From a virus: a DNA stretch of 59,346 nucleotides. Below the pieces are notes generated by a model. It saw nothing but the letters and a program-made list of their open reading frames with translations. It searched no databases and had not been told where the DNA came from. A program made the translations under genes and the position numbers. Below are positions 1 to 59,346 of the stretch, in pieces (the first letter of the stretch is position 1; every line of letters begins with the position of its first letter). The stretch spans positions 1 to 59,346 of the IMG/VR virus record IMGVR_UViG_3300047322_000637, one strand, 5' to 3'.

Positions 1-52
1 ATGAAATTTTCCCTCTGGCAGGTTCGAACCCCCGGGGGGTTATGAAGCTAAA

Positions 53-736
53 GTGCTGAATATTCAAAAAATCGCGACCGACCGGATAAAACCGGCCGCC
101 TACAATCCGCGGAAGGACCTGAAACCGGGCGATCCGGCCTATGATCGGCTGAAAAAGGCCATGGATTCCTTCGGTTTGGTCGAACCTCTTGTCTGGAATC
201 AGCGAACGGGCAATCTGGTCGGCGGCCACCAGCGCTTCAAGATTCTAATCGAGGATCCGGCAGTGACTGAAATACCAGTCTCGGTTGTCGATCTTGACGA
301 TCGCGACGAGAAGGCCTTGAACCTGGCGCTGAATAAGCACGCCGGCGAGTGGGATTTTGCGACGTTGGCCGATCTGGTCCAGGAGCTAGACGCCGGCGAT
401 CTGGACATGGAGGTAACCGGTTTCAGCGCCGAGGATCTGGAGGAACTGGCAACCTGGACGCCTGAAGGAAGTAGCGGCGGGGGCGCCGGCGGCGGATCCA
501 CGAAACTGGCCGATCGTTTCATGGTGCCGCCTTTCTCCGTGCTGAATGCCCGGGAAGGCTGGTGGCAGGATCGGAAGCAGGCCTGGATCGCGTTAGGTAT
601 CCAGAGCGAACTTGGCCGCGGCGCTGCGCCTGGCGGCAGCCTAATGCCCGGCGTCGGCAAGGACGGGACGATCGTGCGGACCGATAGCCACGCGCGGCCG
701 ATCGAGAAGGGGCGACGTGCTTCCAGAAATCGCTGA
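53..736 (+). CDS. ParB-like nuclease-domain protein (N-terminal half of a phage ParB-methyltransferase)
   Basis: 227 aa, GTG start. The N-terminus is a ParB/sulfiredoxin-like domain: YNPR near residues 17-20 and GGHQR at 57-61, followed by the NLALNKHAGEWD stretch (90-101) typical of phage ParB-methylase proteins. After a Gly/Ser-rich linker comes a conserved-looking segment at about 150-182 (KLADRFMVPPFSV onward) that in related phage proteins precedes a DNA methyltransferase domain. Here the chain ends instead in a basic tail. The methyltransferase half is at 1716-2564. The end overlaps the start of the next gene by 20 bases. Upstream, an ATG at 42 followed by AAGCTAAA would give a better N-terminus one frame away, so a missing A is possible. 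The assignment to the DNA modification locus is an inference from context. Confidence 0.8.
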   Translation: MLNIQKIATDRIKPAAYNPRKDLKPGDPAYDRLKKAMDSFGLVEPLVWNQRTGNLVGGHQRFKILIEDPAVTEIPVSVVDLDDRDEKALNLALNKHAGEWDFATLADLVQELDAGDLDMEVTGFSAEDLEELATWTPEGSSGGGAGGGSTKLADRFMVPPFSVLNAREGWWQDRKQAWIALGIQSELGRGAAPGGSLMPGVGKDGTIVRTDSHARPIEKGRRASRNR

Positions 737-1394
737 ACACGACGGGATCCTGGTTGTCCGGGACGATCATTATCCGGGCGGCACGAAGGCCCGGGTTCTA
801 TCCGTGCTGTTCGATTCCCACCGCGAGTATGTTTATGCGTCGCCGGTCCAGGGATATGCGCAGGTCGCGCTGGCCTATGCGGCTTCGGCCGCCGGCAAAA
901 GGGCGACGATCTTCTGTGCAAAGCGTGGCGCGCTTCATGCCAGGACTGCCCAGGCCGTTGCCAGAGGCGCCCGCGTCGTCGAAATCGCGCCAGGATATCT
1001 GGCCGTCGTCAAGGCGCGCGCGCGTTCTTATTGCGCTGTGTCCGGAGCTTTGCTTTTGCCCTTCGGCCTGGACACGCCGATCTTCCGCGAGGCGCTGGCC
1101 GAGATGGCGCGCCAGCTGCCAGTGAAGCCGACCGAGGTATGGAGCGTCGCCGGGAGTGGCGTCCTTCAGCGGTCGCTGCAGATGGCCTGGCCGGCCGCGA
1201 CATTTCATGCGGTGCGGATCGGAAAGGTCCCGGATGCAGGCCGGGCGCGGATGCACCAGGCGCCGGAAGCTTTCGAGCAGGATGCGAAGGAACCGCCGCC
1301 ATTCCCATCGTGTTCGAACTACGACGCGAAGGCCTGGCGCTTTATCAAAAGGAATGCGAAGCCTGGGGCCCTATTTTGGAATGTTGCGGCGTGA
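717..1394 (+). CDS. Fold-type II PLP-dependent enzyme-like protein (ACC deaminase / Trp synthase beta-like)
   Basis: 225 aa, GTG start inside the ParB gene. GGTK-A-R at residues 21-26 matches the GG-N/T-K-x-R motif in which the Lys (here K24) forms the Schiff base with pyridoxal phosphate in ACC deaminase and D-cysteine desulfhydrase relatives. ASPVQGYAQVALAYAA resembles the substrate-loop helix, and VAGSGVLQ resembles the phosphate-binding Gly/Ser loop. The chain is shorter than cellular enzymes (about 330 aa), so it is a minimal or divergent version. It lies between a ParB-like protein and a DNA methyltransferase, which suggests but does not prove a role in altering DNA bases. Substrate unknown. 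Confidence 0.6.
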   Translation: MLPEIAEHDGILVVRDDHYPGGTKARVLSVLFDSHREYVYASPVQGYAQVALAYAASAAGKRATIFCAKRGALHARTAQAVARGARVVEIAPGYLAVVKARARSYCAVSGALLLPFGLDTPIFREALAEMARQLPVKPTEVWSVAGSGVLQRSLQMAWPAATFHAVRIGKVPDAGRARMHQAPEAFEQDAKEPPPFPSCSNYDAKAWRFIKRNAKPGALFWNVAA

Positions 1395-1673
1395 ATAAAG
1401 CCGGCCGTTCGACACCAGTTCGCCGGTTTCGACCAGGCGGGAAAGGCCGGATTTGACGCGCGATTCAGTTCCGCTAAATCCGGCCGCTCGCAATTCCCTC
1501 ATGGTTTGCGTCATCGAGAGCGCCACGCTAGGTGCGAAGACCTGGCGGAGACGATCGGTGATCAATGGCTCGTTCGATCCAAGCCGCGGCTGGGCGGCAG
1601 CGTCCCGCTGGGCGAAGGTATTTCGGACGGCTTTAATCTGGTCGATCTTATCGGCGATCTCTTTTCTGTCCAT
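1371..1673 (-). CDS. Small winged-helix-like protein, antisense in the modification locus
   Basis: 100 aa. Residues about 55-95 (MTQTMRELRAAGF through SRLVETGEL and RLYSRR) look like a helix-turn-helix followed by a wing. The N-terminal 30 residues look helical. The composition is that of a real protein, and the alternative + strand frame here is a poor, arginine-rich shadow. I see no Shine-Dalgarno upstream of the ATG at 1673. It converges with the PLP gene, overlapping its last 24 bases, and diverges from the methyltransferase gene. It may be a regulator of the locus or part of an inserted segment. Function not recognised. Confidence 0.5.
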   Translation of the reverse strand: MDRKEIADKIDQIKAVRNTFAQRDAAAQPRLGSNEPLITDRLRQVFAPSVALSMTQTMRELRAAGFSGTESRVKSGLSRLVETGELVSNGRLYSRRNIPK

Positions 1674-1715
1674 GGTCGGAGGTTACCCGGAGCCGGCGCC
1701 GGTCGCGAGGAGTTT

Positions 1716-2564
1716 ATGAAAGCGAAAAAGCCGGACGCGCGCACATTCGGCCAGGATCTGATGAAGGGCGAGAATCCGAAGTTCCCGGCGGGAACCATTC
1801 CGGCCGGCCTGGTTTACGGGGAAATGACCGCATACGACGGCGCCGATCGCACCATCACCGGCACGTCGATATTCGACCCGACGCTTTGCGAGTTGATGTA
1901 TCGCTGGTTTGCCCCTCCTGGCGGCCTGGTCCTGGATCCGTTCGCCGGCGGCAGCGTCCGCGGGATCATCGCCTCGAAGCTTGGCAGGCAATATATCGGC
2001 CTGGACATTCGCCAGGAGCAGATCGACGCGAATAAGAAGCAGGCCGACGAGATCTGCGAGGATCCGATGCCGGTTTGGGTTCTGGGCGACAGCCGGCAGA
2101 TCGACAAGATTTGCGAAGACGTTCAGGCGGACTTTCTCTTTTCCTGTCCTCCATACGCGCACCTGGAACGATACAGCGACGATCCGGCCGATCTATCGAC
2201 GCTGGATTACAAAGATTTCCTCGAATCCTATCGGACGATCATCCTGGGCAGCTGCGCGCGCCTGAAGAAAGACCGGTTCGCGTGCTTCGTCGTTGGCGAT
2301 CTGCGCGACGCGAAAGGCTCCTATTACGGTTTCCCATGGCACACGGTCGACGCTTTCCAGAAGGCCGGCCTGCATCTGTACAACGAAGCCGTGTTGATTA
2401 CGGCAGTCGGCAGCCTGCCGATCCGGATCAATAAGCAGTTCGTCGGCGCCAGGAAGCTTGGCAAGACGCACCAGAACGTCCTGGTATTCGTAAAAGGGGA
2501 TCCGAAGAAAGCAACCGAGGCAATCGGCGAAGTCGAAGTGGGCGACATCAGCGAGACAGCATGA
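1716..2564 (+). CDS. DNA methyltransferase (C-terminal half of phage ParB-methyltransferase)
   Basis: 282 aa. ATG at 1716, preceded by GAGGAG at 1707-1712. An upstream in-frame extension to 1506 is a shadow of the antisense gene. Motif I is DPFAGGS (74-80), the SAM-binding loop. The catalytic motif IV is CPPY (143-146), followed by a YSDDPADLS segment typical of phage modification methylases. CPPY replaces the more common DPPY/SPPY of N6-adenine or N4-cytosine enzymes, so the target base cannot be told. The N-terminus contains TGTSIFDPTLCELMYRWF, which in fused phage homologues follows directly on the ParB-derived linker. Its stop overlaps the terminase small-subunit start. Confidence 0.85.
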   Translation: MKAKKPDARTFGQDLMKGENPKFPAGTIPAGLVYGEMTAYDGADRTITGTSIFDPTLCELMYRWFAPPGGLVLDPFAGGSVRGIIASKLGRQYIGLDIRQEQIDANKKQADEICEDPMPVWVLGDSRQIDKICEDVQADFLFSCPPYAHLERYSDDPADLSTLDYKDFLESYRTIILGSCARLKKDRFACFVVGDLRDAKGSYYGFPWHTVDAFQKAGLHLYNEAVLITAVGSLPIRINKQFVGARKLGKTHQNVLVFVKGDPKKATEAIGEVEVGDISETA

Positions 2565-3058
2565 GCGGGCCGCCGAAGACTCCGACGAATCTGAAAGTTC
2601 TTCGTGGAACATTTCGGGCCGATCGCGCACTGGAAAACGAGCCGCAGCCCGAACTGGCGATTCCTCCTGTTCCAGCGCATCTGTCCGACGAGGCGAAGGT
2701 CGAATGGGGCCGAGTCTCCCAGGAGCTGTATCAACTGGGCCTTCTTACGAACGTCGATCGAGCAGCGCTCTGTGCTTACTGCGACGCCTGGTCCGATTAT
2801 GTCGACGCATCGAAGCAATGCCGTGGCCAGGATGGCAAGGACCGGAAGGTATTGAGGCCGGTGGATTCCGAGGGCAAGCCAACCGGCGGGTATTACGAGA
2901 ACCCGTATTACACGATCAAAAAGCGATCCATGGAAATAATGAAAAGCTTCCTGGCTGAGTTCGGAATGACGCCGGCCTCGCGTACCAGGATCAGCGCCAC
3001 GCCGCCGGACGGCGCAAAGCAGAAGCCGGCCAGCCGCTGGAGTAAGCATGGCAGCTAA
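2561..3058 (+). CDS. terS: Terminase small subunit, P27 family
   Basis: 165 aa, ATGA overlap with the methyltransferase gene. The N-terminus (GPPKTPTNLKVLRGTFRADR), the PxPPxHLSDEAKVEW stretch and the DRAALCAYCDAWSDY helix are characteristic of P27-type small terminase subunits. These bind the packaging site on the phage DNA and hand it to the large subunit. The C-terminal FLAEFGMTPASRTRI segment is also typical of the family. Start and length fit the family, and the gene overlaps the large subunit by 11 bases. Confidence 0.9.
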   Translation: MSGPPKTPTNLKVLRGTFRADRALENEPQPELAIPPVPAHLSDEAKVEWGRVSQELYQLGLLTNVDRAALCAYCDAWSDYVDASKQCRGQDGKDRKVLRPVDSEGKPTGGYYENPYYTIKKRSMEIMKSFLAEFGMTPASRTRISATPPDGAKQKPASRWSKHGS

Positions 3059-4787
3059 AAAGCTGTCATATGCAGCAAAGGCCGCCCGTTACGCGCGGAA
3101 GGTCATATCCGGGAAGATTCGCGCCAGCCAGTTGGTCCAGGCCGCCTGCCGCCGGCACCTGGATGAACTGGGACTTCAGAAGGGCGCAAAGTTCCCGTAT
3201 CGCTTCGACATCGGCAAGGCCGACAAGATTTGCGACTTTGCCGAAGGTATGGTCCACATCAAAGGCAAGTGGGCCACATCGGAAGACGGCCTGCCATTCA
3301 TTCACCTCGAAGACTGGCAATGCTTCCTCCTGGGCGTCAATTTCGGTTGGGTCCGAAAGTCGGACGGCCTGCGGCGTTTTCGCGAGATATATGCAGAGAT
3401 CCCGCGGAAGAATTCGAAGAGCACGATGGGTTCAATCATCGGCCTGTTCATGGCGTTCGATGACGGCGAGAAGGGGGCGGAAGTCTTCGCCGGCGCCACG
3501 TCGATGGAACAGGCATATGCGGTATTCAGGCCAGCCTGGTTGATGGTGAAGAACAATCCGGAGTTTGCAGAGCATTTCGGGCTGCAGCTTGGCGGGACCG
3601 AAGCCAACCCGGGCAATATTTATCAGCCGTCGACCGGGAGCTTCTTTAAACCGATCATCGGGAAGCCTGGGGACGGCGATTCGCCGCACTGCGCGATCGT
3701 GGACGAATACCACGAGCATCAGACGCCGGTGATGTATGACGCCATGAAGACCGGCATGGGCGCGCGGTCGCAGCCGATGCGCGTGATTATCACGACGGCC
3801 GGCGTGGATACGTCGGGGCCCTGCTATGACAAGCACCTCGAGGCGGTGAAAGTCCTCGATGGCACGCTGGACAATCCGGAACTCTTCACGCTGATTTTTG
3901 GGATAGACGTCGGGACAGATGACGAGAATCCTGGCGACGACTGGGCGGATTTCGAATCCTGGAAGAAAGCGAACCCGAATTATGGTGTTTCGGTCTTCGA
4001 GGATTATCTCCGCGGGCAACTCCGCGACGCTTTGCAGCGTCCGTCGCAGCAAAACATCAACCGCACGAAGCACCTGGGCGAGTGGATGAATGCCGGCGTG
4101 GCCTGGATGAATATGGCGTTTTGGAGCAAATGCCGCGACGAATCTGTGCAGTTGCCGTCATTCGCAAAGCGAGAATGCTGGTTAGCATTCGATCTCGCGA
4201 ACAAAATCGATATTGCATCCGTGGCGTTTATCTTCAGGCACGAGGGCGGCTTTGCCTTCTTCGCCAAGCATTATCTCTGCGAAGCCACGATTGAATTACC
4301 TCAGAACTCTCACTATCGCAAATGGCGCGAGATGGGGTGGCTGATCCAGACCGACGGGGCCCGGACCGATTTCCGAGTTATCGAGGACGACATTAAAGCC
4401 GCAGCGGATCTTTTTGCGGTTCAATCGCTCGCCTTTGATCCCCGGGAAGCGAGTTATTTAGTCTCCAGCATCGAAAAGTGGGCGTCCTTCGAGTGTGTCG
4501 AAATTACACAGGGTCCGCAGATGATGTCGGAGCCCATGAAGGAAATGGAAGCGCAGATTTATGCCGGCACGTTGAAGCACTGTGGCGATCCTGTTCTAAC
4601 TTGGATGATGGGCAATGTGGTGAAGAAGGAAGCGCGCGGCGGCGGCGAAGTGAAGTACTACTACCCGACAAAACAGAACAACGCAAACAAGATTGACGGC
4701 GCCGTTGCGGGCATTATGGCGATCGGCCTGGCCATGTCGCATCAGGGCAATGATCAATTCGTGGATGGAAACCTGATCGTTATATGA
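3048..4787 (+). CDS. terL: Terminase large subunit
   Basis: 579 aa. This is the DNA-packaging motor ATPase plus headful/cos nuclease. The Walker A-like loop is PRKNSKST (119-126), Walker B is CAIVDEYHEH with the acidic pair at 219-220, and a TTAG coupling motif follows. The C-terminal RNase H-like nuclease is indicated by CWLAFDLANKIDIAS near 380, an LAFDPREAS segment and KIDGAVAGIMAIG near 553, each with an acidic residue suited to metal binding. Length and order match the Terminase_1/YmfN-type enzymes that pair with P27 small subunits. It overlaps the portal gene start by four bases. Confidence 0.95.
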   Translation: MAAKKLSYAAKAARYARKVISGKIRASQLVQAACRRHLDELGLQKGAKFPYRFDIGKADKICDFAEGMVHIKGKWATSEDGLPFIHLEDWQCFLLGVNFGWVRKSDGLRRFREIYAEIPRKNSKSTMGSIIGLFMAFDDGEKGAEVFAGATSMEQAYAVFRPAWLMVKNNPEFAEHFGLQLGGTEANPGNIYQPSTGSFFKPIIGKPGDGDSPHCAIVDEYHEHQTPVMYDAMKTGMGARSQPMRVIITTAGVDTSGPCYDKHLEAVKVLDGTLDNPELFTLIFGIDVGTDDENPGDDWADFESWKKANPNYGVSVFEDYLRGQLRDALQRPSQQNINRTKHLGEWMNAGVAWMNMAFWSKCRDESVQLPSFAKRECWLAFDLANKIDIASVAFIFRHEGGFAFFAKHYLCEATIELPQNSHYRKWREMGWLIQTDGARTDFRVIEDDIKAAADLFAVQSLAFDPREASYLVSSIEKWASFECVEITQGPQMMSEPMKEMEAQIYAGTLKHCGDPVLTWMMGNVVKKEARGGGEVKYYYPTKQNNANKIDGAVAGIMAIGLAMSHQGNDQFVDGNLIVI

Positions 4788-6052
4788 ATCTCTTCGGCTG
4801 GGATATCTCTCGGAAGACGGCCTCGACGATTAGCCTTGACCAGCTGATCCGCCGGCTGGAAGCGATCTACAGCACAACATCCGGAACGAACATCACGCCA
4901 GAGAATTGCATGGAATCGCCGACTGTTCACGCGATCGTGACAGGCATTTCTCGCGGCATTTCCTCATGTCCGGTGCATGTTTATCAAAAAGGGGCGAAGG
5001 ACGGCCTAGACACCAAGGAAGTCCAGCCGAACCACCCGGTAGAGAAGCTGCTGAAACAGCCGAATGACTGGCAAAGTCCGGTGGAATACTGGCAGGACGC
5101 AACCAGCGCTTTGATGCGTTACGGCTGCTTCATCGCCTACAAAGCTCAGGGAAACACGGGCCCGATCCGTCGTCTAATTCCGCTTAGGTCCGCCAGTGTG
5201 AACTTTAAGCAGAACGATGATTATTCAATTAAGGTCACGATTGCGCAGGCGAATGGCAGTGAGAAAGATGTCCCCTATAACGAGCTTCACTATGCCAGAG
5301 GGCCCGCGCGTGACTTCCTTCGAGCCAATTCGCCGATTGTCGACTGCCGCGAGGCTATCGGACTCGAAATAGCGGCCGAAAAGTTCGGTGCATCCTTCTT
5401 TGGCGGCGGCGCAATGCCTGGGATCGTCTTCAAGTTCCAGGAAGGCTTTCAGGCCTTCAAGACGGATGAAGAGAAAAAGAAATTCATTCAGGATTTCCAG
5501 GATGCCCACAGCAACCGCGGCCGATTCCGCTCGATGCTTCTGCCCAAAGGCATCGATATGTCGGAGAAGCTGATCGGCTTTGAGAACGATAAGGCGCAGT
5601 TCCTTGAGACGCGCAAATATCAGCGCACCGTCATCGCCGGCGCCTTCGGTGTTCCGCCCTATCTCGTCGGCGATCTGGAACGCGCGACGTTCAACAATGT
5701 TGAGCAGCAAAGCATCAATAAGATTTCGGAAGTACTCCTGCCGATTGCGCGAATTTTTGAGGCGGCCATGGAGCGCGATCTTCTTACGAAAGATGATCGA
5801 AACGGTGGGATCATCATTCGTTTCAACTTGGACGGGCTCCTGCGCGGCGATTTCTTTACGCGCCAGCAAGGTTTGAAGCTGCAGCGCGAAGCGGGCGTGA
5901 TTAATGCGAGTGAATGGCGCGAAGCTGAAGGAATGAATCCGCGGACGGACCCGGGCGGCCTGGTCTACTGGGACACCGGTCCTTCCGGCCAGGGGATGAA
6001 ACCGGCCGTGGCAAATAATCCGGAACCGAACGATGCCAACCCCAAAACCTAA
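4784..6052 (+). CDS. Portal protein, HK97 family
   Basis: 422 aa. The portal forms the dodecameric ring at the capsid vertex through which DNA enters. Family features include the N-terminal ENCMESPTVHAIVTGISRGISSCPVHVYQK, the HPVEKLLKQPNDWQSPVEYWQ stretch, LLPKGIDMSEKL with the following FLETRKYQRTVIAGAFGVPPYLVGDL, and the C-terminal tunnel region with NASEWREAEGMNPR. Length is normal for HK97-type portals. ATGA overlap with the terminase gene. Its end overlaps the protease gene. Confidence 0.95.
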   Translation: MNLFGWDISRKTASTISLDQLIRRLEAIYSTTSGTNITPENCMESPTVHAIVTGISRGISSCPVHVYQKGAKDGLDTKEVQPNHPVEKLLKQPNDWQSPVEYWQDATSALMRYGCFIAYKAQGNTGPIRRLIPLRSASVNFKQNDDYSIKVTIAQANGSEKDVPYNELHYARGPARDFLRANSPIVDCREAIGLEIAAEKFGASFFGGGAMPGIVFKFQEGFQAFKTDEEKKKFIQDFQDAHSNRGRFRSMLLPKGIDMSEKLIGFENDKAQFLETRKYQRTVIAGAFGVPPYLVGDLERATFNNVEQQSINKISEVLLPIARIFEAAMERDLLTKDDRNGGIIIRFNLDGLLRGDFFTRQQGLKLQREAGVINASEWREAEGMNPRTDPGGLVYWDTGPSGQGMKPAVANNPEPNDANPKT

Positions 6053-6884
6053 AAAGGAAACGCGTGAAGAATGGATGCAGCGATGCGTTCCGCGTGTCCT
6101 CAATGACGGGACGGCTTCGAGTAACGATCAGGCGGTTGCCATCTGTGAACATATGTGGAGCGATGCGACGAAGGGAGCCCAAGTGAAGAGAGAAACGCTC
6201 GATTTCAAATTCGACGTAAAAACGAGCCTGAACAGCCGCGAATTCGAGGGATACGGTTCAACCTTCGGCAATGTCGACCTGGGTGATGATGTGGTTCTGC
6301 CCGGAGCATTCAAAGAGACATTGGCTGATCATGAAACTGACGGCGCGCTTCCTCAAATGTTCTGGATGCATCAAATGGATCAGGTCTGCGGCAAATGGAC
6401 GGCGATGTCTGAGGATAAAAACGGACTGTACTGCAAGGGGATTCTCGCGGACACGCCACGCGGCAACGAAGTCCGCACACTTTTGAATATGAAGGCCGTC
6501 CGTGGCCTGTCCATTGGATTCTCGATCCCGGATCGGTCCACGGATATGAGTTACAACGAAGACGGAACACGCTTGATCCATAAGGTGGATCTCTGGGAGG
6601 TGTCCGTCGTCAGCCTTCCCATGAATCCCATGGCGCAGGTGACCGCTTCAAAAGCATTATTACTTTCCGACCCACGCGCAACGGAACGACGCCTACGTGA
6701 CGCAGGCTTTACCCAATCCGAAGCGAAATGCATTATTTCAGGAATGAAACATATCGACGCAATCGGGGCACGTGATGTGGACCGAGCGACACGTGAAGTG
6801 GAAGTCGACGATGAGGCAGCCGAAGTTCTTAAAATGCTCCACTCCATGACTACTTCCATGGTTGCAGGAGCGTTCAAGATCTAG
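6033..6884 (+). CDS. Prohead maturation protease, HK97 family (peptidase U35)
   Basis: 283 aa. This serine protease trims the capsid protein during assembly. The likely catalytic pair is H113 in MFWMHQMD and S160 in RGLSIGF, and LWEVSVVSLPMNPMA is the usual strand after the serine. An extra N-terminal domain of about 50 residues (EEWMQRCVPRVLNDGTA, QAVAICEHMW) precedes the protease fold. This small domain occurs in front of other phage proteases and virion proteins and may act in scaffolding or targeting. The gene overlaps the portal gene by 20 bases and is followed by a terminator. Confidence 0.9.
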   Translation: MPTPKPKKETREEWMQRCVPRVLNDGTASSNDQAVAICEHMWSDATKGAQVKRETLDFKFDVKTSLNSREFEGYGSTFGNVDLGDDVVLPGAFKETLADHETDGALPQMFWMHQMDQVCGKWTAMSEDKNGLYCKGILADTPRGNEVRTLLNMKAVRGLSIGFSIPDRSTDMSYNEDGTRLIHKVDLWEVSVVSLPMNPMAQVTASKALLLSDPRATERRLRDAGFTQSEAKCIISGMKHIDAIGARDVDRATREVEVDDEAAEVLKMLHSMTTSMVAGAFKI

Positions 6885-6895
6885 TCCGTCTGCCA

Positions 6896-6942
6896 AAACC
6901 GTCAACCCAGCCGCCTTTCATCGGGCGGCTTTTTTATTGGAG
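6896..6942 (+). terminator. Hairpin terminator joined to the capsid-gene ribosome binding site
   Basis: The stem AGCCGCC (6909-6915) pairs with GGCGGCT (6924-6930) around an 8-base loop and is followed by a T run to 6935. GGAG at 6939-6942 is the Shine-Dalgarno of the capsid gene. The 19 bases from 6924 to 6942 recur exactly at 17596-17614 before the tail-tube gene, and sequence before the stem is also similar. It may terminate partially, or act as a 5' stabilising stem-loop for the capsid transcript. Confidence 0.7.
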
Positions 6943-6952
6943 ATCACATCTA

Positions 6953-8422
6953 ATGACCCCAAAGCAATGGTGGTTTTTGAACTGCCGGCCGACCGTCGCG
7001 CCGCAGCAAAACCCGGTATTTAACATTCTCATTCCTATCGGCCTGGTCATCGTGGCCATGTTTGCCGTTCTCGCCGTCGGTTTCGCCGCAACCCATCAGG
7101 GCAATGCGCACGTCCAGATCGCCGAAATTACAGCACCAAGCCTTGTGGTCATCAAAGACGCCATCGAAAATCAGGCGAAGGCCTTCGATGCTTTCAAGGA
7201 TACGAACGACAAGAAGATCGAGGCAATCAAGAGCGGTAATGAATCTCTTGCCAAAGAACTCGATCAGAAGCTCGGCCGGATCGAAGTCGATCTGAAGAAG
7301 CAGAACGAGGTCCGTATTAATTGGGAAGCCGAGATGAAGTTCTTCACGGAGCGCCTCGAGGAACTCGAATCCCGAGCGAAAACGCCCGGCAAAACCGGCG
7401 AAGAGAAGGCCCGCGATGAATATCACGACGCTTTCGTCACCTGGATCCGACATAAAGCCGCATATGCTGAGGACGAACGGCGCCTTTCGGATGCGGAAAA
7501 GAAACTCGGAAGGGAAACAAAAGACATCACCGTTGGCAGCAACGCCGGCGGCGGGTACGCGCTCCCCAAGGTTATTGCGCAGCAGATCGAGCAGTTCGAA
7601 CTGAAATATTCGCCAGTTCGCCGACTCGTCAAAGTCGTTCAGGCGGGAACGACCGATTTCCATCAGCTCTTGAATCTGCGCGGCGCCACTTCCGGGTGGG
7701 TTGGAGAAACATCGAATCGCAACGCCAGCAATACCCCGCAATTGAGAGATATCGTTCCTACTTTTGGAGAGCTCTACGCCTATCCCCAGATCAGCGAATG
7801 GTCCACTGATGATCTCCAGTTCGATGTTGAAACTTGGCTCGCAGAGAACGTCGCGGATGAGTATGCCAGGCAGGAAGGCATTGCCGTATTGACGGGCAAC
7901 GGTTCGAACAAGCCGACGGGCATGTTGAACACGACGCCTCTAAGCACGGCCGACAATGCATCTCCTGTGCGCACGGCGGCAGCGTATCAGTACATTGATT
8001 CGGTTGCGTCGCCATTCTCGGTGAACGGTTCCGATGCATTGATCAAGATCATCTATACGTTGAACAGCGCTTATCGTGCTGGTTCGACTTGGATCATGAA
8101 CAGCAACACGATCGCGTCGGTTCGCGGTTTGAAAGATTCTCAGAACCGTTACCTCTGGGAGCCTTCGCTGCAAGCCGGCCAGCCGAACACGTTGCTCGGC
8201 TACACGCAGGAAACATGGGAGGACCTGGACGATATCGGGTCCGGCAAATTCCCGGTTGCCTTCGGCAACTTCCAGCGCGCCTACCTTTTGGCGGATCGCG
8301 TTGGGATGCGTATCACAAGGGATAATGTGACGAATCCAGGTTACATTCGTTTCTACGTAAGGCGACGTGAGGGGGGCATCGTTCTCAATAACGACTCGCT
8401 CAAGTGGATCAAAACATCCTAA
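6953..8422 (+). CDS. Major capsid protein, HK97 fold, with N-terminal hydrophobic helix
   Basis: 489 aa. The C-terminal 300 residues show an HK97-type capsid protein: GGGYALPKVIAQQI, the long E-loop-like stretch, LAENVADEYARQEGIAVLTGNGSNKPTGML, STWIMNSNTIASVRGLKD and the C-terminal GNFQRAYLLADR with ITRDNVTNPGYIRFYVRRR. Residues about 55-145 form a charged coiled coil, the expected delta/scaffold domain that the protease removes. Unusually, residues about 20-46 form a strong membrane-type helix (PVFNILIPIGLVIVAMFAVL). The ATG at 6953 has GGAG ten bases upstream, so this segment is probably translated. A later start at 7058 would drop half of it but lacks comparable support. Confidence 0.9.
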   Translation: MTPKQWWFLNCRPTVAPQQNPVFNILIPIGLVIVAMFAVLAVGFAATHQGNAHVQIAEITAPSLVVIKDAIENQAKAFDAFKDTNDKKIEAIKSGNESLAKELDQKLGRIEVDLKKQNEVRINWEAEMKFFTERLEELESRAKTPGKTGEEKARDEYHDAFVTWIRHKAAYAEDERRLSDAEKKLGRETKDITVGSNAGGGYALPKVIAQQIEQFELKYSPVRRLVKVVQAGTTDFHQLLNLRGATSGWVGETSNRNASNTPQLRDIVPTFGELYAYPQISEWSTDDLQFDVETWLAENVADEYARQEGIAVLTGNGSNKPTGMLNTTPLSTADNASPVRTAAAYQYIDSVASPFSVNGSDALIKIIYTLNSAYRAGSTWIMNSNTIASVRGLKDSQNRYLWEPSLQAGQPNTLLGYTQETWEDLDDIGSGKFPVAFGNFQRAYLLADRVGMRITRDNVTNPGYIRFYVRRREGGIVLNNDSLKWIKTS

Positions 8423-8454
8423 ACTATTTAGCCATTGTTTAGGCTATAATGTTC

Positions 8455-8488
8455 GAGGCCGGTTAGCACGCAAATGCTGACCGGCCTC
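8455..8488 (+). other. Strong stem-loop between capsid and HNH genes
   Basis: A 14-base stem (8455-8468 with 8475-8488, one G-T wobble) closes a six-base loop. No T run follows, so it is not a classic intrinsic terminator. It may protect the 3' end of the capsid mRNA or reduce expression of the nuclease gene behind it. A TATAAT at 8445-8450 could be a -10 element, but I see no good -35 at the right distance. Confidence 0.55.
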
Positions 8489-8516
8489 TAACCACATCGC
8501 TAGGTGAATAGCAAAC

Positions 8517-9083
8517 ATGGCTGATCAACAAAATACTAAAATCTGCATCAAATGCAAAATATCCCAGCCTTTAGATGGCACCAATTTTGCACCATACAAG
8601 CAATCAAATGGCGGATTCCAGCCCGTATGCAGGCCTTGCCGAAAAATACAACGGCGAAAATGGGATGCGAAGCAGAGAGGCAAGGCATGTTCAATCCCAG
8701 GCTGCGGAGCGAATGCTCATGATGGCGAATTGTGCGCCTCGCACTATCGCCGAAAGCGTCTATATGGTGATCCACTTCATTACGATCCGCGTTGTAAAGA
8801 CTGGCGTAAAGGCTTCTCGATGCATCGTGGCTATGTACGCCTCAGCATGGGGCGAAATAAAGACATCTATGAGCATAGATTCGTCATGGAGAAGCATCTA
8901 GGACGCGCATTATTACCATTCGAGAACGTGCACCACATCAACGGCATAAAAACTGACAACAGAATTGAAAATTTGGAACTGTGGTCGACGTCTCAACCAT
9001 GTGGCCAGCGCGTCAAAGATAAGATCAAGTGGGCCGAAGAACTCCTGGCCCTCTACAAACCGCAAATGAAACTATTCGCATGA
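8517..9083 (+). CDS. Free-standing HNH endonuclease with zinc-binding N-terminus
   Basis: 188 aa. Residues 10-45 hold CIKC and CRPC (a zinc ribbon), and a second set CSIPGCG with CASHYRRKR follows, a DNA-binding motif of phage HNH proteins. The nuclease core is [39 protein letters not shown], with the HH-N-N arrangement of HNH homing nucleases. Such genes are mobile and often sit beside capsid or terminase genes. Its own spacer with a hairpin and a gap after the capsid gene, unlike the tight coupling elsewhere, suggests insertion. Confidence 0.9.
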
Positions 9084-9307
9084 GCGCTTTCACCGAACAA
9101 CAAATCGATCAACTTTGGCCGGCGGCGCGCGCCGAATTGCTTTCGCTGGCGGTTCTTCTGAACGCCGGGCCTGGAAAATTTCAAGCCTCGCAGCTCTGCA
9201 TGGCAATCCAAATGGCCGACAAATCGTACAAGCGACACAAGAAAAAACATCCTGCCCCTGAAAACAAGATGATGCGCCCCGCTCCGGAAAACAAAAAACG
9301 TGCTTGA
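9080..9307 (+). CDS. Small protein of unknown function
   Basis: 75 aa, ATGA overlap with the HNH gene. The N-terminal 45 residues look helical ([20 protein letters not shown]) and the C-terminus is Lys/Pro-rich with a repeated PAPENK motif. It overlaps the connector gene by eight bases. I do not recognise a family. Position among head genes suggests a small structural or assembly role. Confidence 0.6.
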
Positions 9308-9956
9308 TCCCATCCAACTCGGCATCACGTCGCTCACCGGTGATCCCTACGACATCGGCCTGATCCGCGCCCACTGCCATGTGGATGAACAACCCGGGAC
9401 GCTGCAGGACACTCTGCTTTTGCTGTATATGCAGTCGGCGATCGCCTGGGCGGAAGGCGAGATGCACCGCACGATCTTTTCGCGTTCGCATCAATGGGTG
9501 CTGCGGCACTTTCCTTTTGATTGGTTGCCGGTGATCCGACTGCCGCGGGGTAAAACGCAGTCCGTGGAAAGCATCCAATATTGGAACAATGCGATCTTGA
9601 TGACGCTTCTCGGGCCGGATGCGAGCCCGCCAGGGACCGATTTCCAGCAATCAATAATTGGCGACGATGGTGGCGAGCTCTTGCCGCCGATTAGCGGAGC
9701 CTGGCCGAATTCTGATTTGAACGTGCCGGCTCCGGTCACCATCAACTTCACGGCAGGCTGGGGAACGTCTCAGGTTCCGGCCGACATCACGCAGGCTCTA
9801 ATGTTCTACGTCTCCGATTGTATGGAAATGCGGGGAACGGCGGATGTTGAAAAGGGCAGTTATGCAGACATCCGGGCGAACAAGATTAGCGCGTACACGC
9901 TAAATCGCATCTATGGGCCTCCTGAAATCTGGCCGCCGGCGGGACCGCGATGGTAA
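9300..9956 (+). CDS. Head-tail connector (gp6-like / phage QLRG-type)
   Basis: 218 aa, GTG start. The pattern of an N-terminal helix pair (LLLLYMQSAIAWAEGEMHR), a central beta region with WLPVIRLPRGKTQSVESI, then VTINFTAGWGTSQVPADITQALMFYVSDCMEMRG and a C-terminal helix ending NRIYGPPEIW is that of connector proteins that sit under the portal. Position after the capsid agrees. Its partner adaptor at 17186 is normally the next gene but is separated here by the 7-kb glycan cassette. Confidence 0.85.
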   Translation: MLDPIQLGITSLTGDPYDIGLIRAHCHVDEQPGTLQDTLLLLYMQSAIAWAEGEMHRTIFSRSHQWVLRHFPFDWLPVIRLPRGKTQSVESIQYWNNAILMTLLGPDASPPGTDFQQSIIGDDGGELLPPISGAWPNSDLNVPAPVTINFTAGWGTSQVPADITQALMFYVSDCMEMRGTADVEKGSYADIRANKISAYTLNRIYGPPEIWPPAGPRW

Positions 9957-10651
9957 AGATCAGCTTCGTTACCGGAACACGCAACCGTCCCGACGCATTC
10001 CGGCGGCTCGTCGACAATCTAAAATCGGTGACCGTTTCATGGGAATTGATCGTCGGGGATGCCAGCGACGAGCCTATCCAAACAGATAGTCTGCCGGCGA
10101 ACGTGCTCGTGATTCCCGAACGACCGCGGCTCGGCATGGCGCGGGGCTACAACGTGGCTTTCGAGCGCGCCTCGGGTGAATGGGTGATTTGGTTGAACGA
10201 TGACGCCACGCTCGATCCTGGCTGCGCAGAGCAGGCCATTCGCTTCATGGAGCAGCATCCGGAGATCGGTCTCGGGGCCATCTATTACAACGACAAAATG
10301 GCACGACGCGACTATCACGTCAATGTCTGTTGCTATGGGATGCTTTATGCCAATTTCGGCATCCTGAAGCGCGAATTCGGCAATCAGCTGGGTTGGTTCG
10401 ATGCGGAATGCTGCCCGATGTATGGAAGCGACAACACGATCGCTTACCGGACGCTCCTCGCCAGCAAAGGCGTTGCCGGAATCCCCAGCGCGCGCATCAC
10501 GCATCATTCCGAGGACGACGACTGCCGGCGGCAGAACAATTACGGCCGTGAACAGGATTCCTACACGCTAAAAGGCAAATACGGCCCGCTCCTGCCCCAA
10601 ATGAAGCAGGTCTACGAAGAGAAAGGAAATATATGCAAACAGATGGCATGA
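9950..10651 (+). CDS. Glycosyltransferase family 2 (GT-A fold)
   Basis: 233 aa. First gene of the glycan cassette. The strand-loop ISFVTGTRNRPDAFRRLVDNL is the nucleotide-sugar binding start of GT2 enzymes, VGDASD continues it, and WLNDDATLDPG (NDD at 83-85) is the metal-binding DxD-type motif. The C-terminal half carries YGSDNTIAYR and ARITHHSEDDD, plausible acceptor-site residues. No membrane segment is present, so it acts in the cytoplasm, probably on a virion protein or a sugar intermediate. It overlaps the connector gene by seven bases. Confidence 0.85.
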   Translation: MVKISFVTGTRNRPDAFRRLVDNLKSVTVSWELIVGDASDEPIQTDSLPANVLVIPERPRLGMARGYNVAFERASGEWVIWLNDDATLDPGCAEQAIRFMEQHPEIGLGAIYYNDKMARRDYHVNVCCYGMLYANFGILKREFGNQLGWFDAECCPMYGSDNTIAYRTLLASKGVAGIPSARITHHSEDDDCRRQNNYGREQDSYTLKGKYGPLLPQMKQVYEEKGNICKQMA

Positions 10652-10761
10652 TTTGCCCGAGCTGCAAGGGCAGCGGCGTCCGCGATGGAATGACTTGTGC
10701 CAGTTGCCAGGGTGAAGGTATGGTTCCTGTATCTAAGACAAGGCAGGCCGGCTCTCGGTGA
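10633..10761 (+). CDS. Tiny zinc-finger protein, DnaJ-type CxxCxGxG repeats
   Basis: 42 aa. CPSCKGSG and CASCQGEG are two copies of the CxxCxGxG motif that binds zinc in DnaJ. Two such motifs make one zinc site. ATG at 10633 has AAGGA upstream and the stop overlaps the next gene start in a GTGA. It lies inside the end of the preceding glycosyltransferase gene. Role unknown. It could be a small chaperone or protein-binding module for the cassette enzymes. Confidence 0.75.
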   Translation: MQTDGMICPSCKGSGVRDGMTCASCQGEGMVPVSKTRQAGSR

Positions 10762-11348
10762 AAGTCCACATGGGCAGCGGGTCAGTCTATCTGAAGGACT
10801 GGCTCAACGTGGACGTTCCGGACAGGAACACGTTTCTGGCCGATGAACGTCCGGACCTGGTCGACCGCTGGAGCACCACGGAAGCCGATTATTACGCTCG
10901 GCATGCCGACAAAACGCAAGATGCGCTCAGATCCGGGCCGCTGAATCAGGAGTATGTCTGTGACGTTTATGGAAGCTTCCTAAACCTGCCGCCATTGCAA
11001 GAACCGGTGGACGAACTTTTAGCACGTCAGGTCTGGGAGCACATGTCCATTACGGAAGCGCGCGCGGCTCTAACGGAGCTCTATCAGGCGATTCGGCCTG
11101 GTGGAATCCTCCGCATTGATGTCCCTGACCATGAGAAAACACTCGAACTCTATGCGGCAACTCGCGACCCGTTCTATGTTCGGCATCTGCTTGGACCGCG
11201 GCGGAATGATTATGGGTTCCATTTAATGAGTTATACCCCTTGTCGACTCGCCGCACTGGTCGAAGAAAAGGGATTCTTCCGCTGCGTGGGAAGTGAGGAA
11301 AATCTGCATTTCTACCCGGCATTTTGTCTGAGGTTTGAGCGTCAATAA
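10758..11348 (+). CDS. SAM-dependent methyltransferase, class I
   Basis: 196 aa, GTG start in a GTGA overlap. The N-terminus VHMGSGSVYLKDWLNVDV is a motif I variant, LLARQVWEHMSITEARAALTELYQAIRPGGILRIDVPDHE is the usual catalytic-core region of Methyltransf_11-type enzymes, and the C-terminus ends with a strand pair. It probably methylates a sugar or small glycan, judging by its glycosyltransferase neighbours. Substrate not readable. Confidence 0.8.
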   Translation: MKVHMGSGSVYLKDWLNVDVPDRNTFLADERPDLVDRWSTTEADYYARHADKTQDALRSGPLNQEYVCDVYGSFLNLPPLQEPVDELLARQVWEHMSITEARAALTELYQAIRPGGILRIDVPDHEKTLELYAATRDPFYVRHLLGPRRNDYGFHLMSYTPCRLAALVEEKGFFRCVGSEENLHFYPAFCLRFERQ

Positions 11349-11953
11349 TGGATCTTGCACCGAGAGAATATGTTGAACTTCCGGAGATGCCGGAGCATTG
11401 GCGTGTCCTGGACATTGGGCCAGGCCAATATCCGTTAAAGCGCGCGAATGTCTTCCTGGACCGCAATCGCGAGAACCTGAAGCCGATGCAGGCTGAGGGA
11501 ATAGAGACCATTGCGGAAAATCTGGAAGAAGGGCTGCCGATGATACCGGACAAATCGTTCGATTATGTCTGGTGCTCACATGTGCTCGAGCATGTGCAGG
11601 ATCCTGCAGCCTGCGCAGCGACAATCAGCCGTATCGGGAAGGCCGGCACGATGGTTGTACCGAGCGCGATCAAGGAAAGCATCTTTAATTTTGAAGAGGC
11701 CGAGCATCAATGGTTGGTCCTTCCGCATCCGAGCGATGGAGAGCCGCCGATTTTCGTCCGGCATAACCGAAATTTTATCCGCAAAATTATTGATAAAGAC
11801 GTTCAGAAGTCGATGTGCTTTCTATACCGAACAGGGAGCAATCACGATTGCACCGTTGAACAATATTTGCGGACATGGTTTGCGAATCGAGAGCGCGATC
11901 TTGATATCGTCGTGCACTGGCAAGGGGAACTGAAGTTTCAGGTGATCGGGTGA
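11348..11953 (+). CDS. SAM-dependent methyltransferase, class I
   Basis: 201 aa. VLDIGPGQYPL (motif I), then DYVWCSHVLEHVQDPAACAATISRIGKAGTMVVPS (motifs II-III) identify a Methyltransf_11-like fold. The C-terminal part carries a long insert with HPSDGEPPIFVRHNRNFI. The start overlaps the previous stop by one base (TAATG) and the end overlaps the next gene in a GTGA. Likely an O-methyltransferase on glycans. Inference from context. Confidence 0.8.
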   Translation: MDLAPREYVELPEMPEHWRVLDIGPGQYPLKRANVFLDRNRENLKPMQAEGIETIAENLEEGLPMIPDKSFDYVWCSHVLEHVQDPAACAATISRIGKAGTMVVPSAIKESIFNFEEAEHQWLVLPHPSDGEPPIFVRHNRNFIRKIIDKDVQKSMCFLYRTGSNHDCTVEQYLRTWFANRERDLDIVVHWQGELKFQVIG

Positions 11954-12930
11954 AGATAAATATTTTCGATACCTATTACCCGCAGTTTATCGAATCCTGG
12001 AGCTTCGACCGGGGCGCCGATGCGGCTTTAGAACTGCAGCGCTTGCTGGACTTTTCTTTCGGCACTTTCGATGCCTATGGCAGGAATTTGCGCCATCTCG
12101 GATGGAACGTTCGCGACATAGTACTGAATGCCAATCTTCAGCACGATGTCATCGCTGATCCAGATGTGGTTTTCATGCAGGATCTGTCCATCAATCCGCC
12201 ATTCCGCGGGCGGATCCTCGCCGGCCAATGCTCCTGTCCCATGCCGGACGAGCGGATGCTCCGCGGCTATGACGTGATCTTTTCCTCATTCCCACACTAC
12301 ATCGACCGTTTCGAACGCATGGGAATTAAGGCCGTTTATAACCCGTTGGCCTTCGATCCGATCGTGCTCGAGCGCATTCAAAAGACCGGATGTCTTCCAT
12401 TTGTGCGCGATCTGGATTGCGTCTTTGTCGGCGGTGTCGGCAATCCATCGCACTGGCGGGCCGGCCTGGAGACACTGGAGGCCGTCGCTGCAGCCATTCC
12501 GACCTTCAAATGGTGGGGGTACGGCGTTGAGACGCTGAACACAAACAGCCCGCTGCGGGCCACATATCAGGGCGAAGCCTGGGGCCTCGATATGTACCGG
12601 CTTTTGTTGCGCTCCAAAATCGTACTGAACCGGCACGGCGAGGTCGCCCAGGGAATGACCAATAACATGCGCACTTTCGAGGCGACAGGCTGCGGTGCGC
12701 TGCTGCTGACCGAGCGAAGCCTGAACCTAAGCCAGTTCTTCACTCAGTCGGAGGCTGCGGCTTACGGATCACCGGAAGAGGCCGTGCAGCTCATTAGACA
12801 TTATCTGGAAAATGATGAGATGCGCGCAGCGATCGCCAGGAACGGCCAGAGACGAACGATGTCCGATCATACATATTTGCATCGGATGAAAACAGTGTCC
12901 GACACGCTTCTGGAGATGTTGGCGGCATGA
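11950..12930 (+). CDS. Glycosyltransferase, GT-B fold (CgeB / group 1-like)
   Basis: 326 aa, GTG start. The C-terminal half has the GT-B pattern: CVFVGGVGNPSHWRAGLETLE, then SKIVLNRHGEVAQGMTNNMRTFEATGCGALLLTERS with the acidic/Gly donor-binding region, and finally YGSPEEAVQLIRHYLENDEMRAAIARNGQRR, all typical of spore maturation protein CgeB-like and Glyco_trans_1_2 enzymes. The N-terminal half holds the acceptor domain. Cytoplasmic, no signal. Neighbours are methyltransferases on both sides. Confidence 0.85.
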   Translation: MKINIFDTYYPQFIESWSFDRGADAALELQRLLDFSFGTFDAYGRNLRHLGWNVRDIVLNANLQHDVIADPDVVFMQDLSINPPFRGRILAGQCSCPMPDERMLRGYDVIFSSFPHYIDRFERMGIKAVYNPLAFDPIVLERIQKTGCLPFVRDLDCVFVGGVGNPSHWRAGLETLEAVAAAIPTFKWWGYGVETLNTNSPLRATYQGEAWGLDMYRLLLRSKIVLNRHGEVAQGMTNNMRTFEATGCGALLLTERSLNLSQFFTQSEAAAYGSPEEAVQLIRHYLENDEMRAAIARNGQRRTMSDHTYLHRMKTVSDTLLEMLAA

Positions 12931-13670
12931 GTTCGGTGAATTACAGCGAATTAACGCCCGGTCAGATTGCATCGGTGGCCGCTCAGTGCGCAGGGGCGTG
13001 GCAGGATCCACAAATCCCGAGCCGCCAATCCGAAGTCGCACTTCCAGAAATTGAAAAATTTCGAAATGGCCAGCCGGTGGCACCCTTCGATGCATTTATT
13101 CGATGCTGGAACAAGATACCGCCAGCCGGTGCGGCGGATCCCAAACGATTTAAATGGAATGTTCTCGATGTGGGAGCCTCGGCAGGCTATTACCGGGAAG
13201 TTCTCAGAATCGCTGGCGCGAAATTCATTTATAAGGGGATCGATTTCTCTCCAGAATTCATCACATTTGCCCAGCAGGTCTACCCTGGCATTGATATCGA
13301 ATTGGGCGATGCAATTGCGTTGAAGTTCGAAAACGATGAATTCGGTGTCGTCTTAAGCAGTGGATGTGTGATGCATGTGGCTGAATATGAGAAGGCGATC
13401 CGGGAAGCCGCTCGCGTCGCGCGCCAATATGTCATTTTCAACAGGACGCCAATCACGGACGGGCCGACCCGGTACTTTTGTAAAGAGGCGTATGGCGTCC
13501 AGTGTTTGGAAATCTGGTTCAATGAAGCAGACTTAATTCGGATCTGCGCTGATGCCGGGCTGCGTTTGGTCTATTCGACCGATGTTTTCCATGATTCGAT
13601 ATCCTGGCACCGTTCTTACCTGCTCGAAAAGTATCCAATTGAGCCTTACGCGAGCAATCCGAACGTATGA
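12927..13670 (+). CDS. SAM-dependent methyltransferase, class I
   Basis: 247 aa, ATGA overlap. VLDVGASAGYYREVL near residue 78 is motif I, YKGIDFSPEFITFA is motif II, IELGDAIALKFENDEFGVVLSSGCVMHVAEYEKAI is motifs III-IV. The enzyme resembles small-molecule methyltransferases of the Methyltransf_11/25 type. An N-terminal extension of about 70 residues precedes the fold. Likely acts on the cassette glycan. Confidence 0.8.
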   Translation: MSSVNYSELTPGQIASVAAQCAGAWQDPQIPSRQSEVALPEIEKFRNGQPVAPFDAFIRCWNKIPPAGAADPKRFKWNVLDVGASAGYYREVLRIAGAKFIYKGIDFSPEFITFAQQVYPGIDIELGDAIALKFENDEFGVVLSSGCVMHVAEYEKAIREAARVARQYVIFNRTPITDGPTRYFCKEAYGVQCLEIWFNEADLIRICADAGLRLVYSTDVFHDSISWHRSYLLEKYPIEPYASNPNV

Positions 13671-14509
13671 GACATTACGCCACACTTTTCGATTCCGGAT
13701 ATCTCGCCAAGGGCCTCGTGATGTACGAATCGCTACTAAAGCATTCAAGCGAACCCTTCACGTTGCATGTTCTGGCATTGGATGAACGGACTGCCGAAGC
13801 GATGCAAGATTGTCCTGGAACCGAGATTTACTGCCGCGACAGCGTTGAAAAAGAGCTAGATCTGGCCGAGGTTAAAGCGAATCGAACCTGGCAGGAATAT
13901 TGCTGGACCTTAGCCTCCGTCTTCAGCGAATACATCTTGCGAAGGCTAACTGTCCATCCCGACAATGCCGTTACCTATCTGGACGCGGATCTTATGTTCT
14001 TTGGCGATCCGAGGGCCATCTTCGACGAAATACCCTATCGTGCCCTTGGGTCGATTGCGGTGATTCCGCATCGGTTCATTCCCTCGAAGCGACATCTTGA
14101 GGTGAATGGTAGGTTCAACGTCTCATGGGTGACCTTCAGCGGGGCTCAGGGTTATTGGTGTGTCCAGCGATGGGCGGAGCAATGCCGCAAACGCTGCTCT
14201 GCAAATGTCGGCTGCGGGGACCAGGCCTATTTGGATGAGTGGCCAGGAATGTTTCAAGACAGCTTGCATGTCATTCAGAACGTCGGTGCCGGCTTGGCCC
14301 CATGGAATCTTGCCAATTACCAGTTATCTGAAGGCCACGCGGAAGGTGTTCCGTTTGTCTTCTTCCACGCACATGAGTTCATAGACGGCGTCCAGTTAAC
14401 CAATTACGAATTGCGACCGCAGGACATTGAATTTATTTATAAGCCTTATCTGAAAGCCTATCAGGAAGCGAAAGAGAAAATTGCGTCAATACATCTACTC
14501 GCCCGCTGA
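13667..14509 (+). CDS. Nucleotide-sugar transferase, GT-A fold (GT8-like)
   Basis: 280 aa, ATGA overlap. The N-terminus YATLFDSGYLAKGLVMYESLLKHSS is the start of GT8/Nucleotide-diphospho-sugar transferase domains, and YLDADLMFFGDP (DAD at 106-108) is the metal-binding motif. FNVSWVTFSGAQGYWCVQRW and CGDQAYLDEWPG fit the acceptor side and the DQxxLD motif. No membrane segment. Together with the GT2, GT-B and GT47 genes it implies assembly of an oligosaccharide rather than single-sugar addition. Confidence 0.8.
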   Translation: MRHYATLFDSGYLAKGLVMYESLLKHSSEPFTLHVLALDERTAEAMQDCPGTEIYCRDSVEKELDLAEVKANRTWQEYCWTLASVFSEYILRRLTVHPDNAVTYLDADLMFFGDPRAIFDEIPYRALGSIAVIPHRFIPSKRHLEVNGRFNVSWVTFSGAQGYWCVQRWAEQCRKRCSANVGCGDQAYLDEWPGMFQDSLHVIQNVGAGLAPWNLANYQLSEGHAEGVPFVFFHAHEFIDGVQLTNYELRPQDIEFIYKPYLKAYQEAKEKIASIHLLAR

Positions 14510-15374
14510 AGCGGGAGTCCCGCACTGGCCGGACGGCACTCTCCGGTTTAACCAGGTGGAAGTCACGCAAAACCCGGACGAGGCGGATCTCTTCGTCTGC
14601 CCGGGAACGCTTCAGCTTTTCGGCAGTCGCGAAGCGCTTTGCCGCTTCCCCCATTTCGCCGGACGCGAGAATCGCCACGTCTTCTTCTGCATCGATGAAA
14701 GCACGGTGCAGTATGACAGCCAGGCTCTCTTGATCCGATGCAACCTGAAAACGCACATGCTGTCCAGGGATCCGAATAGCATTTCCTTTCCGTGGCCGGT
14801 CGAGAATTATACGGAATGCATTGATCTGCCGGAAGGCGGGTTTAAATACGATGTCAGTTTCCACGGTTGGCTGAACTATTCGACGCGCATCGAGTCATCT
14901 GGCTCATGTTTGGAGCGTCCGGATTTGAAATGCGATATGGCGCGGTATCCAGATTTCACTGGGGCAATTTACAGCTTGCCGGAAGGCGTGCGTCGGCGCG
15001 CAGAGTTTCGCCGCAGTATGCGCGAAAGTCGCCTGGCGCTTTGCCCTGAATCCATCCCTGGAGACTTCCCATATCGGTTTTTTGAGGCAATGAGCGCAGC
15101 TCGAGTTCCCGTTCTCGTCGGGGCCGATCAGGTTTTCCCGTTCGCTGATGAGATTCCCTATTCGGAATTCGCTTTACACATCAACCCGGGCGAGGCCTCG
15201 CGGGTCGGTATCTATATCGCGCAATACTTGAAGGAAACGCCAGATGAGGAAATTATCCGCCGCGGGAAGGTCGCGCGCTCCTGGTGGGAAAAGCTGCTTA
15301 ATCGTGATATCTGGCAAGAATCGATGCTTCATGCAGTGAAAAAGAAGTTCGATCAATTCGGCTATTCCTATTGA
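14481..15374 (+). CDS. Exostosin-like glycosyltransferase (GT47 type)
   Basis: 297 aa, probable TTG start within the end of the previous gene. Exostosin-family features are DEADLFVCPGT, RFPHFAGRENRHVFFCIDES, the central KYDVSFHGW, then RRRAEFRRSMRESRLALCPESIPGDFPYRFFEAMSAARVPVLVGAD and the C-terminal FALHINPGEASRV. In eukaryotes and bacteria the family transfers sugars such as GlcA, GlcNAc or Xyl. Such enzymes are uncommon in phages. Its stop overlaps the next start by one base. Confidence 0.8.
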   Translation: MRQYIYSPAEAGVPHWPDGTLRFNQVEVTQNPDEADLFVCPGTLQLFGSREALCRFPHFAGRENRHVFFCIDESTVQYDSQALLIRCNLKTHMLSRDPNSISFPWPVENYTECIDLPEGGFKYDVSFHGWLNYSTRIESSGSCLERPDLKCDMARYPDFTGAIYSLPEGVRRRAEFRRSMRESRLALCPESIPGDFPYRFFEAMSAARVPVLVGADQVFPFADEIPYSEFALHINPGEASRVGIYIAQYLKETPDEEIIRRGKVARSWWEKLLNRDIWQESMLHAVKKKFDQFGYSY

Positions 15375-15880
15375 TGAGTCACCAATTTAAAGAGAATACC
15401 GTCATTAGCTACGGTAAGAATTTCGGTATCGAAGTACTCATCGAAACCGGCACATGGCACGGCCAAATGGTCGAGGCCGTCAAGGAGCATTTCAGGCAGG
15501 TTTATTCCATCGAATTGGATGAATCCTTTGCTGCCGAGAATCGATCCAGATTCCAGGAAGATCAAAGCGTTCGCATTCTATGCGGTGATAGCGGCATGGC
15601 TCTTCCTAAACTACTCCGCGCAGAGAAGCGACCAGCAGTTTTCTTTCTTGATGCTCATTATTCGGGGATTGGAACGAGCCGTGGCGACAAAGACACTCCA
15701 ATCCTGGAAGAATTGAAGGCTATTTTTGCGGCAAAAGCTCAAGTTAATGGAATTGTTCTAATCGATGACGCGCACGTTTACTCCGGAGTAGGAGACTGGC
15801 CGCACATCGATATATTGCGAGAGATGGCCGGCGCGCGCAAATTCGAAATCGAGCAGGACATCATTCGGATTACTCCATGA
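15374..15880 (+). CDS. SAM-dependent methyltransferase-like protein
   Basis: 168 aa, ATG at 15374 in a TGATG overlap. LIETGTWHGQMVEAVKEHFRQVYSIELDESFA is a motif I-II region as in FkbM and Methyltransf_24 relatives, RILCGDSGMALPKLL is motif III, VFFLDAHYSGIGTSRGDKDTPILEEL and IVLIDDAHVY are the later strands with conserved acidic residues. The short chain is a bare Rossmann core. Probably a sugar O-methyltransferase. Confidence 0.75.
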   Translation: MSHQFKENTVISYGKNFGIEVLIETGTWHGQMVEAVKEHFRQVYSIELDESFAAENRSRFQEDQSVRILCGDSGMALPKLLRAEKRPAVFFLDAHYSGIGTSRGDKDTPILEELKAIFAAKAQVNGIVLIDDAHVYSGVGDWPHIDILREMAGARKFEIEQDIIRITP

Positions 15881-16554
15881 AACTGGTCGTCATTTCCTGC
15901 TGGAAATACCGGGATGCCTGGAAGCCGTTCTTTCGGCTGCTCGAGCATTTCTGGCCGGATTGTCCATACGACAAATATTTAGTCACGGATCAAGTCGGGA
16001 ATGAACCGGATATTCCTGGAGTTAGGCGCGCTTACAGCAACACCGGTGGCTGGTGCGATACGCTTAAAATGTTCGTCAATACGGCGATTAATCCCGACGA
16101 ACCGATCCTGATGTTCCAGGAAGACTTCTTCTTAACGGAAACCATTCGGACGTGGATTATTCAGCGGGCACTTCTGGAGTTCAGGCGATTGAACGCCGGA
16201 TGTGTGCGTCTTTATCCGATGCCTGGGGCTGATGGTGAATACGGCAACTCGGAATTCGGCTGCATTCCGGCCGGAACGCCTTATCGGATTTCCTGTCAGG
16301 CTGCGATCTGGGATCCGCAATATCTGGCGAACATCTGCGAAGTCGGCGGCATGGCGATGCATTTCGAGATCAACGGTTCAAATTTCAGCAATACGCTTCC
16401 TCAGCCGGTCCTTGGCTGGAAGCGCGACGTTAAGCCGTGGCCGCTCGAATATATCTGCAGCGCGATCTCGGCTGGCCGCTGGGATCCGAATGCGAAGAAG
16501 CTTTGCGACTCTCTGGGTATCGAGGCGGATTTCTCTATGAGGGCATTCGCCTGA
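15877..16554 (+). CDS. Glycosyltransferase-like protein, GT-A type
   Basis: 225 aa, ATGA overlap. VVISCWKYRDAWKPFFRLLEHFWPDCPYDKYLVTD at the start and PILMFQEDFFLTETI (ED at the DxD position) indicate a GT-A-like fold. Similar short proteins occur in phage and capsular glycan clusters without known activity. RLYPMPGADGEYG and ICEVGGMAMHFEINGSNFS are probable acceptor-site loops. Family assignment is moderate. Confidence 0.65.
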   Translation: MKLVVISCWKYRDAWKPFFRLLEHFWPDCPYDKYLVTDQVGNEPDIPGVRRAYSNTGGWCDTLKMFVNTAINPDEPILMFQEDFFLTETIRTWIIQRALLEFRRLNAGCVRLYPMPGADGEYGNSEFGCIPAGTPYRISCQAAIWDPQYLANICEVGGMAMHFEINGSNFSNTLPQPVLGWKRDVKPWPLEYICSAISAGRWDPNAKKLCDSLGIEADFSMRAFA

Positions 16555-17189
16555 AACTCGTTTCTGCGATTATGCCCACGCGGGGACGCCGTGAATGGGC
16601 GCAGTCTGCGCTGGATTGCTTTCTGCGGCAATCCTATCCCCTGAAAGAACTGGTAATTATTGATGATTTGGCCGACCCCTCTTTTAAGTCTCCGGGGCTC
16701 GGTATCGAATACTGGTTGAGTCAGTCGCGGAATATCGGCTGGAAGCGTAATGAAGCCTGCCGAATGGCCACCGGCGAAATCATCATGCACTGGGATAGCG
16801 ATGACTGGAGCAATTCGGACCGAATGGCGGAACAGGTCGCATTCCTGGAGGCATCCGGCAAGCAGGTTACGGGATACAGCACGCTTTTGTTTCACGAGGG
16901 AAACACGGGTAAATGGGGCCGTTACCTCGGTGACCGACACTATTCCCTCGGAACCTCACTCTGTTATTTCAAGAGCTGGTGGGAACGACATCCTTTCAAT
17001 GAAGCCGTGACCGTCGGTGAAGATAACCAGTTCGTCTCCGATGCTGTGAATGAGGGCGCGTTTATCTCACAAGAAGGCCGCGGGATGATGGTGGCGCGCG
17101 TCCACTCCGACAATACGAGTCCGAAAGACATGGGTAACTTTACCGGCACCGTTACGCCGGCAGACATTCCAGTAGGCTTTACGGCGTGA
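16551..17189 (+). CDS. Glycosyltransferase family 2, probable CTG start
   Basis: 212 aa. The fold begins with LKLVSAIMPTRGRREWAQSALDCF, the first strand of GT2 enzymes. QSRNIGWKRNEACRMATGEIIMHWDSDDW contains the metal-binding DSDD. The only in-frame ATG (16572) falls inside the first strand (MPTRG), which would remove residues the fold needs. CTG at 16551 overlaps the previous stop as CTGA, exactly like the ATGA and GTGA couplings of its neighbours, and gives the usual GT2 N-terminus. It ends the cassette and overlaps the head-tail adaptor start. Confidence 0.8.
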   Translation: MKLVSAIMPTRGRREWAQSALDCFLRQSYPLKELVIIDDLADPSFKSPGLGIEYWLSQSRNIGWKRNEACRMATGEIIMHWDSDDWSNSDRMAEQVAFLEASGKQVTGYSTLLFHEGNTGKWGRYLGDRHYSLGTSLCYFKSWWERHPFNEAVTVGEDNQFVSDAVNEGAFISQEGRGMMVARVHSDNTSPKDMGNFTGTVTPADIPVGFTA

Positions 17190-17551
17190 GAGCCGGGCAA
17201 TTGCGAGACGTCGCCACACTTCAAACGCGAACAGTCACCGGTGACGATCAAGCCGGACACGCGATTACCTGGGGCAGTGATGCACAGATTCAATGCAACT
17301 TCCAGAAGCTTACGGAAATGTCCGCGCGGATCATCACGCGATTCTTCCAGTCGGTCTATCTCAACAAAGAGAATTACCGGCTTCTGGCGGACGGGAAAAT
17401 CTGGGTCTTGACCGCTGCGATTCCGGACGGTCGAAGGACCATGCTAACCATTGACTGCGATCTCGGAGAACTCGTCGAAGTAACGACCATCACTTCTACC
17501 GAGAAGCAGTATATCGACGGAGTTCCGGAAGCTAGACCGCCGGACGATTAG
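17186..17551 (+). CDS. Head-tail adaptor / head closure protein
   Basis: 121 aa, GTG start in a GTGA overlap. The pattern MRAGQLRDVATLQTRTVTGDDQAGHAITWG, then CNFQKLTEMSARIITRFFQS and the C-terminal strands is that of SPP1 gp16-like and phage head-tail joining proteins, which close the portal channel and bind the tail. It would normally follow the connector gene at 9300 directly. Here the sugar cassette intervenes. Confidence 0.8.
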   Translation: MRAGQLRDVATLQTRTVTGDDQAGHAITWGSDAQIQCNFQKLTEMSARIITRFFQSVYLNKENYRLLADGKIWVLTAAIPDGRRTMLTIDCDLGELVEVTTITSTEKQYIDGVPEARPPDD

Positions 17552-17569
17552 TCCAATTTAGCCACCATC

Positions 17570-17614
17570 AAACCGTTAACCCGGCCGCCAACCTTGGCGG
17601 CTTTTTTATTGGAG
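17570..17614 (+). terminator. Hairpin terminator joined to the tail-tube ribosome binding site
   Basis: GCCGCC (17584-17589) pairs with GGCGGC (17596-17601) around a six-base loop and is followed by six T. GGAG at 17611-17614 is the Shine-Dalgarno of the tail-tube gene. The bases 17596-17614 are identical to 6924-6942 before the capsid gene, and the flank before the stem is similar too. Confidence 0.7.
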
Positions 17615-17623
17615 TAAGCCAGA

Positions 17624-18061
17624 ATGGCGACATCTTCATATTTAGCGTCTCAGACTCTATTCCAGATGGGGGATGGGGCATCGCCCGAGAACTTCATCAC
17701 AATAGGTGAAGTAAAGGCTGCTCCTCCAATATCCGTACAGAAGGACCTCGTGGAAGTAACGCACATGACTTCCACGGCCAAGGAATACCTCGGCGGCTTG
17801 TCGGACGGGCAGAGGTTTTCGGTTACATGTAACCACATTCCAAACGATGCAAAGCAGGTTGCACTTGTCGCCGCGGCGAAAACGACGTCCACGGCGAAGA
17901 ATTTCAGATACGTACTTCCCGCAACGGCCGCCGGCGGAAGTAAATATTCTGGATTCGCGGCCGTCGTTATGGGTTTTGCATTAAAGGAAGCGAGCCCAAA
18001 TTCGGCAGCAGAAATCACGTTCGACCTCAAGATCAGCGGTGCAGTCGGAGATTGGACATAA
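17624..18061 (+). CDS. Major tail tube protein
   Basis: 145 aa. ENFITIGEVKAAPPISVQKDLVEVTHMTSTAKEYLGGLSDGQRFSVTCNHIP is typical of siphophage tail tube proteins, where two beta sheets form hexameric rings around the tape measure. The C-terminus YSGFAAVVMGFALKEASPNSAAEITFDLKISGAVGDW fits the same family. It follows a terminator-like hairpin with its own strong ribosome binding site, as expected for an abundant virion protein. Confidence 0.9.
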   Translation: MATSSYLASQTLFQMGDGASPENFITIGEVKAAPPISVQKDLVEVTHMTSTAKEYLGGLSDGQRFSVTCNHIPNDAKQVALVAAAKTTSTAKNFRYVLPATAAGGSKYSGFAAVVMGFALKEASPNSAAEITFDLKISGAVGDWT

Positions 18062-18076
18062 AGGGAGATTAAGGCA

Positions 18077-18388
18077 GTGCTTGATAAGTCTGAGAAGTTC
18101 GCAAAAAAGCGCAAAAGATCCAATGTCGAAGTCCCAGATATGGGGACCGTCACCATTCAAGAACTCAGCGTTGTGCAATTGGAAAAGATCGGTAAGGGTG
18201 AGGCTGGACTGCCGCAGCAACTCGCCTGGTCTATCGTCGATGAGAACGGCAGTCAGATCTATTCGTCGAAGGAAGATCTTGAAAATCTGGCAGAAATGCC
18301 AGCCCGTATCAGCCGTCTGATTTTCAACGAAGTCAATAAGTTGAACGGCTGGACAACTGAAGGACAAGAAGAAACCCTAAAAAACTAA
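18077..18388 (+). CDS. Tail assembly chaperone, short form (gpG-like)
   Basis: 103 aa, GTG start. Charged N-terminus and the IQELSVVQLEKIGKGEAGLPQQLAWSIVDENG region resemble tail-chaperone proteins that bind the tape measure during assembly. Its last codons CTA AAA AAC TAA contain a slippery heptamer, and the next frame (18388-18726) carries the T-like domain, as in phage lambda G/GT. So most ribosomes should make this short form and a minority the fusion. Confidence 0.8.
   Translation: MLDKSEKFAKKRKRSNVEVPDMGTVTIQELSVVQLEKIGKGEAGLPQQLAWSIVDENGSQIYSSKEDLENLAEMPARISRLIFNEVNKLNGWTTEGQEETLKN
18379..18385 (+). promoter_or_regulatory. Programmed -1 ribosomal frameshift site (A AAA AAC)
   Basis: The heptamer A AAA AAC lies in phase with the gpG-like frame (CTA AAA AAC TAA). 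A -1 slip continues as CTA ATG GGC into the frame of 18388-18726 without a stop. A AAA AAC is a classical slippery sequence. The zero-frame stop lies immediately after it. Confidence 0.75.
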
Positions 18389-18726
18389 TGGGCCAGCCGG
18401 AACGGCGGTTCCGGATTCGGCTGGCCGGGTTCCTCGGTAAGTTTCCGCATGAAATCGACGAAATGCCATCCTCGGAATTTCTCGAATGCATGATCTATGA
18501 ACAGATCGAGCCGTTCGGGGCCATGGGCGAGCATTTTCATGCCGGGACGGTCGCATCAACATTGATCAATTTAAAACTCAAGCCGGGATCTGAGCCAATC
18601 ACGGCCGATAAATTTATTCGGAAATGGGACGAGAAACCGGAGGATCGTCCGCCATCGCCTGAAGAGTTTATGCAGTGGTGGGGCACGATCATGGTCGCCC
18701 AGAATTCCAGTATTCCTAAAGCCTGA
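18388..18726 (+). CDS. Tail assembly chaperone T domain (made as frameshift fusion)
   Basis: 112 aa if started at ATG 18388, but more likely translated as the C-terminal part of an 18077-18726 fusion. RFRIRLAGFLGKFPHEIDEMPSSEFLECMIYEQIEPFG resembles the lambda gpT/DUF4035-type motif (DxMSSxEFxEWxxxxxxEPxG). The T domain recruits tail tube protein to the tape-measure-bound complex. The gene directly precedes a gp10-like protein and the tape measure. Confidence 0.8.
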   Translation: MGQPERRFRIRLAGFLGKFPHEIDEMPSSEFLECMIYEQIEPFGAMGEHFHAGTVASTLINLKLKPGSEPITADKFIRKWDEKPEDRPPSPEEFMQWWGTIMVAQNSSIPKA

Positions 18727-19106
18727 TGTTCAAAATCGAAATCCCAACCGTCATCGACTTTGCCGCGATAACGAAAAGCTATATCAAGGCGAATGACGCA
18801 GCCATTACCGCTGCGGCGGCTGCCGGCGTTATGCCTCTGCGTGCGGCGCAGCCCGTGAAAACTGGAAAAATGGCCAGCGAAGTCGGGATTAAGTTTTTCA
18901 GACAGAAAAATAAATTGCTCGGCGCTTCGCTCAAAGTGATCGGTGATCGACATTTCGTATCGGTGATTCTTGAGAATGGAACCCATGACGGCAGGATCAA
19001 GGCGCGCCATACCTTCGAGCGTGCGGAAGCCTCCATCGACGGTCTCATCCAGGCAACCTATGAGCGCACCTTCTTTCAATCATTAGAGGCGCAGAGTGGC
19101 AAGTAG
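18726..19106 (+). CDS. HK97 gp10-like tail completion / head-tail joining protein
   Basis: 126 aa, TGATG overlap. PVKTGKMASEVGIKFFRQKNK, FVSVILENGTHDGRIKARHTFERAEAS match the HK97 gp10 pattern (conserved E-x-G-T and a K-A-R-x-F element) of proteins at the neck or tail terminator. It is unusual only in position, after the chaperones rather than beside the adaptor. Overlaps the tape-measure start by 11 bases. Confidence 0.7.
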   Translation: MFKIEIPTVIDFAAITKSYIKANDAAITAAAAAGVMPLRAAQPVKTGKMASEVGIKFFRQKNKLLGASLKVIGDRHFVSVILENGTHDGRIKARHTFERAEASIDGLIQATYERTFFQSLEAQSGK

Positions 19107-21033
19107 GACTGTCGAGATCATTCTTAAGGCCAGTGACCAGTTCACTGACCAGACGAAGAAGGCTCAGGCGCAATTTGCCGCCATGAAGATTGCGGCCGAC
19201 GATTTCAATAAGTCGGTCTCGAAACTTCAGAATCTGCACCCGGGATTGAGTGCGGATGAGGCTAAGAGTGCAGCCGAAGCGCTGAATCGGATGAAGGATG
19301 CATCCGAGGCGAGCGGTAAAGGTTTTGCGAATGCGAGCCTCGCTGCCCGCGGCTTAGGTCAGGAACTGGGCATCACACTTCCTCGCGCGGTAACGTCGTT
19401 CCTGGCTCAGACGAAATTGATCGGTCCCGCATTGTCCGGCGCGTTCGGCGTGATTGCCATTGTTGGGCTGGTCGAAGTACTCGGCCAGATCCCAGCAGCA
19501 TATGAAAAGATCTCCGGTGCCATTACCGGATGGGATACCAAAGCCAAAGAGGCTTACGGGCATTTCCTGGAAGAGAACAAGAAAGCCTATGATGATCTTG
19601 TCAAATTCCAAGCGAAATTGTCCGAGATCGGCGGCGGTCCATCGGCCGGAAATCAGGTATCACTGAATGCCGCCCAGTCTCAATTAGCCAGCCTGGCGAC
19701 TCGCGAGACGGCACTCCGGAATGCGGCAAATAGGATCCGCACCGGGCCTATCTATGAGCGCCAACCGAATGGAACCGACACGCTGGCGCCAACGACGTTC
19801 GAAGGCATGTCTCCGAACGAACTGGAAGCAGAGGCGGACCGGATTAATAAACTTCGCCTTGAATCCGCCACGAAGGTTCTGGAACTCCAACGGCAAGGCG
19901 CGGTTATCGATGCGGAAAGTGCGCAGAGCGTCGGCGATGAATTGATCAAGCAGCGCGAAGAATACAAGAAGTTCTTCGCGAATCAGTTAGAGCCTTTCAA
20001 AAATCAAACATTCTCGGTATCCGTGGACACGCACGACTTCCGGGATGCGGTCATCAAAGACTGGAAAGACATCCTTGAAGCGGAGCAGAAGGGCGGCGAT
20101 GCATATCTCGAATATCAGGACTATTTCGCCAAGCAGCTTGAAGAATTCCGAATCAAGCCGATCGGCGCCACGGCCGATATCGAAGCAGGTGTAAAGGCAG
20201 GCGATGAGAATGCGAAAAAAATCATCAAGGCATCGGAGGAAGCTCAAAAACAGCAAAAGGAATTCGTTAAAACCTTCCAGGAGGGAATCGGTCGCGCCTG
20301 GGATGACTTCCGACAGAAGGGATTCGGCGCATTCGCCGACCTGGCCAACTATATCGCGAAGCGGTTCACGGAAGGGCTTCTCACGAACATCCTGTTCGGA
20401 TCAGGCGGCGGAACTGGGATCGCTGCCAGCCTGGGCAGCATCGGTATCGGAGGCGGTTCGGGTGGCGGCCTGCTCAGCGGCATTATCGGCAAGCTTGGCA
20501 TCAACAATGGGCCGCTCTCCGAAGTTGTGCCAGGCCAGGGCGGCGGCGGTATCCTCGGCAGCCTGTTCGGCGGTGGAATCAGCGGCCTGTTTACGAATAA
20601 CAGCGCAGCAGCGAACGCAGCCGGTGGAACGCTGGGCCTGGGGGTTCCTGGTGCGGGCCCTGGCATTTCGGGCGGAATCAGCGGGGTGCTGGGTTTGAAC
20701 GGCGGTGCCGGGCTGCTTGGCCTCGGCGCAGCCACGCTGCCCGTAATTGGTGCCGTCGGAGGCATGCTCGCGATTGCGATTGCGTCCTTCTTCGGCAATC
20801 ACCGAAACGCGCCTTTCACGCGGGATCCTAACGAGATTACTAGGACTCGCGAGTACCTGTTTTACAGCGCCACGCAAAATATCGCTGATGCGGCGAAAGA
20901 CATTGCGAACATGTCCCACACTTTCGGCACGATGCCTCCCGGCCAAGTGGTTAAAAACGGGTTGCCGGTTGCGCTCGCTTCTTCCAACCAGTTCCGCCGG
21001 CAGGTGAACTCCGTTCTTCAGCAAGACTTTTAA
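19096..21033 (+). CDS. Tape measure protein
   Basis: 645 aa, GTG start. The N-terminus RTVEIILKASDQFTDQTKKAQAQFAAM is the standard beginning of phage tape measures. A long helical region follows (about 160-420). Residues about 425-560 are a Gly-rich hydrophobic stretch and a probable membrane helix (LGLGAATLPVIGAVGGMLAI), the part thought to enter the host membrane at DNA ejection. From the usual tape-length rule this size implies a tail of roughly 100 nm. It ends in a TAATG overlap with the distal tail gene. Confidence 0.9.
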   Translation: MASRTVEIILKASDQFTDQTKKAQAQFAAMKIAADDFNKSVSKLQNLHPGLSADEAKSAAEALNRMKDASEASGKGFANASLAARGLGQELGITLPRAVTSFLAQTKLIGPALSGAFGVIAIVGLVEVLGQIPAAYEKISGAITGWDTKAKEAYGHFLEENKKAYDDLVKFQAKLSEIGGGPSAGNQVSLNAAQSQLASLATRETALRNAANRIRTGPIYERQPNGTDTLAPTTFEGMSPNELEAEADRINKLRLESATKVLELQRQGAVIDAESAQSVGDELIKQREEYKKFFANQLEPFKNQTFSVSVDTHDFRDAVIKDWKDILEAEQKGGDAYLEYQDYFAKQLEEFRIKPIGATADIEAGVKAGDENAKKIIKASEEAQKQQKEFVKTFQEGIGRAWDDFRQKGFGAFADLANYIAKRFTEGLLTNILFGSGGGTGIAASLGSIGIGGGSGGGLLSGIIGKLGINNGPLSEVVPGQGGGGILGSLFGGGISGLFTNNSAAANAAGGTLGLGVPGAGPGISGGISGVLGLNGGAGLLGLGAATLPVIGAVGGMLAIAIASFFGNHRNAPFTRDPNEITRTREYLFYSATQNIADAAKDIANMSHTFGTMPPGQVVKNGLPVALASSNQFRRQVNSVLQQDF

Positions 21034-21470
21034 TGACCGTCGCCGTCTGGCCGATCAATCCTCAGTTCACGATGCCGATGACGAAAACATTCGCAACTTT
21101 CGTTGCGGACTTCGGCGACGGATATGAGCAGCGCGGTGGGAAGAACATCGCTTATTCCCACGCCAACGGCCAGGGCGCCGTTGCATCCAACAAGGGGCGA
21201 TGGGGATTCCAGATCCAGTTGAACGGCATCGACTATCTGAATGGCGACATTACGAAAGAAACGAACATTCTGTGGAAGTTCGTCACGGATCGGCTGGGGC
21301 TATTCGAGGCATTCTATTTTTACAATCCGGTTGAGGCATCCATCGATTTAACCGGGAGTTCGGCGATCGGCCGTTACCTCGTGCGGCTCAAAGACCCAGC
21401 AGTTTCCCTGGAGGCGTTCGCTCTGAAATTGCACCGGGGCCAGATCGCTCTGATTGAGGTGAGAACTTAA
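21033..21470 (+). CDS. Distal tail protein, copy A
   Basis: 145 aa. It has the features of a distal tail / minor tail protein (VAVWPINPQFTMPMTKTFATFVADFGDGYEQR, then a beta domain ending FYFYNP, IDLTG, GRYLVRLKDP and FALKLHRGQ). The same C-terminal half recurs with about four in five residues identical in copy B at 24421-24936. These proteins join the tail tube to the tip. The two copies bracket two secreted fibre-like genes. Confidence 0.8.
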   Translation: MTVAVWPINPQFTMPMTKTFATFVADFGDGYEQRGGKNIAYSHANGQGAVASNKGRWGFQIQLNGIDYLNGDITKETNILWKFVTDRLGLFEAFYFYNPVEASIDLTGSSAIGRYLVRLKDPAVSLEAFALKLHRGQIALIEVRT

Positions 21471-22871
21471 ATGAAGAAATTCCTGGCGCTCTTTTGCGCG
21501 TTTCTGGTGGCCGCTCCAGATATGGCGTTGGCCACGACGCTCTATGCCTCCGCCTCTGGTAGCGGCACGACCTGTTCCACCGGCAGTCCGTGCAGCGTGA
21601 ATCAGCTTGTCGCCGGAACGAGCGGAAACACGCTCGGGCCAGACGATATCGGAATCCTGGCGAACGGCACCTATACCGGCGTAAATGGAATGATCGTCCC
21701 AGCGTCTGGCCGCGCGGGATCTTCCGGCCATCCGATCACACTGCAAGCGGAAACAGATGGTGGGGTTCTGATCGACGGTCAGACGTTGCGGATTCCAATT
21801 CGCTTAGCCACAGGAAATTCCTGGTGGGTGATCACTGGTATTAACGCCGCGCATGCTGACGCTGGAAGCAATGTTGTAGACCTTGACGTTGGGGCAACGC
21901 ACAACATTGTTCGTAGGACGATTGGGTGGGATGCAGGTGATAGACATGCTGTCTTCAATTCTTCAGACGCCAACAACCTGTTTGAAGATGTAGCTGGTTT
22001 TGGGCAGGGTCGCAAGACCTTTGGCAACTCGCAAGGTAGTGACGGCGTCATCTACCGCAGAGCGTTTGGAATTTGGAATAAATCAACTGGAGACGTAGGA
22101 CCATCCGAAACATTTTCCAATACGTACAACAGCCACAATGGTCTTTATGAAAATGTTATCGGCACAATCGATCCAGACCCTGGCGTCTCAGTGGCGAATG
22201 GGATGTACGGTGTGTTCATCTTTGAGCGGATGAACGATTTGTATGACGGCACCTACGCCTCTGTTTGTGCCGGAAGCGCGAAATATTTAGGGTCCATCGC
22301 ATATGTAACCGCGGCCGAGACACCAATCATCACGACTGACCCGATGAATGTTAACAATAGCTTGGGTCTGCTCCAAGGGGGATTGGCTCTCACCTGCATT
22401 CATTATAAAGATGTTGTAGCCTACGCCGATCAAGCGGTGATGACAGCCAGCAATGCTACCTTGAGTGGAATCTACAGTGGCCCTGCGATGTCCGGTGACC
22501 ATACATTTGACAAGGTGACTGAGATCCGAACTGCTGGTACTCGCCGTCTTGTTGATACAGACTGGCAAGTTACGAATTCAGAGCAGATCGCTTCCGTGGC
22601 CGCAGCAGACAATATCTGGAATGGTACAGGAGGAACTGGGGCGAGAGTCTGCTACCAATATGTCGATGGCACTTTAACCACGACTCCGCTGTGGCCATGG
22701 CCGATGAACCAGCGAATCATCGACGCTATGACAACCGCAAGCCGAACACCAATTGATGTCACAGCCACGATGGAATCAATCTTTGGCACTATCCCGCCGG
22801 ACTGCATTGGTGCCTCACCGGATGGCTCCATCGTCCGGATTGTAATGAGCATCGCTAGGAGGCGGCATTGA
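21471..22871 (+). CDS. Secreted right-handed beta-helix protein (fibre/depolymerase-like)
   Basis: 466 aa. A clear Sec signal peptide: MKKFLALFCAFLVAAP, cleavage after ALA near residue 21. The mature part reads as a parallel beta-helix: TLYASASGSGTTCSTGSPC, GPDDIGILANGTYTG, GHPITLQAETDGGVLIDGQT, then repeated short strands with Asn/Asp turns, as in chondroitinase/pectate-lyase-like folds. Possible role: a glycan-binding or glycan-cleaving fibre. The export signal is odd for a virion protein, because phage tails assemble in the cytoplasm. It immediately follows distal tail gene A. Confidence 0.75.
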   Translation: MKKFLALFCAFLVAAPDMALATTLYASASGSGTTCSTGSPCSVNQLVAGTSGNTLGPDDIGILANGTYTGVNGMIVPASGRAGSSGHPITLQAETDGGVLIDGQTLRIPIRLATGNSWWVITGINAAHADAGSNVVDLDVGATHNIVRRTIGWDAGDRHAVFNSSDANNLFEDVAGFGQGRKTFGNSQGSDGVIYRRAFGIWNKSTGDVGPSETFSNTYNSHNGLYENVIGTIDPDPGVSVANGMYGVFIFERMNDLYDGTYASVCAGSAKYLGSIAYVTAAETPIITTDPMNVNNSLGLLQGGLALTCIHYKDVVAYADQAVMTASNATLSGIYSGPAMSGDHTFDKVTEIRTAGTRRLVDTDWQVTNSEQIASVAAADNIWNGTGGTGARVCYQYVDGTLTTTPLWPWPMNQRIIDAMTTASRTPIDVTATMESIFGTIPPDCIGASPDGSIVRIVMSIARRRH

Positions 22872-24274
22872 AACGATTACTTTCGATCTTTGTTTTACTC
22901 GCGCTCGCTTCACCTGTTTTCGGACAGTGCATCCTGAAGCAATCAACGGCAACTCAGGAGATCAGCATCGGGCCATTCCTCGATACGACGACCGGCAATA
23001 CCGAGCAGACCGGGCTAACGATTGCGAATACGGACGTCCGGCTTAAGAAGGGCTCCGCAGATTGGGCCTCGAAGAACAGCGGTGGAGCAACAGCGGAAGA
23101 ACACGGCAACTACCGAATCACCCTGGATGCGACAGACACGAACACGGTCGGGATTCTCGAAATCTATGTGCATCCGGCAACGTCCTTAGCGGTCTTCCGA
23201 ACGTGCTATGTCGTCACGTCGGCTGCATATACGGCCTTCTATGATTCCTCTGCGCCTGGCTATGTTCCCAATGCTCCAGTGAATGTCGCGCAGTTCGGCG
23301 GCTCGAATGGCACATTTTCAAGCGGCAGACCGAGCGTTGACGTGAACAGCCTCGCCAGTAATTCGATTACAGCTGGGGTAATTGCTGATGCTGCCATCGA
23401 CCGTGCGACATTCGCAGCAGATACTGGGCTCGCTCCGATCCGGTCGAATACCGCGCAGGCCGGCGCTTCGACAACGATTACGCTCGATGCTTCAGCCTCG
23501 GCCACGAATAGCTTTTACAACAACGATCTTGTTTTGATCACGGGCGGGACGGGGGCAGGGCAGGCGAGGTTTGTCACAGCCTACGTCGGCAGCACCAAGG
23601 TCGCAACGGTGGCGACCTGGGCAACGAATCCAGACAATACCAGCACCTTCGCAATCCTTCCATTTGATTCTGTCCCAGGTGGGACGGCTCCGACAGCGGC
23701 ACAGATATCAACGGCAGTCTGGCAGGACATTATTGCAACGAGCGATTTCACAACGGCCGGAAGTATTGGAAAGCGTCTGGCGGATGACGTTGACGCGCAG
23801 ATTTCGACGCGGTTCCCAACTTCTTCCGCTCCGACAAACTTCTCCTCTTTGGGAATTTCGGCCGCGGGCAAGATCAACGAAGTTGTCACCTATACCGGAA
23901 ACACGCCACAGACTGGCGATTCTTATGCACGGCTCGGGGCTCCGGCAGGTGCCTCCATGAGTGCTGACGTTGCCGCAGTAAATGCGAAGACGACAAACCT
24001 CCCATCTTCCCCGGCCGCTGTTGGGAGCGCCATGGCCTTGACGAGCGGTGAGCGCAATAGCACGGCGGATGCACTCCTGGACCGGGCGAACGCGATTGAA
24101 TCGAGCGTTACGTTGCGTCAAGCCGCACGCCTTTTCGTGTCCGCACTCGGAGGTAAAACGACGGGATCCGGCACCAGCACGCTGACGTTCCGGGATACGA
24201 ACGACACGAAAGACGTGATCGTCTGCACCATCAGTTCCGGTAATCGGACAGCCTGCACGCTGAATCTCAACTAA
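22868..24274 (+). CDS. Secreted tail-fibre-like protein (TATQEISIG type)
   Basis: 468 aa, probable TTG start (ttgaaacga) overlapping the previous stop. Sec signal MKRLLSIFVLLALASPVFG. The mature N-terminus CILKQSTATQEISIGPFLDTTTGNTEQTGLTIANTDVRLKKG is a known motif of environmental phage fibres, followed by TLDATDTNTVGILEIYVH and an ASATNSFYNNDLVLITGGTGAGQARFVTAYVGSTKVATV repeat element. The C-terminus carries ALGGKTTGSGTSTLTFRDTNDTKDVI, another common phage fibre end-domain. So this is fibre architecture behind an export signal. No catalytic motif is visible. Confidence 0.8.
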   Translation: MKRLLSIFVLLALASPVFGQCILKQSTATQEISIGPFLDTTTGNTEQTGLTIANTDVRLKKGSADWASKNSGGATAEEHGNYRITLDATDTNTVGILEIYVHPATSLAVFRTCYVVTSAAYTAFYDSSAPGYVPNAPVNVAQFGGSNGTFSSGRPSVDVNSLASNSITAGVIADAAIDRATFAADTGLAPIRSNTAQAGASTTITLDASASATNSFYNNDLVLITGGTGAGQARFVTAYVGSTKVATVATWATNPDNTSTFAILPFDSVPGGTAPTAAQISTAVWQDIIATSDFTTAGSIGKRLADDVDAQISTRFPTSSAPTNFSSLGISAAGKINEVVTYTGNTPQTGDSYARLGAPAGASMSADVAAVNAKTTNLPSSPAAVGSAMALTSGERNSTADALLDRANAIESSVTLRQAARLFVSALGGKTTGSGTSTLTFRDTNDTKDVIVCTISSGNRTACTLNLN

Positions 24275-24424
24275 ATGAGTAAGTCGCTTCCCGGGGCACC
24301 GGGCGGCTATTTCCCCGCTGGTTACGTTCCGGATAGTGGGACTGTCCCAGCTCCGCCGACACCGCAACCGACACCAAAGCCCAAACCAAAACCGAGACCG
24401 AGACCGAGACGTATCCGTAGATGA
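24275..24424 (+). CDS. Tiny proline/basic-rich protein
   Basis: 49 aa, ATG directly after the previous stop, ATGA overlap with the next gene. The N-terminus LPGAPGGYFPAGYVPDSGT resembles the start of the following distal tail protein (FFPGAPEGFFPAGPTSDGG). The C-terminus is a run of alternating Pro with Lys/Arg. It may be a virion spacer peptide or a remnant of a duplicated N-terminus. Below the usual ORF length cut-off. Confidence 0.6.
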   Translation: MSKSLPGAPGGYFPAGYVPDSGTVPAPPTPQPTPKPKPKPRPRPRRIRR

Positions 24425-24936
24425 GCAGTTTTTTCCCTGGAGCCCCTGAAGGATTCTTTCCTGCTGGCCCAACAAGTGACGGCGGTTTCTTCCCGAGCGG
24501 TCCGATGGGCGGCGGTGGACTCTATCCCGTCTGGCCGATCCGTCCACAACTGACACTGCATATCCAGAAGAATTTCGCGTCCATTGTCGATGACCTTGGC
24601 GATGGATTCGAATTTCGAAAGAACAATAACGAATCCTATTTGCATGCAGATGGCCAGGGCGGAGTTACTTCGCATAAAGGGCAATGGGAATTTCAGGTTC
24701 AAATCAATGCGATCGATCAGGCGGACGTGAACACCTTATGGGCATTTATCATCGACCGCGGCGGAAACCTGCAGCCTTTCTACTTTTATAATCCGCTAGA
24801 ATCGGCAATTGATTTGACCGGCGCGTCAGAAACAGGGCGTTACTTGGTTCGCCTAAAAGATCCGATGGCGTCGCTGGAAGCGTTCGCTTTGAAGTTGCAC
24901 CGCGGGCAATTTGCACTCATCGAGGTTCACGGCTAA
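24421..24936 (+). CDS. Distal tail protein, copy B
   Basis: 171 aa. Paralogue of the 21033 gene. After a 35-residue Gly/Pro/Phe-rich head (FFPGAPEGFFPAG, FFPSGP), the body aligns from PIRPQLTLHIQKNFASIVDDLGDGFEFR to the end, with FYFYNP, IDLTG, GRYLVRLKDP and FALKLHRGQ all kept. DNA identity is much lower than protein identity, so the duplication is old and under selection. Two distal tail proteins could form alternating or successive rings at the tail tip. Confidence 0.8.
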   Translation: MSSFFPGAPEGFFPAGPTSDGGFFPSGPMGGGGLYPVWPIRPQLTLHIQKNFASIVDDLGDGFEFRKNNNESYLHADGQGGVTSHKGQWEFQVQINAIDQADVNTLWAFIIDRGGNLQPFYFYNPLESAIDLTGASETGRYLVRLKDPMASLEAFALKLHRGQFALIEVHG

Positions 24937-25142
24937 TGCAGGGAAAATGGCCGCGCATAAGGCTAATTGATTTCATGCGTGATCTTCTTGGAATGCCTCT
25001 ATCGAAGCGAGAAAGGGCACGTCTTTGCAAGATCCTTGAGATCTGCGGGAGTTACCCGCCATTGCCGAGACCGATTCCTCCGCATCCTGCCCCTCCGCGA
25101 CCTATCCCGCCAGAGCCAAGGCGATTCAGGAAAGGCGGTTAA
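24936..25142 (+). CDS. Small proline-rich protein
   Basis: 68 aa, TAATG overlap. The N-terminal 40 residues look helical and charged (LIDFMRDLLGMPLSKRERARLCKILEIC). The C-terminus is poly-proline with repeated PRPIPP motifs. Not recognised. It is sandwiched between tail-tip genes and coupled to both, so probably a tail assembly accessory. Confidence 0.6.
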   Translation: MQGKWPRIRLIDFMRDLLGMPLSKRERARLCKILEICGSYPPLPRPIPPHPAPPRPIPPEPRRFRKGG

Positions 25143-26039
25143 ATGCCACGCGGGCTAGATAGCGCGATTCTTGACGAATTCGCAAGTACAACGTTCGGCC
25201 TTCCGATTTATTGTGTACGGATCACTCGGAAGGACGCCAGCAAGCTGCGCTGGGCGGAACGTAGCATCACTTTCGATGACGGCGCTGCGCCGACGAGTCC
25301 GATCACGACGCATGCTTATGAGGCGCGGCTAAAGTCTCTTTCTGGCTTAGACGTGGCACCTGACCAGGCCGGCCCGATCACCATCGTCGTCTCGAATGTC
25401 GATGGGGCGGTGACCACCCTGGATCGGGACGTTACGTTCAGGGGGGCATTATTCGAGGTTCTGGCCTATCTGCCGAATATCGATCGCTTCGTCAAAGTCT
25501 GGTCAGGATGGGGCGATGAAGTGTCGGAAATCAGCCATGAAACGGCCACGCTGATTGCCTATCCGACGATTTTTATCCCGAATATCCAGGTCCCGAAGCG
25601 AAGCATCGGCCTGCCATGCTCAAACGTTTTCGGCAACACGGCAAACTGGAATAGCGCTCTCGACTTCGAAGGCTCCGAATGTCCGTATCAGCGCGTGAGC
25701 ACGATTGGATTCTTTTGCGGACTAGTCGGTGACATCGACGATTCCGTAACATCGATTACGGTCTATTGGGGCACGACGGCGCCGGGCATGGGGGCAAAGT
25801 TCCAGAAGAATGATCGAATCAAGTTGCTCAACGAGATCATGCTCATTACGGAACAGCCGGCGGATCCGGATGGCGGTTTCATGCAGACATTGACGGTGCA
25901 GCGCGGGTATATGGATACGGTTGCCGCGTCTCACACCGACAACACGCCGACGTATTTCAACAATTGCGGGTTCGCCGTGGCGGATTGCACGCGGCGCGGC
26001 ATGTACGGCAATAACACCGCGGACAGCTATACTGTGTGA
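25143..26039 (+). CDS. Tail tip protein, lambda gpL-like, possible Fe-S cluster
   Basis: 298 aa. The N-terminal two-thirds is a beta-rich tail-hub domain (LYxVRIT, ITTHAYEARLKSLSGLDVAPDQAGPITIVVSNVDG). The C-terminus carries cysteines C159, C180, C275 and C282, the last two in NNCGFAVADCTRRGMYGNN, like the C-x6-C-(K/R)-x-R-x-GN ending of phage tail tip proteins related to lambda gpL, whose tip binds an iron-sulfur cluster. The match is by pattern only. It lies before the central fibre gene, as in lambda. Confidence 0.75.
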   Translation: MPRGLDSAILDEFASTTFGLPIYCVRITRKDASKLRWAERSITFDDGAAPTSPITTHAYEARLKSLSGLDVAPDQAGPITIVVSNVDGAVTTLDRDVTFRGALFEVLAYLPNIDRFVKVWSGWGDEVSEISHETATLIAYPTIFIPNIQVPKRSIGLPCSNVFGNTANWNSALDFEGSECPYQRVSTIGFFCGLVGDIDDSVTSITVYWGTTAPGMGAKFQKNDRIKLLNEIMLITEQPADPDGGFMQTLTVQRGYMDTVAASHTDNTPTYFNNCGFAVADCTRRGMYGNNTADSYTV

Positions 26040-26042
26040 TTT

Positions 26043-26237
26043 TTATTCGTCGAACCGAATCGGGTCGACGCTCGTGATTTTCTTATCTCCGGACCAGAGC
26101 GTGGCGCCCAATATTAGCTTCGGGAGCCCGCGCAGCATTGGTTCTTCGTCTTCAGCCGAAGTGCAATCTATCCAATCATATTCGCGCCGCAGCTCATCGG
26201 TAAGTTCAGAAGCCTTAATGACCGCTTTAATGACCAT
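26043..26237 (-). CDS. Small antisense protein in the tail-tip gap
   Basis: 64 aa. The sequence (VIKAVIKASELTDELRREYDWIDCTSAEDEE, LILGATLWSGDKKI) has normal composition and alternating hydrophobicity, and it fills the only sizeable gap in the tail operon, where no + strand frame looks real. No obvious Shine-Dalgarno. Not recognised. Could be a moron-like gene or regulator. Confidence 0.5.
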   Translation of the reverse strand: MVIKAVIKASELTDELRREYDWIDCTSAEDEEPMLRGLPKLILGATLWSGDKKITSVDPIRFDE

Positions 26238-26260
26238 GGCAGGAAAATCTTAGCCTAGAA

Positions 26261-29200
26261 GTGACTGTAAAGTACCGGAATTATTTCAGCGGTTTTTCCT
26301 TTTTGACGGGGACGCAGTATGGGCATTTTCGCTCCAAAGAGGGCGAAAGGGCTAGGCCTCTACACCTCGCGTTCTCAGGAAACGATTCCGCCTATGACCG
26401 CACGATTCCCATCGTGTACGGACGGGCTCGCGTGGCTGACCCTATCCTGCTTATTGCGAAACCTGAAGGCGATTTCCTGACGACGCTCTGGGCGGTCTGC
26501 GAAGGGGTTCTGGCAGCGAATCCGGCAGACAACACACAAAGCGGGTCCGGCTACAATCCCAATTACGCTTATTCAGCAGTCTTAGATGCCTCGGGAAACC
26601 GCGTCGAGAAAATTTTCGTTAACGGGGAATCGCGCCACGATCCGCGGCCCGGGTTCGGCATCGAGGTCTCAAATGGCGATCAGGACCGCGGCGAGCCAAT
26701 TGCGGCATTCTTTCCGACAGATCCGACCGATTTCATAACCAATCATCTCGGATATTGGGGAACGGCCAGGGTCACTTTCCGGATCAACACCAAAAGCAAC
26801 CCGTCTGTCGATTTGACGGGCGGCCAGGTCAGCGGCTCCTTCGAGATCCAGTTTGGCCGGATCCATCGCGTCTATTCCGATGCGACCACGTTCGTTCTGC
26901 GCGCCACAGACGACGGCGTTAACGTGGGCGCCAATCCGTCCTTCGTGCAGATGGATTTGCTCGCAAGCAAGAGAGCCGGCGCTGGGCTCGATTACTCCCG
27001 GCTGAATATCCAATCATTCGTGGACTTCGCAGCCTATTGCAGCCAGACAGTCACGAACGTATTCGATGGAACGGACGTCAAGCGCTGGACGTTTAACGGC
27101 GTCATCGATCAAAGCAAGAGCCTGGCTGACTGGCTGCACGATATTGCGATCGGCTGTTATTCGCTTCCGCCCTATCCGGACAAAGACGGACTTCTCAAGA
27201 TTCGTGCGCTCAAGGCGGAGGACACCTCGAGCGTGCCGTTGTTTTCCTCGAAAGTCGCCAGCACTCGCGGCCGGAATATCATCTGGGAAAACAACCATTC
27301 AAGCCTGGTTAAATCCCGCCGGCCGATCACCGAAGTCCCCAATGAAGTCCGGGTCTCCTTCGTCGACAAGTCCTATGATCCCCAGTACGTTGCTACGCTC
27401 ATCAGCAACATCAATGCGACCAGCGACCCAGTCAGTTTTACGGTTCAGTGGAGCGCTGCAGCCATCGCCGCCGGAGTTCAGTTCGCCAAAGATGACAAGA
27501 TCATTATCGATTCTGAGACGCTGTGGATTACGCTTGCGCCCAGTCTCCCAGACGGCTCTCACCATCAAACCTTACATTGCCAGCGTGCCTATAACGCAAC
27601 CACAAAGGCGGCGCACGCCAACCCGGCCCGCGTCCAGTTTACAGGTCGAGCCTACGCCAAGATCGCCGTTGTCGTCGCCGACCGTGACGTGCAGGACGAA
27701 TTTGGGCAGGTTCTTGGAGATCAGAGCCGGCAAGCCATTACCAAGAGCTATACCCTTCCAGGAACCACGACTGAAGATGAGGCGGCGCGCATTGGAACAC
27801 TAATTCTGCGCGCTGGAGAATTCGGCCAAGGCGGACTCGACAATAACCTTACCGTCATCTTCAAGATTGGGTATCGAGACGCGGAAGACCTCGAAATCGG
27901 CGACATTATCGAAGTTGAGGACGATCTTCTCAGCCCGACCGATGACGAGCTTTTCTTTCGAATTATCAAAATTTCTCCAATGTCGGTTAGTCAGTCGGAG
28001 GTCGGCATTGCCTTCACCAGGGAAGTCACGTGTGTTCTTCATGACAACAACATCTATGACGACACTGCGTTCAGCGTCTTCGACTTCACGCGGATCAACG
28101 GTTCCGGGGCGAATGACGTTGCGCCACCACCGGTTACCGATTTCGGAGTCGCAGAAAACGGCATCTTTGACGCGAATAATAAACCGGTTACCACATTAGC
28201 CTTCGATTACACGGAGCCGAGCCCTTTAGGTAATTTCCGAAGCGTCATCATCTATCGGAGCACGGACGACGGGGCGGGGCTATTGAGCTCGCCGCCGACG
28301 GCCGGCAATCCTGTCGGAGACTGGCGCTACATTGTTGAAGTCCTGGAAAGCGGCCAGACGCTTCAATACCCGATCAGCGGCGAATATGAGTGGTTCTGCG
28401 CAGTCTCTCGCCCGGTCTTTGGGCACACTCCGGATATCGATACACAGCTCGCGGATGGATCGTTCAAATATCCGCGCGCGGCGGTCCTGGTCGATGGCGT
28501 CACGGATCTTCTTCCGGCGCCACTCTCGCCGTCCATCCAGGCTCTATCCTATGGCATCCAGTTAAAGTGGCTGCCTTACACTGGCAGCAATCTACCGCTC
28601 TATAAGACATTCCACATTTACCGGAACACGGTGAATGATTTCTCGACGGCGTCATTCCTGGCCAGTGACGATGGAACGCTGTTCGTCGATTCCACGGTTG
28701 ATGCCTCAACGACTTACTATTACTGGATTGTCGGATTCTCGGTCCTGAATCAAGAAGGCTCGCCGACCATTGCCCTATCGACAACCACGTCGGCCGTCAG
28801 CGGGACGGATAGTGCGGTTCCGGATGCGCCAACCATCGCGGTCATCAACGATGAAATCGCAGGCTTCCACGCGAATATTTACAACTGGCTGGTCCTGATC
28901 AGTAAGCCGATCAGTGCGGCCAATTGGAATTCGATCAGCGCGACGATATTGCAGATTGCGACGGATTCGGGATTCACGGCCTTTCCTACCGGAGCCTCAT
29001 TGGATGGCGCAACCACGGGAGCGGGAGGACTCTATTCCGGCGCACCACCGATCGATGTTCCATTTTCAACTGCGTTCCCGGGAACCTATTATATGCGCGC
29101 GAAGCTCCGCAATTCCTTCGGAGATAGCGCATGGTCCTCTCCGACGATCCATCGTTCGACAGACTACGAGGACAGCCTCGCTCTCGACGCGGATATTCCG

Positions 29201-30157
29201 GACGCTCCGGATGGACTTGCCGTCACAAAGAATTTGACACTGGGATCGCTTGGAGGCGCGCTTACCAAGAACGCTTTCAATGTCACTTTCCGCATACCCA
29301 AGACGAATACTCAGTCCTATTATGGTTATTCGATTTATATCCATAACAGTTCGACCTTGCCGGTGGCAACGACCCAATACAGTTCATTTGCCCATGCCTG
29401 CGTCACTGGATCACTGTCTGTTGGTTCAAACGTCCTTACAGTTGCCGGCGTTCCCGGTTTTACGGTAAACGCCTTTGCCGGCAAGTCGATTGTCGTCTTC
29501 AGTGCCTATCGCGGAGCGGTCCCGAGTTTCGATTACGAGGGACAACTCTTTGTTTTCGACATCCTGTCGAACACGATTGACACGATCACTTTTAACATTG
29601 CGACGGGCCTAGAAATTTACGCTTTGAGTGGGTTGGGTTTTTATGTGGTCAACAGTAATTCCGGTGACCATTTCTGGGAAAAACTAACGTTGACAACGCC
29701 ACTGGAATTAGATCAGGCGGATTTATCGGTAGCGCAGGATCTCAGTACCACACGCACGGCGCTTTTCAATTCCGATATCGCAAATGTGTATGTCTGGGTG
29801 GCACTTTACAACCTTCACGGGCAAGGTCGCGTCACCGCGTCTCCTCCAACACTGGCATTTACCGGAACGCTTGGATTTTCCGTGGCTCGGCTGAAAATAT
29901 CCGGATCCTCCGCACGGAACCCCTCTTTCTACAATCCTGCCGTTGAATCAACGACCATGCCAAAACGGCATATCCCGAGCGGGATTGCGGCGGGAGCAAC
30001 CGTGCTTGGCCTGGCCGACACTCCAGCGCTCGATACGGAAAAGGTTTTCGTTGGCGCGCTCTATTACATCAAAGACACGGACTACACCATTTCCGGTTCA
30101 ATCATCACTTTAATGTCGCCCCTGTCGGATGGGGACAAAGTTGAAGTTTGGTATTAA
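26261..30157 (+). CDS. Central tail fibre / tip attachment protein (J-like)
   Basis: 1298 aa, GTG start. The N-terminal 600 residues are hub-like: IPIVYGRARVADPILLI, then the beta-rich region with YSRLNIQSFVDFAAYCSQTV, SLADWLHDIAIGCYSLP and RRPITEVPNEVRVSFVDKSYDPQ, and the EDLEIGDIIEVEDDLLSP element common to J-like proteins. The C-terminal half is a chain of fibronectin III-like domains (VIIYRSTDDG, FHIYRNTVNDF, TYYYWIVGFSV). It probably forms the central tip spike and binds the host receptor. Ends with a small beta domain. No signal peptide, in contrast to the following genes. Confidence 0.85.
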   Translation: MTVKYRNYFSGFSFLTGTQYGHFRSKEGERARPLHLAFSGNDSAYDRTIPIVYGRARVADPILLIAKPEGDFLTTLWAVCEGVLAANPADNTQSGSGYNPNYAYSAVLDASGNRVEKIFVNGESRHDPRPGFGIEVSNGDQDRGEPIAAFFPTDPTDFITNHLGYWGTARVTFRINTKSNPSVDLTGGQVSGSFEIQFGRIHRVYSDATTFVLRATDDGVNVGANPSFVQMDLLASKRAGAGLDYSRLNIQSFVDFAAYCSQTVTNVFDGTDVKRWTFNGVIDQSKSLADWLHDIAIGCYSLPPYPDKDGLLKIRALKAEDTSSVPLFSSKVASTRGRNIIWENNHSSLVKSRRPITEVPNEVRVSFVDKSYDPQYVATLISNINATSDPVSFTVQWSAAAIAAGVQFAKDDKIIIDSETLWITLAPSLPDGSHHQTLHCQRAYNATTKAAHANPARVQFTGRAYAKIAVVVADRDVQDEFGQVLGDQSRQAITKSYTLPGTTTEDEAARIGTLILRAGEFGQGGLDNNLTVIFKIGYRDAEDLEIGDIIEVEDDLLSPTDDELFFRIIKISPMSVSQSEVGIAFTREVTCVLHDNNIYDDTAFSVFDFTRINGSGANDVAPPPVTDFGVAENGIFDANNKPVTTLAFDYTEPSPLGNFRSVIIYRSTDDGAGLLSSPPTAGNPVGDWRYIVEVLESGQTLQYPISGEYEWFCAVSRPVFGHTPDIDTQLADGSFKYPRAAVLVDGVTDLLPAPLSPSIQALSYGIQLKWLPYTGSNLPLYKTFHIYRNTVNDFSTASFLASDDGTLFVDSTVDASTTYYYWIVGFSVLNQEGSPTIALSTTTSAVSGTDSAVPDAPTIAVINDEIAGFHANIYNWLVLISKPISAANWNSISATILQIATDSGFTAFPTGASLDGATTGAGGLYSGAPPIDVPFSTAFPGTYYMRAKLRNSFGDSAWSSPTIHRSTDYEDSLALDADIPDAPDGLAVTKNLTLGSLGGALTKNAFNVTFRIPKTNTQSYYGYSIYIHNSSTLPVATTQYSSFAHACVTGSLSVGSNVLTVAGVPGFTVNAFAGKSIVVFSAYRGAVPSFDYEGQLFVFDILSNTIDTITFNIATGLEIYALSGLGFYVVNSNSGDHFWEKLTLTTPLELDQADLSVAQDLSTTRTALFNSDIANVYVWVALYNLHGQGRVTASPPTLAFTGTLGFSVARLKISGSSARNPSFYNPAVESTTMPKRHIPSGIAAGATVLGLADTPALDTEKVFVGALYYIKDTDYTISGSIITLMSPLSDGDKVEVWY

Positions 30158-30162
30158 TCTCA

Positions 30163-32499
30163 ATGAAAAAACTCACGCTCTGTCTGTTCGCCGTTTTCGG
30201 ACTGTGCCAGATCGCTGAAGCACAGACCATCCGCGCCAAGAACATCAACAATGATCGACGCTGCGATATGTTCGCAGGGGCAGATGCCTCGGCTAAGGTG
30301 ATTGCCTGCGCGAATGATTTGCCAGCGACCGGCGGAAAGGCTGACGCAAATGGCATAACTGGCGCCGTGACATGGTCCTCCGATCCGTTTGTCGGTATCG
30401 GCTCGAGGCCGGTTGATTTCTGGTGCAACGCATCAACGATAACAATCATGGCGCCTGTCTTCATTCCGGAAACCGTCACTATCCATCCGGGAACGGGTTG
30501 CGTGTTTGATGGAGCATTCACTCTGACGATCAACGGAAAGATCGATAATCCGCACAACTCCCAGATGTTTACGACGATGCTTCCGCTCGTACTGAACGGC
30601 ATGTCGGATTCGCCAGACTGGTTCGGCGCGATCGCCGATGGGGATACGCTTTCGCCGACAGATAATAGCGCAGCAATCCAAGCGGCAATCGCTGCGTTCA
30701 GCGGTAAGGTAAATCCTTACGGGAGCTCAATTGGGCCAGCCTCTGGCGGCTGGGGAACGATGCGGTTCGATTCTGGCGTCTATCTCTACAGGAGCGGGGC
30801 GACGATTGATAAGAGCGGCGTCCACTTACGCGGAGCAGGACATTCATCAACAATTCTGCGCTTCCAGCCAGCCTCGGGGCCAGCAACCGCCATCTCGTTC
30901 AACGCTGGCGAGGAATTGCACGATCTCTCAATTGAAGATTTAACGCTCGACGCGACCGGATCCGATCTATCCGTCGTCAAGCGAGCCCTATATCTCTATG
31001 ACGTCGCGGAAGTTTCAATACGGAATTTCTATATTCGGGACTTTTCCGACTCGACGCACGCGAGCCAATGCGTCGAAATCCATGGCCGCGAGCATGTCAT
31101 CGTCGAGAATGTCTCGTGGTTTTGCAACCGGCCACTATTCATCGGGGCTGACCCGGAAACGATGACCGAAGGGCTCGACCGCTCGATGTTTCATAATGTC
31201 CTGCTCGGTGCCCTCACGTCGATCGCAGAAGGGATAACGGCCGTAACGGATAAGCCAGTCGTTGAAATAAGCGAAGCGGACGCTCTCCTGGCTGATGTCA
31301 CCTTCGACGGGTTTGATTTTCTCGGCGGCTCTTATTCGTTTTATTGGTCGAATACGAACTCAAAAGTCGGCTCCTATGACGTAACGTTCAAAAACGGACG
31401 CAATGAAGGATCCATTCCCAATTGGGCCTTCTATATTAACCCACCGACCGGGAATCAGGTTCAAAATCTGACGTTTGATACCGTCACCCTTCATGGCGGG
31501 GATAAGGGCGGCTGGTTCCTGCGAAACGTTCCCAATGGATCGATGAACAGCGTGACCTATGCTGCAGCCTCTTCCATCGCACCTGTGGATGCAGATGCAA
31601 CTGCGGCAATGTCATTCAGTAATGTCAATTGGAACCTCCACAGCTCTTTAAATAACGCCCTGAATGGCTGGTGTGGAACGCGCTTCAATGAAGATAGCGG
31701 TGCAAGCGTAAAGAGTTCAGGAAACTTCGTCCTGAGAACATGCAGTGCCCCGGACATCATCCTGGAGAGTATCCCAGCCGGTACAACGCACTCCATTTCC
31801 GCGGCTAGCTGCGTCGGGAATCTTCTGACTTACACGATCGGTTCAAATTCATTCGGGGCGAATGGCCAGATCCGAGTTACGGGCGTAAGCCCATCCGGAC
31901 TGAATGGAACCTATTCCGTTGTCAGCGCGACAAGCACAACCGTTAGCGTTGTCAACGATGCCTGTCCTTTGACTTACAGTTCAGGCGGCACAAATGCTTT
32001 GGTTTATGGACCTCCGTCCTTCATCAGCACGGCTTCAGTCTTGAGTGATGGGGCGGTTGGAGATCTGCAACTTAGGTCCGATGGTGGCAAGATCGCACAG
32101 GGCTTTGCTGGAAAGACAATGTCCGCCTGGCTTCCTGGCTATCTTCAGTTCTATGACCTGGCTGGAACGACGCCAAAGGCATACATCGGGAGCGCTGCAT
32201 CGGTAGGGTCGAATTGGACGACCGATGATCTGCAGATCAGATCGGACGGGACTGCTATCCGATTCAGTTTCAATGGAACCGAAGCTCAGTACATGCCGAA
32301 CCCTGGTGGCCTCGTCTTCGATAGTGGCGTGACCACGCCAACGGGAGGAGCGGGTACGGTTGGTCTCGGTGCAACGACTCAGTCTGCTGGGACCGGTAAC
32401 TGCCCGACAACGGTAACGATCAATGGTTCTGCCAGCGCGCCAGCTGGCTGCCTTGTTATCACCGTCGGCGGCACTGGTCGGTCAGTTCCATTCTTCTAA
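30163..32499 (+). CDS. Secreted pectate-lyase-like beta-helix fibre protein
   Basis: 778 aa, ATG at 30163 (an in-frame TTG 15 bases earlier lacks support). Sec signal MKKLTLCLFAVFGLCQIAEA. Around residues 155-250 is a pectate_lyase_3 motif set: WFGAIADGDTLSPTDNSAAIQAAI, then TMRFDSGVYLYRSGATI and VHLRGAGHSSTILRF. The beta-helix runs on to about 520. The C-terminal third has phage-fibre style repeats (GDLQLRSDGGKIAQ and DDLQIRSDGTAIRF). A polysaccharide-binding or -cleaving fibre is the likely role. Export of such a fibre is unexplained. Overlap with the J-like gene is avoided by the later start. Confidence 0.8.
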   Translation: MKKLTLCLFAVFGLCQIAEAQTIRAKNINNDRRCDMFAGADASAKVIACANDLPATGGKADANGITGAVTWSSDPFVGIGSRPVDFWCNASTITIMAPVFIPETVTIHPGTGCVFDGAFTLTINGKIDNPHNSQMFTTMLPLVLNGMSDSPDWFGAIADGDTLSPTDNSAAIQAAIAAFSGKVNPYGSSIGPASGGWGTMRFDSGVYLYRSGATIDKSGVHLRGAGHSSTILRFQPASGPATAISFNAGEELHDLSIEDLTLDATGSDLSVVKRALYLYDVAEVSIRNFYIRDFSDSTHASQCVEIHGREHVIVENVSWFCNRPLFIGADPETMTEGLDRSMFHNVLLGALTSIAEGITAVTDKPVVEISEADALLADVTFDGFDFLGGSYSFYWSNTNSKVGSYDVTFKNGRNEGSIPNWAFYINPPTGNQVQNLTFDTVTLHGGDKGGWFLRNVPNGSMNSVTYAAASSIAPVDADATAAMSFSNVNWNLHSSLNNALNGWCGTRFNEDSGASVKSSGNFVLRTCSAPDIILESIPAGTTHSISAASCVGNLLTYTIGSNSFGANGQIRVTGVSPSGLNGTYSVVSATSTTVSVVNDACPLTYSSGGTNALVYGPPSFISTASVLSDGAVGDLQLRSDGGKIAQGFAGKTMSAWLPGYLQFYDLAGTTPKAYIGSAASVGSNWTTDDLQIRSDGTAIRFSFNGTEAQYMPNPGGLVFDSGVTTPTGGAGTVGLGATTQSAGTGNCPTTVTINGSASAPAGCLVITVGGTGRSVPFF

Positions 32500-32528
32500 A
32501 TTTTCAAAATGATAAGGAGTCTTTAAAA

Positions 32529-33608
32529 ATGAAAAAACTATACATGGCGCTGATCGTCCTGATCGGCATACTCATCTCAGCCGCGGCATTCACTCAAGAT
32601 CAGAACAGAAGCAGGGGCCTAACGGACGTCGCTGAAGTCCATGTGGGGCGCGGTCGGCCGCTCATGGAAGCGCTTCCCATGCCGCACATCTACCACCTCG
32701 AAGCGAGGCACTGGCCCAGCGGTTGTGAATTCGAGCGTGCAGCCTACATCCGTTCTGGAGAAATGCCTTTCGAAAGCTCCCCCTGCGGCCAGAAGTTCTA
32801 TGACTACATGGGTGAGAATCTTGTCACATCGGCTGGTGAGACTGCGATCTCCAAGCAGATGTCGGACACCGCGGCGCAGCCGGCAAGCGCCAACTATATC
32901 GCACTGACGAACACCGGCATAACCGCAGCCGTTGGAGATACGACCTTATCCGGCGAGATTGTGTCCAATGGCCTGCAGCGGGCACAGGGCACATTCGCCG
33001 ATACCAGCGCCGCTCTGGGCACCAATCCATCTATGGGCGCGGTATCACAGGTTGGAACTGCTGGTTCCACCACAGTCGATTACTGGGTTGTCGCGTGCAC
33101 CTTCCAAGGTTGTCAATCGATCACAGCGGCGACCGGCGCTCAAACGACCACATCCAATGCAACTCTATCAACAGCGGTATACAATATTTCGTCCTTCACC
33201 GGCAAGCTCGGCGCCGCATTCTATCGGCTGATCCGAACGCACAATAACACCACGCCGACAGGATCGCTGGCGGGTGGTGGAACAATCACAACGGCGGACG
33301 GCGAAATCAGCGCAGGCTACATTAGCTGCGCGACGGTTGGCGGGCAGACTGCCGGCACAGCGCCAACCTGCAACGTTGCGGATCAGTCCAACACGCTCGG
33401 TGCCTTTACAGTTCCGGGATCGGATCAAACCTTCGCCGGTAAATACACGCTGACGAAGACATTCACAGCGACCGGCGCCCAGTCGGCACAGGCTTTCGGG
33501 ATTCTCAATGCAGCCTCAACAGGGACGCTTTTCTTTGAGGGCACATTCAGCTCGGCATCGTTGATCACGAACGACACGTTAGCTTTCACTGAGACCGTCT
33601 ACCACTAA
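32529..33608 (+). CDS. Secreted structural-type protein
   Basis: 359 aa. AAGGAG lies ten bases upstream. Signal peptide MKKLYMALIVLIGILISAAAFT. The middle and end contain a domain widely found in phage virion proteins: PASANYIALTNTGITAAVGDTTLSGEI, NGLQRAQGTF, and the C-terminal YTLTKTFTATGAQSAQAFGILNAASTGTLFFEG. Between them is an insert with paired cysteines (ACTFQGCQS). So a virion surface domain again sits behind an export signal. Confidence 0.75.
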   Translation: MKKLYMALIVLIGILISAAAFTQDQNRSRGLTDVAEVHVGRGRPLMEALPMPHIYHLEARHWPSGCEFERAAYIRSGEMPFESSPCGQKFYDYMGENLVTSAGETAISKQMSDTAAQPASANYIALTNTGITAAVGDTTLSGEIVSNGLQRAQGTFADTSAALGTNPSMGAVSQVGTAGSTTVDYWVVACTFQGCQSITAATGAQTTTSNATLSTAVYNISSFTGKLGAAFYRLIRTHNNTTPTGSLAGGGTITTADGEISAGYISCATVGGQTAGTAPTCNVADQSNTLGAFTVPGSDQTFAGKYTLTKTFTATGAQSAQAFGILNAASTGTLFFEGTFSSASLITNDTLAFTETVYH

Positions 33609-33609
33609 G

Positions 33610-36153
33610 TTGAACATGAAGAAGTTCTTATTAGTTCTAGCTGGTGTATTGCTGTATGTGGCTCCTAGTTGGGCTTCATGCAGCAATACTCAGTTTGGGA
33701 ACTTCAAGTGCATTGTCTCAACATCAGCGTTTAGTTCAGACAACAGTTCAATAACGACTATTGGTATTGATACGACTGGTGCTGATCTAATCGTTGTTGT
33801 TGTGACAACAGACAAAGGTAGTGGAGCGCCAGCTATCTCAGATAGCAAGGTGAATACATCCTGTTGGTCTGGTTTGACAGCACATTCTGGTTCAGCTACG
33901 TTTGGTCAAACAAGAATCTTCTATTGTCAGAGTCCCATAGTCGGTAGCTCGCACACTTTCACAGTTAACATCGCAAGCTCATTTCCATGCATAGCAGTAG
34001 CCGCATTATCAGGGTCAGGACTAACTCCGTTTGATGTACAGGATGGAAATGGAGCAACTGGAAACGTAACATCCCAATTAGCCGGTGCCACGGGAATCAC
34101 GCCAGGGTCTGCAAATGAATTGATCGTCACTGGTACATCTATAGATGATGACTCCGGTGGTGGTGTGTCGGTTGACTCAGGATTCACAAAAGTAGAAGAA
34201 AGCGCAGGTGGTGTTGCTGGTTTTGGTTGCAGCATGGGTTTATTTGGTCAAGGTTCAGCAGCAGCAGTAAATCCAACGTGGAGTTTTGGGGCGATGAACG
34301 TACCGGCCACATCTATTGCGTCATTCAAGCCGAAATCCACTTCAATCTCAAGACACGGACAATGTTCTGCAACAGCAACAAGCTGCACATTGTCTGCCGT
34401 TGCGACAAACGACTTGGTTGTCATATTTGCATTTAGATCGGGAAGCGCAACGATTCCAACATCCCCTGGAAGCAATACAGCAGTAACTACGGTCGCAACA
34501 TCAACAGGTGGTACGCCAGCATCAGCAAGGATTGAATGTAGACTAGGGGCAAATTTTAACGACACAGGGACAGGAGCGTTTACAAACGCAACATCGGTGG
34601 CTGCAGTCTCGTATACTGGAACTAGGTACACCAGTTCGGCAAACTGCGTTACCGACATCATAACTAAGTTCGCAACAGGTCAGGCAAAAGCTAGTACGAC
34701 TGCATCGTACACCACCACAGGATCATTCTCTGGTACGTCTGGCTCATGGGTTGTAGCTTTTGATGGTGGCACTGGATCATCTCATTGCGCTCCTACTTCG
34801 CCACAGACACTAACGCAGTTCACTTCAACCGGCACGGTAGCAGGTAAAGATTCAAATTCAGTTTTTACTTCGTGGGCAACAGAGACTTGCGCTGTCTCGT
34901 CCGAAGCGTGGGCAACATTCGTAGCCGAAGTGCAAAATCAGCAAGGATCGACAAGGACGCTGACCGACAGTCCGACGAGTGGACCATACGCAGCTCGTGA
35001 ATTCTCGTCTCGTATCGCTGGACTAGTTAGGAATCCAAGTGACACCTTATCTGTTGCTGCTGATCTTTCAGGCAGAGTCGTGTCCAGCAATCGAAGTTAT
35101 ACTGAAACATTGTTCGATTCGTCGATGGTTGGCGAATCTTCGTCAAGACTTCTTTCGGCAATTCGTCAGGCATCCGATTCCTCCAGCCGCGCTACGGATT
35201 TCAGCTCCAGACTCTATGCTAGTATTCGCAGTTCTTCGGACACTCTTAGTTATCCATCTGATATTTCAGCGCGGTTGATGAGCGCTATTCGAGCCGCTGG
35301 CGAAATGATGGTGGATGACGAGGTAATGGCACGAGTCTTTACTGGCTTCCGTTCGGCAACTGAAAATAGCAAATCAGCGGACGGCGCAGCGCGAATCCTG
35401 GCCGCCGTTCGTCCTGTATCGGATAATGTCCAATTGCCCTTCGATCGAGGCTCACGATTACTTGGAGCAATACGAACCGGCGTCGAATCCAATGCTGCTT
35501 TAGAAGCAGGCCAGCGCTTATTGGCAGCAGCCCGGTCCTCATCCGACTCGATCTTCACACCGGCTGAGAAGTCATCAAGGCTCCTTGCAGCCTTTCGACT
35601 GGCCAACGACTATTCAGGTGCGAATGATCAAGGCAATCGGCTGGTATCGAACACAAGGACTTCAACAGATAGCGTTTTGAAATCAGATCTCTCCGGCAGA
35701 ACATTAAACTCAAGTCGTCAGTTTACAGAGTTATTGTTTGATTCTTTGCTGACTGGTGAGTCCGCAGCAAGGCAACTCGTGATGACTCGATCAGTGAATG
35801 ATTCCGTTAAAGGTTTTGACACGGCGACCAGGCTGGGCGCATTCGGGCGATCCATTGTCGAAGCAGCCGGCGTTGTGGAAAGTTCGGCGCGCTCAGTTGG
35901 ATTCACCCGCGGCATATATGACACCTTGATCATGCTGGATAACCCGACAGTCAGCCAGGGCACGATCGTCATATCTGTCGACGGGAATCACAGATTCACG
36001 CTTGCGGCGCGTAACACGTTGTTCAGCGCCATCGCTAAGAATTACTCCTTCGCTATGTCCGTGCGGCCAACTAGTTTCAATCTCAATCAGAGGGCCGTCA
36101 CTTTCCGGCTAAGTCCACGCATCACAGAATTCATTTATTTGGGGCGACAATGA
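33610..36153 (+). CDS. Large secreted repeat protein
   Basis: 847 aa. Start TTG 33610 or ATG 33616. Signal peptide MKKFLLVLAGVLLYVAPSWA. Residues about 20-245 and 250-430 are two Ser/Thr/Gly-rich beta domains. From about residue 455 to 775 there are about fifteen tandem copies of a 20-22 residue repeat of the type D-x-x-S-R-L-L-x-A-I-R-x-S-x-D-S. The last 60 residues are a distinct small domain ending LSPRITEFIYLGRQ. The first 1.3 kb is visibly richer in A/T than its neighbours, with many ACA, GCA, TCA and GGT codons, suggesting separate acquisition. Function unknown; likely a surface fibre or adhesin-like protein. Confidence 0.75.
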   Translation: MNMKKFLLVLAGVLLYVAPSWASCSNTQFGNFKCIVSTSAFSSDNSSITTIGIDTTGADLIVVVVTTDKGSGAPAISDSKVNTSCWSGLTAHSGSATFGQTRIFYCQSPIVGSSHTFTVNIASSFPCIAVAALSGSGLTPFDVQDGNGATGNVTSQLAGATGITPGSANELIVTGTSIDDDSGGGVSVDSGFTKVEESAGGVAGFGCSMGLFGQGSAAAVNPTWSFGAMNVPATSIASFKPKSTSISRHGQCSATATSCTLSAVATNDLVVIFAFRSGSATIPTSPGSNTAVTTVATSTGGTPASARIECRLGANFNDTGTGAFTNATSVAAVSYTGTRYTSSANCVTDIITKFATGQAKASTTASYTTTGSFSGTSGSWVVAFDGGTGSSHCAPTSPQTLTQFTSTGTVAGKDSNSVFTSWATETCAVSSEAWATFVAEVQNQQGSTRTLTDSPTSGPYAAREFSSRIAGLVRNPSDTLSVAADLSGRVVSSNRSYTETLFDSSMVGESSSRLLSAIRQASDSSSRATDFSSRLYASIRSSSDTLSYPSDISARLMSAIRAAGEMMVDDEVMARVFTGFRSATENSKSADGAARILAAVRPVSDNVQLPFDRGSRLLGAIRTGVESNAALEAGQRLLAAARSSSDSIFTPAEKSSRLLAAFRLANDYSGANDQGNRLVSNTRTSTDSVLKSDLSGRTLNSSRQFTELLFDSLLTGESAARQLVMTRSVNDSVKGFDTATRLGAFGRSIVEAAGVVESSARSVGFTRGIYDTLIMLDNPTVSQGTIVISVDGNHRFTLAARNTLFSAIAKNYSFAMSVRPTSFNLNQRAVTFRLSPRITEFIYLGRQ

Positions 36154-36557
36154 AGAAACTCTTTACCTTAATCGCGATCCTGGCGCTGGCGGCGGTCAAA
36201 GGGTCCTCACAGGAAACGGAAATCACATGCCCGTCGAGCGGTTGCATTGTCACAAAAACGCCGTATGAGACATTTAATCTGCAGCTCAACTTCGCAAATC
36301 GGGCGCCCAATGGCATCACCATTGACAGCGTTACAGCCGTCAGGCAAAGCAATAGCCAGGATGTCACGACAAGTATGATCGTCAACGCTCCGGATTCTCC
36401 GGTGCCATCGGTGACGAGCATGACGGAGAAAGTCGTATTCCGGATCAAGGGCGGCACGGTTGGCGAGCTCTATACGATTGCGGTGCGCGTCATCAAGACA
36501 GATACGAGTGAAAAGATCGAGGGCGATATTACGCTGAGGGTAGTAAGTACACAATAA
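36150..36557 (+). CDS. Secreted small Ig-like domain protein
   Basis: 135 aa, ATGA overlap. Signal peptide MKKLFTLIAILALAAVKGSS. The mature part is one beta-sandwich: ETFNLQLNFANRAPNGITIDSVTAV, VVFRIKGGTVGELYTIAVRVI, EGDITLRVV. Similar Ig-like domains decorate phage capsids and tails without signals. Two cysteines near the N-terminus (CPSSGC) may form a disulfide after export. It ends the fibre operon and is followed by a terminator. Confidence 0.7.
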   Translation: MKKLFTLIAILALAAVKGSSQETEITCPSSGCIVTKTPYETFNLQLNFANRAPNGITIDSVTAVRQSNSQDVTTSMIVNAPDSPVPSVTSMTEKVVFRIKGGTVGELYTIAVRVIKTDTSEKIEGDITLRVVSTQ

Positions 36558-36591
36558 TCCTCGCCTGGCATCGCAACCCGTAAAATCTCAC

Positions 36592-36617
36592 ACCCGGCCA
36601 GATTCGGCCGGGTTTTT
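36592..36617 (+). terminator. Intrinsic terminator after the fibre genes
   Basis: ACCCGGCC (36592-36599) pairs perfectly with GGCCGGGT (36606-36613) around a six-base loop, followed by five T. It separates the fibre operon from the lysis genes. Confidence 0.8.
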
Positions 36618-36635
36618 ATTTGGGCACAAATCAGA

Positions 36636-37046
36636 ATGGATACGTTGCACTTTGGCTCGGATGCCGTTATCTGGCTGGGCATCTCTATTCTCGGATACTT
36701 TCTCCGCGATCTCATTAAGACCAACCGGGAGCAGCATGAAGAGAACAAAAAGGCGCTCAAGACTCAAGGCGATGCGACGACGGCCGCACTCCAGCAGATC
36801 GCTGACCGCATCAAGTCTGACGATGAAATTCTGGCCGTGGTGAATGGGAAATATGTCAGCCGGCGCGAAACAGATCTGATCACAAAAGAGAGTGATAAGA
36901 CGCACGATGCGATTCTCGAAAAACTTGAAACTGCTAATGAGGAAATCGCAATCCTTCGCAATCACTGGCACGAGAAAGTTCTGGAGTCTTACAACCGAGC
37001 AGTCGAGTTATTGACCCGAATTTCTATCCGAATGGAGCGGCCATGA
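36636..37046 (+). CDS. Membrane-anchored coiled-coil protein, lysis-associated
   Basis: 136 aa. One N-terminal membrane helix (AVIWLGISILGYFLRDLI, residues 10-27), then a long charged coiled coil through to the end. Directly upstream of the lysozyme with an ATGA overlap. Could be an inner-membrane spanin-like or holin-associated protein. No family is certain. Confidence 0.65.
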   Translation: MDTLHFGSDAVIWLGISILGYFLRDLIKTNREQHEENKKALKTQGDATTAALQQIADRIKSDDEILAVVNGKYVSRRETDLITKESDKTHDAILEKLETANEEIAILRNHWHEKVLESYNRAVELLTRISIRMERP

Positions 37047-37600
37047 AATACGACCAAGTCGTCTGGCGCGAGCATTTCATCCAATTCGAGGGGCTATCCC
37101 GGTCGTTCTATCTGGATGGCACAGATAACGTCACCATCGGCATCGGCTGCTTGATAACAGAACCATCCACGTTGCCTCTCTTGCTGAAAAGCACCGGCGG
37201 CCGGGCAAGCCAGGAAGACGTCCGCGCGGACTTCAACGCCGTGAAAGCCCTCCCGCCTGGGCGGATCCCCGCCTATTACGATCGCGTCTGCCGAACCCGC
37301 ATGCTCGAAGCGGACATCTTCAATCTGTTCGAGAACCGTCTGGGCGCATTTATCCAGCGCATCGAGGATTGCATCACGGTCCTGGAGGGATTCCCCGACG
37401 TGGCCTGCCTGGTGCTTGTGGATATGGCGTTCAACCTCGGCGTTGACGGCCTCATGCGGAAGTTCCCGAAGTTTATGAACGCCTTCCTGGCCCATGACTG
37501 GAAAGTCGCGGCGCTGGAATGCAAGCGCGAAGGCATCCAGCAGGACCGGAACGACTGGGCCCGGACCACCCTCGAGACATTGATTCAATTTCAAAAGTGA
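37043..37600 (+). CDS. Endolysin, T4-type lysozyme (GH24)
   Basis: 185 aa. Cleaves peptidoglycan at lysis. The catalytic triad E16, D25 and T31 in FEGLSRSFYLDGTDNVTIGIG has the same +9 and +15 spacing as E11, D20, T26 in T4 lysozyme. A GH24 C-terminal lobe follows (LVLVDMAFNLGVDGLMRKF). No signal peptide, so it needs a holin. GTGA overlap with the next gene. Confidence 0.92.
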   Translation: MKYDQVVWREHFIQFEGLSRSFYLDGTDNVTIGIGCLITEPSTLPLLLKSTGGRASQEDVRADFNAVKALPPGRIPAYYDRVCRTRMLEADIFNLFENRLGAFIQRIEDCITVLEGFPDVACLVLVDMAFNLGVDGLMRKFPKFMNAFLAHDWKVAALECKREGIQQDRNDWARTTLETLIQFQK

Positions 37601-37917
37601 AAAAAGCAATCTGCCTGCTTGTACTGGTTCAGGCCCTGGTTACCTGCGGGGCCGCTTATAGACCAACAAAATATTGCACTCCGGACTCGAAGAACGAGGA
37701 AACCTACTGCAGGTGCCTTATCTACCATCCGCGGGAAGAATTCTGCGAGGACGAAAACGCGCCACTCCCCAGTTGCTGCCGGGCCACCGAGAAAGGCTCA
37801 AAGATAAAAGCTTGTGGATGCTGCCGTTCGGTCTATGGATCGAAGCGCGACATCAGCGTCCAGGAACGCGGCTCGTATGAGCATGTCCAGCCGATCGTTG
37901 AATATGACATCCGATAA
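37597..37917 (+). CDS. Cysteine-rich secreted protein in the lysis cassette
   Basis: 106 aa, GTG start in a GTGA overlap. Signal peptide MKKAICLLVLVQALVTCGAA. The site before C17 (LVTC) is a weak lipobox. The mature part has nine cysteines in about 60 residues (YCRC, SCC, CGCC), suggesting disulfides or metal binding in the periplasm. Position suggests an outer spanin-like role or envelope modification. Not recognised. Confidence 0.65.
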   Translation: MKKAICLLVLVQALVTCGAAYRPTKYCTPDSKNEETYCRCLIYHPREEFCEDENAPLPSCCRATEKGSKIKACGCCRSVYGSKRDISVQERGSYEHVQPIVEYDIR

Positions 37918-37939
37918 AACACATTGAAAGGGAAACCCG

Positions 37940-38482
37940 ATGCTTCAATTTCTTGAACAGCATTCGTTCTGGACCGCCGTCGCCCTCTACTGGATTTTCT
38001 CGGCCGCTGTTTCTGCCATGCCGGCGCCGAATGGGAGCGCCGGCTATACATGGCTTTATAACTTCCTGCATACCGTAGCCGGCAATCTCTCAACTGTCGT
38101 CGGGAGCAAGATCCCGGGCGTGAAGCCACTCTTACTGGCGCTGCTGCTAATCCTCCCGGTCATGACTGTATCTGCGTGCCATGGCTATGCGGTTCATCCA
38201 GGATCGCTCAATCAGGTGGACTCCGCGGCCTTTGACACGCTGCTCGTCGCCGAGGCGGCCATCGACCAGGCGCGCATCGAATACAACGCAGGGACGCTTC
38301 CGGCGTCTTCAAAGACGCCACTGGACGCGCTGGTGAAGGCGTACAACGTCGCTCGCGAGTCCTGGCTAACCTATCGCGGCGCCATTTCCACGAGTCAGCC
38401 GACGCAGATCTATCTGGATCAGCTGACGAAAAACTTGAACGACCTTACAGCTGCGGTGAAAGCCCTACAGGGGGGCCAGTGA
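37940..38482 (+). CDS. Membrane protein fused to lipoprotein-like domain
   Basis: 180 aa. Residues 8-26 are a membrane segment, followed by a NGSAGYTWLYNFLHTVAGNLSTV motif seen in small phage membrane proteins. Residues 61-80 form a second hydrophobic stretch ending in a lipobox (VSAC), after which comes a helical domain (SLNQVDSAAFDTLLVAEAAIDQAR to the end). In-frame GTG at 38120 directly before the second stretch could start a separate lipoprotein (VKPLLLALLLILPVMTVSAC). So this is either a true fusion or two products from one frame, such as holin plus spanin partner. Confidence 0.7.
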   Translation: MLQFLEQHSFWTAVALYWIFSAAVSAMPAPNGSAGYTWLYNFLHTVAGNLSTVVGSKIPGVKPLLLALLLILPVMTVSACHGYAVHPGSLNQVDSAAFDTLLVAEAAIDQARIEYNAGTLPASSKTPLDALVKAYNVARESWLTYRGAISTSQPTQIYLDQLTKNLNDLTAAVKALQGGQ

Positions 38483-38625
38483 ATCCGCAGGTAGCGGTCG
38501 CCGTCCTCGCTTTCGCGGTGGCCTACTACGGCGGCCGGGCAGCGGTCCACGGGGTGAAGAAAGCGGCGCATGCGGTAGTCCACGTCGTGAAGAAGATCGA
38601 ACATCCAAGGGAGCGCTCCAAATGA
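38479..38625 (+). CDS. Tiny membrane protein with basic tail
   Basis: 48 aa, GTGA overlap at the start, ATGA at the end. N-terminal hydrophobic helix (VAVAVLAFAVAYYGG), then an amphipathic basic helix (VKKAAHAVVHVVKKIEH). Could be a holin or antiholin-type peptide. Too short for confident classification. Confidence 0.6.
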   Translation: MNPQVAVAVLAFAVAYYGGRAAVHGVKKAAHAVVHVVKKIEHPRERSK

Positions 38626-38822
38626 ACATTGACCTCATCTTTCAAATCCTGCAACTGGCACTCGGCATTGCGCAGGTCCAGTCCGCTGGCAAGGTCCAGC
38701 AGGACGCGGCGATCGCCGACAACCTGGTGCAGATCGTCAAAAGCGCCACGCAGGCCTATGAACAGCACACGGGGCTGCCGCTCGATCCTGATTTGATCAA
38801 GGCGGAAGATCCGATCGTATGA
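38622..38822 (+). CDS. Small helical protein of unknown function
   Basis: 66 aa, ATGA overlaps on both sides. Predominantly helical (LIFQILQLALGIAQVQSAGKVQQDAAIADNLVQIVKSATQAYEQ). The first 17 residues could lie in a membrane. Part of the tightly coupled lysis block. Not recognised. Confidence 0.6.
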   Translation: MNIDLIFQILQLALGIAQVQSAGKVQQDAAIADNLVQIVKSATQAYEQHTGLPLDPDLIKAEDPIV

Positions 38823-39838
38823 GATCCTTGATTCTCGCCGGCCTGCTCCTGACCGCCTCGTGCGTGCCGGTCTTCAATGCTCCAGGTATCCCGCGGCCGA
38901 GCTCCGTATCCTTGCCGGGCGGCTCAACCTACCTTGTATATTCCGGGGATTCCTGCTCTGGGGTCATCCGGAATTACGACACGGAAACAGCGCTGATCCA
39001 GGACAACCTGAAGGCCATGTATGCCGGCGGCCAGCGGCGACTATCGATCATGGGGACATACCTCCACGAGCCGCAAATTGGCGCCCAGGTCGGCTGCACT
39101 TCGCCGGGCGCGGCCGGCGTCAATCTGTCTTCCGATCTGTCGAACGTCGACCAGCAGTATTACGACAACCTCGCGCGCTACGTAAAAGACGCATCGGCGA
39201 TCGGATTCCAGGAGTTCGTCTTCATCGCGGGCCCGCAATGGAATAACAGGTTCGACTCCTGGGGCACGCTCTCGTTCGGCCTGGGCGACAATCCGGACGG
39301 TATCAATTATTATGCGGAAAATCTGGGAGTGCTTCAGGCGGTGCACCAGATCCTGGCCGCCGCGGGAGTCAAGTTTAAGATCGTCCTAAACGACGAGGCG
39401 TTCCACATTCCGGTTTACGATCCAGCGGAATATGTCGCCAGGCTGTGGAAGGACTACGTTTCCCAATTCGGCCTGACGGATACCTGCGGCGTCACGATCG
39501 CGGATGCTGTGGTCACTGGCGATACAACGCACGAGGCGAATCAGCTGAAGGAATTCTTGGCGGTGGTGGATGCCGCGGGATTAGGCCGGCCGAACTTCTA
39601 TTGCCTGAATGCCGGCTATGCGGGGTTTCTTCGCTTGCACGTTGCGTTACTGAGCCACGGAATAACGGCGCTCGTTCCGATCGTCATTACCTCGACGGCG
39701 CTGAACGATCGAACGAACGCGGCCAACCTTCGCGCGGAGACTGTTTCAAGCGGCCGGCAGATCCTGTTTCTTGATCAGTGGTTCTACAACGATCCGACCG
39801 TCCGCCAGTTCGACAATTACCACGCTTACGGCTTCTGA
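38819..39838 (+). CDS. Large lipoprotein, possibly a TIM-barrel hydrolase
   Basis: 339 aa. Signal with a good lipobox: MRSLILAGLLLTASC, lipidated at C15. The mature chain alternates strands and helices with conserved-looking polar residues at strand ends (RRLSIMGTYLHEPQ, EFVFIAGPQWNNRF, FKIVLNDEAFH, LVPIVITSTALND, ILFLDQWFYND), reminiscent of glycosyl-hydrolase TIM barrels. The acidic E in NDEAF and D in LDQWF could be catalytic. It ends the + strand operon. May modify the host surface or block superinfection. Inference only. Confidence 0.65.
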   Translation: MRSLILAGLLLTASCVPVFNAPGIPRPSSVSLPGGSTYLVYSGDSCSGVIRNYDTETALIQDNLKAMYAGGQRRLSIMGTYLHEPQIGAQVGCTSPGAAGVNLSSDLSNVDQQYYDNLARYVKDASAIGFQEFVFIAGPQWNNRFDSWGTLSFGLGDNPDGINYYAENLGVLQAVHQILAAAGVKFKIVLNDEAFHIPVYDPAEYVARLWKDYVSQFGLTDTCGVTIADAVVTGDTTHEANQLKEFLAVVDAAGLGRPNFYCLNAGYAGFLRLHVALLSHGITALVPIVITSTALNDRTNAANLRAETVSSGRQILFLDQWFYNDPTVRQFDNYHAYGF

Positions 39839-39840
39839 TT

Positions 39841-39987
39841 TCACTTCAGATCTTTGCAGTCCTCGCCAGGATATCCAAAGGCGCACTTTATAATGTGCTG
39901 TTGGTTGTCCGGGAAAATACGGACCGGATCGTAGTCGCAGGCTGCCAAAATCAGCAGCGCCGCCAATGCAATAATTAGTCGCTTCAT
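39841..39987 (-). CDS. Small lipoprotein
   Basis: 48 aa, ATG at 39987 with GGGAGG six bases upstream and an ATGA overlap with the preceding gene. MKRLIIALAALLILAAC is a lipoprotein signal with lipidated C17. The mature peptide is about 31 residues with two more cysteines. Last gene of the - strand operon, converging with the 38819 lipoprotein. Candidate superinfection-exclusion or spanin-like peptide. Confidence 0.7.
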   Translation of the reverse strand: MKRLIIALAALLILAACDYDPVRIFPDNQQHIIKCAFGYPGEDCKDLK

Positions 39988-40967
39988 AGTAGAACCTCCC
40001 GCGGGAATTCCCGCACTTGCAGATCGGCCGGCCATTCCGAAGGATCGCCGCCTTTCGTGTCCTCCAACTGGATCGATGACTTAAATTCCAATTGCTGGAG
40101 CGTCATCAGGAATCCAGGTCTTTCTTCATGAATCGAGCGCTGGGCATGTAAAAACGGCCGCGCGCCAAGCTGCTTGACGAAGCAGGCCACAAGTTGCTCC
40201 CTACACTCCCGGATAATCTGGCGCGCCCAGTGGATGTTGAACGGCCTGGCGCCAGGGCCACTTTCGCCGCCGACGATCGCCCAATGGATCCGGTCCAGGA
40301 TTAGCGCGCCGAGATCCTCCAGCAGCGGCTCGAAGGAAACGAAGCGCACCGCGGCCGGCACGTCTTTCAGAATGTCGATGCGCTCGAGCGCGGACTGATT
40401 CTCGACGGAGACGCCGAGCCAGACGTTCGGCAGCGGCCAGCGCGGCAGTTCCTTCCACTTTGCGCCTGCTCCGCGGTCCCAGGCCATTCCAGGCACATCC
40501 GAAAATCCCCACTTTGAAATAGCGTCGAAGGCGACGATAGTCCCGGCCTCGGCTATCTCCAGGAGCCTGCCTGGCGCGTCGGCATATTCGCGCATGCGTT
40601 CCGGCCTTTTCGTCAGGATTTGATAGGTGTGCTGGGGCGTTAGCGCCATCACCGCGAATACCTTGTCGATGAATCCGTCGTCCACGTCTTCATGGAATAG
40701 ATCGCTCATCGAATTCACGAAGATTCGCGCCGGCCGCTTCCAATGGAGTGGCTCGGCCAGCGCTTCAGAAATCGATCGCGCCTCGCCGGTCCAGCGCGGG
40801 CCATTGGGACCGCGTTCCGTCAGGCCCTGATACGCTTTCCCGGGCCCGGAGAATCGATGCGCCTGCTTCATGGCATAGCAGTTGCGGCATCCTTCGGAAA
40901 CCAGCGCGCAGCCGCGGACCGGGTTCCAGGTGCGATCCGTCCACTGTATTTTTGAAATCGCGCTCAT
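39984..40967 (-). CDS. Phage Gp37/Gp68 family protein (DUF5131)
   Basis: 327 aa. The start ISKIQWTDRTWNPVRGCALVSEGCRNCYAM is the signature of this family: the C-x6-C-x2-C cluster resembles that of radical SAM enzymes. Further family motifs are RIFVNSMSDLFHEDV, YQILTKRPERM, LPNVWLGVSVENQ, RFVSFEPLLEDLG and WAIVGGESGPGARPF. The biochemical role is not known to me. It may be an iron-sulfur enzyme acting on nucleic acid. TAATG overlap with the upstream gene. Confidence 0.85.
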   Translation of the reverse strand: MSAISKIQWTDRTWNPVRGCALVSEGCRNCYAMKQAHRFSGPGKAYQGLTERGPNGPRWTGEARSISEALAEPLHWKRPARIFVNSMSDLFHEDVDDGFIDKVFAVMALTPQHTYQILTKRPERMREYADAPGRLLEIAEAGTIVAFDAISKWGFSDVPGMAWDRGAGAKWKELPRWPLPNVWLGVSVENQSALERIDILKDVPAAVRFVSFEPLLEDLGALILDRIHWAIVGGESGPGARPFNIHWARQIIRECREQLVACFVKQLGARPFLHAQRSIHEERPGFLMTLQQLEFKSSIQLEDTKGGDPSEWPADLQVREFPREVLL

Positions 40968-41587
40968 TAATTCACCAGCGGCTTCTTCGGCCGTCCGCGT
41001 CTGCCCTTGCCATCGCCGGCAGCGGCACTCGCGGCGTCGGAAGCCTCGCCGTCCGCGGCTTCCTGGAGCAGATCATGCTGCTCGGCCTGCGCCTCGTCCT
41101 TAACATCGAGATCGATCTTCTGCTGAATTTCTTCCATCGTGATAAAGCAGTAGACGCCGAAGAATTTATCCACCACGTCGATCAAGGTCGTGCGATCCAT
41201 CGGGATCAGGACATCAAATTCAAATCGGAAATCGAAGGATTCCGCGGTGGCCTTGCACGCGCGCAGATTTGAAATCGCGGCGCCAGGCACAAAGACCAGG
41301 CCGGTGGATTCAGGCGTCGCGGCGAATTTCAGGTTCTGCATCGGGACCGTGATGCCGGAAAAATTCGCTTTTGTAAGTTCTCGGGCTGGGACCCAACCGC
41401 CTGGATCCGGACCGTCGCCTTTTTCGAATCGGAAAAGCCGATCTGCGATCGCCGGCGAGATCTCCTTCGCTAGCTCATAAGCGATGGGACTGATGTGTAT
41501 GTTGAGTTTGAGTTCTTTGGAATCTGGATCGTCGCACTTCGCCGTGATTCCGTGAATGAAGCATTGAACATTCGGACTTATGAACAT
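40967..41587 (-). CDS. Hypothetical protein between two Fe-S-type enzymes
   Basis: 206 aa, ATG 41587 with AAGGAG upstream. N-terminal two-thirds is mixed alpha/beta (FISPNVQCFIHGITAKCDD, LKLNIHISPIAYELAKEISP, FRFEFDVLIPMDRTTLIDVVDKFFGVYCFITM). The C-terminus is acidic then basic and low-complexity (GDGKGRRGRPKKP, an AT-hook-like motif). A possible DNA-binding protein, by the tail only. Not recognised. Confidence 0.7.
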   Translation of the reverse strand: MFISPNVQCFIHGITAKCDDPDSKELKLNIHISPIAYELAKEISPAIADRLFRFEKGDGPDPGGWVPARELTKANFSGITVPMQNLKFAATPESTGLVFVPGAAISNLRACKATAESFDFRFEFDVLIPMDRTTLIDVVDKFFGVYCFITMEEIQQKIDLDVKDEAQAEQHDLLQEAADGEASDAASAAAGDGKGRRGRPKKPLVN

Positions 41588-42414
41588 TAATTCTCCTTGT
41601 GATGGATCAGTGCGGGACGCACCCATTGCCGTTGAAATCGTTTCCATTCCGGCGCTGGGCGCCATTTCTCGGCGGCCGGCGTTTCGGGCTGCCAGAGCAT
41701 GGCGTGCGGTGTAAAGCCGATCGCGACCATGTCCTGCAGGCGCTTCTCCGCCTTTTCAAACGTATCGAGTGGATAACCAATGAGGACGTAGGTGCGCAAC
41801 CGATGAGACTCGCGCGTAAAGCCGGCCTCAAGCATCCGCCTGGCGGCGCTGCGCAGCGTTTCAAACTCGTCGCCGGGATCGTATGCAAAGAAGCACGCCG
41901 GCCGCGGCTTCAGGCCGGCGAGCAGATCGACTTGATAGTCCTGGAGGCTTAGTGCCTCCAGACCGCCGGTAAAATGAACGCGCCGATCCTGGCGCCGCAG
42001 CATATCGAAGACGGCGCGAACGTGGGGCTCTGGGCAGGCCAGGAGGTTGTCGTCCAGGATGTTCCACCCGTCATTGATCGGCACCGGCGTCGCCTCAGGC
42101 CTTCGCTTCCAGACGCTACAGAACCAGCATTTGCGCGGGCAGCCGCGCGATGTGAGGACATATCCTCGCTTAATGTATTTGCCAGGCTCGAAGGTATCCG
42201 CGCCAGGATCGCCATAGGCGACGCCGCCGATCTGCACCGGCGCGATGCGATTCCATTGCTCGGCCAGGCGCTCCGCGATCGGCTTGTCGGCCGTGAACGT
42301 CACTGATACATGCACGGCGTCAGCTTCAGCGAAAAGATCCGGCGCACCGTAGTAAGCGAGCGGATCGTCAGGCGTGGCCTTTGTTCGGCGAGGAAAGACG
42401 CGAATAAGCCGCAT
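41587..42414 (-). CDS. Radical SAM protein
   Basis: 275 aa. CPRKCWFC is the CxxxCxxC cluster that binds the [4Fe-4S] cluster and SAM, preceded by YVLTSRGC. The N-terminal 95 residues resemble the cobalamin-binding-like domain of B12 radical SAM enzymes, without an obvious B12 motif. HFTGGLEALSLQDYQVDLL and TYVLIGYPLDTFEKAEKRL are later barrel elements. Substrate unknown. TAATG couplings on both sides put it in one operon with the Gp37-type protein. Confidence 0.85.
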   Translation of the reverse strand: MRLIRVFPRRTKATPDDPLAYYGAPDLFAEADAVHVSVTFTADKPIAERLAEQWNRIAPVQIGGVAYGDPGADTFEPGKYIKRGYVLTSRGCPRKCWFCSVWKRRPEATPVPINDGWNILDDNLLACPEPHVRAVFDMLRRQDRRVHFTGGLEALSLQDYQVDLLAGLKPRPACFFAYDPGDEFETLRSAARRMLEAGFTRESHRLRTYVLIGYPLDTFEKAEKRLQDMVAIGFTPHAMLWQPETPAAEKWRPAPEWKRFQRQWVRPALIHHKEN

Positions 42415-43591
42415 TAAAATCTCCCGCCGCCAAAGACGACGTTGGTTAATTGCTTCCCGTTCGACGATACATACCAGAGCTTTTTGGGCCCTGGCTCGAT
42501 GCGCAGATCCTCGACACGGCCGAATTGATCGAGAAGGCCGACCATGTCGACAACCATGGCGTAATCTTTCAGAGGATGCGGCCTGACGCAGCGGCCGACC
42601 ATCTGGTAGTAAAGAGCCAGGGACATCGTTGGTCGCGCCAGGACGACGGTATCCAGCTCCGGATAATCGAAGCCTGTCGTCAGCACGCCGACATTGCAGA
42701 CGACTTGAATCTTGCCGGCGCGGAATTCCTTCAGGATCCGATCGCGCTCGGCGTCTGGCGTCTCGGCCGAAACCACAACGGCGCCGGGGATCCGCTTGGC
42801 CAGCCAGTGCGCCTCCTGGAGAAATCGCGTAAAGACGAGGATCCCTTTGCGGCCGATTTCGACCAGGCGCAGAACGATGCGTTCAAGCTTTCCGGAGAAG
42901 TTCGTTTCCTTAAACTGCAATTGCACCGACGCATCCGTATAGTCGGCGCCGGTGGAATTCGCCTGCAGCCTCGATCGGTCGAAACCTTTGATGGGGAAAT
43001 ACTGGAGTTTGGCCAGGTGGCCGGCGTTGAACAGCCGATCATTCTGCGTGTAATGAACAACGTCGGTAAAGACCCGCGGCTTCGTCCTTGTCAGGAACCG
43101 CAGGACCGGGCCGTCCATCGTGGAGGCCAGGCGATAAGGCGTCGCCGTCAACCCGATGATCCGGACGCCGGGGATCCTATCGAGAAACTCCTTGTACATT
43201 CCCGCGCCAGGATTCACCAGGTGGCATTCATCGATCAGGATATATTCACATGCTCGAAGTCCTGGGCCTTCTTGATGACGCTGCCGATCGTTGCCAGAGT
43301 GACGGCGCCGCTGATCTGCTTCTTGCCGAGGGAGGCGGAATAAACCGCCGGGCGAAACCCATAGCTCACTAACTTTGAAAAGTTCTGGCGCAGGATTTCG
43401 CGCGACGGCTGAAACACCAGGGACGGTGCATTCAAATCTTTGACGATATTTGCAAGGATCAACGATTTTCCGCAGCCGGTCGGCTCGATCATCAGGCCGT
43501 GGCGATTAGCCTGGGCTTTCTTGAATTTACCCGTAAGGAACCCGACACCGCAGGCGACGGCTTCGGCCTGGTAATCGCGCAGCGTAAACAT
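42414..43591 (-). pseudogene. SF2 DEAH-type helicase, frameshifted
   Basis: Two frames together make one helicase of about 390 aa. The first (43591 to about 43240) has LRDYQAEAV and Walker A IEPTGCGKSLILA. The second (about 43236 to 42414) has DECH, GLTATPYRL, VFTRFLQEAHWL and the motif VI-like YYQMVGRCVRPH. In the strand read, after codons for EHV the sequence AATATATCCTGATC needs one extra base to continue into YILIDECHLVNPG, the expected motif II. So a single base is missing around 43238. No slippery heptamer is visible. Sequencing error or true inactivation are both possible. Confidence 0.85.
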
Positions 43592-44130
43592 CACCGCGGC
43601 ACCTCGGCATAATCTTGCCGGCGGTCACAAAAGAACCGAACCGACCGCGGCTTGACGTCGATCTTCTTCCATGCAATGAAATGAGTCAGCCGGCACAGCG
43701 GGCAATGCGTGACTCCAAGGGCAAGCCTGGCCGATCGGACCCGCTGGACGCGCCTGACCTTGAGCTTCGGCGCCGGATGGGCCTTTTCGAACTCACGATT
43801 AATCCGCTGCCGGTGTTCTTCGAGATTTATCCCGTATTTCTTCTCGAAGGAATCGTGGCCGATGTCGTGATATTCGCGATGTGCCGCGGTGCACAATGGG
43901 ACCGTCCAGCTTGCGGCTGGCCTCGTCCCAATTCCCGAGCCGGCGCCGCGGCGGATGTGATGCGCTTCGCAGGGCCGTTTATTAACGTAGCCGAGCGCTT
44001 CCGCATATATCGTGGGGCAGTCATTGTGATGAATAACCCCGCGTTGACGGACCAGGCACGGCATTTTCCTCACGAATTCCAGCCGATCCGAGTCTTGCGC
44101 TGCCTTCTGGGGCTTTGGGATTGCGATCAT
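43591..44130 (-). CDS. HNH-like nuclease with C-terminal zinc finger
   Basis: 179 aa. FVRKMPCLVR near the start, CEAHHIRRGAGSGIGTRPAASWTVPLCTAAHREYHDIG is the DUF968/HNH-type metal site, and the C-terminus has CPLCRLTHF with a later FFCDRR, a second zinc site. Such proteins accompany phage recombination functions (compare lambda NinG/Rap-type roles, by context only). ATGA overlap upstream and TGATG overlap with the helicase. Confidence 0.75.
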   Translation of the reverse strand: MIAIPKPQKAAQDSDRLEFVRKMPCLVRQRGVIHHNDCPTIYAEALGYVNKRPCEAHHIRRGAGSGIGTRPAASWTVPLCTAAHREYHDIGHDSFEKKYGINLEEHRQRINREFEKAHPAPKLKVRRVQRVRSARLALGVTHCPLCRLTHFIAWKKIDVKPRSVRFFCDRRQDYAEVPR

Positions 44131-44282
44131 AAAATCCCCACCTTCCGTAAATTGTCTTTCTTGCGATCATCGCTGCGGTCGCACTGATAAATCACGAGAA
44201 AGCAGGTCCCGCAATATTCCGGCCTGTCCTTTGGCGGCTTGCCGTAAACCAATTGCCGGCAGCGATCGCAGCGACGTTTCAT
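44127..44282 (-). CDS. Tiny zinc-ribbon protein
   Basis: 51 aa. CDRCRQLVYGKPPKDRPEYCGTC is a CxxC-x17-CxxC zinc ribbon, followed by a basic tail. Start ATG 44282, stop overlaps the HNH-like gene in ATGA. Likely DNA- or protein-binding. Shorter than usual ORF cut-offs. Confidence 0.7.
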   Translation of the reverse strand: MKRRCDRCRQLVYGKPPKDRPEYCGTCFLVIYQCDRSDDRKKDNLRKVGIL

Positions 44283-44600
44283 GACTTACTCCCACAATAA
44301 TCGGTCCCGTCCAGGTGCAGCGGATTCAGACCGCCGGGCTGCTGGGCCATCATCGGCTTCATGCACCTGCCGCAAAGGCCGGTTTCCTGATAACCGGGCG
44401 GGATCCTTGACTTCGATGGCTCCGTCATTGTGCTTGACGAATCCGAGCCGGTCGGCGATGGCAAACTGCTCCGGACTGGCCGGCTGATTTTCGCGACACG
44501 CTTCGTGCCAGTTGCGCCTGGTTTCGACTTCATAGGTATCCCTGCCTGGTTCGATCGGCTTCCTGCAGAAACAGCAAAAGCCGGGTAACTTTGCAATCAT
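44279..44600 (-). pseudogene. Zinc-binding protein, apparently frameshifted
   Basis: The first frame starts MIAKLPGFCCFCRKPIEPGRDTYEVE and includes WHEAC, a zinc site. The second frame ends in GLCGRCMKPMMAQQPGGLNPLHL with a DYCG, another zinc site, and overlaps the next start properly. The switch falls near 44390-44410 (around AAGGATCCCGCCCGG on the coding strand), where one base too many seems present. Joined, it would be about 106 aa with two zinc sites. Confidence 0.6.
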
Positions 44601-44605
44601 GCTTT

Positions 44606-45727
44606 TTAGTCGACCGGCTTCTTCCCTGTCGCCTTAATCCACGCCTGGATCTCAGGCAGCCGATTCGTCGTCAATAAATCCCAAGAGCTAAAGCCGAGAA
44701 CTTCCTCGATCTGCTTGCGCCATTTCTTCGGGCCGACGCTGTATTCCGCCCCGAGGATTTCCAGTCGCTCGAAGTCCGATTTATCGCAGGCGGTGGCCGT
44801 AACGGTGCCACTCGTCGCGGTGCCATTGGCCGCGCCAGCGGCGGGGCCGGCCTTATCGTTGACGATCTGATCCAGCTTGCTGGCCGGCTTCTGTAGGCCG
44901 ACGCCTTCTGGCTTTCCTTGGGCGCCGTCGGCGTCAGTCGCCGGAATATCGATAAACCCGTCCAGGTCTGCCGGCAATCCGGCCTCCTGGCGTTCTTCGA
45001 CCGCTACGGTGCTTTGCAATTCAGTGGAAGCGGGAAGCGTTTTGCAGAGGCGGCGAAGGGCAGTCTTCTTGCCCATTTCGATGTAGGTTAGTTCGTTGGT
45101 GTTCCATGGCGAGTACTGTGCGGTGGGATTCTCCTTATCGGCAGCATCGGAGAATTCATCTTTGATGCGATCGACTTCCCGTCTCCACATGAAGACAAAA
45201 TGATCGGTTCCGTCCTTGAGTTTGGCGACGGCATAGAACGCGCGGATCAGCCCGGGATCCTCGTCCTCCGTCGGCTCAAATGGCTTGTGCTTCAGCGAAC
45301 GATCCGTGCCGAGGTTGACATCGAGAAAATCGCGCTGATGGACAACCTCTGCGGCGATATAGGCGACCTGTCCGCTGCGGTAAGCAAGATCGATCAGGCC
45401 CTTATAGCCGGCCTGGAAATTACACTCCCAGACGCCCTTTCGTTTGCGCGGGATCAGATAGGCTTTCCCCAGGACGCCGTCGGGCTCCAGGCCCAGTTGC
45501 GCCGCCTGCATGACGGCGCCGAGCAGCGATTCCTTCGTGCATTCAAGAAGCCTCGGGGTCTTCTGGATCGACGTCATGATGACGCGCAGCATGCGATCTG
45601 GCGTCAAGTGCTTCGGCAGCGCCAGGCCGACCTGCCTCTTCTGCTTCTCAAGCAGATCGCGGATGGTTACAACTTGTTGCTGGATTCGTGTCAGCTGGGT
45701 GGTTTGTGGCGCTGTCGCTGTGCTCAT
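44606..45727 (-). CDS. recT: RecT-family single-strand annealing protein
   Basis: 373 aa. Promotes annealing of complementary single strands. Family motifs are ALPKHLTPDRMLRVIMTSIQKTPRLLECTKESLLGAVMQAAQLGLEPDGVLGKAYLIPR, FQAGYKGLIDLAYRSGQV, and WNTNELTYIEMGKKTALRRLCKTLP. The C-terminal 100 residues are an Ala/Gly/Thr-rich linker and a small helical domain. ATGA overlap with the exonuclease gene, the usual partner. Confidence 0.95.
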   Translation of the reverse strand: MSTATAPQTTQLTRIQQQVVTIRDLLEKQKRQVGLALPKHLTPDRMLRVIMTSIQKTPRLLECTKESLLGAVMQAAQLGLEPDGVLGKAYLIPRKRKGVWECNFQAGYKGLIDLAYRSGQVAYIAAEVVHQRDFLDVNLGTDRSLKHKPFEPTEDEDPGLIRAFYAVAKLKDGTDHFVFMWRREVDRIKDEFSDAADKENPTAQYSPWNTNELTYIEMGKKTALRRLCKTLPASTELQSTVAVEERQEAGLPADLDGFIDIPATDADGAQGKPEGVGLQKPASKLDQIVNDKAGPAAGAANGTATSGTVTATACDKSDFERLEILGAEYSVGPKKWRKQIEEVLGFSSWDLLTTNRLPEIQAWIKATGKKPVD

Positions 45728-46626
45728 TCTTTCCCCTTTACTTTTCGAAGTTGTCTAAAGCTCGTGGCCTCGACCGTATGGCCGGGCTTGTTAATTGTTT
45801 TCAAGCTGTATCTGCTGCCATCAGGAAGAAGGCCGAAGGTGGCGTCGCCGATCGCCTGCAGAAGTGCGTTCTTGAATTCGGATTCTTTCGCCTGGAGGCG
45901 CTTGATGGCTTTCTTCGTGCCTTCGAAGCGCCAGGCTGTCGCGGTCAATTGCTTATCGAGGATCCGCGTCTCGCCAGTCTCTTTCGGGAATAGCCGCCTC
46001 AGTGCTTCGCGGCTCGACTCGCTTCCATCAGCATCCGGCGGATTGTTCTCCTCGACGCGCTGCCAGAATTCGGCCGCCTGCTGGATGTAGTAAGCGCAGA
46101 AGCGCTCGTTCTTAACGAAAGGGAAGTACTCGAATCTCTGGCCGCCGAACAGGACGCCGAACGCTCCCCAGGTCGTTCCGGTGACGATCATTTGATGTTG
46201 GGCCTGGATCTGGTATTCCGTCGGCGGCTCCTCGGCCCACTCGTCGCCCTTGAAGCCGGCGACGTTTTTGATTTCGAGTACTCCGCGCGTCGGCATGTCC
46301 GTCGGCTGAAGAATGAAGCGGTCAACGGTGCAGATCAGGTAATAATGCGTGCCATGGCGCTGGATCGTATAGCGGCCTGGATCCTCGAGCGCGAACCCGG
46401 TCACTTCCGCATATCTGCCGGCAATGACCGGTTCAAGTAGATTTCCCCAGGTGATCCACTCCGGAATGTCGTATTCCGGTTCGTCCAGGCCGATCTTTTC
46501 GCAGAACAATTCAAGGCGCGATTTCCACCGGCTGAGTCCCAGGATGGCCGCGGCGTCGGATCCGCCGATTCCGGATCGGCGCCGCTCCAGCCATTGCAGT
46601 CTTTCATCGCCGATTTGCGTGCTCAA
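45724..46626 (-). CDS. YqaJ-type viral recombinase exonuclease
   Basis: 300 aa from TTG 46626, which overlaps the preceding stop as TTGA and has GTGAGG upstream. A TTG at 46650 would add eight residues. RRSGIGGSDAAAILGLSRWKS is the YqaJ start motif. The nuclease core follows: WGNLLEPVIAGRYAEVTG (E), ICTVDRFI (D), GVLEIKNV (ExK), EYQIQAQHQM. It degrades one strand to give ends for RecT. Confidence 0.92.
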   Translation of the reverse strand: MSTQIGDERLQWLERRRSGIGGSDAAAILGLSRWKSRLELFCEKIGLDEPEYDIPEWITWGNLLEPVIAGRYAEVTGFALEDPGRYTIQRHGTHYYLICTVDRFILQPTDMPTRGVLEIKNVAGFKGDEWAEEPPTEYQIQAQHQMIVTGTTWGAFGVLFGGQRFEYFPFVKNERFCAYYIQQAAEFWQRVEENNPPDADGSESSREALRRLFPKETGETRILDKQLTATAWRFEGTKKAIKRLQAKESEFKNALLQAIGDATFGLLPDGSRYSLKTINKPGHTVEATSFRQLRKVKGKE

Positions 46627-46724
46627 GGCAATTGCCTCACGATCCAGCAACCGCTAAAAACGAAAGCCAGCCAGGCGGCGACTACAGTCAGTGCATAGAA
46701 AAAATAAAGCGGTCGGCCTTTCAC
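46623..46724 (-). CDS. Tiny membrane protein
   Basis: 33 aa, GTG start in a GTGA overlap. LYFFYALTVVAAWLAFVFSGCWIV is one membrane helix. Its stop overlaps the exonuclease TTG. The coupled position suggests it is translated, but function is unknown. Confidence 0.55.
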   Translation of the reverse strand: MKGRPLYFFYALTVVAAWLAFVFSGCWIVRQLP

Positions 46725-46879
46725 TCGGCACCTTCCGCTTTCATGATGGCGTTCCGCTCAGTCTCGACGGCGGCGGCACTCATGATTTCTTCCGGCGTTG
46801 CGCACCATTTACAGTTTCCGCTCGCACAGAGCGCGACGTTACGCCTTCCACACGTAGCACATTCCTTGTTGTTGCTCAT
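46721..46879 (-). CDS. Small zinc-binding protein
   Basis: 52 aa, ATGA overlap. CATCGRRNVALCASGNCKWC holds five cysteines, four in CxxC pairs. The rest is a helix. Typical of small early phage zinc proteins. Role unknown. Confidence 0.65.
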   Translation of the reverse strand: MSNNKECATCGRRNVALCASGNCKWCATPEEIMSAAAVETERNAIMKAEGAE

Positions 46880-46998
46880 TCGGTGGGCTCCGCTTTCTGC
46901 GCTTCCTCGATCGTCGAAAACCAGCGGTAGACCTTGGCGTATGCCAGGCGTTCCTCGCGCATGTAGCCGCCGTCTTCCGGGTAAATGAAAATCGTCAT
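46876..46998 (-). CDS. Small protein of unknown function
   Basis: 40 aa, ATGA overlaps on both sides. IFIYPEDGGYMREERLAYAKVYRWFSTIEEAQKAEP looks like a folded mini-protein. Coupling to neighbours is the main support. Confidence 0.6.
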   Translation of the reverse strand: MTIFIYPEDGGYMREERLAYAKVYRWFSTIEEAQKAEPTE

Positions 46999-47120
46999 CG
47001 CAGCGCCTCCCAGATCAGATAGATCACGGTGAACAGGGTTATCGCGAAGCCGATCACGTTGATGACGAGGCGGCGCCGGGCAGTCTTCGACTTATCTTGT
47101 TTCCAAAATGAATAGCTCAT
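46995..47120 (-). CDS. Tiny membrane protein
   Basis: 41 aa. A basic head (KQDKSKTARRR) precedes one membrane helix (VINVIGFAITLFTVIYLIWEA). ATGA overlap downstream. Possible small inner-membrane effector of the early operon. Confidence 0.6.
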   Translation of the reverse strand: MSYSFWKQDKSKTARRRLVINVIGFAITLFTVIYLIWEALR

Positions 47121-47197
47121 TGTCTTTGTCTTTTTCTGGGGGAAAATTTGGACGGCCTCAGGAGTCGCCCCTTCTTAACCCCGCTGGGTTATCGGTT

Positions 47198-47293
47198 TTA
47201 GTCCATGAATGAACTGGACGACTGCGGGGTGATCTTCTGTTCCAACTCTTCGAAGTCCACAATCTCTTCCGCGTTAATCTCTTTGCCTTCCAT
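47198..47293 (-). CDS. Very short acidic ORF
   Basis: 31 aa. AAAGGAGA lies about ten bases upstream of ATG 47293. Acidic N-terminus (EGKEINAEEIVDFEELEQ). It overlaps the end of the upstream gene by 20 bases. Support is the ribosome binding site only. Confidence 0.4.
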   Translation of the reverse strand: MEGKEINAEEIVDFEELEQKITPQSSSSFMD

Positions 47294-47594
47294 GTCTAGG
47301 TTTCTCCTTTCCCGGGTCTTGCCCGTTAATTACGGCCAGCGCGCGCTTGTGCTTTTGCCGCTTTTTGTGGCGGACTCCTTGGCTTTCAAACTTGGCCCAT
47401 ACTTCAGGGCGGCCCTTCGCAATCTCCGCCAGAACCGCATAACAGCCGCCGCAGCAGCCGCGCGGTGAATGCTTCGCGTCGCTCACGAATTCCTGGCAGC
47501 CCGTAATCTTCATCGCGGCGCAAATGTGAAATCGTTCCTCGATGACGATCGCGGTCGAGATGGTGCGGACTTTGCCATCGATGAGGATTTGCAT
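47274..47594 (-). CDS. Small cysteine-containing protein of unknown function
   Basis: 106 aa from ATG 47594 (KMQILIDGK). N-terminal strands (QILIDGKVRTISTAIVIEERFH), then cysteines CAAMKITGC and CCGGC that could bind metal, and a very basic C-terminus (RHKKRQKHKRA). A nucleic-acid-binding early protein is plausible. Close behind the HTH repressor gene. Confidence 0.65.
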   Translation of the reverse strand: MQILIDGKVRTISTAIVIEERFHICAAMKITGCQEFVSDAKHSPRGCCGGCYAVLAEIAKGRPEVWAKFESQGVRHKKRQKHKRALAVINGQDPGKEKPRHGRQRD

Positions 47595-47595
47595 C

Positions 47596-47823
47596 TTAGG
47601 CACTGAAATCCTCCAGCTGGGCGAGGCGGATCCCAACGGCCTTCGCGATGACCTTCGCGGTAGCGAGCCGAAGGGATCGGCCGTGCTCTGCGTTGAAATA
47701 GGTTTGATTCGCGATGCCGATAAACTTGGCGGCCTCCGGCAGCGTGAAGCCGCGATCTACGACGCGCCATTGCAAAAGGCTTTTGCGCTTCAATCGAGTC
47801 TTGACCTTGCTTGCTGTGTTCAT
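47596..47823 (-). CDS. HTH (XRE-type) regulator, probable lysogeny repressor
   Basis: 75 aa from ATG 47823. FTLPEAAKFIGIANQTYFNAEHGRSLRLATAKVIAKAVGI is a lambda-repressor-type helix-turn-helix. It is short and lacks a cleavage domain. It is first in the leftward operon and faces the rightward early genes across a 108-base control region, the layout of a genetic switch. A longer reading to 47967 would run through the promoter, so I reject it. Confidence 0.75.
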   Translation of the reverse strand: MNTASKVKTRLKRKSLLQWRVVDRGFTLPEAAKFIGIANQTYFNAEHGRSLRLATAKVIAKAVGIRLAQLEDFSA

Positions 47824-47931
47824 GCGAGCGTGAATATAGTTTACCTTTTTTAAGATTGCAAGATGAAAATTATAGATTGATTTTGACGATTGCGATATTT
47901 GCGGCGAAACTATGCCCTGGAGGGTACTTAG
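47824..47931. promoter_or_regulatory. Divergent control region of the genetic switch
   Basis: Noncoding, A/T-rich at its left side. It holds the leftward promoter and, rightward, TTGACG at 47883-47888 with only a weak -10 (GAAACT, 47906). GGAGGGT at 47919-47925 is a strong Shine-Dalgarno for TTG 47932. Probable operator site of the repressor. I see no clear repeated operator sequence. Confidence 0.5.
47833..47861 (-). promoter_or_regulatory. Leftward promoter for the HTH regulator operon
   Basis: On the - strand, TTGCAA (47861-47856) and TATATT (47838-47833) are 17 bases apart, close to the sigma-70 consensus. The start codon follows within 10 bases of the -10, so the leader is very short or the message nearly leaderless, consistent with the lack of a Shine-Dalgarno. 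Confidence 0.55.
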
Positions 47932-48013
47932 TTGAGATATGGGGAATTCTTGCGGGCCTGCCGCCAATTAGCTGGCGTCGAAACTAAGAGCGAATATTTC
48001 TCGGCTACTTGGC

Positions 48014-48304
48014 TTGAAAGATCCGGATCACTATACTGGCGCCGAAAACGACGTCGCCGGCAAGTTGCCGAGCCGGGAATTATTAGAAGCCGCGGCTGAA
48101 AAGGCCGGCTTTACATTTGAGGAGTGCATCAGTCTGCCGCTGCGCCATCGGCATCTTCCATCGAAGGAGCACGAAGAACTTCAGCGGAAACTTCTGGAAA
48201 TCTTAAAACTGGACGATGCGACCAGCGTCGCAATTGCGGTCAATGTGGAGACTTTCCATCAGACTTGGGTTCGGGGCAAGCGCAAGCGGCGGCGGAAGGA
48301 TTGA
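48014..48304 (+). CDS. Early protein of unknown function, possibly N-terminally frameshifted
   Basis: 96 aa in this frame (TTG 48014): DPDHYTGAENDVAGKLPSRELLEAAAEKAGFTFEECISLPLRHRH, then a helical domain and a basic C-terminus. The only strong ribosome binding site, GGAGGGT, serves TTG 47932 in another frame, which reads LRYGEFLRACRQLAGVETKSEYFSATWLE and then degenerates into Arg-rich sequence. Removing one base near 48010 would join the two into one 123-residue protein. First gene of the rightward operon. Confidence 0.6.
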   Translation: MKDPDHYTGAENDVAGKLPSRELLEAAAEKAGFTFEECISLPLRHRHLPSKEHEELQRKLLEILKLDDATSVAIAVNVETFHQTWVRGKRKRRRKD

Positions 48305-48324
48305 TCTTTTTTTCAAACGCGAGA

Positions 48325-48462
48325 ATGGCCGTGCAGAAGGTATTTGCCAATTTCGGGTTCGTCTTTTCCAATCGTCGCAGCGAGTCCATCGCGGGGCTAA
48401 TTAGTGATTTCTTCACAGTCTCCCTTTACGCTTTCAGGCGGCAAATTGTTACAGATATTTGA
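48325..48462 (+). other. Weak candidate ORF in the 237-base gap
   Basis: A 45-codon frame (AVQKVFANFGFVFSNRRSE onward) without a good ribosome binding site. The gap 48305-48541 otherwise holds the inverted repeats listed next. I cannot support a gene here with confidence. Confidence 0.2.
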
Positions 48463-48472
48463 TGTTCTTAAA

Positions 48473-48523
48473 ACAGAAATCTGTCGGCGAAATTCCGACA
48501 TGGGTCGCGGTGCGATATGTCGG
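48473..48523. promoter_or_regulatory. Two inverted repeats upstream of the secreted protein gene
   Basis: ACAGA-AA-TCTGT (48473-48484) is a perfect short palindrome. CCGACAT (48495-48501) pairs with ATGTCGG (48517-48523), with A/T flanks extending the stem. They lie 20-70 bases before the start at 48542 and may be an operator and a leader hairpin. Confidence 0.5.
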
Positions 48524-48541
48524 ATTTAAAGGACGTAAACT

Positions 48542-49123
48542 ATGAGCAAAAACACGCAAAGAATTCTGGCCTTAACATCTCTTTACATTTCAATCACGGC
48601 GCTGGCATTCGGCGAGCGAAAGACGCCTTTCGAGGTACGGGTCTATATCGACGCGATCGAGCCGGCGAGATCGCCGGAAGGCTTCGTGGATGGATCTGAC
48701 AAAACGCTGCGCGATTCCGTGGCCGATCTAAAAAAGGAGCTGGACAAGAAATTCTTTCACCCGAACAAGGGCTATCCCGGATCCATCGCCCAGTGGTTCG
48801 TGGTCAATGATCCCACGCAGGCCGATTTAAAGCTGACGATCGCAGCGCGCGGAGTATCCACGTCAACTCTTGGACAAAGGACGGCAATGGAGTTTTACCG
48901 CGGGGTGATCCTGGCAGATACGACGCCGCTGATCGGTGTCACGCGCTGGGTTTCGGCCGTATTGTCCGTCGGCGACTATCGGAAGGAAGTCGTCGCATGG
49001 TCGATGAACCGTTCAGCCCTGAGCGCCGGCGCCTGGACGCAGGATGCTAAATTCCTCAGCCTGGCGGCGGCCGGCTGGGTGATGGCAAATGAAGAGAAAA
49101 TTAAAGAACGCCGGCATGAGTAA
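48542..49123 (+). CDS. Secreted protein, likely lysogenic accessory (moron) gene
   Basis: 193 aa. The N-terminus up to about residue 24 (ILALTSLYISITALAFG) is a signal peptide. The mature protein has FEVRVYIDAIEPAR, DKTLRDSVADLKKELDKKF, ADLKLTIAARG, then a beta region and AGWVMANEEKIKE. The D-S-V-x-D-L-K and A-D-L-x-L-T-I-x-x-R elements recall secreted proteins I associate with Acidobacteria, an uncertain memory-based match. Its own regulatory spacer on each side marks it as independently expressed. Confidence 0.65.
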   Translation: MSKNTQRILALTSLYISITALAFGERKTPFEVRVYIDAIEPARSPEGFVDGSDKTLRDSVADLKKELDKKFFHPNKGYPGSIAQWFVVNDPTQADLKLTIAARGVSTSTLGQRTAMEFYRGVILADTTPLIGVTRWVSAVLSVGDYRKEVVAWSMNRSALSAGAWTQDAKFLSLAAAGWVMANEEKIKERRHE

Positions 49124-49259
49124 AAAAGTTCTTGCAGTTCTGATAATTTAGGCGTAAAAGCTTTTTCAGCCTCAGGAGCCGCGAGCCTGGCCGGGTTACA
49201 TCGTCAGGCATTCCCCATTTTAGCCTCGCTATAACCGTCAATCCTAAGGGAATGGATTT

Positions 49260-49550
49260 ATGGCGAGACATCTTCAAAGCAAAAGCACCCAGATCCGCGC
49301 ATTCTCGATCATTGGATTCTTCCGCTGGTTCGCCGGCAAATGTAACCATCGATACATTCTGATCTCCAGCCAGGTCGTTGTCTGGCCCGAAGGCGTCTTC
49401 GCCCATGAGCCGGTCTTTACCGCGGTCCTTCGCAGATGCGAGCGCTGCGGCGAGCACGATTACTTCAGGCTGCTGGGCCAGCATGAAATCGGCGATCTCC
49501 TCCGGATGAATAGCACGATCGAGCAGCTCGAGGAAATGGCACAGCGATGA
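49260..49550 (+). CDS. Small protein with zinc-type cysteines
   Basis: 96 aa, AAGGGA upstream. CNHRYILISSQVVVWPEGVFAHEPVFTAVLRRCERCGEHDYF carries a C-x-H and CxxCG pair that could bind zinc. The C-terminus is a helix. ATGA overlap with the excisionase-like gene. The 136 bases before it (49124-49259) show no gene or clear signal. Confidence 0.65.
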   Translation: MARHLQSKSTQIRAFSIIGFFRWFAGKCNHRYILISSQVVVWPEGVFAHEPVFTAVLRRCERCGEHDYFRLLGQHEIGDLLRMNSTIEQLEEMAQR

Positions 49551-49807
49551 CTTTGCTTCTTACGATCCGCGAAGCAGCTACAGCTTGCCAGTGCTCGGTC
49601 GGCCATCTTCAAGCCGCGAAACGCGCCGGCGAGCTGCCCTTTGTCCGCCTGGGCAAAGTGCGCGGGATTCGCTTTCGAGCGGAAGATCTGAAGGAATGGA
49701 TCGCCGGGAAAATTGTAGGGACTGTGACGTCTCACAAGCAGGAACTGGCGAATCTAGCGAAAATAGACGCTCAGTTAAATCAGCGGGTTACGCCTCATGA
49801 TAGATAG
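49547..49807 (+). CDS. Excisionase-like DNA-binding protein (HTH_17)
   Basis: 86 aa. LLTIREAATACQCSVGHLQAAKRAGELPFVRLGKVRGIRFRAEDLKEWIAG is the winged-helix of excisionase/MerR-type proteins. It converges on the integrase gene, 52 bases away. Likely directs prophage excision, by family and position. Confidence 0.85.
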   Translation: MTLLLTIREAATACQCSVGHLQAAKRAGELPFVRLGKVRGIRFRAEDLKEWIAGKIVGTVTSHKQELANLAKIDAQLNQRVTPHDR

Positions 49808-49859
49808 CGCGCGTTGCGGTGATCATATTAACAGTTTGAGCATTAAGACGCCTCCTCAG

Positions 49860-50912
49860 TCACTTACGGGTAGGGGTTGGGGAAATTTCAGGGGCTGTTT
49901 CGCCGCGTCGGATCTTATCCAGTTCTTCCTTCCGCCTGGCCGCCAGGGCCAGATGTTCCGCGCGCAGATGAATGTAGCGTTGGGAGGTTTCGATCTTCGA
50001 GTGCCCCATCAGCTTCATGATATCAAAAGGGCTCGCTCCGCTTTCCGCCAATCCGGTTCCGTAGGTGTGCCGGAAGGAATAAAGAACAAATTCGGCCGGC
50101 CAGCCTTTCTCGATTCTCAGCTTCGTGTGAATGTTATCGAGGCTCTTTCGGCTGAAGTGCTTCCCTTTCCGGCCAGGGAACAGGAATTCGCTGTCCGGCC
50201 AAAGATCGCGAAGAAAGGCGATCGCCTCGCGGGCCCGTTCGGTCAAGGGCAATGCCCTGGCGCCGGTCTTGCCGCGCACGATGCACTGATCCGCGGTGAT
50301 TTCCGATTTCAGCAGGCTCAGGCATTCTTCCGGCCTCAATCCAAGATCCATGATCAAGATAGCCGCCGGCCGCAATGGGTAAGCCGAGGCGGCGTCGAGA
50401 TAGGCGCGCTCGAGCGCCGCATCCACGATGAAGGCCCGCTGATTTTCGCCTGGCAGCTGCCGGATCCGGGGCGCCCTGGGAATCAGTCCCCACTCGTTGG
50501 CCAGCCGCAGGGCCTTTCGCAAGGTGCGCAATTCACCGTTCAGCGTGGCGATCGCGACCTTCCGCCGGCCGCAATATTTCTCAATAGCTGCGGTGTCGAT
50601 TTCGGACAGGCGCAGATCTCTAAGATTCGAATCCACCAGGCGCTTCCCTTTTTCATCGTAAAACGCGGCCGTGCGGCGCTTTTGCGCATGCCGGTGCACG
50701 TAATCCCGGAACTGTCCTTCCATGAACGTTTGAAAGACTGGCGCGGCTTTCGGCTTCGCGATTCCGAACTTCGCCAGGGCGGCTTCGCTTTTAAGCGTGG
50801 CTTCCACGTCGCGCGCCTTATTCAGATTAGTCAGGCCGGTGGATCCCTGCTGGCGGATCCCATTTCGAACGAAATCGAAATACCAGATCTTCCCGCGTTT
50901 AAAGAGGCTCAT
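49860..50912 (-). CDS. int: Tyrosine-family site-specific integrase
   Basis: 350 aa from ATG 50912 (SLFKRGKIWYFDF); an upstream ATG 50927 adds five residues. The N-terminal 60 residues are the arm-binding AP2-like domain. Catalytic residues: R193 in LGLRPEE, K near 215 (GKTGA), R281 in YSFRHTYGT, H304 in MGHS and nucleophile Y313 in TSQRYIH. At the box II His position (three before R281) there is Tyr, a known variant. The attachment site is not evident next to it, and no tRNA gene is visible. Confidence 0.95.
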   Translation of the reverse strand: MSLFKRGKIWYFDFVRNGIRQQGSTGLTNLNKARDVEATLKSEAALAKFGIAKPKAAPVFQTFMEGQFRDYVHRHAQKRRTAAFYDEKGKRLVDSNLRDLRLSEIDTAAIEKYCGRRKVAIATLNGELRTLRKALRLANEWGLIPRAPRIRQLPGENQRAFIVDAALERAYLDAASAYPLRPAAILIMDLGLRPEECLSLLKSEITADQCIVRGKTGARALPLTERAREAIAFLRDLWPDSEFLFPGRKGKHFSRKSLDNIHTKLRIEKGWPAEFVLYSFRHTYGTGLAESGASPFDIMKLMGHSKIETSQRYIHLRAEHLALAARRKEELDKIRRGETAPEISPTPTRK

Positions 50913-50944
50913 AAGAACGCGAATCATACCAAAAAGGGGCGCGC

Positions 50945-51262
50945 ATGACCCAGAAGTCGCTTGTTTTCGATCTCCCTGAAGGTGAACGCCGAAAAGAGCA
51001 CGGCATTGATCTCGCGATCTCGAAGCGCTCGGCCGATCTGAAAATGGCCCGCGATATTGCGCGCCAGCTGGCCCGGCGGATCCCGGACGGCATCACCGCT
51101 GACGATGTTCAGCAGGCGCTGGCGATCCTCGGCTATGAACTTCTCGGTAATGCCGCCGGCGGAATCTTCCGCGGGAGGGAATGGGTCTTCACCGGACGCT
51201 GGCGAAAGAGTGCGCGCGTCACGAATCACGGGCATCAGAACAGAGTGTGGAGGCTTGCATAA
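50945..51262 (+). CDS. Conserved phage protein, winged-helix-like
   Basis: 105 aa. SADLKMARDIARQLARRIPDGITADDVQQALAILGYELLGNAAGGIFRGREWVFTGRWRKSARVTNHGHQNRVWRL follows a pattern known from phage early genes: a helical domain with ITADDV, then GNAAGxxFRG and a basic end. It diverges from the integrase with a gap of only 32 bases, which must hold promoters or read-through control. Probable DNA-binding role. Confidence 0.7.
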   Translation: MTQKSLVFDLPEGERRKEHGIDLAISKRSADLKMARDIARQLARRIPDGITADDVQQALAILGYELLGNAAGGIFRGREWVFTGRWRKSARVTNHGHQNRVWRLA

Positions 51263-51347
51263 GCATGCGGCCTAAAGAGCTTTCTGCATCAGCAGAATGG
51301 CCGAGTCGGACGGTTTCTCCGACAGTTGTGCATCTCTTAAATGTCTC

Positions 51348-51381
51348 GGGGCGGCGTCCCACAACCGCCGCCCCATTTTTT
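51348..51381 (+). terminator. Strong intrinsic terminator
   Basis: GGGGCGGCG (51348-51356) pairs with CGCCGCCCC (51366-51374) around a nine-base loop, followed by ATTTTTT. A small hairpin TCGGA/TCCGA lies just before it (51307-51321). It ends the short operon of 50945-51262, only nine bases before the next start. Confidence 0.85.
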
Positions 51382-51390
51382 AGGATTTGA

Positions 51391-51882
51391 ATGGAACTCC
51401 CAGCAACAGCGAACAATGTTGTTACCTGTATTTACACCGGGTCCAACGGCGAAGCCACAAAGCAACTGTATTCGGATCTGGAGAAACGCGGGCCGATCGG
51501 GATCGTCGCGATGAATCTTTTTCGCGCGCAGAAAGCATCGGCCAGGGCGAAGGTATACCGCGGCGGCCGGCCAGGTCACGGATCGTATCGATCGATGGCA
51601 TACGAGAAGAAATCCTGGTCAATGGCGAATCTCTGCGACGTGCTCGGTAAACATGCCGGCGCCCTGTACATTCGATACGGCTGGAAGCAGGATCCTGCGA
51701 CGGTCTTCGGCCAGGAGCCATCCTGGGTTCTATACATCGATCTGCCGGCCGGCCAGGTGAGCTTCCATTCCCCTACGCGCGGCCTCGGGCCGGCCTATCC
51801 AGGCGAATGGGATCTGCAGCACAAAAGCGAAGAGCGGATCCTGGACTTCTGCGCGCGCGTTCTGGAGGCGGCCCATGTCTAA
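51391..51882 (+). CDS. Conserved phage hypothetical protein
   Basis: 163 aa. YEKKSWSMANLCDVLGKHAGALYIRYGWKQDP and WVLYIDLPAGQVSFHSPTRGLGPAYPGEWD form a pattern seen in many phage early regions. The function is not known to me. Starts nine bases after the terminator hairpin, so its own promoter is not obvious. Overlaps the ASCH-like gene by eight bases. Confidence 0.75.
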   Translation: MELPATANNVVTCIYTGSNGEATKQLYSDLEKRGPIGIVAMNLFRAQKASARAKVYRGGRPGHGSYRSMAYEKKSWSMANLCDVLGKHAGALYIRYGWKQDPATVFGQEPSWVLYIDLPAGQVSFHSPTRGLGPAYPGEWDLQHKSEERILDFCARVLEAAHV

Positions 51883-52456
51883 AGAGCGGCCCATTCTGAT
51901 GCACGCGAGATCGATCAACGGGATCCTGGAAGGCCGGAAGACTCAGACGCGCCGAATCATGAAAGCGAAGCACGTCACAGCGGCGGGCATTCGCGGCATC
52001 CTGCACGGCACAGGGCCAGCCTTTGATCTTAACGAGTGCCCTTTCGGGCAGCCTAGCGATCGGCTCTGGGTGCGCGAGGCCTGGCGGACACGAGCAATAT
52101 TCGATGATCTGAAACCGAGCGAGGTTGTAAAGCGCGTCGGCAAGGATCTCCTGTATCTCGCCGATGGTCAGTTCCTGAATATTTCTGGCGTGCATGACGT
52201 GTTCGTTCCGGGCCGCTATCGCCATGGGCGATTTATGCCGCGCTGGGCCTGCCGGCTCGTTCTTGAAATCACGGATATCCGCGTTGAGCGAGTGCAGGAC
52301 ATCAGCGAAGAGGACGCCTATGCCGAAGGTATCCCGCGTCCTTCCATGGGATTCGATCAACTATTCGCGCGTCTCTGGGACGACACCAACGGCAGCGGGG
52401 CGTGGAGCCGTAACGATTGGGTGTGGTGCGTCTCATTTCGAAAGGTGGACGGATGA
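51875..52456 (+). CDS. ASCH/PUA-like phage protein
   Basis: 193 aa. ILMHARSINGILEGRKTQTRRIMK, then DRLWVREAWRT, GRFMPRWACRLVLEITDIRVERVQDISEEDAYAEGI and WVWCVSFRKV are the elements of the phage ASCH-like family, a PUA-type RNA-binding fold. Exact substrate unknown; family members are linked with RNA or modified nucleosides. ATGA overlap downstream. Confidence 0.8.
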   Translation: MSKERPILMHARSINGILEGRKTQTRRIMKAKHVTAAGIRGILHGTGPAFDLNECPFGQPSDRLWVREAWRTRAIFDDLKPSEVVKRVGKDLLYLADGQFLNISGVHDVFVPGRYRHGRFMPRWACRLVLEITDIRVERVQDISEEDAYAEGIPRPSMGFDQLFARLWDDTNGSGAWSRNDWVWCVSFRKVDG

Positions 52457-52674
52457 GAGCGATTCTAACGAGAAAACAACGAGAATCACTGGAACACTTC
52501 GGAGCCGACTGCGGGAACGCCTGCCTTGATCTTCCACAGCTTAAATGCCAGCGCGCTAAAAACCACCATGGCCTTCATATCGCAGTAGTTCGGAATAAGT
52601 CGAATAACGGCACGACAACCGCAAAATGGCCTCAACGGCCAACGATTCTCCCGGAGGAAATGACTGGTGCGTGA
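52453..52674 (+). CDS. Small zinc-type protein
   Basis: 73 aa, ATGA overlap. FGADCGNACLDLPQLKCQRAKNHHGLH contains C-x3-C-x7-C and His residues able to bind zinc. The remainder is polar. Coupled to the DUF1643 gene. Not recognised. Confidence 0.65.
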   Translation: MRAILTRKQRESLEHFGADCGNACLDLPQLKCQRAKNHHGLHIAVVRNKSNNGTTTAKWPQRPTILPEEMTGA

Positions 52675-53239
52675 GCTCGGCACGCCGGCGTCGGGCGCCA
52701 TCTTTTCCGACGACATGCTGTATCGCTTTCGCCTTTGGCGCTGCTGGAATCCCGGTCTGCCACGGGCCCTTTTCATCATGCTGAATCCGTCGACGGCGGA
52801 TGAATATTCAAACGATCCCACGATCGAACGCCAGCAGCGGCGCGTGATGTCCTGGGGCGTCAAGGATCTGTTCGGCAATCGCGGGAAAGAATTCGGATCG
52901 ATCGAAGTCGTCAACGCTTGCGCCTGGCGGTCAACAGATCCAGAGGCGCTTTACCGGGTCAAGGATCCAGTCGGCCCGCTCAACTGGAAGACTGTGCGGG
53001 AGTCCGCCCAGGCGGCGATTGACGGCGGCGGTGTCGCGATCTGCGGCTGGGGAACCCATCTCAAGCAGCTGAAGCCGGACTATGCCCTGGACGTACTTCT
53101 GATGATCGCGCTTAGGCCGTTGAACCTTTCAGCGCTGCAGTTAAATGACGACGCAACGCCGGCGCATCCACTCTACCTGCCATATGAACTCAAGCCGCGG
53201 CGCTGGCACGCCGGCGCGCTGCATGAGGAGGTTGTCTGA
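52667..53239 (+). CDS. DUF1643 family protein
   Basis: 190 aa, GTG start. YRFRLWRCWNPGLPRALFIMLNPSTADEYSNDPTIERQQRRVMSWG is the family signature, followed by IEVVNACAWRSTDPEALY and AICGWGTHLKQL. The family is common in phages and defence-rich regions, with unknown activity. The preceding small gene overlaps it by eight bases. Confidence 0.85.
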   Translation: MRELGTPASGAIFSDDMLYRFRLWRCWNPGLPRALFIMLNPSTADEYSNDPTIERQQRRVMSWGVKDLFGNRGKEFGSIEVVNACAWRSTDPEALYRVKDPVGPLNWKTVRESAQAAIDGGGVAICGWGTHLKQLKPDYALDVLLMIALRPLNLSALQLNDDATPAHPLYLPYELKPRRWHAGALHEEVV

Positions 53240-53261
53240 AAATCCAATCCAAGGAGGAAAA

Positions 53262-53285
53262 TGGCTAAAAATTTGAAAATTTAAA
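53262..53285 (+). other. Seven-codon mini-ORF with strong ribosome binding site
   Basis: AAGGAGG at 53251-53257 has ideal spacing to ATG 53262, which opens only MAKNLKI before TAA. It lies in the 138-base gap before the replication gene. It may be a leader peptide, or the start of a gene since lost or disrupted. No other gene is seen in 53240-53377. Confidence 0.4.
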
Positions 53286-53377
53286 AAATTGGAAACGCGG
53301 CCGGGGAACTTCTTTCTGGGAAACATCCAAGGGCACCTCGGCCGCAAAAACGCATTGCATGTGGGGGCAAAAGGTAA

Positions 53378-54269
53378 GTGAAGGAACGATCGGGGATGCC
53401 GTATGACGTGGTGGCCTATGAGGCGGACGAGAAAGCCATGCTTTTGAGCGCGGAAGAAGAGGGCTTCTTCCATCGGCTGCTCAGGCGCGCCTGGATGAAT
53501 GGATCGATACCGGAAGATCAGGACCAGCTGGCGGTCCTTGCTCGAGCTATTAGCAAAAATCAGTTCCGGCGGGCGTGGGAGTCGGTCCGGCATTTGTGGG
53601 TGCCGCATCCGACCGAAGGCGGCCGGCTGATCAATTTAAAGCAGGAATCGGAACGCGAATTCCTGGCCAATAAACAGGATCGCGAGGACAAATACCAGCA
53701 GGAACTTCACGATCGCCAATCACTTAAAGGGAAATTGAGCGCCGAGGCTCGCGCGCGAAGAAAGACAGAAGCAGGAAACGGGGTGCCAGCCGCGGTGCAG
53801 CCGGGATCCAACCAGGATTCAACCGCGGTTGGAACCGCCGTTCAGCCGGCCGGCAACCCCCTCTCCCAAACCCCCCCCAACCAAACCAAAAAGAGAAGAA
53901 AAGAAACCGGAAGACAAAAAACCGCCGGTCGATGACCGGCGTGTTCCTTTTCGGGATTTTATGTACGAAAAGCTCCGGGAGGTGGGGATCGAGCCAATGC
54001 CGACCGCCGGCGAATGGAAGCAGTTCGAAAAGTTCCTGGAGAAAACCCGCGTCAATCCGGCCTTCGGTATCGATCGGCTAAGGGAATACTTCAGGCGATA
54101 TGTTCACAGCGCGAACGCGTTCGATCGGAATCAGGGGCACCCGATCGGATTCTTTATCAGCAACATCAGCAAGTTTACGAGGAGCGATTATGGAACAGGC
54201 AACAATCAGCAGAGTGCGGCAGCAACTGGAAGCGGCAATGGCCCACGCCCCTATACGCCAAGACAGTGA
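53378..54269 (+). pseudogene. Replication initiator-like protein (DUF1376 N-terminus), split at a poly-C run
   Basis: The first frame, 53378-53935, begins PYDVVAYEADEKAMLLSAEEEGFFHRLLRRAWMNGSIPEDQDQLA, a DUF1376/DnaD-like start, followed by LWVPHPTEGGRLIN and a Pro/Gln-rich linker. The second frame, to 54269, holds DDRRVPFRDFMYEKLREVG and the C-terminal domain FGIDRLREYFRRYVHS, GHPIGFFISNISKFT, which in related proteins follows in the same chain. The switch occurs at eight C at 53871-53878: with seven C the frames join. Either an indel error or a slippery, possibly phase-variable tract. A helicase loader gene follows, as usual. Confidence 0.8.
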
Positions 54270-54870
54270 CGCCTGCGCTGAATGTGGCGGCCGGGGCTGG
54301 ATCCGCGACGACGAGGCCGGCGGCGTCCGGCGCTGTGAATGTCGGCGCCTGGCGATCATCGCGGGGAAACTGGGCGAGATACCGGAACGGTTCAGGCAGT
54401 GCACTTTTCAGAATTACGTTCCGGCCGATGCAAAGCAGAGCCAGGCGCATTGCAGGATCATGGGGAATTTCCTCGGCAGTTTCTATCTGCATGGCGATTA
54501 CGCGCGAGGCAAGACGCACCTGGCAACGGCCCAGTATCGAAAGCTGATCGATATCGAGCAGCCGTGCATGTTCTTGAGCATGGGCGAGCTCCTGGCCGAA
54601 TTGCGCAAGTCGGAAATGGACGCCGATTATTTCTGCCTTGTGCGGCAGCGGGCCAGGCACAGCGACCGATTCCACCTGTTCCTGGATGACATCGACAAAT
54701 TCAAGAGCACGGATTTCAAGACCGAGGTGCTGTTCGATCTTTTCGACACGATCTATAAGCGAAAGCTCGGCATCACGATCACTAGCAATTGCAGCCTGGC
54801 GGATCTGCGCGTGATCCACCCGTCGATCGTGCGCCGGATCGACGACACCTGCGCGGCAATCGAGGTTTAA
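54190..54870 (+). CDS. DnaC-like helicase loader ATPase
   Basis: 226 aa, ATG 54190 with GGAG upstream. An N-terminal zinc site CAECGGRGWI with CEC, then FQNYVPAD, Walker A GDYARGKT (102-109), Walker B HLFLDDIDK, sensor-like ITITSNCSL and the arginine-rich VRRIDD. The AAA+ fold and the adjacent initiator fit a loader that places the replicative helicase on phage DNA. The zinc motif before the ATPase is usual for phage forms. Confidence 0.85.
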   Translation: MEQATISRVRQQLEAAMAHAPIRQDSDACAECGGRGWIRDDEAGGVRRCECRRLAIIAGKLGEIPERFRQCTFQNYVPADAKQSQAHCRIMGNFLGSFYLHGDYARGKTHLATAQYRKLIDIEQPCMFLSMGELLAELRKSEMDADYFCLVRQRARHSDRFHLFLDDIDKFKSTDFKTEVLFDLFDTIYKRKLGITITSNCSLADLRVIHPSIVRRIDDTCAAIEV

Positions 54871-55200
54871 ATGAGATTTGATTATTTGAAGCCGTCGCAA
54901 GGTGAAGTCATTGATGGCCTGGAAGATCGCGAAAAAATTTACGCTTTGGAACAAGGCGAATATCTTCCCATCCGCACGCTCGCTGGCTATGAAGGCAAAA
55001 GCGCGATTTATCGTTGCGAACTCACAGCGGATCAACGCCAGATGATCGCCGAGGGCGCGGACATCTTGGTCGAGATTGTTCACTTCGGCGGACCGCTCGC
55101 ACCATCGCGGGTGATGCTTATCAACCAGCAGAATTTCGGTGAATGTGAATCCAAGGGACTATTCGCGCAGTGGCTGCTCGCCGCCATGGGGATCAAATGA
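54871..55200 (+). CDS. Hypothetical early protein
   Basis: 109 aa, starts immediately after the loader stop. Mixed alpha/beta (YLPIRTLAGYEGKSAIYRCELTADQRQMIAEGADILVEIVHFGGPLAPSRVMLI). Not recognised. In-line with replication genes and ATGA-coupled to the next. Confidence 0.65.
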   Translation: MRFDYLKPSQGEVIDGLEDREKIYALEQGEYLPIRTLAGYEGKSAIYRCELTADQRQMIAEGADILVEIVHFGGPLAPSRVMLINQQNFGECESKGLFAQWLLAAMGIK

Positions 55201-55367
55201 ACGGCGCCGATATCTGCCGGCAATGCCAGACAGAACTTATGAAGCGCCAGGTTCTGTTCGGCCGCGCGGGGGCGATCGAGATTGTCTGCTGTGAATGCCA
55301 GGCGTCGCGGATCGCTCTGAAATACAGCAACACCGGGAAGCCAGAAGAAAAGAAGGAATCGAAATAG
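55197..55367 (+). CDS. Small zinc-ribbon protein
   Basis: 56 aa, ATGA overlap. CRQCQTELMKRQVLFGRAGAIEIVCCEC has two CxxC-type pairs, a zinc ribbon, then a Lys/Glu-rich tail. Role unknown. Confidence 0.65.
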   Translation: MNGADICRQCQTELMKRQVLFGRAGAIEIVCCECQASRIALKYSNTGKPEEKKESK

Positions 55368-55553
55368 ATGGAAAAAGTACGTCTTGAAACGAGTGCCGGC
55401 AGCCTCGTTGGGTATGCGCTGATCCCGGTGATTACGCCACGCCCGGAAGTGCTGATTATTGACGGCGCGCGTGTTTTTAAGGCTGCGTGGACGGGCGCCA
55501 ACGCTTACAGCGAATGTTTCGCCTTTGTGGTTACGAAGTGGGTCGGCGAATGA
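55368..55553 (+). CDS. Small protein of unknown function
   Basis: 61 aa. Mostly beta (KVRLETSAGSLVGYALIPVITPRPEVLIIDGARVFK). It abuts the preceding gene and is ATGA-coupled to the DUF1064 nuclease. Not recognised. Confidence 0.6.
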   Translation: MEKVRLETSAGSLVGYALIPVITPRPEVLIIDGARVFKAAWTGANAYSECFAFVVTKWVGE

Positions 55554-55966
55554 AACTGCAGGACGAAATCGACAAGGCGCTGCACGGCCGGCGCCGCGGC
55601 GGCCGGATCCGTGTGTCGAAGAAAGAAGACCGCACGGCCGACGGCATCGTCTTTCACTCGAAGTACGAGATGAACGACTACTTGAAATTCAAATCGATGT
55701 TAAAGGGCGGGGCTATCAAGAAATACGAGCGCCAGGTGCATTATCCGCTGTTTGGCGCACAGCCACGCTGTGGCGGTGACGAATTCTCGAACCAGAACGA
55801 ATACTTCGCGGTGCAGGTATCTGAATACGTTGCAGATCACGTCGTCACCGAACTGGACGGCACGCTCCGCGTCTATGACAGCAAGGGCCATCAGACGGCC
55901 GAATACAAGCGGAGCAAGAAATGGTTCGAGGTCTGCTATCCGCATTTGAGGATTGTCGAAATATGA
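55550..55966 (+). CDS. DUF1064 nuclease-like protein
   Basis: 138 aa. DGIVFHSKYEMNDYLKFKSM, YERQVHYPLF, YVADHVVTELDGTLRVYDSKGHQTAEYKRSKKWFEVCYP is the DUF1064 signature, a restriction-nuclease-like fold (E, D, D-x-K core) proposed for phage Holliday junction or flap processing. ATGA couplings on both sides. Confidence 0.85.
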   Translation: MKLQDEIDKALHGRRRGGRIRVSKKEDRTADGIVFHSKYEMNDYLKFKSMLKGGAIKKYERQVHYPLFGAQPRCGGDEFSNQNEYFAVQVSEYVADHVVTELDGTLRVYDSKGHQTAEYKRSKKWFEVCYPHLRIVEI

Positions 55967-56151
55967 CAGGCATCCAGATGGTTCGGCCGCCCTGGCGGGA
56001 GGTTGTCGACCTATGGATCAATTCTGCGGACCCCTGCTCCTGTGGCCTTAAATACTGTGATGTTGATGAACTCGCGCGCCACTGGCAGGCCGGGCACTTC
56101 GACTATATGCCGGATCACAATTCGCACCTTGGAGCGACGGAAGGTGGGTAA
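55963..56151 (+). CDS. Small zinc-type protein
   Basis: 62 aa, ATGA overlap. CSCGLKYCDVDELARHWQAGHFDYMPDH looks like a C2H2-style finger (C-x4-C ... H-x4-H). Overlaps the next start. Unknown role. Confidence 0.6.
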   Translation: MTGIQMVRPPWREVVDLWINSADPCSCGLKYCDVDELARHWQAGHFDYMPDHNSHLGATEGG

Positions 56152-56368
56152 CGAGCTGCCGGCATGTCAGGCCGCCATTATCCAGGCGCTGCGGTTTCAT
56201 TTCCTGAAGCGGCCAAAGGAAATCGCGGTGCTGATGCAGATGAAATCCCAAAGGGTAAGCATGATCACGAATGACAGTTTGACGGTCCTGTCCTGGGTGG
56301 ACCGTCGCTATAAACAGGAAGCGATCGAGGCGGCAAAGCAGATCCTCGGGGAGATCACAGGCAAATGA
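56144..56368 (+). CDS. Small HTH-like protein
   Basis: 74 aa from GTG 56144. LPACQAAIIQALRFHFLKRPKEIAVLMQMKSQRVSMITNDSLTVLSWVDRRYKQEAIEAAKQIL looks like a helix-turn-helix domain (PKEIAVLMQMKSQRVSMI). ATGA overlap downstream. Possibly a regulator. Confidence 0.6.
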   Translation: MGNELPACQAAIIQALRFHFLKRPKEIAVLMQMKSQRVSMITNDSLTVLSWVDRRYKQEAIEAAKQILGEITGK

Positions 56369-56511
56369 ACGAGCCAAAATGCCCGAAATGCGGCCTGGTG
56401 ATGTGCGAGCAGTTTGACGAGCTTCCCAAAGGAATTGTGGTGCCGAACGGTTATCACGCTTGCTATCACTGCGGATTGATCTTCAGCCCGGAGCAGCTTA
56501 TTCTTTTTTGA
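56365..56511 (+). CDS. Tiny zinc-ribbon protein
   Basis: 48 aa, ATGA overlap. CPKCGLVM and CYHCGLIF are the two knuckles of a zinc ribbon. Ends at a TGA just before a promoter-like sequence. Small enough to be missed by standard gene callers. Confidence 0.7.
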   Translation: MNEPKCPKCGLVMCEQFDELPKGIVVPNGYHACYHCGLIFSPEQLILF

Positions 56512-56519
56512 CTTTAATG

Positions 56520-56548
56520 TTGACATGCGTAGCGGTGCGCATTAACGT
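56520..56548 (+). promoter_or_regulatory. Early promoter with inverted repeat in the spacer
   Basis: A perfect -35 TTGACA (56520-56525), 17-base spacer, weak -10 TAACGT (56543-56548). ATGCG (56525-56529) and CGCAT (56538-56542) form an inverted repeat covering the spacer, a typical operator position. AAGGGG and ATG 56573 follow. Confidence 0.5.
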
Positions 56549-56572
56549 GTCCTCATGAAAGGGGATAACGAA

Positions 56573-56866
56573 ATGAACGACGCAACGCTTAACGGATTCC
56601 GCCAGATCGCGGACGCGATGGGCTGCGGCCAGGATAAAACCTGGGCGATCGTAACGGAACAGACCACGACGAGCGGTGAGAAGAAGGCCTTTGTGAAGGC
56701 TTTCGGCTATACGCGCAAGGGCGCCGAGGGCGCGGCCATCTTCTACCAGGGCGGCCGAGCGGTTCGCGAGCAGGCGGTTCTCGCCGGCCACGCGGTGCAT
56801 TGCTATTGCGCCAGCCTGGCGGATGGATCCTGCGATTTCTGCACCGGAACCAGGAGGCCTCAATGA
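56573..56866 (+). CDS. Small early protein of unknown function
   Basis: 97 aa from ATG 56573, with AAGGGG nine bases upstream (better than ATG 56555). TLNGFRQIADAMGCGQDKTWAIVTEQTTTSGEKKAFVKAFGYTRKGAEGAAIFYQGGRAV looks like a small alpha/beta fold. C-terminal CYCASLADGSCDFC may bind zinc. First gene behind a promoter. Confidence 0.65.
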   Translation: MNDATLNGFRQIADAMGCGQDKTWAIVTEQTTTSGEKKAFVKAFGYTRKGAEGAAIFYQGGRAVREQAVLAGHAVHCYCASLADGSCDFCTGTRRPQ

Positions 56867-57072
56867 GAAGTAATGCACTCGCGCACCCGGAAGATTACGC
56901 CGTCGGTACGCCGTGGTTTGATTACGCTTTCCGGGCGTTTAATCCGGAGCGGAGGCTTGAAGACTTGATCGAATGGCAATGGGAGCGGTTCGCGACGCCT
57001 TACGCCAATGCAACAGCACGCACGCATATCGTTGCGTATTCCTTCGAATTTGGCATGGAGGGAATGAGATGA
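56863..57072 (+). CDS. Small protein of unknown function
   Basis: 69 aa, AGGAGG upstream and ATGA overlaps on both sides. PEDYAVGTPWFDYAFRAFNPERRLEDLIEWQWERFATPYANATARTHIVAYSFEFGMEGM. The pattern is of a compact helical domain. Not recognised. Confidence 0.65.
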   Translation: MRSNALAHPEDYAVGTPWFDYAFRAFNPERRLEDLIEWQWERFATPYANATARTHIVAYSFEFGMEGMR

Positions 57073-57860
57073 CGAACGATTACGAAATCAAACAGGCCGC
57101 TCGGAAAGAGCGGCTCGAGCGCCGCGCGGAACTTTGCCGCAAGCTTTCCGATCTACGATGGAAGCGCGCCCACGAGATGGCGGAGGTGATTCCATTCGGG
57201 CAGCCGATCCTGGTCGGCCATCATAGCGAAGGCCGCGACCGAAGATACCGCGCAAAGATCGAGCGCAATAACCGGAAAGCATACGAACTCGGCAAGAAGG
57301 CTGAATACTATGCACAGAAGGCCGCCAGTGTTGGGACCGGCGGCATTTCAAGCGACGACCCTGAAGTCATCGTCAAGTTGCAGGAGAAGATCGAACTGGC
57401 GGAAAAGGTCCAGGCTCGCATGGTCGCCGCTAACAAGGCAGTGCGCAAGAATGACCGCGAGGCGCTGGCGGCTCAGGGATTCAGCGAGGCTCGGATTAAC
57501 GATCTGTTTACGCCGGATTTCTGCGGCCGACTAGGATTCGCGGACTTCGAACTTCAGAACAATTCGGCCAACATCCGGCGCATGAGGCAGCGAATAACTG
57601 GCCTTCGCCGCGAGCATGCGAACAGAAACGCCGAAACGCCACGGCTTGAAATCAAAGCACCCGAAGGCGTGACGATCGAAGAGAACGCGGCCGAGAATCG
57701 GCTGCAAATCTTCTTCCCCGGCAAGCCATCAGAGCAGATCCGATCGAAGCTAAAGAGCCACGGCTTTCGCTGGAGCCCGAATGCCGGCGCCTGGCAGCGG
57801 CAACTGAACGATTCTGCGCGATATGCGGCAAAGCAGGTGCTGGAAAGCGTAAGTCTATGA
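57069..57860 (+). CDS. DUF3560 domain protein
   Basis: 263 aa. The N-terminal 180 residues are highly charged and helical (coiled-coil-like), with YRAKIERNNRKAYELGKKAEYYAQKA near 60. The C-terminus has LEIKAPEGVTIEENAAENRLQIFFPGKPSEQIRSKLKSHGFRWSPNAGAWQRQL, the DUF3560-type ending found in mobile elements. Function unknown. ATGA couplings on both sides. Confidence 0.85.
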   Translation: MTNDYEIKQAARKERLERRAELCRKLSDLRWKRAHEMAEVIPFGQPILVGHHSEGRDRRYRAKIERNNRKAYELGKKAEYYAQKAASVGTGGISSDDPEVIVKLQEKIELAEKVQARMVAANKAVRKNDREALAAQGFSEARINDLFTPDFCGRLGFADFELQNNSANIRRMRQRITGLRREHANRNAETPRLEIKAPEGVTIEENAAENRLQIFFPGKPSEQIRSKLKSHGFRWSPNAGAWQRQLNDSARYAAKQVLESVSL

Positions 57861-58018
57861 CCGCGAAGAAATGCACGGAATGCGGAAAGCCGTCGATTCC
57901 AGGTCTGAAGCGTGGGCATGGTAAATGCCAATACCATTGGACCGCTGGCGTTTGGGGAAAGAAATGGGCCGACACGCTGTATCCAAAGACGAAGGAAATA
58001 ATAGAATGCAAATCATGA
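57857..58018 (+). CDS. Tiny zinc-type protein
   Basis: 53 aa, ATGA overlap. CTECGKPSIPGLKRGHGKCQYHW gives a CxxC ... C-x2-H site. A basic C-terminus follows. Below usual length limits but coupled to neighbours. Confidence 0.65.
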   Translation: MTAKKCTECGKPSIPGLKRGHGKCQYHWTAGVWGKKWADTLYPKTKEIIECKS

Positions 58019-58209
58019 CAACGAAGAAGGATCCGGCCGCGGTCAAGCTCGGCCGAAAAGGCGGCCTGGCCACGGCCGCGAAGCTGACAAAAGCCAAGCG
58101 CGCGCAATCGGCCAGGAATGCAGCCGCGGCACGCTGGAAGGATCACGAGTACTCGAAGGAAGCCAGCGCTCGATCGCACCGCAAGCGACGCCAGAAATCC
58201 TCGAAATAG
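58006..58209 (+). CDS. Small basic protein
   Basis: 67 aa. AAGGAA lies eight bases before ATG 58006; ATG 58015 would instead form an ATGA overlap. DPAAVKLGRKGGLATAAKLTKAKRAQSARNAAAARWK resembles the short GRKGGxAxAxxLTxxxR motif in small phage proteins, probably DNA- or RNA-binding. Confidence 0.7.
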   Translation: MQIMTTKKDPAAVKLGRKGGLATAAKLTKAKRAQSARNAAAARWKDHEYSKEASARSHRKRRQKSSK

Positions 58210-58408
58210 CTGAATCCTCCTCAGGCCGGCGGCACGATCGGTATATTTTTAAAATGTACTATCCGCCGCCGGCGCCTTTCGTGTTAAAGCATCGTCATGT
58301 AAGTAAGCGAACCGTTCGCTGAAACCCGACAAGGAGTCAAATCGCCTGGCTCTCCGGAAAAATAGCCTAGGGACTCGAATCAACCCCGCACGCCTAAAAA
58401 AATAAAAT
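58210..58408. promoter_or_regulatory. Structured noncoding region
   Basis: No convincing gene. GCCGGCGG (58225-58232) pairs with CCGCCGGC (58266-58273), enclosing an A/T-rich core. AGCGAAC (58306-58312) and GTTCGCT (58314-58320) form a perfect palindrome around one base. An ACAAGGAGTC stretch near 58330 is a lone Shine-Dalgarno. Could hold a late promoter, operator or small RNA. Confidence 0.4.
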
Positions 58409-58846
58409 TTGAACAAGCCAAATATTCTGACCGATCGCCCTGGCGAGCCGGTAATCGGCGGTTCTTCGTCGAAGCCGCTCTGGGGCCATCCAATATTGAC
58501 GCCGGAAGGCATTGAGATCCGGCTGCCGCAGCATGCCTTTGAGCGGCTGAAGCTTCTGGGGCTATTGATGCCGCGGCCGAGCCTGAACAGGTTCCAGATT
58601 TCACCGAAGATCGATGCCTTCATGGATTCCGACTGCGACCCTCTTATGGGCGCGCTCCGTCGAATCCTGGGCAAAGAACTCGAGGGACCGGAATACATTT
58701 TGTGCGAGTGCGTGGCTTGCTTGCGATTGAAGGAAGAAGCCGACAAGACGCCAAAGCCGCGGCAGCCGGAAAAAGCGAAGCGTGGCCGATATTGGCTGAA
58801 AGTAATTCGGGCGCCGCGGCATGCGAGTTCGGCCGATCGAAATTAA
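58409..58846 (+). CDS. Hypothetical protein
   Basis: 145 aa, TTG start without a clear Shine-Dalgarno. GGSSSKPLWGHPILTPEGIEIRLPQHAFERLKLLGLL and a C-terminal CECVACLRLKEEADKT (three cysteines). Not recognised. Position before the HTH protein and HNH nuclease suggests a late-gene regulator or packaging accessory. Confidence 0.6.
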   Translation: MNKPNILTDRPGEPVIGGSSSKPLWGHPILTPEGIEIRLPQHAFERLKLLGLLMPRPSLNRFQISPKIDAFMDSDCDPLMGALRRILGKELEGPEYILCECVACLRLKEEADKTPKPRQPEKAKRGRYWLKVIRAPRHASSADRN

Positions 58847-58849
58847 GAA

Positions 58850-59188
58850 ATGAGCGCGCTGCACGCAACCACGACCGCCGCGAGGATCGCCGGCCTGAGT
58901 CCGCGCCATTTTAGGCGGTTGGCGGAAGAGGCACATCTCGAGCCGGCGCGTTTCAGAGGACTGAAGAATTTCTGGACGCCCGGGCAGATCGATCGAGTGA
59001 AGGCGCACTATAAAGGCGAGGCGCCGGTGGTCATAGACCGCGCCTACGACTTCACGGTCCTCGATGTGTGTCCGATGCCGGTATGCTGCCCGCATCCGAT
59101 CCCAGGCTCTGACGCCTGGCGCTGCTGCAAATGCAATCGGCCGACGGATGTTGCCGAGTGCTCAGTGGCCAGCACCTTGACCTATTGA
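58850..59188 (+). CDS. HTH protein with zinc site
   Basis: 112 aa. TTAARIAGLSPRHFRRLAEEAHLEPARFRGLKNFWTPGQIDRVKAHY is a MerR/excisionase-like helix-turn-helix. The C-terminus has CPMPVCCPHPIPGSDAWRCCKCNRPTD, a probable zinc site. TGATG overlap with the HNH gene. Confidence 0.65.
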   Translation: MSALHATTTAARIAGLSPRHFRRLAEEAHLEPARFRGLKNFWTPGQIDRVKAHYKGEAPVVIDRAYDFTVLDVCPMPVCCPHPIPGSDAWRCCKCNRPTDVAECSVASTLTY

Positions 59189-59346
59189 TGCCACAACGTC
59201 CTTCAGTCCATTGGCCTGGCCGGCCATCCAAACCACACAAGCCAGCAAGCCACAAGCTTTATGACTATCGATGGCAGCAGGCACGCAAGCGGTTCCTTGA
59301 GCAGCATCCGTTCTGCGTGGAATGCCTCAAGGAACTTCGCTTCACG
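59188..59346 (+). CDS. HNH endonuclease, N-terminal part (cut by the window end)
   Basis: 53 codons are visible. YDYRWQQARKRFLEQHPFCVECLKE is the N-terminal motif of short phage HNH nucleases that lie beside the terminase genes and assist DNA packaging. The catalytic HNH core lies beyond the window. Confidence 0.75.
   Translation, partial: MPQRPSVHWPGRPSKPHKPASHKLYDYRWQQARKRFLEQHPFCVECLKELRFT

Follow-up and report, generated by a model that had tools for sequence, protein, structure and literature searches.

A glycosyltransferase and methyltransferase cassette in the head operon

The window, by which we mean the whole stretch of DNA analysed, is the entire 59,346-bp record IMGVR_UViG_3300047322_000637 of an uncultured virus in IMG/VR. 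It belongs to an HK97-type, temperate phage and encodes a tyrosine integrase (integrase domain at 49956-50387) together with the recombination genes RecT and YqaJ. According to PHROGs profiles, the head block is ordered terL, portal, protease, MCP, HNH, Ad1, cassette, Hc1 and major tail protein, with the HNH gene lying near the Ad1-Hc1 junction. The cassette (9950-17189) consists of eleven + strand ORFs, six for proteins of glycosyltransferase type, four for methyltransferases and one for a 42-aa CxxCxGxG protein, a content proposed in the initial annotation and with which the ORFs, Pfam matches and predicted folds agree. The features of the locus are:

9300..9956, + strand, head-tail adaptor Ad1 (gp6-like), left border (phrog_442, 2.4e-12)
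9950..10651, + strand, c1, GT2 glycosyltransferase (PF00535, Glycos_transf_2, 1.1e-12)
10633..10761, + strand, c2, 42-aa CxxCxGxG protein (ORF call)
10758..11348, + strand, c3, methyltransferase-like (Methyltransf_11, 0.0012, sub-cut-off; alignment A2)
11348..11953, + strand, c4, class I methyltransferase (PF08241, Methyltransf_11, 2e-9)
11950..12930, + strand, c5, GT-B glycosyltransferase, Glyco_trans_1_2 (PF13524, 6e-31; alignment A1)
12927..13670, + strand, c6, class I methyltransferase (PF08241, Methyltransf_11, 1.2e-13)
13667..14509, + strand, c7, predicted GT8-fold glycosyltransferase with invariant DxD (AlphaFold pLDDT 92; Foldseek)
14481..15374, + strand, c8, exostosin/GT47-like glycosyltransferase (PF03016, 3.4e-10; alignment A4)
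15371..15880, + strand, c9, Methyltransf_24-like (PF13578, 1e-4, below cut-off)
15877..16554, + strand, c10, predicted GT-A-fold glycosyltransferase-like (AlphaFold pLDDT 94; Foldseek)
16551..17189 (long ORF opens 16437), + strand, c11, GT2 glycosyltransferase (PF00535, Glycos_transf_2, 7e-13)
17186..17551, + strand, head closure Hc1, right border (phrog_25, 2.8e-7)
17583..17614, + strand, hairpin plus T-run ahead of the major tail protein gene

Successive cassette genes overlap by 1-29 nt, the long c11 ORF excepted, and all share the + strand, which bears out the earlier description of an operon coupled by short overlaps in one direction. The Pfam match of the long c11 ORF starts at residue 43, with relatives aligning from about residue 40, and translation more likely begins at the CTG at 16551, which overlaps the stop of c10 (CTGA), than at the ORF opening at 16437. 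The start codon of c8 is a TTG, which relatives support. No forward promoter-like site was seen within the cassette, itself inside the MCP-Hc1 block, and the last 19 nt of the hairpin and T-run recur ahead of the MCP gene at 6924-6942. The GC content of the cassette is close to that of its flanks. A second contig, L001, carries protease through c8 with identical junctions and proteins 99-100% identical to those of the window, which argues against a chimeric assembly.

Assignment of the cassette enzymes

Matches above the curated Pfam cut-off were obtained for six of the ten enzymes (c1, c4, c5, c6, c8 and c11), with c3 and c9 giving weak methyltransferase-family matches under their cut-offs and c7 and c10 having no match in Pfam; PHROGs profiles recognise almost none of the cassette proteins. 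The AlphaFold model of c7 matches GT8 enzymes in Foldseek (LARGE1, E 3e-9, and also glycogenin), and its DxD residues D106 and D108 are unchanged across 20 sequences, so that c7 can be assigned with confidence to GT8 from its predicted GT-A/GT8 fold and DxD metal site. For c10, whose model matches GT-A enzymes (B4GALNT1, 1.8e-6, in Foldseek), a GT-A fold is likewise predicted with confidence. The Exostosin domain of c8 scores 40.2 bits against a curated cut-off of 33.4, placing it in GT47, and the protein matches EXTL3/EXT2/EXT1 in the PDB at 2e-5 to 8e-4. An LNDD-type motif is present in 17 of 18 c1 members. The best conserved member of the cassette is c3, at 53-66% identity in most relatives, and in several of these it is fused to c4. 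Two genes are rarer: c9 is an accessory found in just two other records, and c2 is confined to the window's virus, occurring only in the window and in the near-identical contig L001.

Enzymes of these kinds could be imagined to act on the phage genome, glycosylating and methylating its DNA or a hypermodified base as protection against restriction, as glycosyltransferases of T-even phages modify DNA (PMC9614988), and the methyltransferases here are of the generic class I type. We regard this as very unlikely, given that a scan of the larger ORFs showed no gene for base hydroxymethylation, that the cassette sits among late structural genes, and that an oligosaccharide fits the six diverse glycosyltransferases, their folds of exostosin and GT8 type, and the amino-sugar genes of the relatives.

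Relatives, insertion site and module exchange

Scans of viral records with c5, c3, c8 and c7 were merged into 34 distinct records, one of which is a piece of the same virus as the window and a few of which nearly duplicate one another. About 30 IMG/VR records share nine cassette genes in the order c1-c3-c4-c5-c6-c7-c8-c10-c11, as read from gene maps, usually at the Ad1-Hc1 junction. Of the 28 records that have three or more core labels, 22 are fully collinear, a count that includes the window and merges c3 and c4 into a single label, given that their profiles cross-match. We attribute the common order to shared ancestry and do not take it as a sign of repeated origin; the joint chance of collinearity, 1e-50, was accordingly set aside as a pointer to independent events. 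Among sequenced isolates the picture is different. Megablast against GenBank phages gave zero matches, tblastn of c3, c7 and c8 gave none and that of c5 two distant ones (27%), and no close relatives turned up among 50,697 GenBank phages. The cassette had been called unusual, which holds insofar as none was seen among isolates, but it recurs in environmental phages. In bacterial genome contigs, a scan with c5 yielded no confirmed locus and one with c3 yielded 23 loci (21-38%), bacterial rather than prophage as far as they could be read; a scan with c8 of 279 genomes of one class found nothing. Since a search via the portal across 289 and 274 genomes gave no match above 35% identity, no host was assigned. 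Eisenbacteria were ruled out as host, no phage genes having been seen and the similarity being only isolated.

The cassette had been placed between a gp6-like connector and an adaptor that are normally adjacent, and both points are confirmed: phrog_442 (Ad1) lies to the left and phrog_25 (Hc1) to the right, and the two genes directly adjoin in Pseudomonas phage PMG1, Salmonella phage ST64B and several of the prophages scanned. The small ORF 5′ of the cassette is Ad1 in all eight relatives tested, one of them weakly (phrog_40/442; PF05135), and the ORF 3′ of it is Hc1 in about ten (phrog_25, PF05521); the search for the same insertion in related phages, suggested at the outset, thus finds it at Ad1-Hc1 in most IMG/VR relatives. 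The exceptions lie beside Dit and tail-tip genes (L047, L048), a tail spike gene (L056) or the tape measure gene (L055), or upstream of Ad1 (L054/L078), so that the readable neighbours of off-site cassettes are again mostly virion genes. The junction might be no more than an insertion hotspot, with the cassette as moron cargo of varied and weakly selected function, as a putative MORC/HSP90-like ATPase in L004, the HNH gene of the window and unrelated sugar genes elsewhere, all at or near this junction, could suggest. Such a view is quite improbable, as nine genes that are roughly 35-66% identical stay collinear across phages with different heads, and most of the glycosyltransferase motifs are preserved.

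How different these heads are is evident from the portal proteins. The window and L004 have a common portal lineage (60%), whereas the portals of nine other cassette phages are only 19-22% identical to that of the window, yet their c3 proteins are 54-66% and their c1 proteins 44-57% identical; the cassette therefore persists while head modules swap. Compared with that of the window, tail tube proteins form groups with 40-49% and with 23-26% identity. The cassette is thus kept through different combinations of heads and tails.

Virion or host surface as the target

The temperate nature of the phage, with its integrase, leaves room for a cassette that remodels the host surface polysaccharide, either in the lysogen or at a late stage of infection, to block superinfection or the re-adsorption of progeny to debris. 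A resemblance is seen in Hyphomicrobiales, where c5-c6-c7 occur contiguously and in the same order, at 35-41% identity, in surface-polysaccharide loci. These loci (L099, L100) have putative RmlB-like, DegT-like or NeuB-like genes beside c5-c6-c7, and one has flippase-like membrane ORFs; the core of the cassette is therefore related to bacterial surface-glycan synthesis. Near full-length c5 matches occur in 8 of 398 Hyphomicrobiales genomes, 0 of 229 genomes of another proteobacterial class (with two partial matches) and 2 of 199 genomes of another phylum. In a c5 tree with weak deep branches, phage rows cluster apart from bacterial rows (support 89/99), except for the long-branched V16 and V30. 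GT8 genes of pelagimyophages have also been read as host-surface modifiers (PMC7029224), and in some relatives the cassette is joined by genes that O-antigen loci typically contain, namely gmd, rmlC or DegT.

Against a host-surface target stands the lack of export machinery. The cassette proteins of the window all lack membrane segments, and the 218 cassette ORFs examined include no credible multi-pass membrane protein and no flippase- or polymerase-like protein; in control bacterial loci, the same test scored membrane ORFs at 7-12 segments. No ligase or lipid-linked transferase was seen in any cassette either. Serotype conversion of the gtrABC type, with its membrane flippase GtrA, bactoprenol transferase GtrB and multi-pass GtrC, is not matched, as no cassette encodes a multi-pass membrane protein, nor does the location beside the integrase and attachment site fit, with the integrase domain at 49956-50387 and the cassette at 9950-17189; the cassette instead recurs in the virion operon, away from the integrase. 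From the absent export machinery and the structural-operon position, we favour self-coating with a host-like glycan over modification of the host surface, which we consider unlikely.

Virion glycosylation by phage-encoded enzymes is, on sequence grounds, the best reading and probably the correct one, and the glycosyltransferase genes lie inside or beside the virion structural operon, as such a system would have them. With no flippase or lipid-linked transferase, the acceptor would be cytoplasmic, and a co-translated virion protein fits best. Late in infection, the cassette would share a transcript with MCP, Ad1 and Hc1. Its soluble glycosyltransferases would then add sugars one by one from nucleotide-sugars to give a short oligosaccharide, which the methyltransferases would modify or cap. 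The glycan would grow on the virion protein itself, in the cytoplasm, either ahead of particle assembly or while it proceeds. The resulting methylated coat could hide the particle from recognition or bind glycan receptors. As for the sugars themselves, gmd and an rmlC-like gene have been added to the cassette in L005, gmd in L055 and an oxidoreductase gene in L008; DegT aminotransferase genes occur in L008, L009, L011, L048 and L055, and the 301-kb record L070 has putative RmlA, RmlB, FdtA and FdtB-like genes. These additions suggest deoxy- and amino-sugars. The window's cassette has zero sugar-nucleotide genes, and its enzymes would draw on host sugar-nucleotide pools.

A collagen-like candidate acceptor

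In about ten relatives, a gene for a collagen-repeat protein lies between portal and Ad1, and the collagen-repeat proteins tested contain a CBM_5_12-like domain. This collagen-like, CBM-bearing protein, encoded directly upstream of Ad1, is the favoured candidate acceptor in most relatives; the window record has no collagen-like gene, and another structural protein would serve there. The methylated oligosaccharide on capsid or tail put forward originally thus survives as a virion glycan, supported by structural neighbours in nearly every readable relative and by the missing membrane export machinery; the choice of capsid or tail is unproven, and the collagen-like/CBM acceptor is likelier in most relatives.

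A scan with the CBM region found many phages, in which Ad1 and Hc1 often have no gene, or a small one of ~66 aa, between them. Phages with collagen-repeat versions often carry unrelated GT2, MptE-like, methyltransferase, DegT and GMD genes in that region (12 GT2 and 7 MptE-like among 79 proteins scanned), whereas those with repeat-less versions have mostly ordinary tail genes there and rarely sugar genes. Extra large ORFs accompany the repeats in 22 of 25 cases against 9 of 40 without (raw p 2e-7), an association that is confounded, the collagen-less records collapsing into about four lineages; weakened after clustering of the records, the link between collagen and cassette is only a lead. A collagen-like head protein is known in SPP1, gp12 (PMC7602432), and collagen-like proteins from E. 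coli prophages carried no glycan when made as recombinants, in a setting that lacked enzymes of this kind (PMC3368898).

Comparison with known systems

Judged by its sequence, the cassette is real and conserved and looks functional, and we class it as a new form of the phage virion glycosylation already known. To our knowledge, such glycosylation is documented in just a few isolates. What sets the present case apart is a pathway of 9-11 genes, for which sequenced phage isolates yielded no close relative, that is tied to one virion-operon site, is present in many environmental phages and comes with a testable candidate acceptor. If the reading is correct, it would alter the view of phage surfaces in adsorption, stability and immune recognition, would make further sugar methyltransferases and soluble glycosyltransferases available, and would suggest that many phage 'auxiliary' glycosyltransferase genes target the virion and not the host.

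In mycobacteriophages, capsid and tail-tube proteins are glycosylated by glycosyltransferases adjoining an O-methyltransferase (PMC11600133, citing Freeman 2023). Like the cassette, these phages have tandem glycosyltransferases with an O-methyltransferase, but they have three glycosyltransferases and one methyltransferase, against 9-11 genes including GT8, GT47 and GT-A types here (PMC11600133). The uncultured cassette phages, with their Ad1-Hc1 site, are unrelated as far as the tblastn of cassette proteins against GenBank phages shows. Chloroviruses and mimiviruses decorate virion proteins with virus-encoded glycosyltransferases, sugar methyltransferases and GMD, and one collagen-like viral protein is glucosylated (PMC5408694, PMC9614988). 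Unlike the cassette, their autonomous glycosylation belongs to eukaryotic giant viruses and has no compact operon among head genes. We can picture, though with less than even confidence, a mobile, phage-owned assembly line whose enzymes put together a host-like glycan with methyl groups in the bacterial cytoplasm, directly on an often collagen-like virion protein, and which keeps to one site as the head and tail modules around it are swapped. That such a line would be the prokaryotic-virus counterpart of giant-virus autonomous glycosylation is an analogy that we offer equally tentatively.

The Hyphomicrobiales loci share the c5-c6-c7 order but are chromosomal, with other polysaccharide genes and no other cassette gene. 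In Pseudomonas phages PMG1 and D3, an ORF annotated as a sialyltransferase lies between MCP and Ad1, and Hc1 is followed by one for a methyltransferase; these sugar genes are single and positioned differently from the cassette. In the Bacillus exosporium, the collagen-like region of BclA, a spore protein cited in PMC9614988 and PMC3368898, bears an oligosaccharide with a methylated sugar, which likens it, by analogy only, to the putative product of the cassette.

Repeated hairpins upstream of the major virion protein genes

The major capsid protein (MCP) and the major tail protein are the two virion proteins of highest abundance, and a hairpin followed by a T-run immediately precedes each of their genes:

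6909-6942, hairpin and T-run, immediately 5′ of the MCP gene
17583-17614, hairpin and T-run, immediately 5′ of the major tail protein gene

The final 19 nt of both elements are identical (GGCGGCTTTTTTATTGGAG), and the pair is possibly a common leader or processing signal for the two proteins.

Genes around the cassette site and sugar genes in other records

Near the site of the glycosyltransferase/methyltransferase cassette, between the MCP gene and the gp6-like adaptor gene Ad1, lies one further gene:

8517-9083, HNH endonuclease with a zinc-finger-like N-terminus

In the compared record L004, an ORF that reads as a MORC/HSP90-like ATPase is found with a partner between Ad1 and the cassette (5498-7596; merged coordinates 7204-9302), perhaps a pair of defence or moron genes. 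Some phages encoding a collagen-like CBM protein carry further sugar-modifying gene sets near the region between Ad1 and the head closure gene Hc1 (records L112, L114, L116, L122, L127, L128, L149, and L175), where the families pooled over all of these records are GT2, MptE-like, FkbM, TylF, WbqC, PIG-L, and DegT. In L070, a 301-kb record from a very large phage contig, relatives of the cassette adjoin genes that read as RmlA, RmlB, FdtA, and FdtB-like and, taken together, as a complete dTDP-amino-sugar pathway. Record L046 holds a GDP-mannose-dehydratase-like ORF of 676 aa (6497-8527), about twice the normal length and possibly containing an intein, as well as a second long ORF of similar appearance (3323-5305).

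Tail block, left end, and non-structural region

Six tail-block proteins (21471-24274 and 30148-36557) have signal-peptide-like N-termini (for example, MKKFLALFCAFLVAAPDMALA), and two of the six look beta-helical on reading. Secreted proteins, as these starts would imply, are odd amid tail genes. At the left end (53-2564), a single ParB/DNA-methyltransferase family, phrog_498, is matched by two ORFs, one to its N-terminal and the other to its C-terminal part. Between them lies an ORF with a match to phrog_7093, which carries the annotation "threonine dehydratase." The non-structural region also encodes three DUF proteins:

39984-40967, DUF5131 protein
52667-53239, DUF1643 protein
56973-57860, DUF3560 protein
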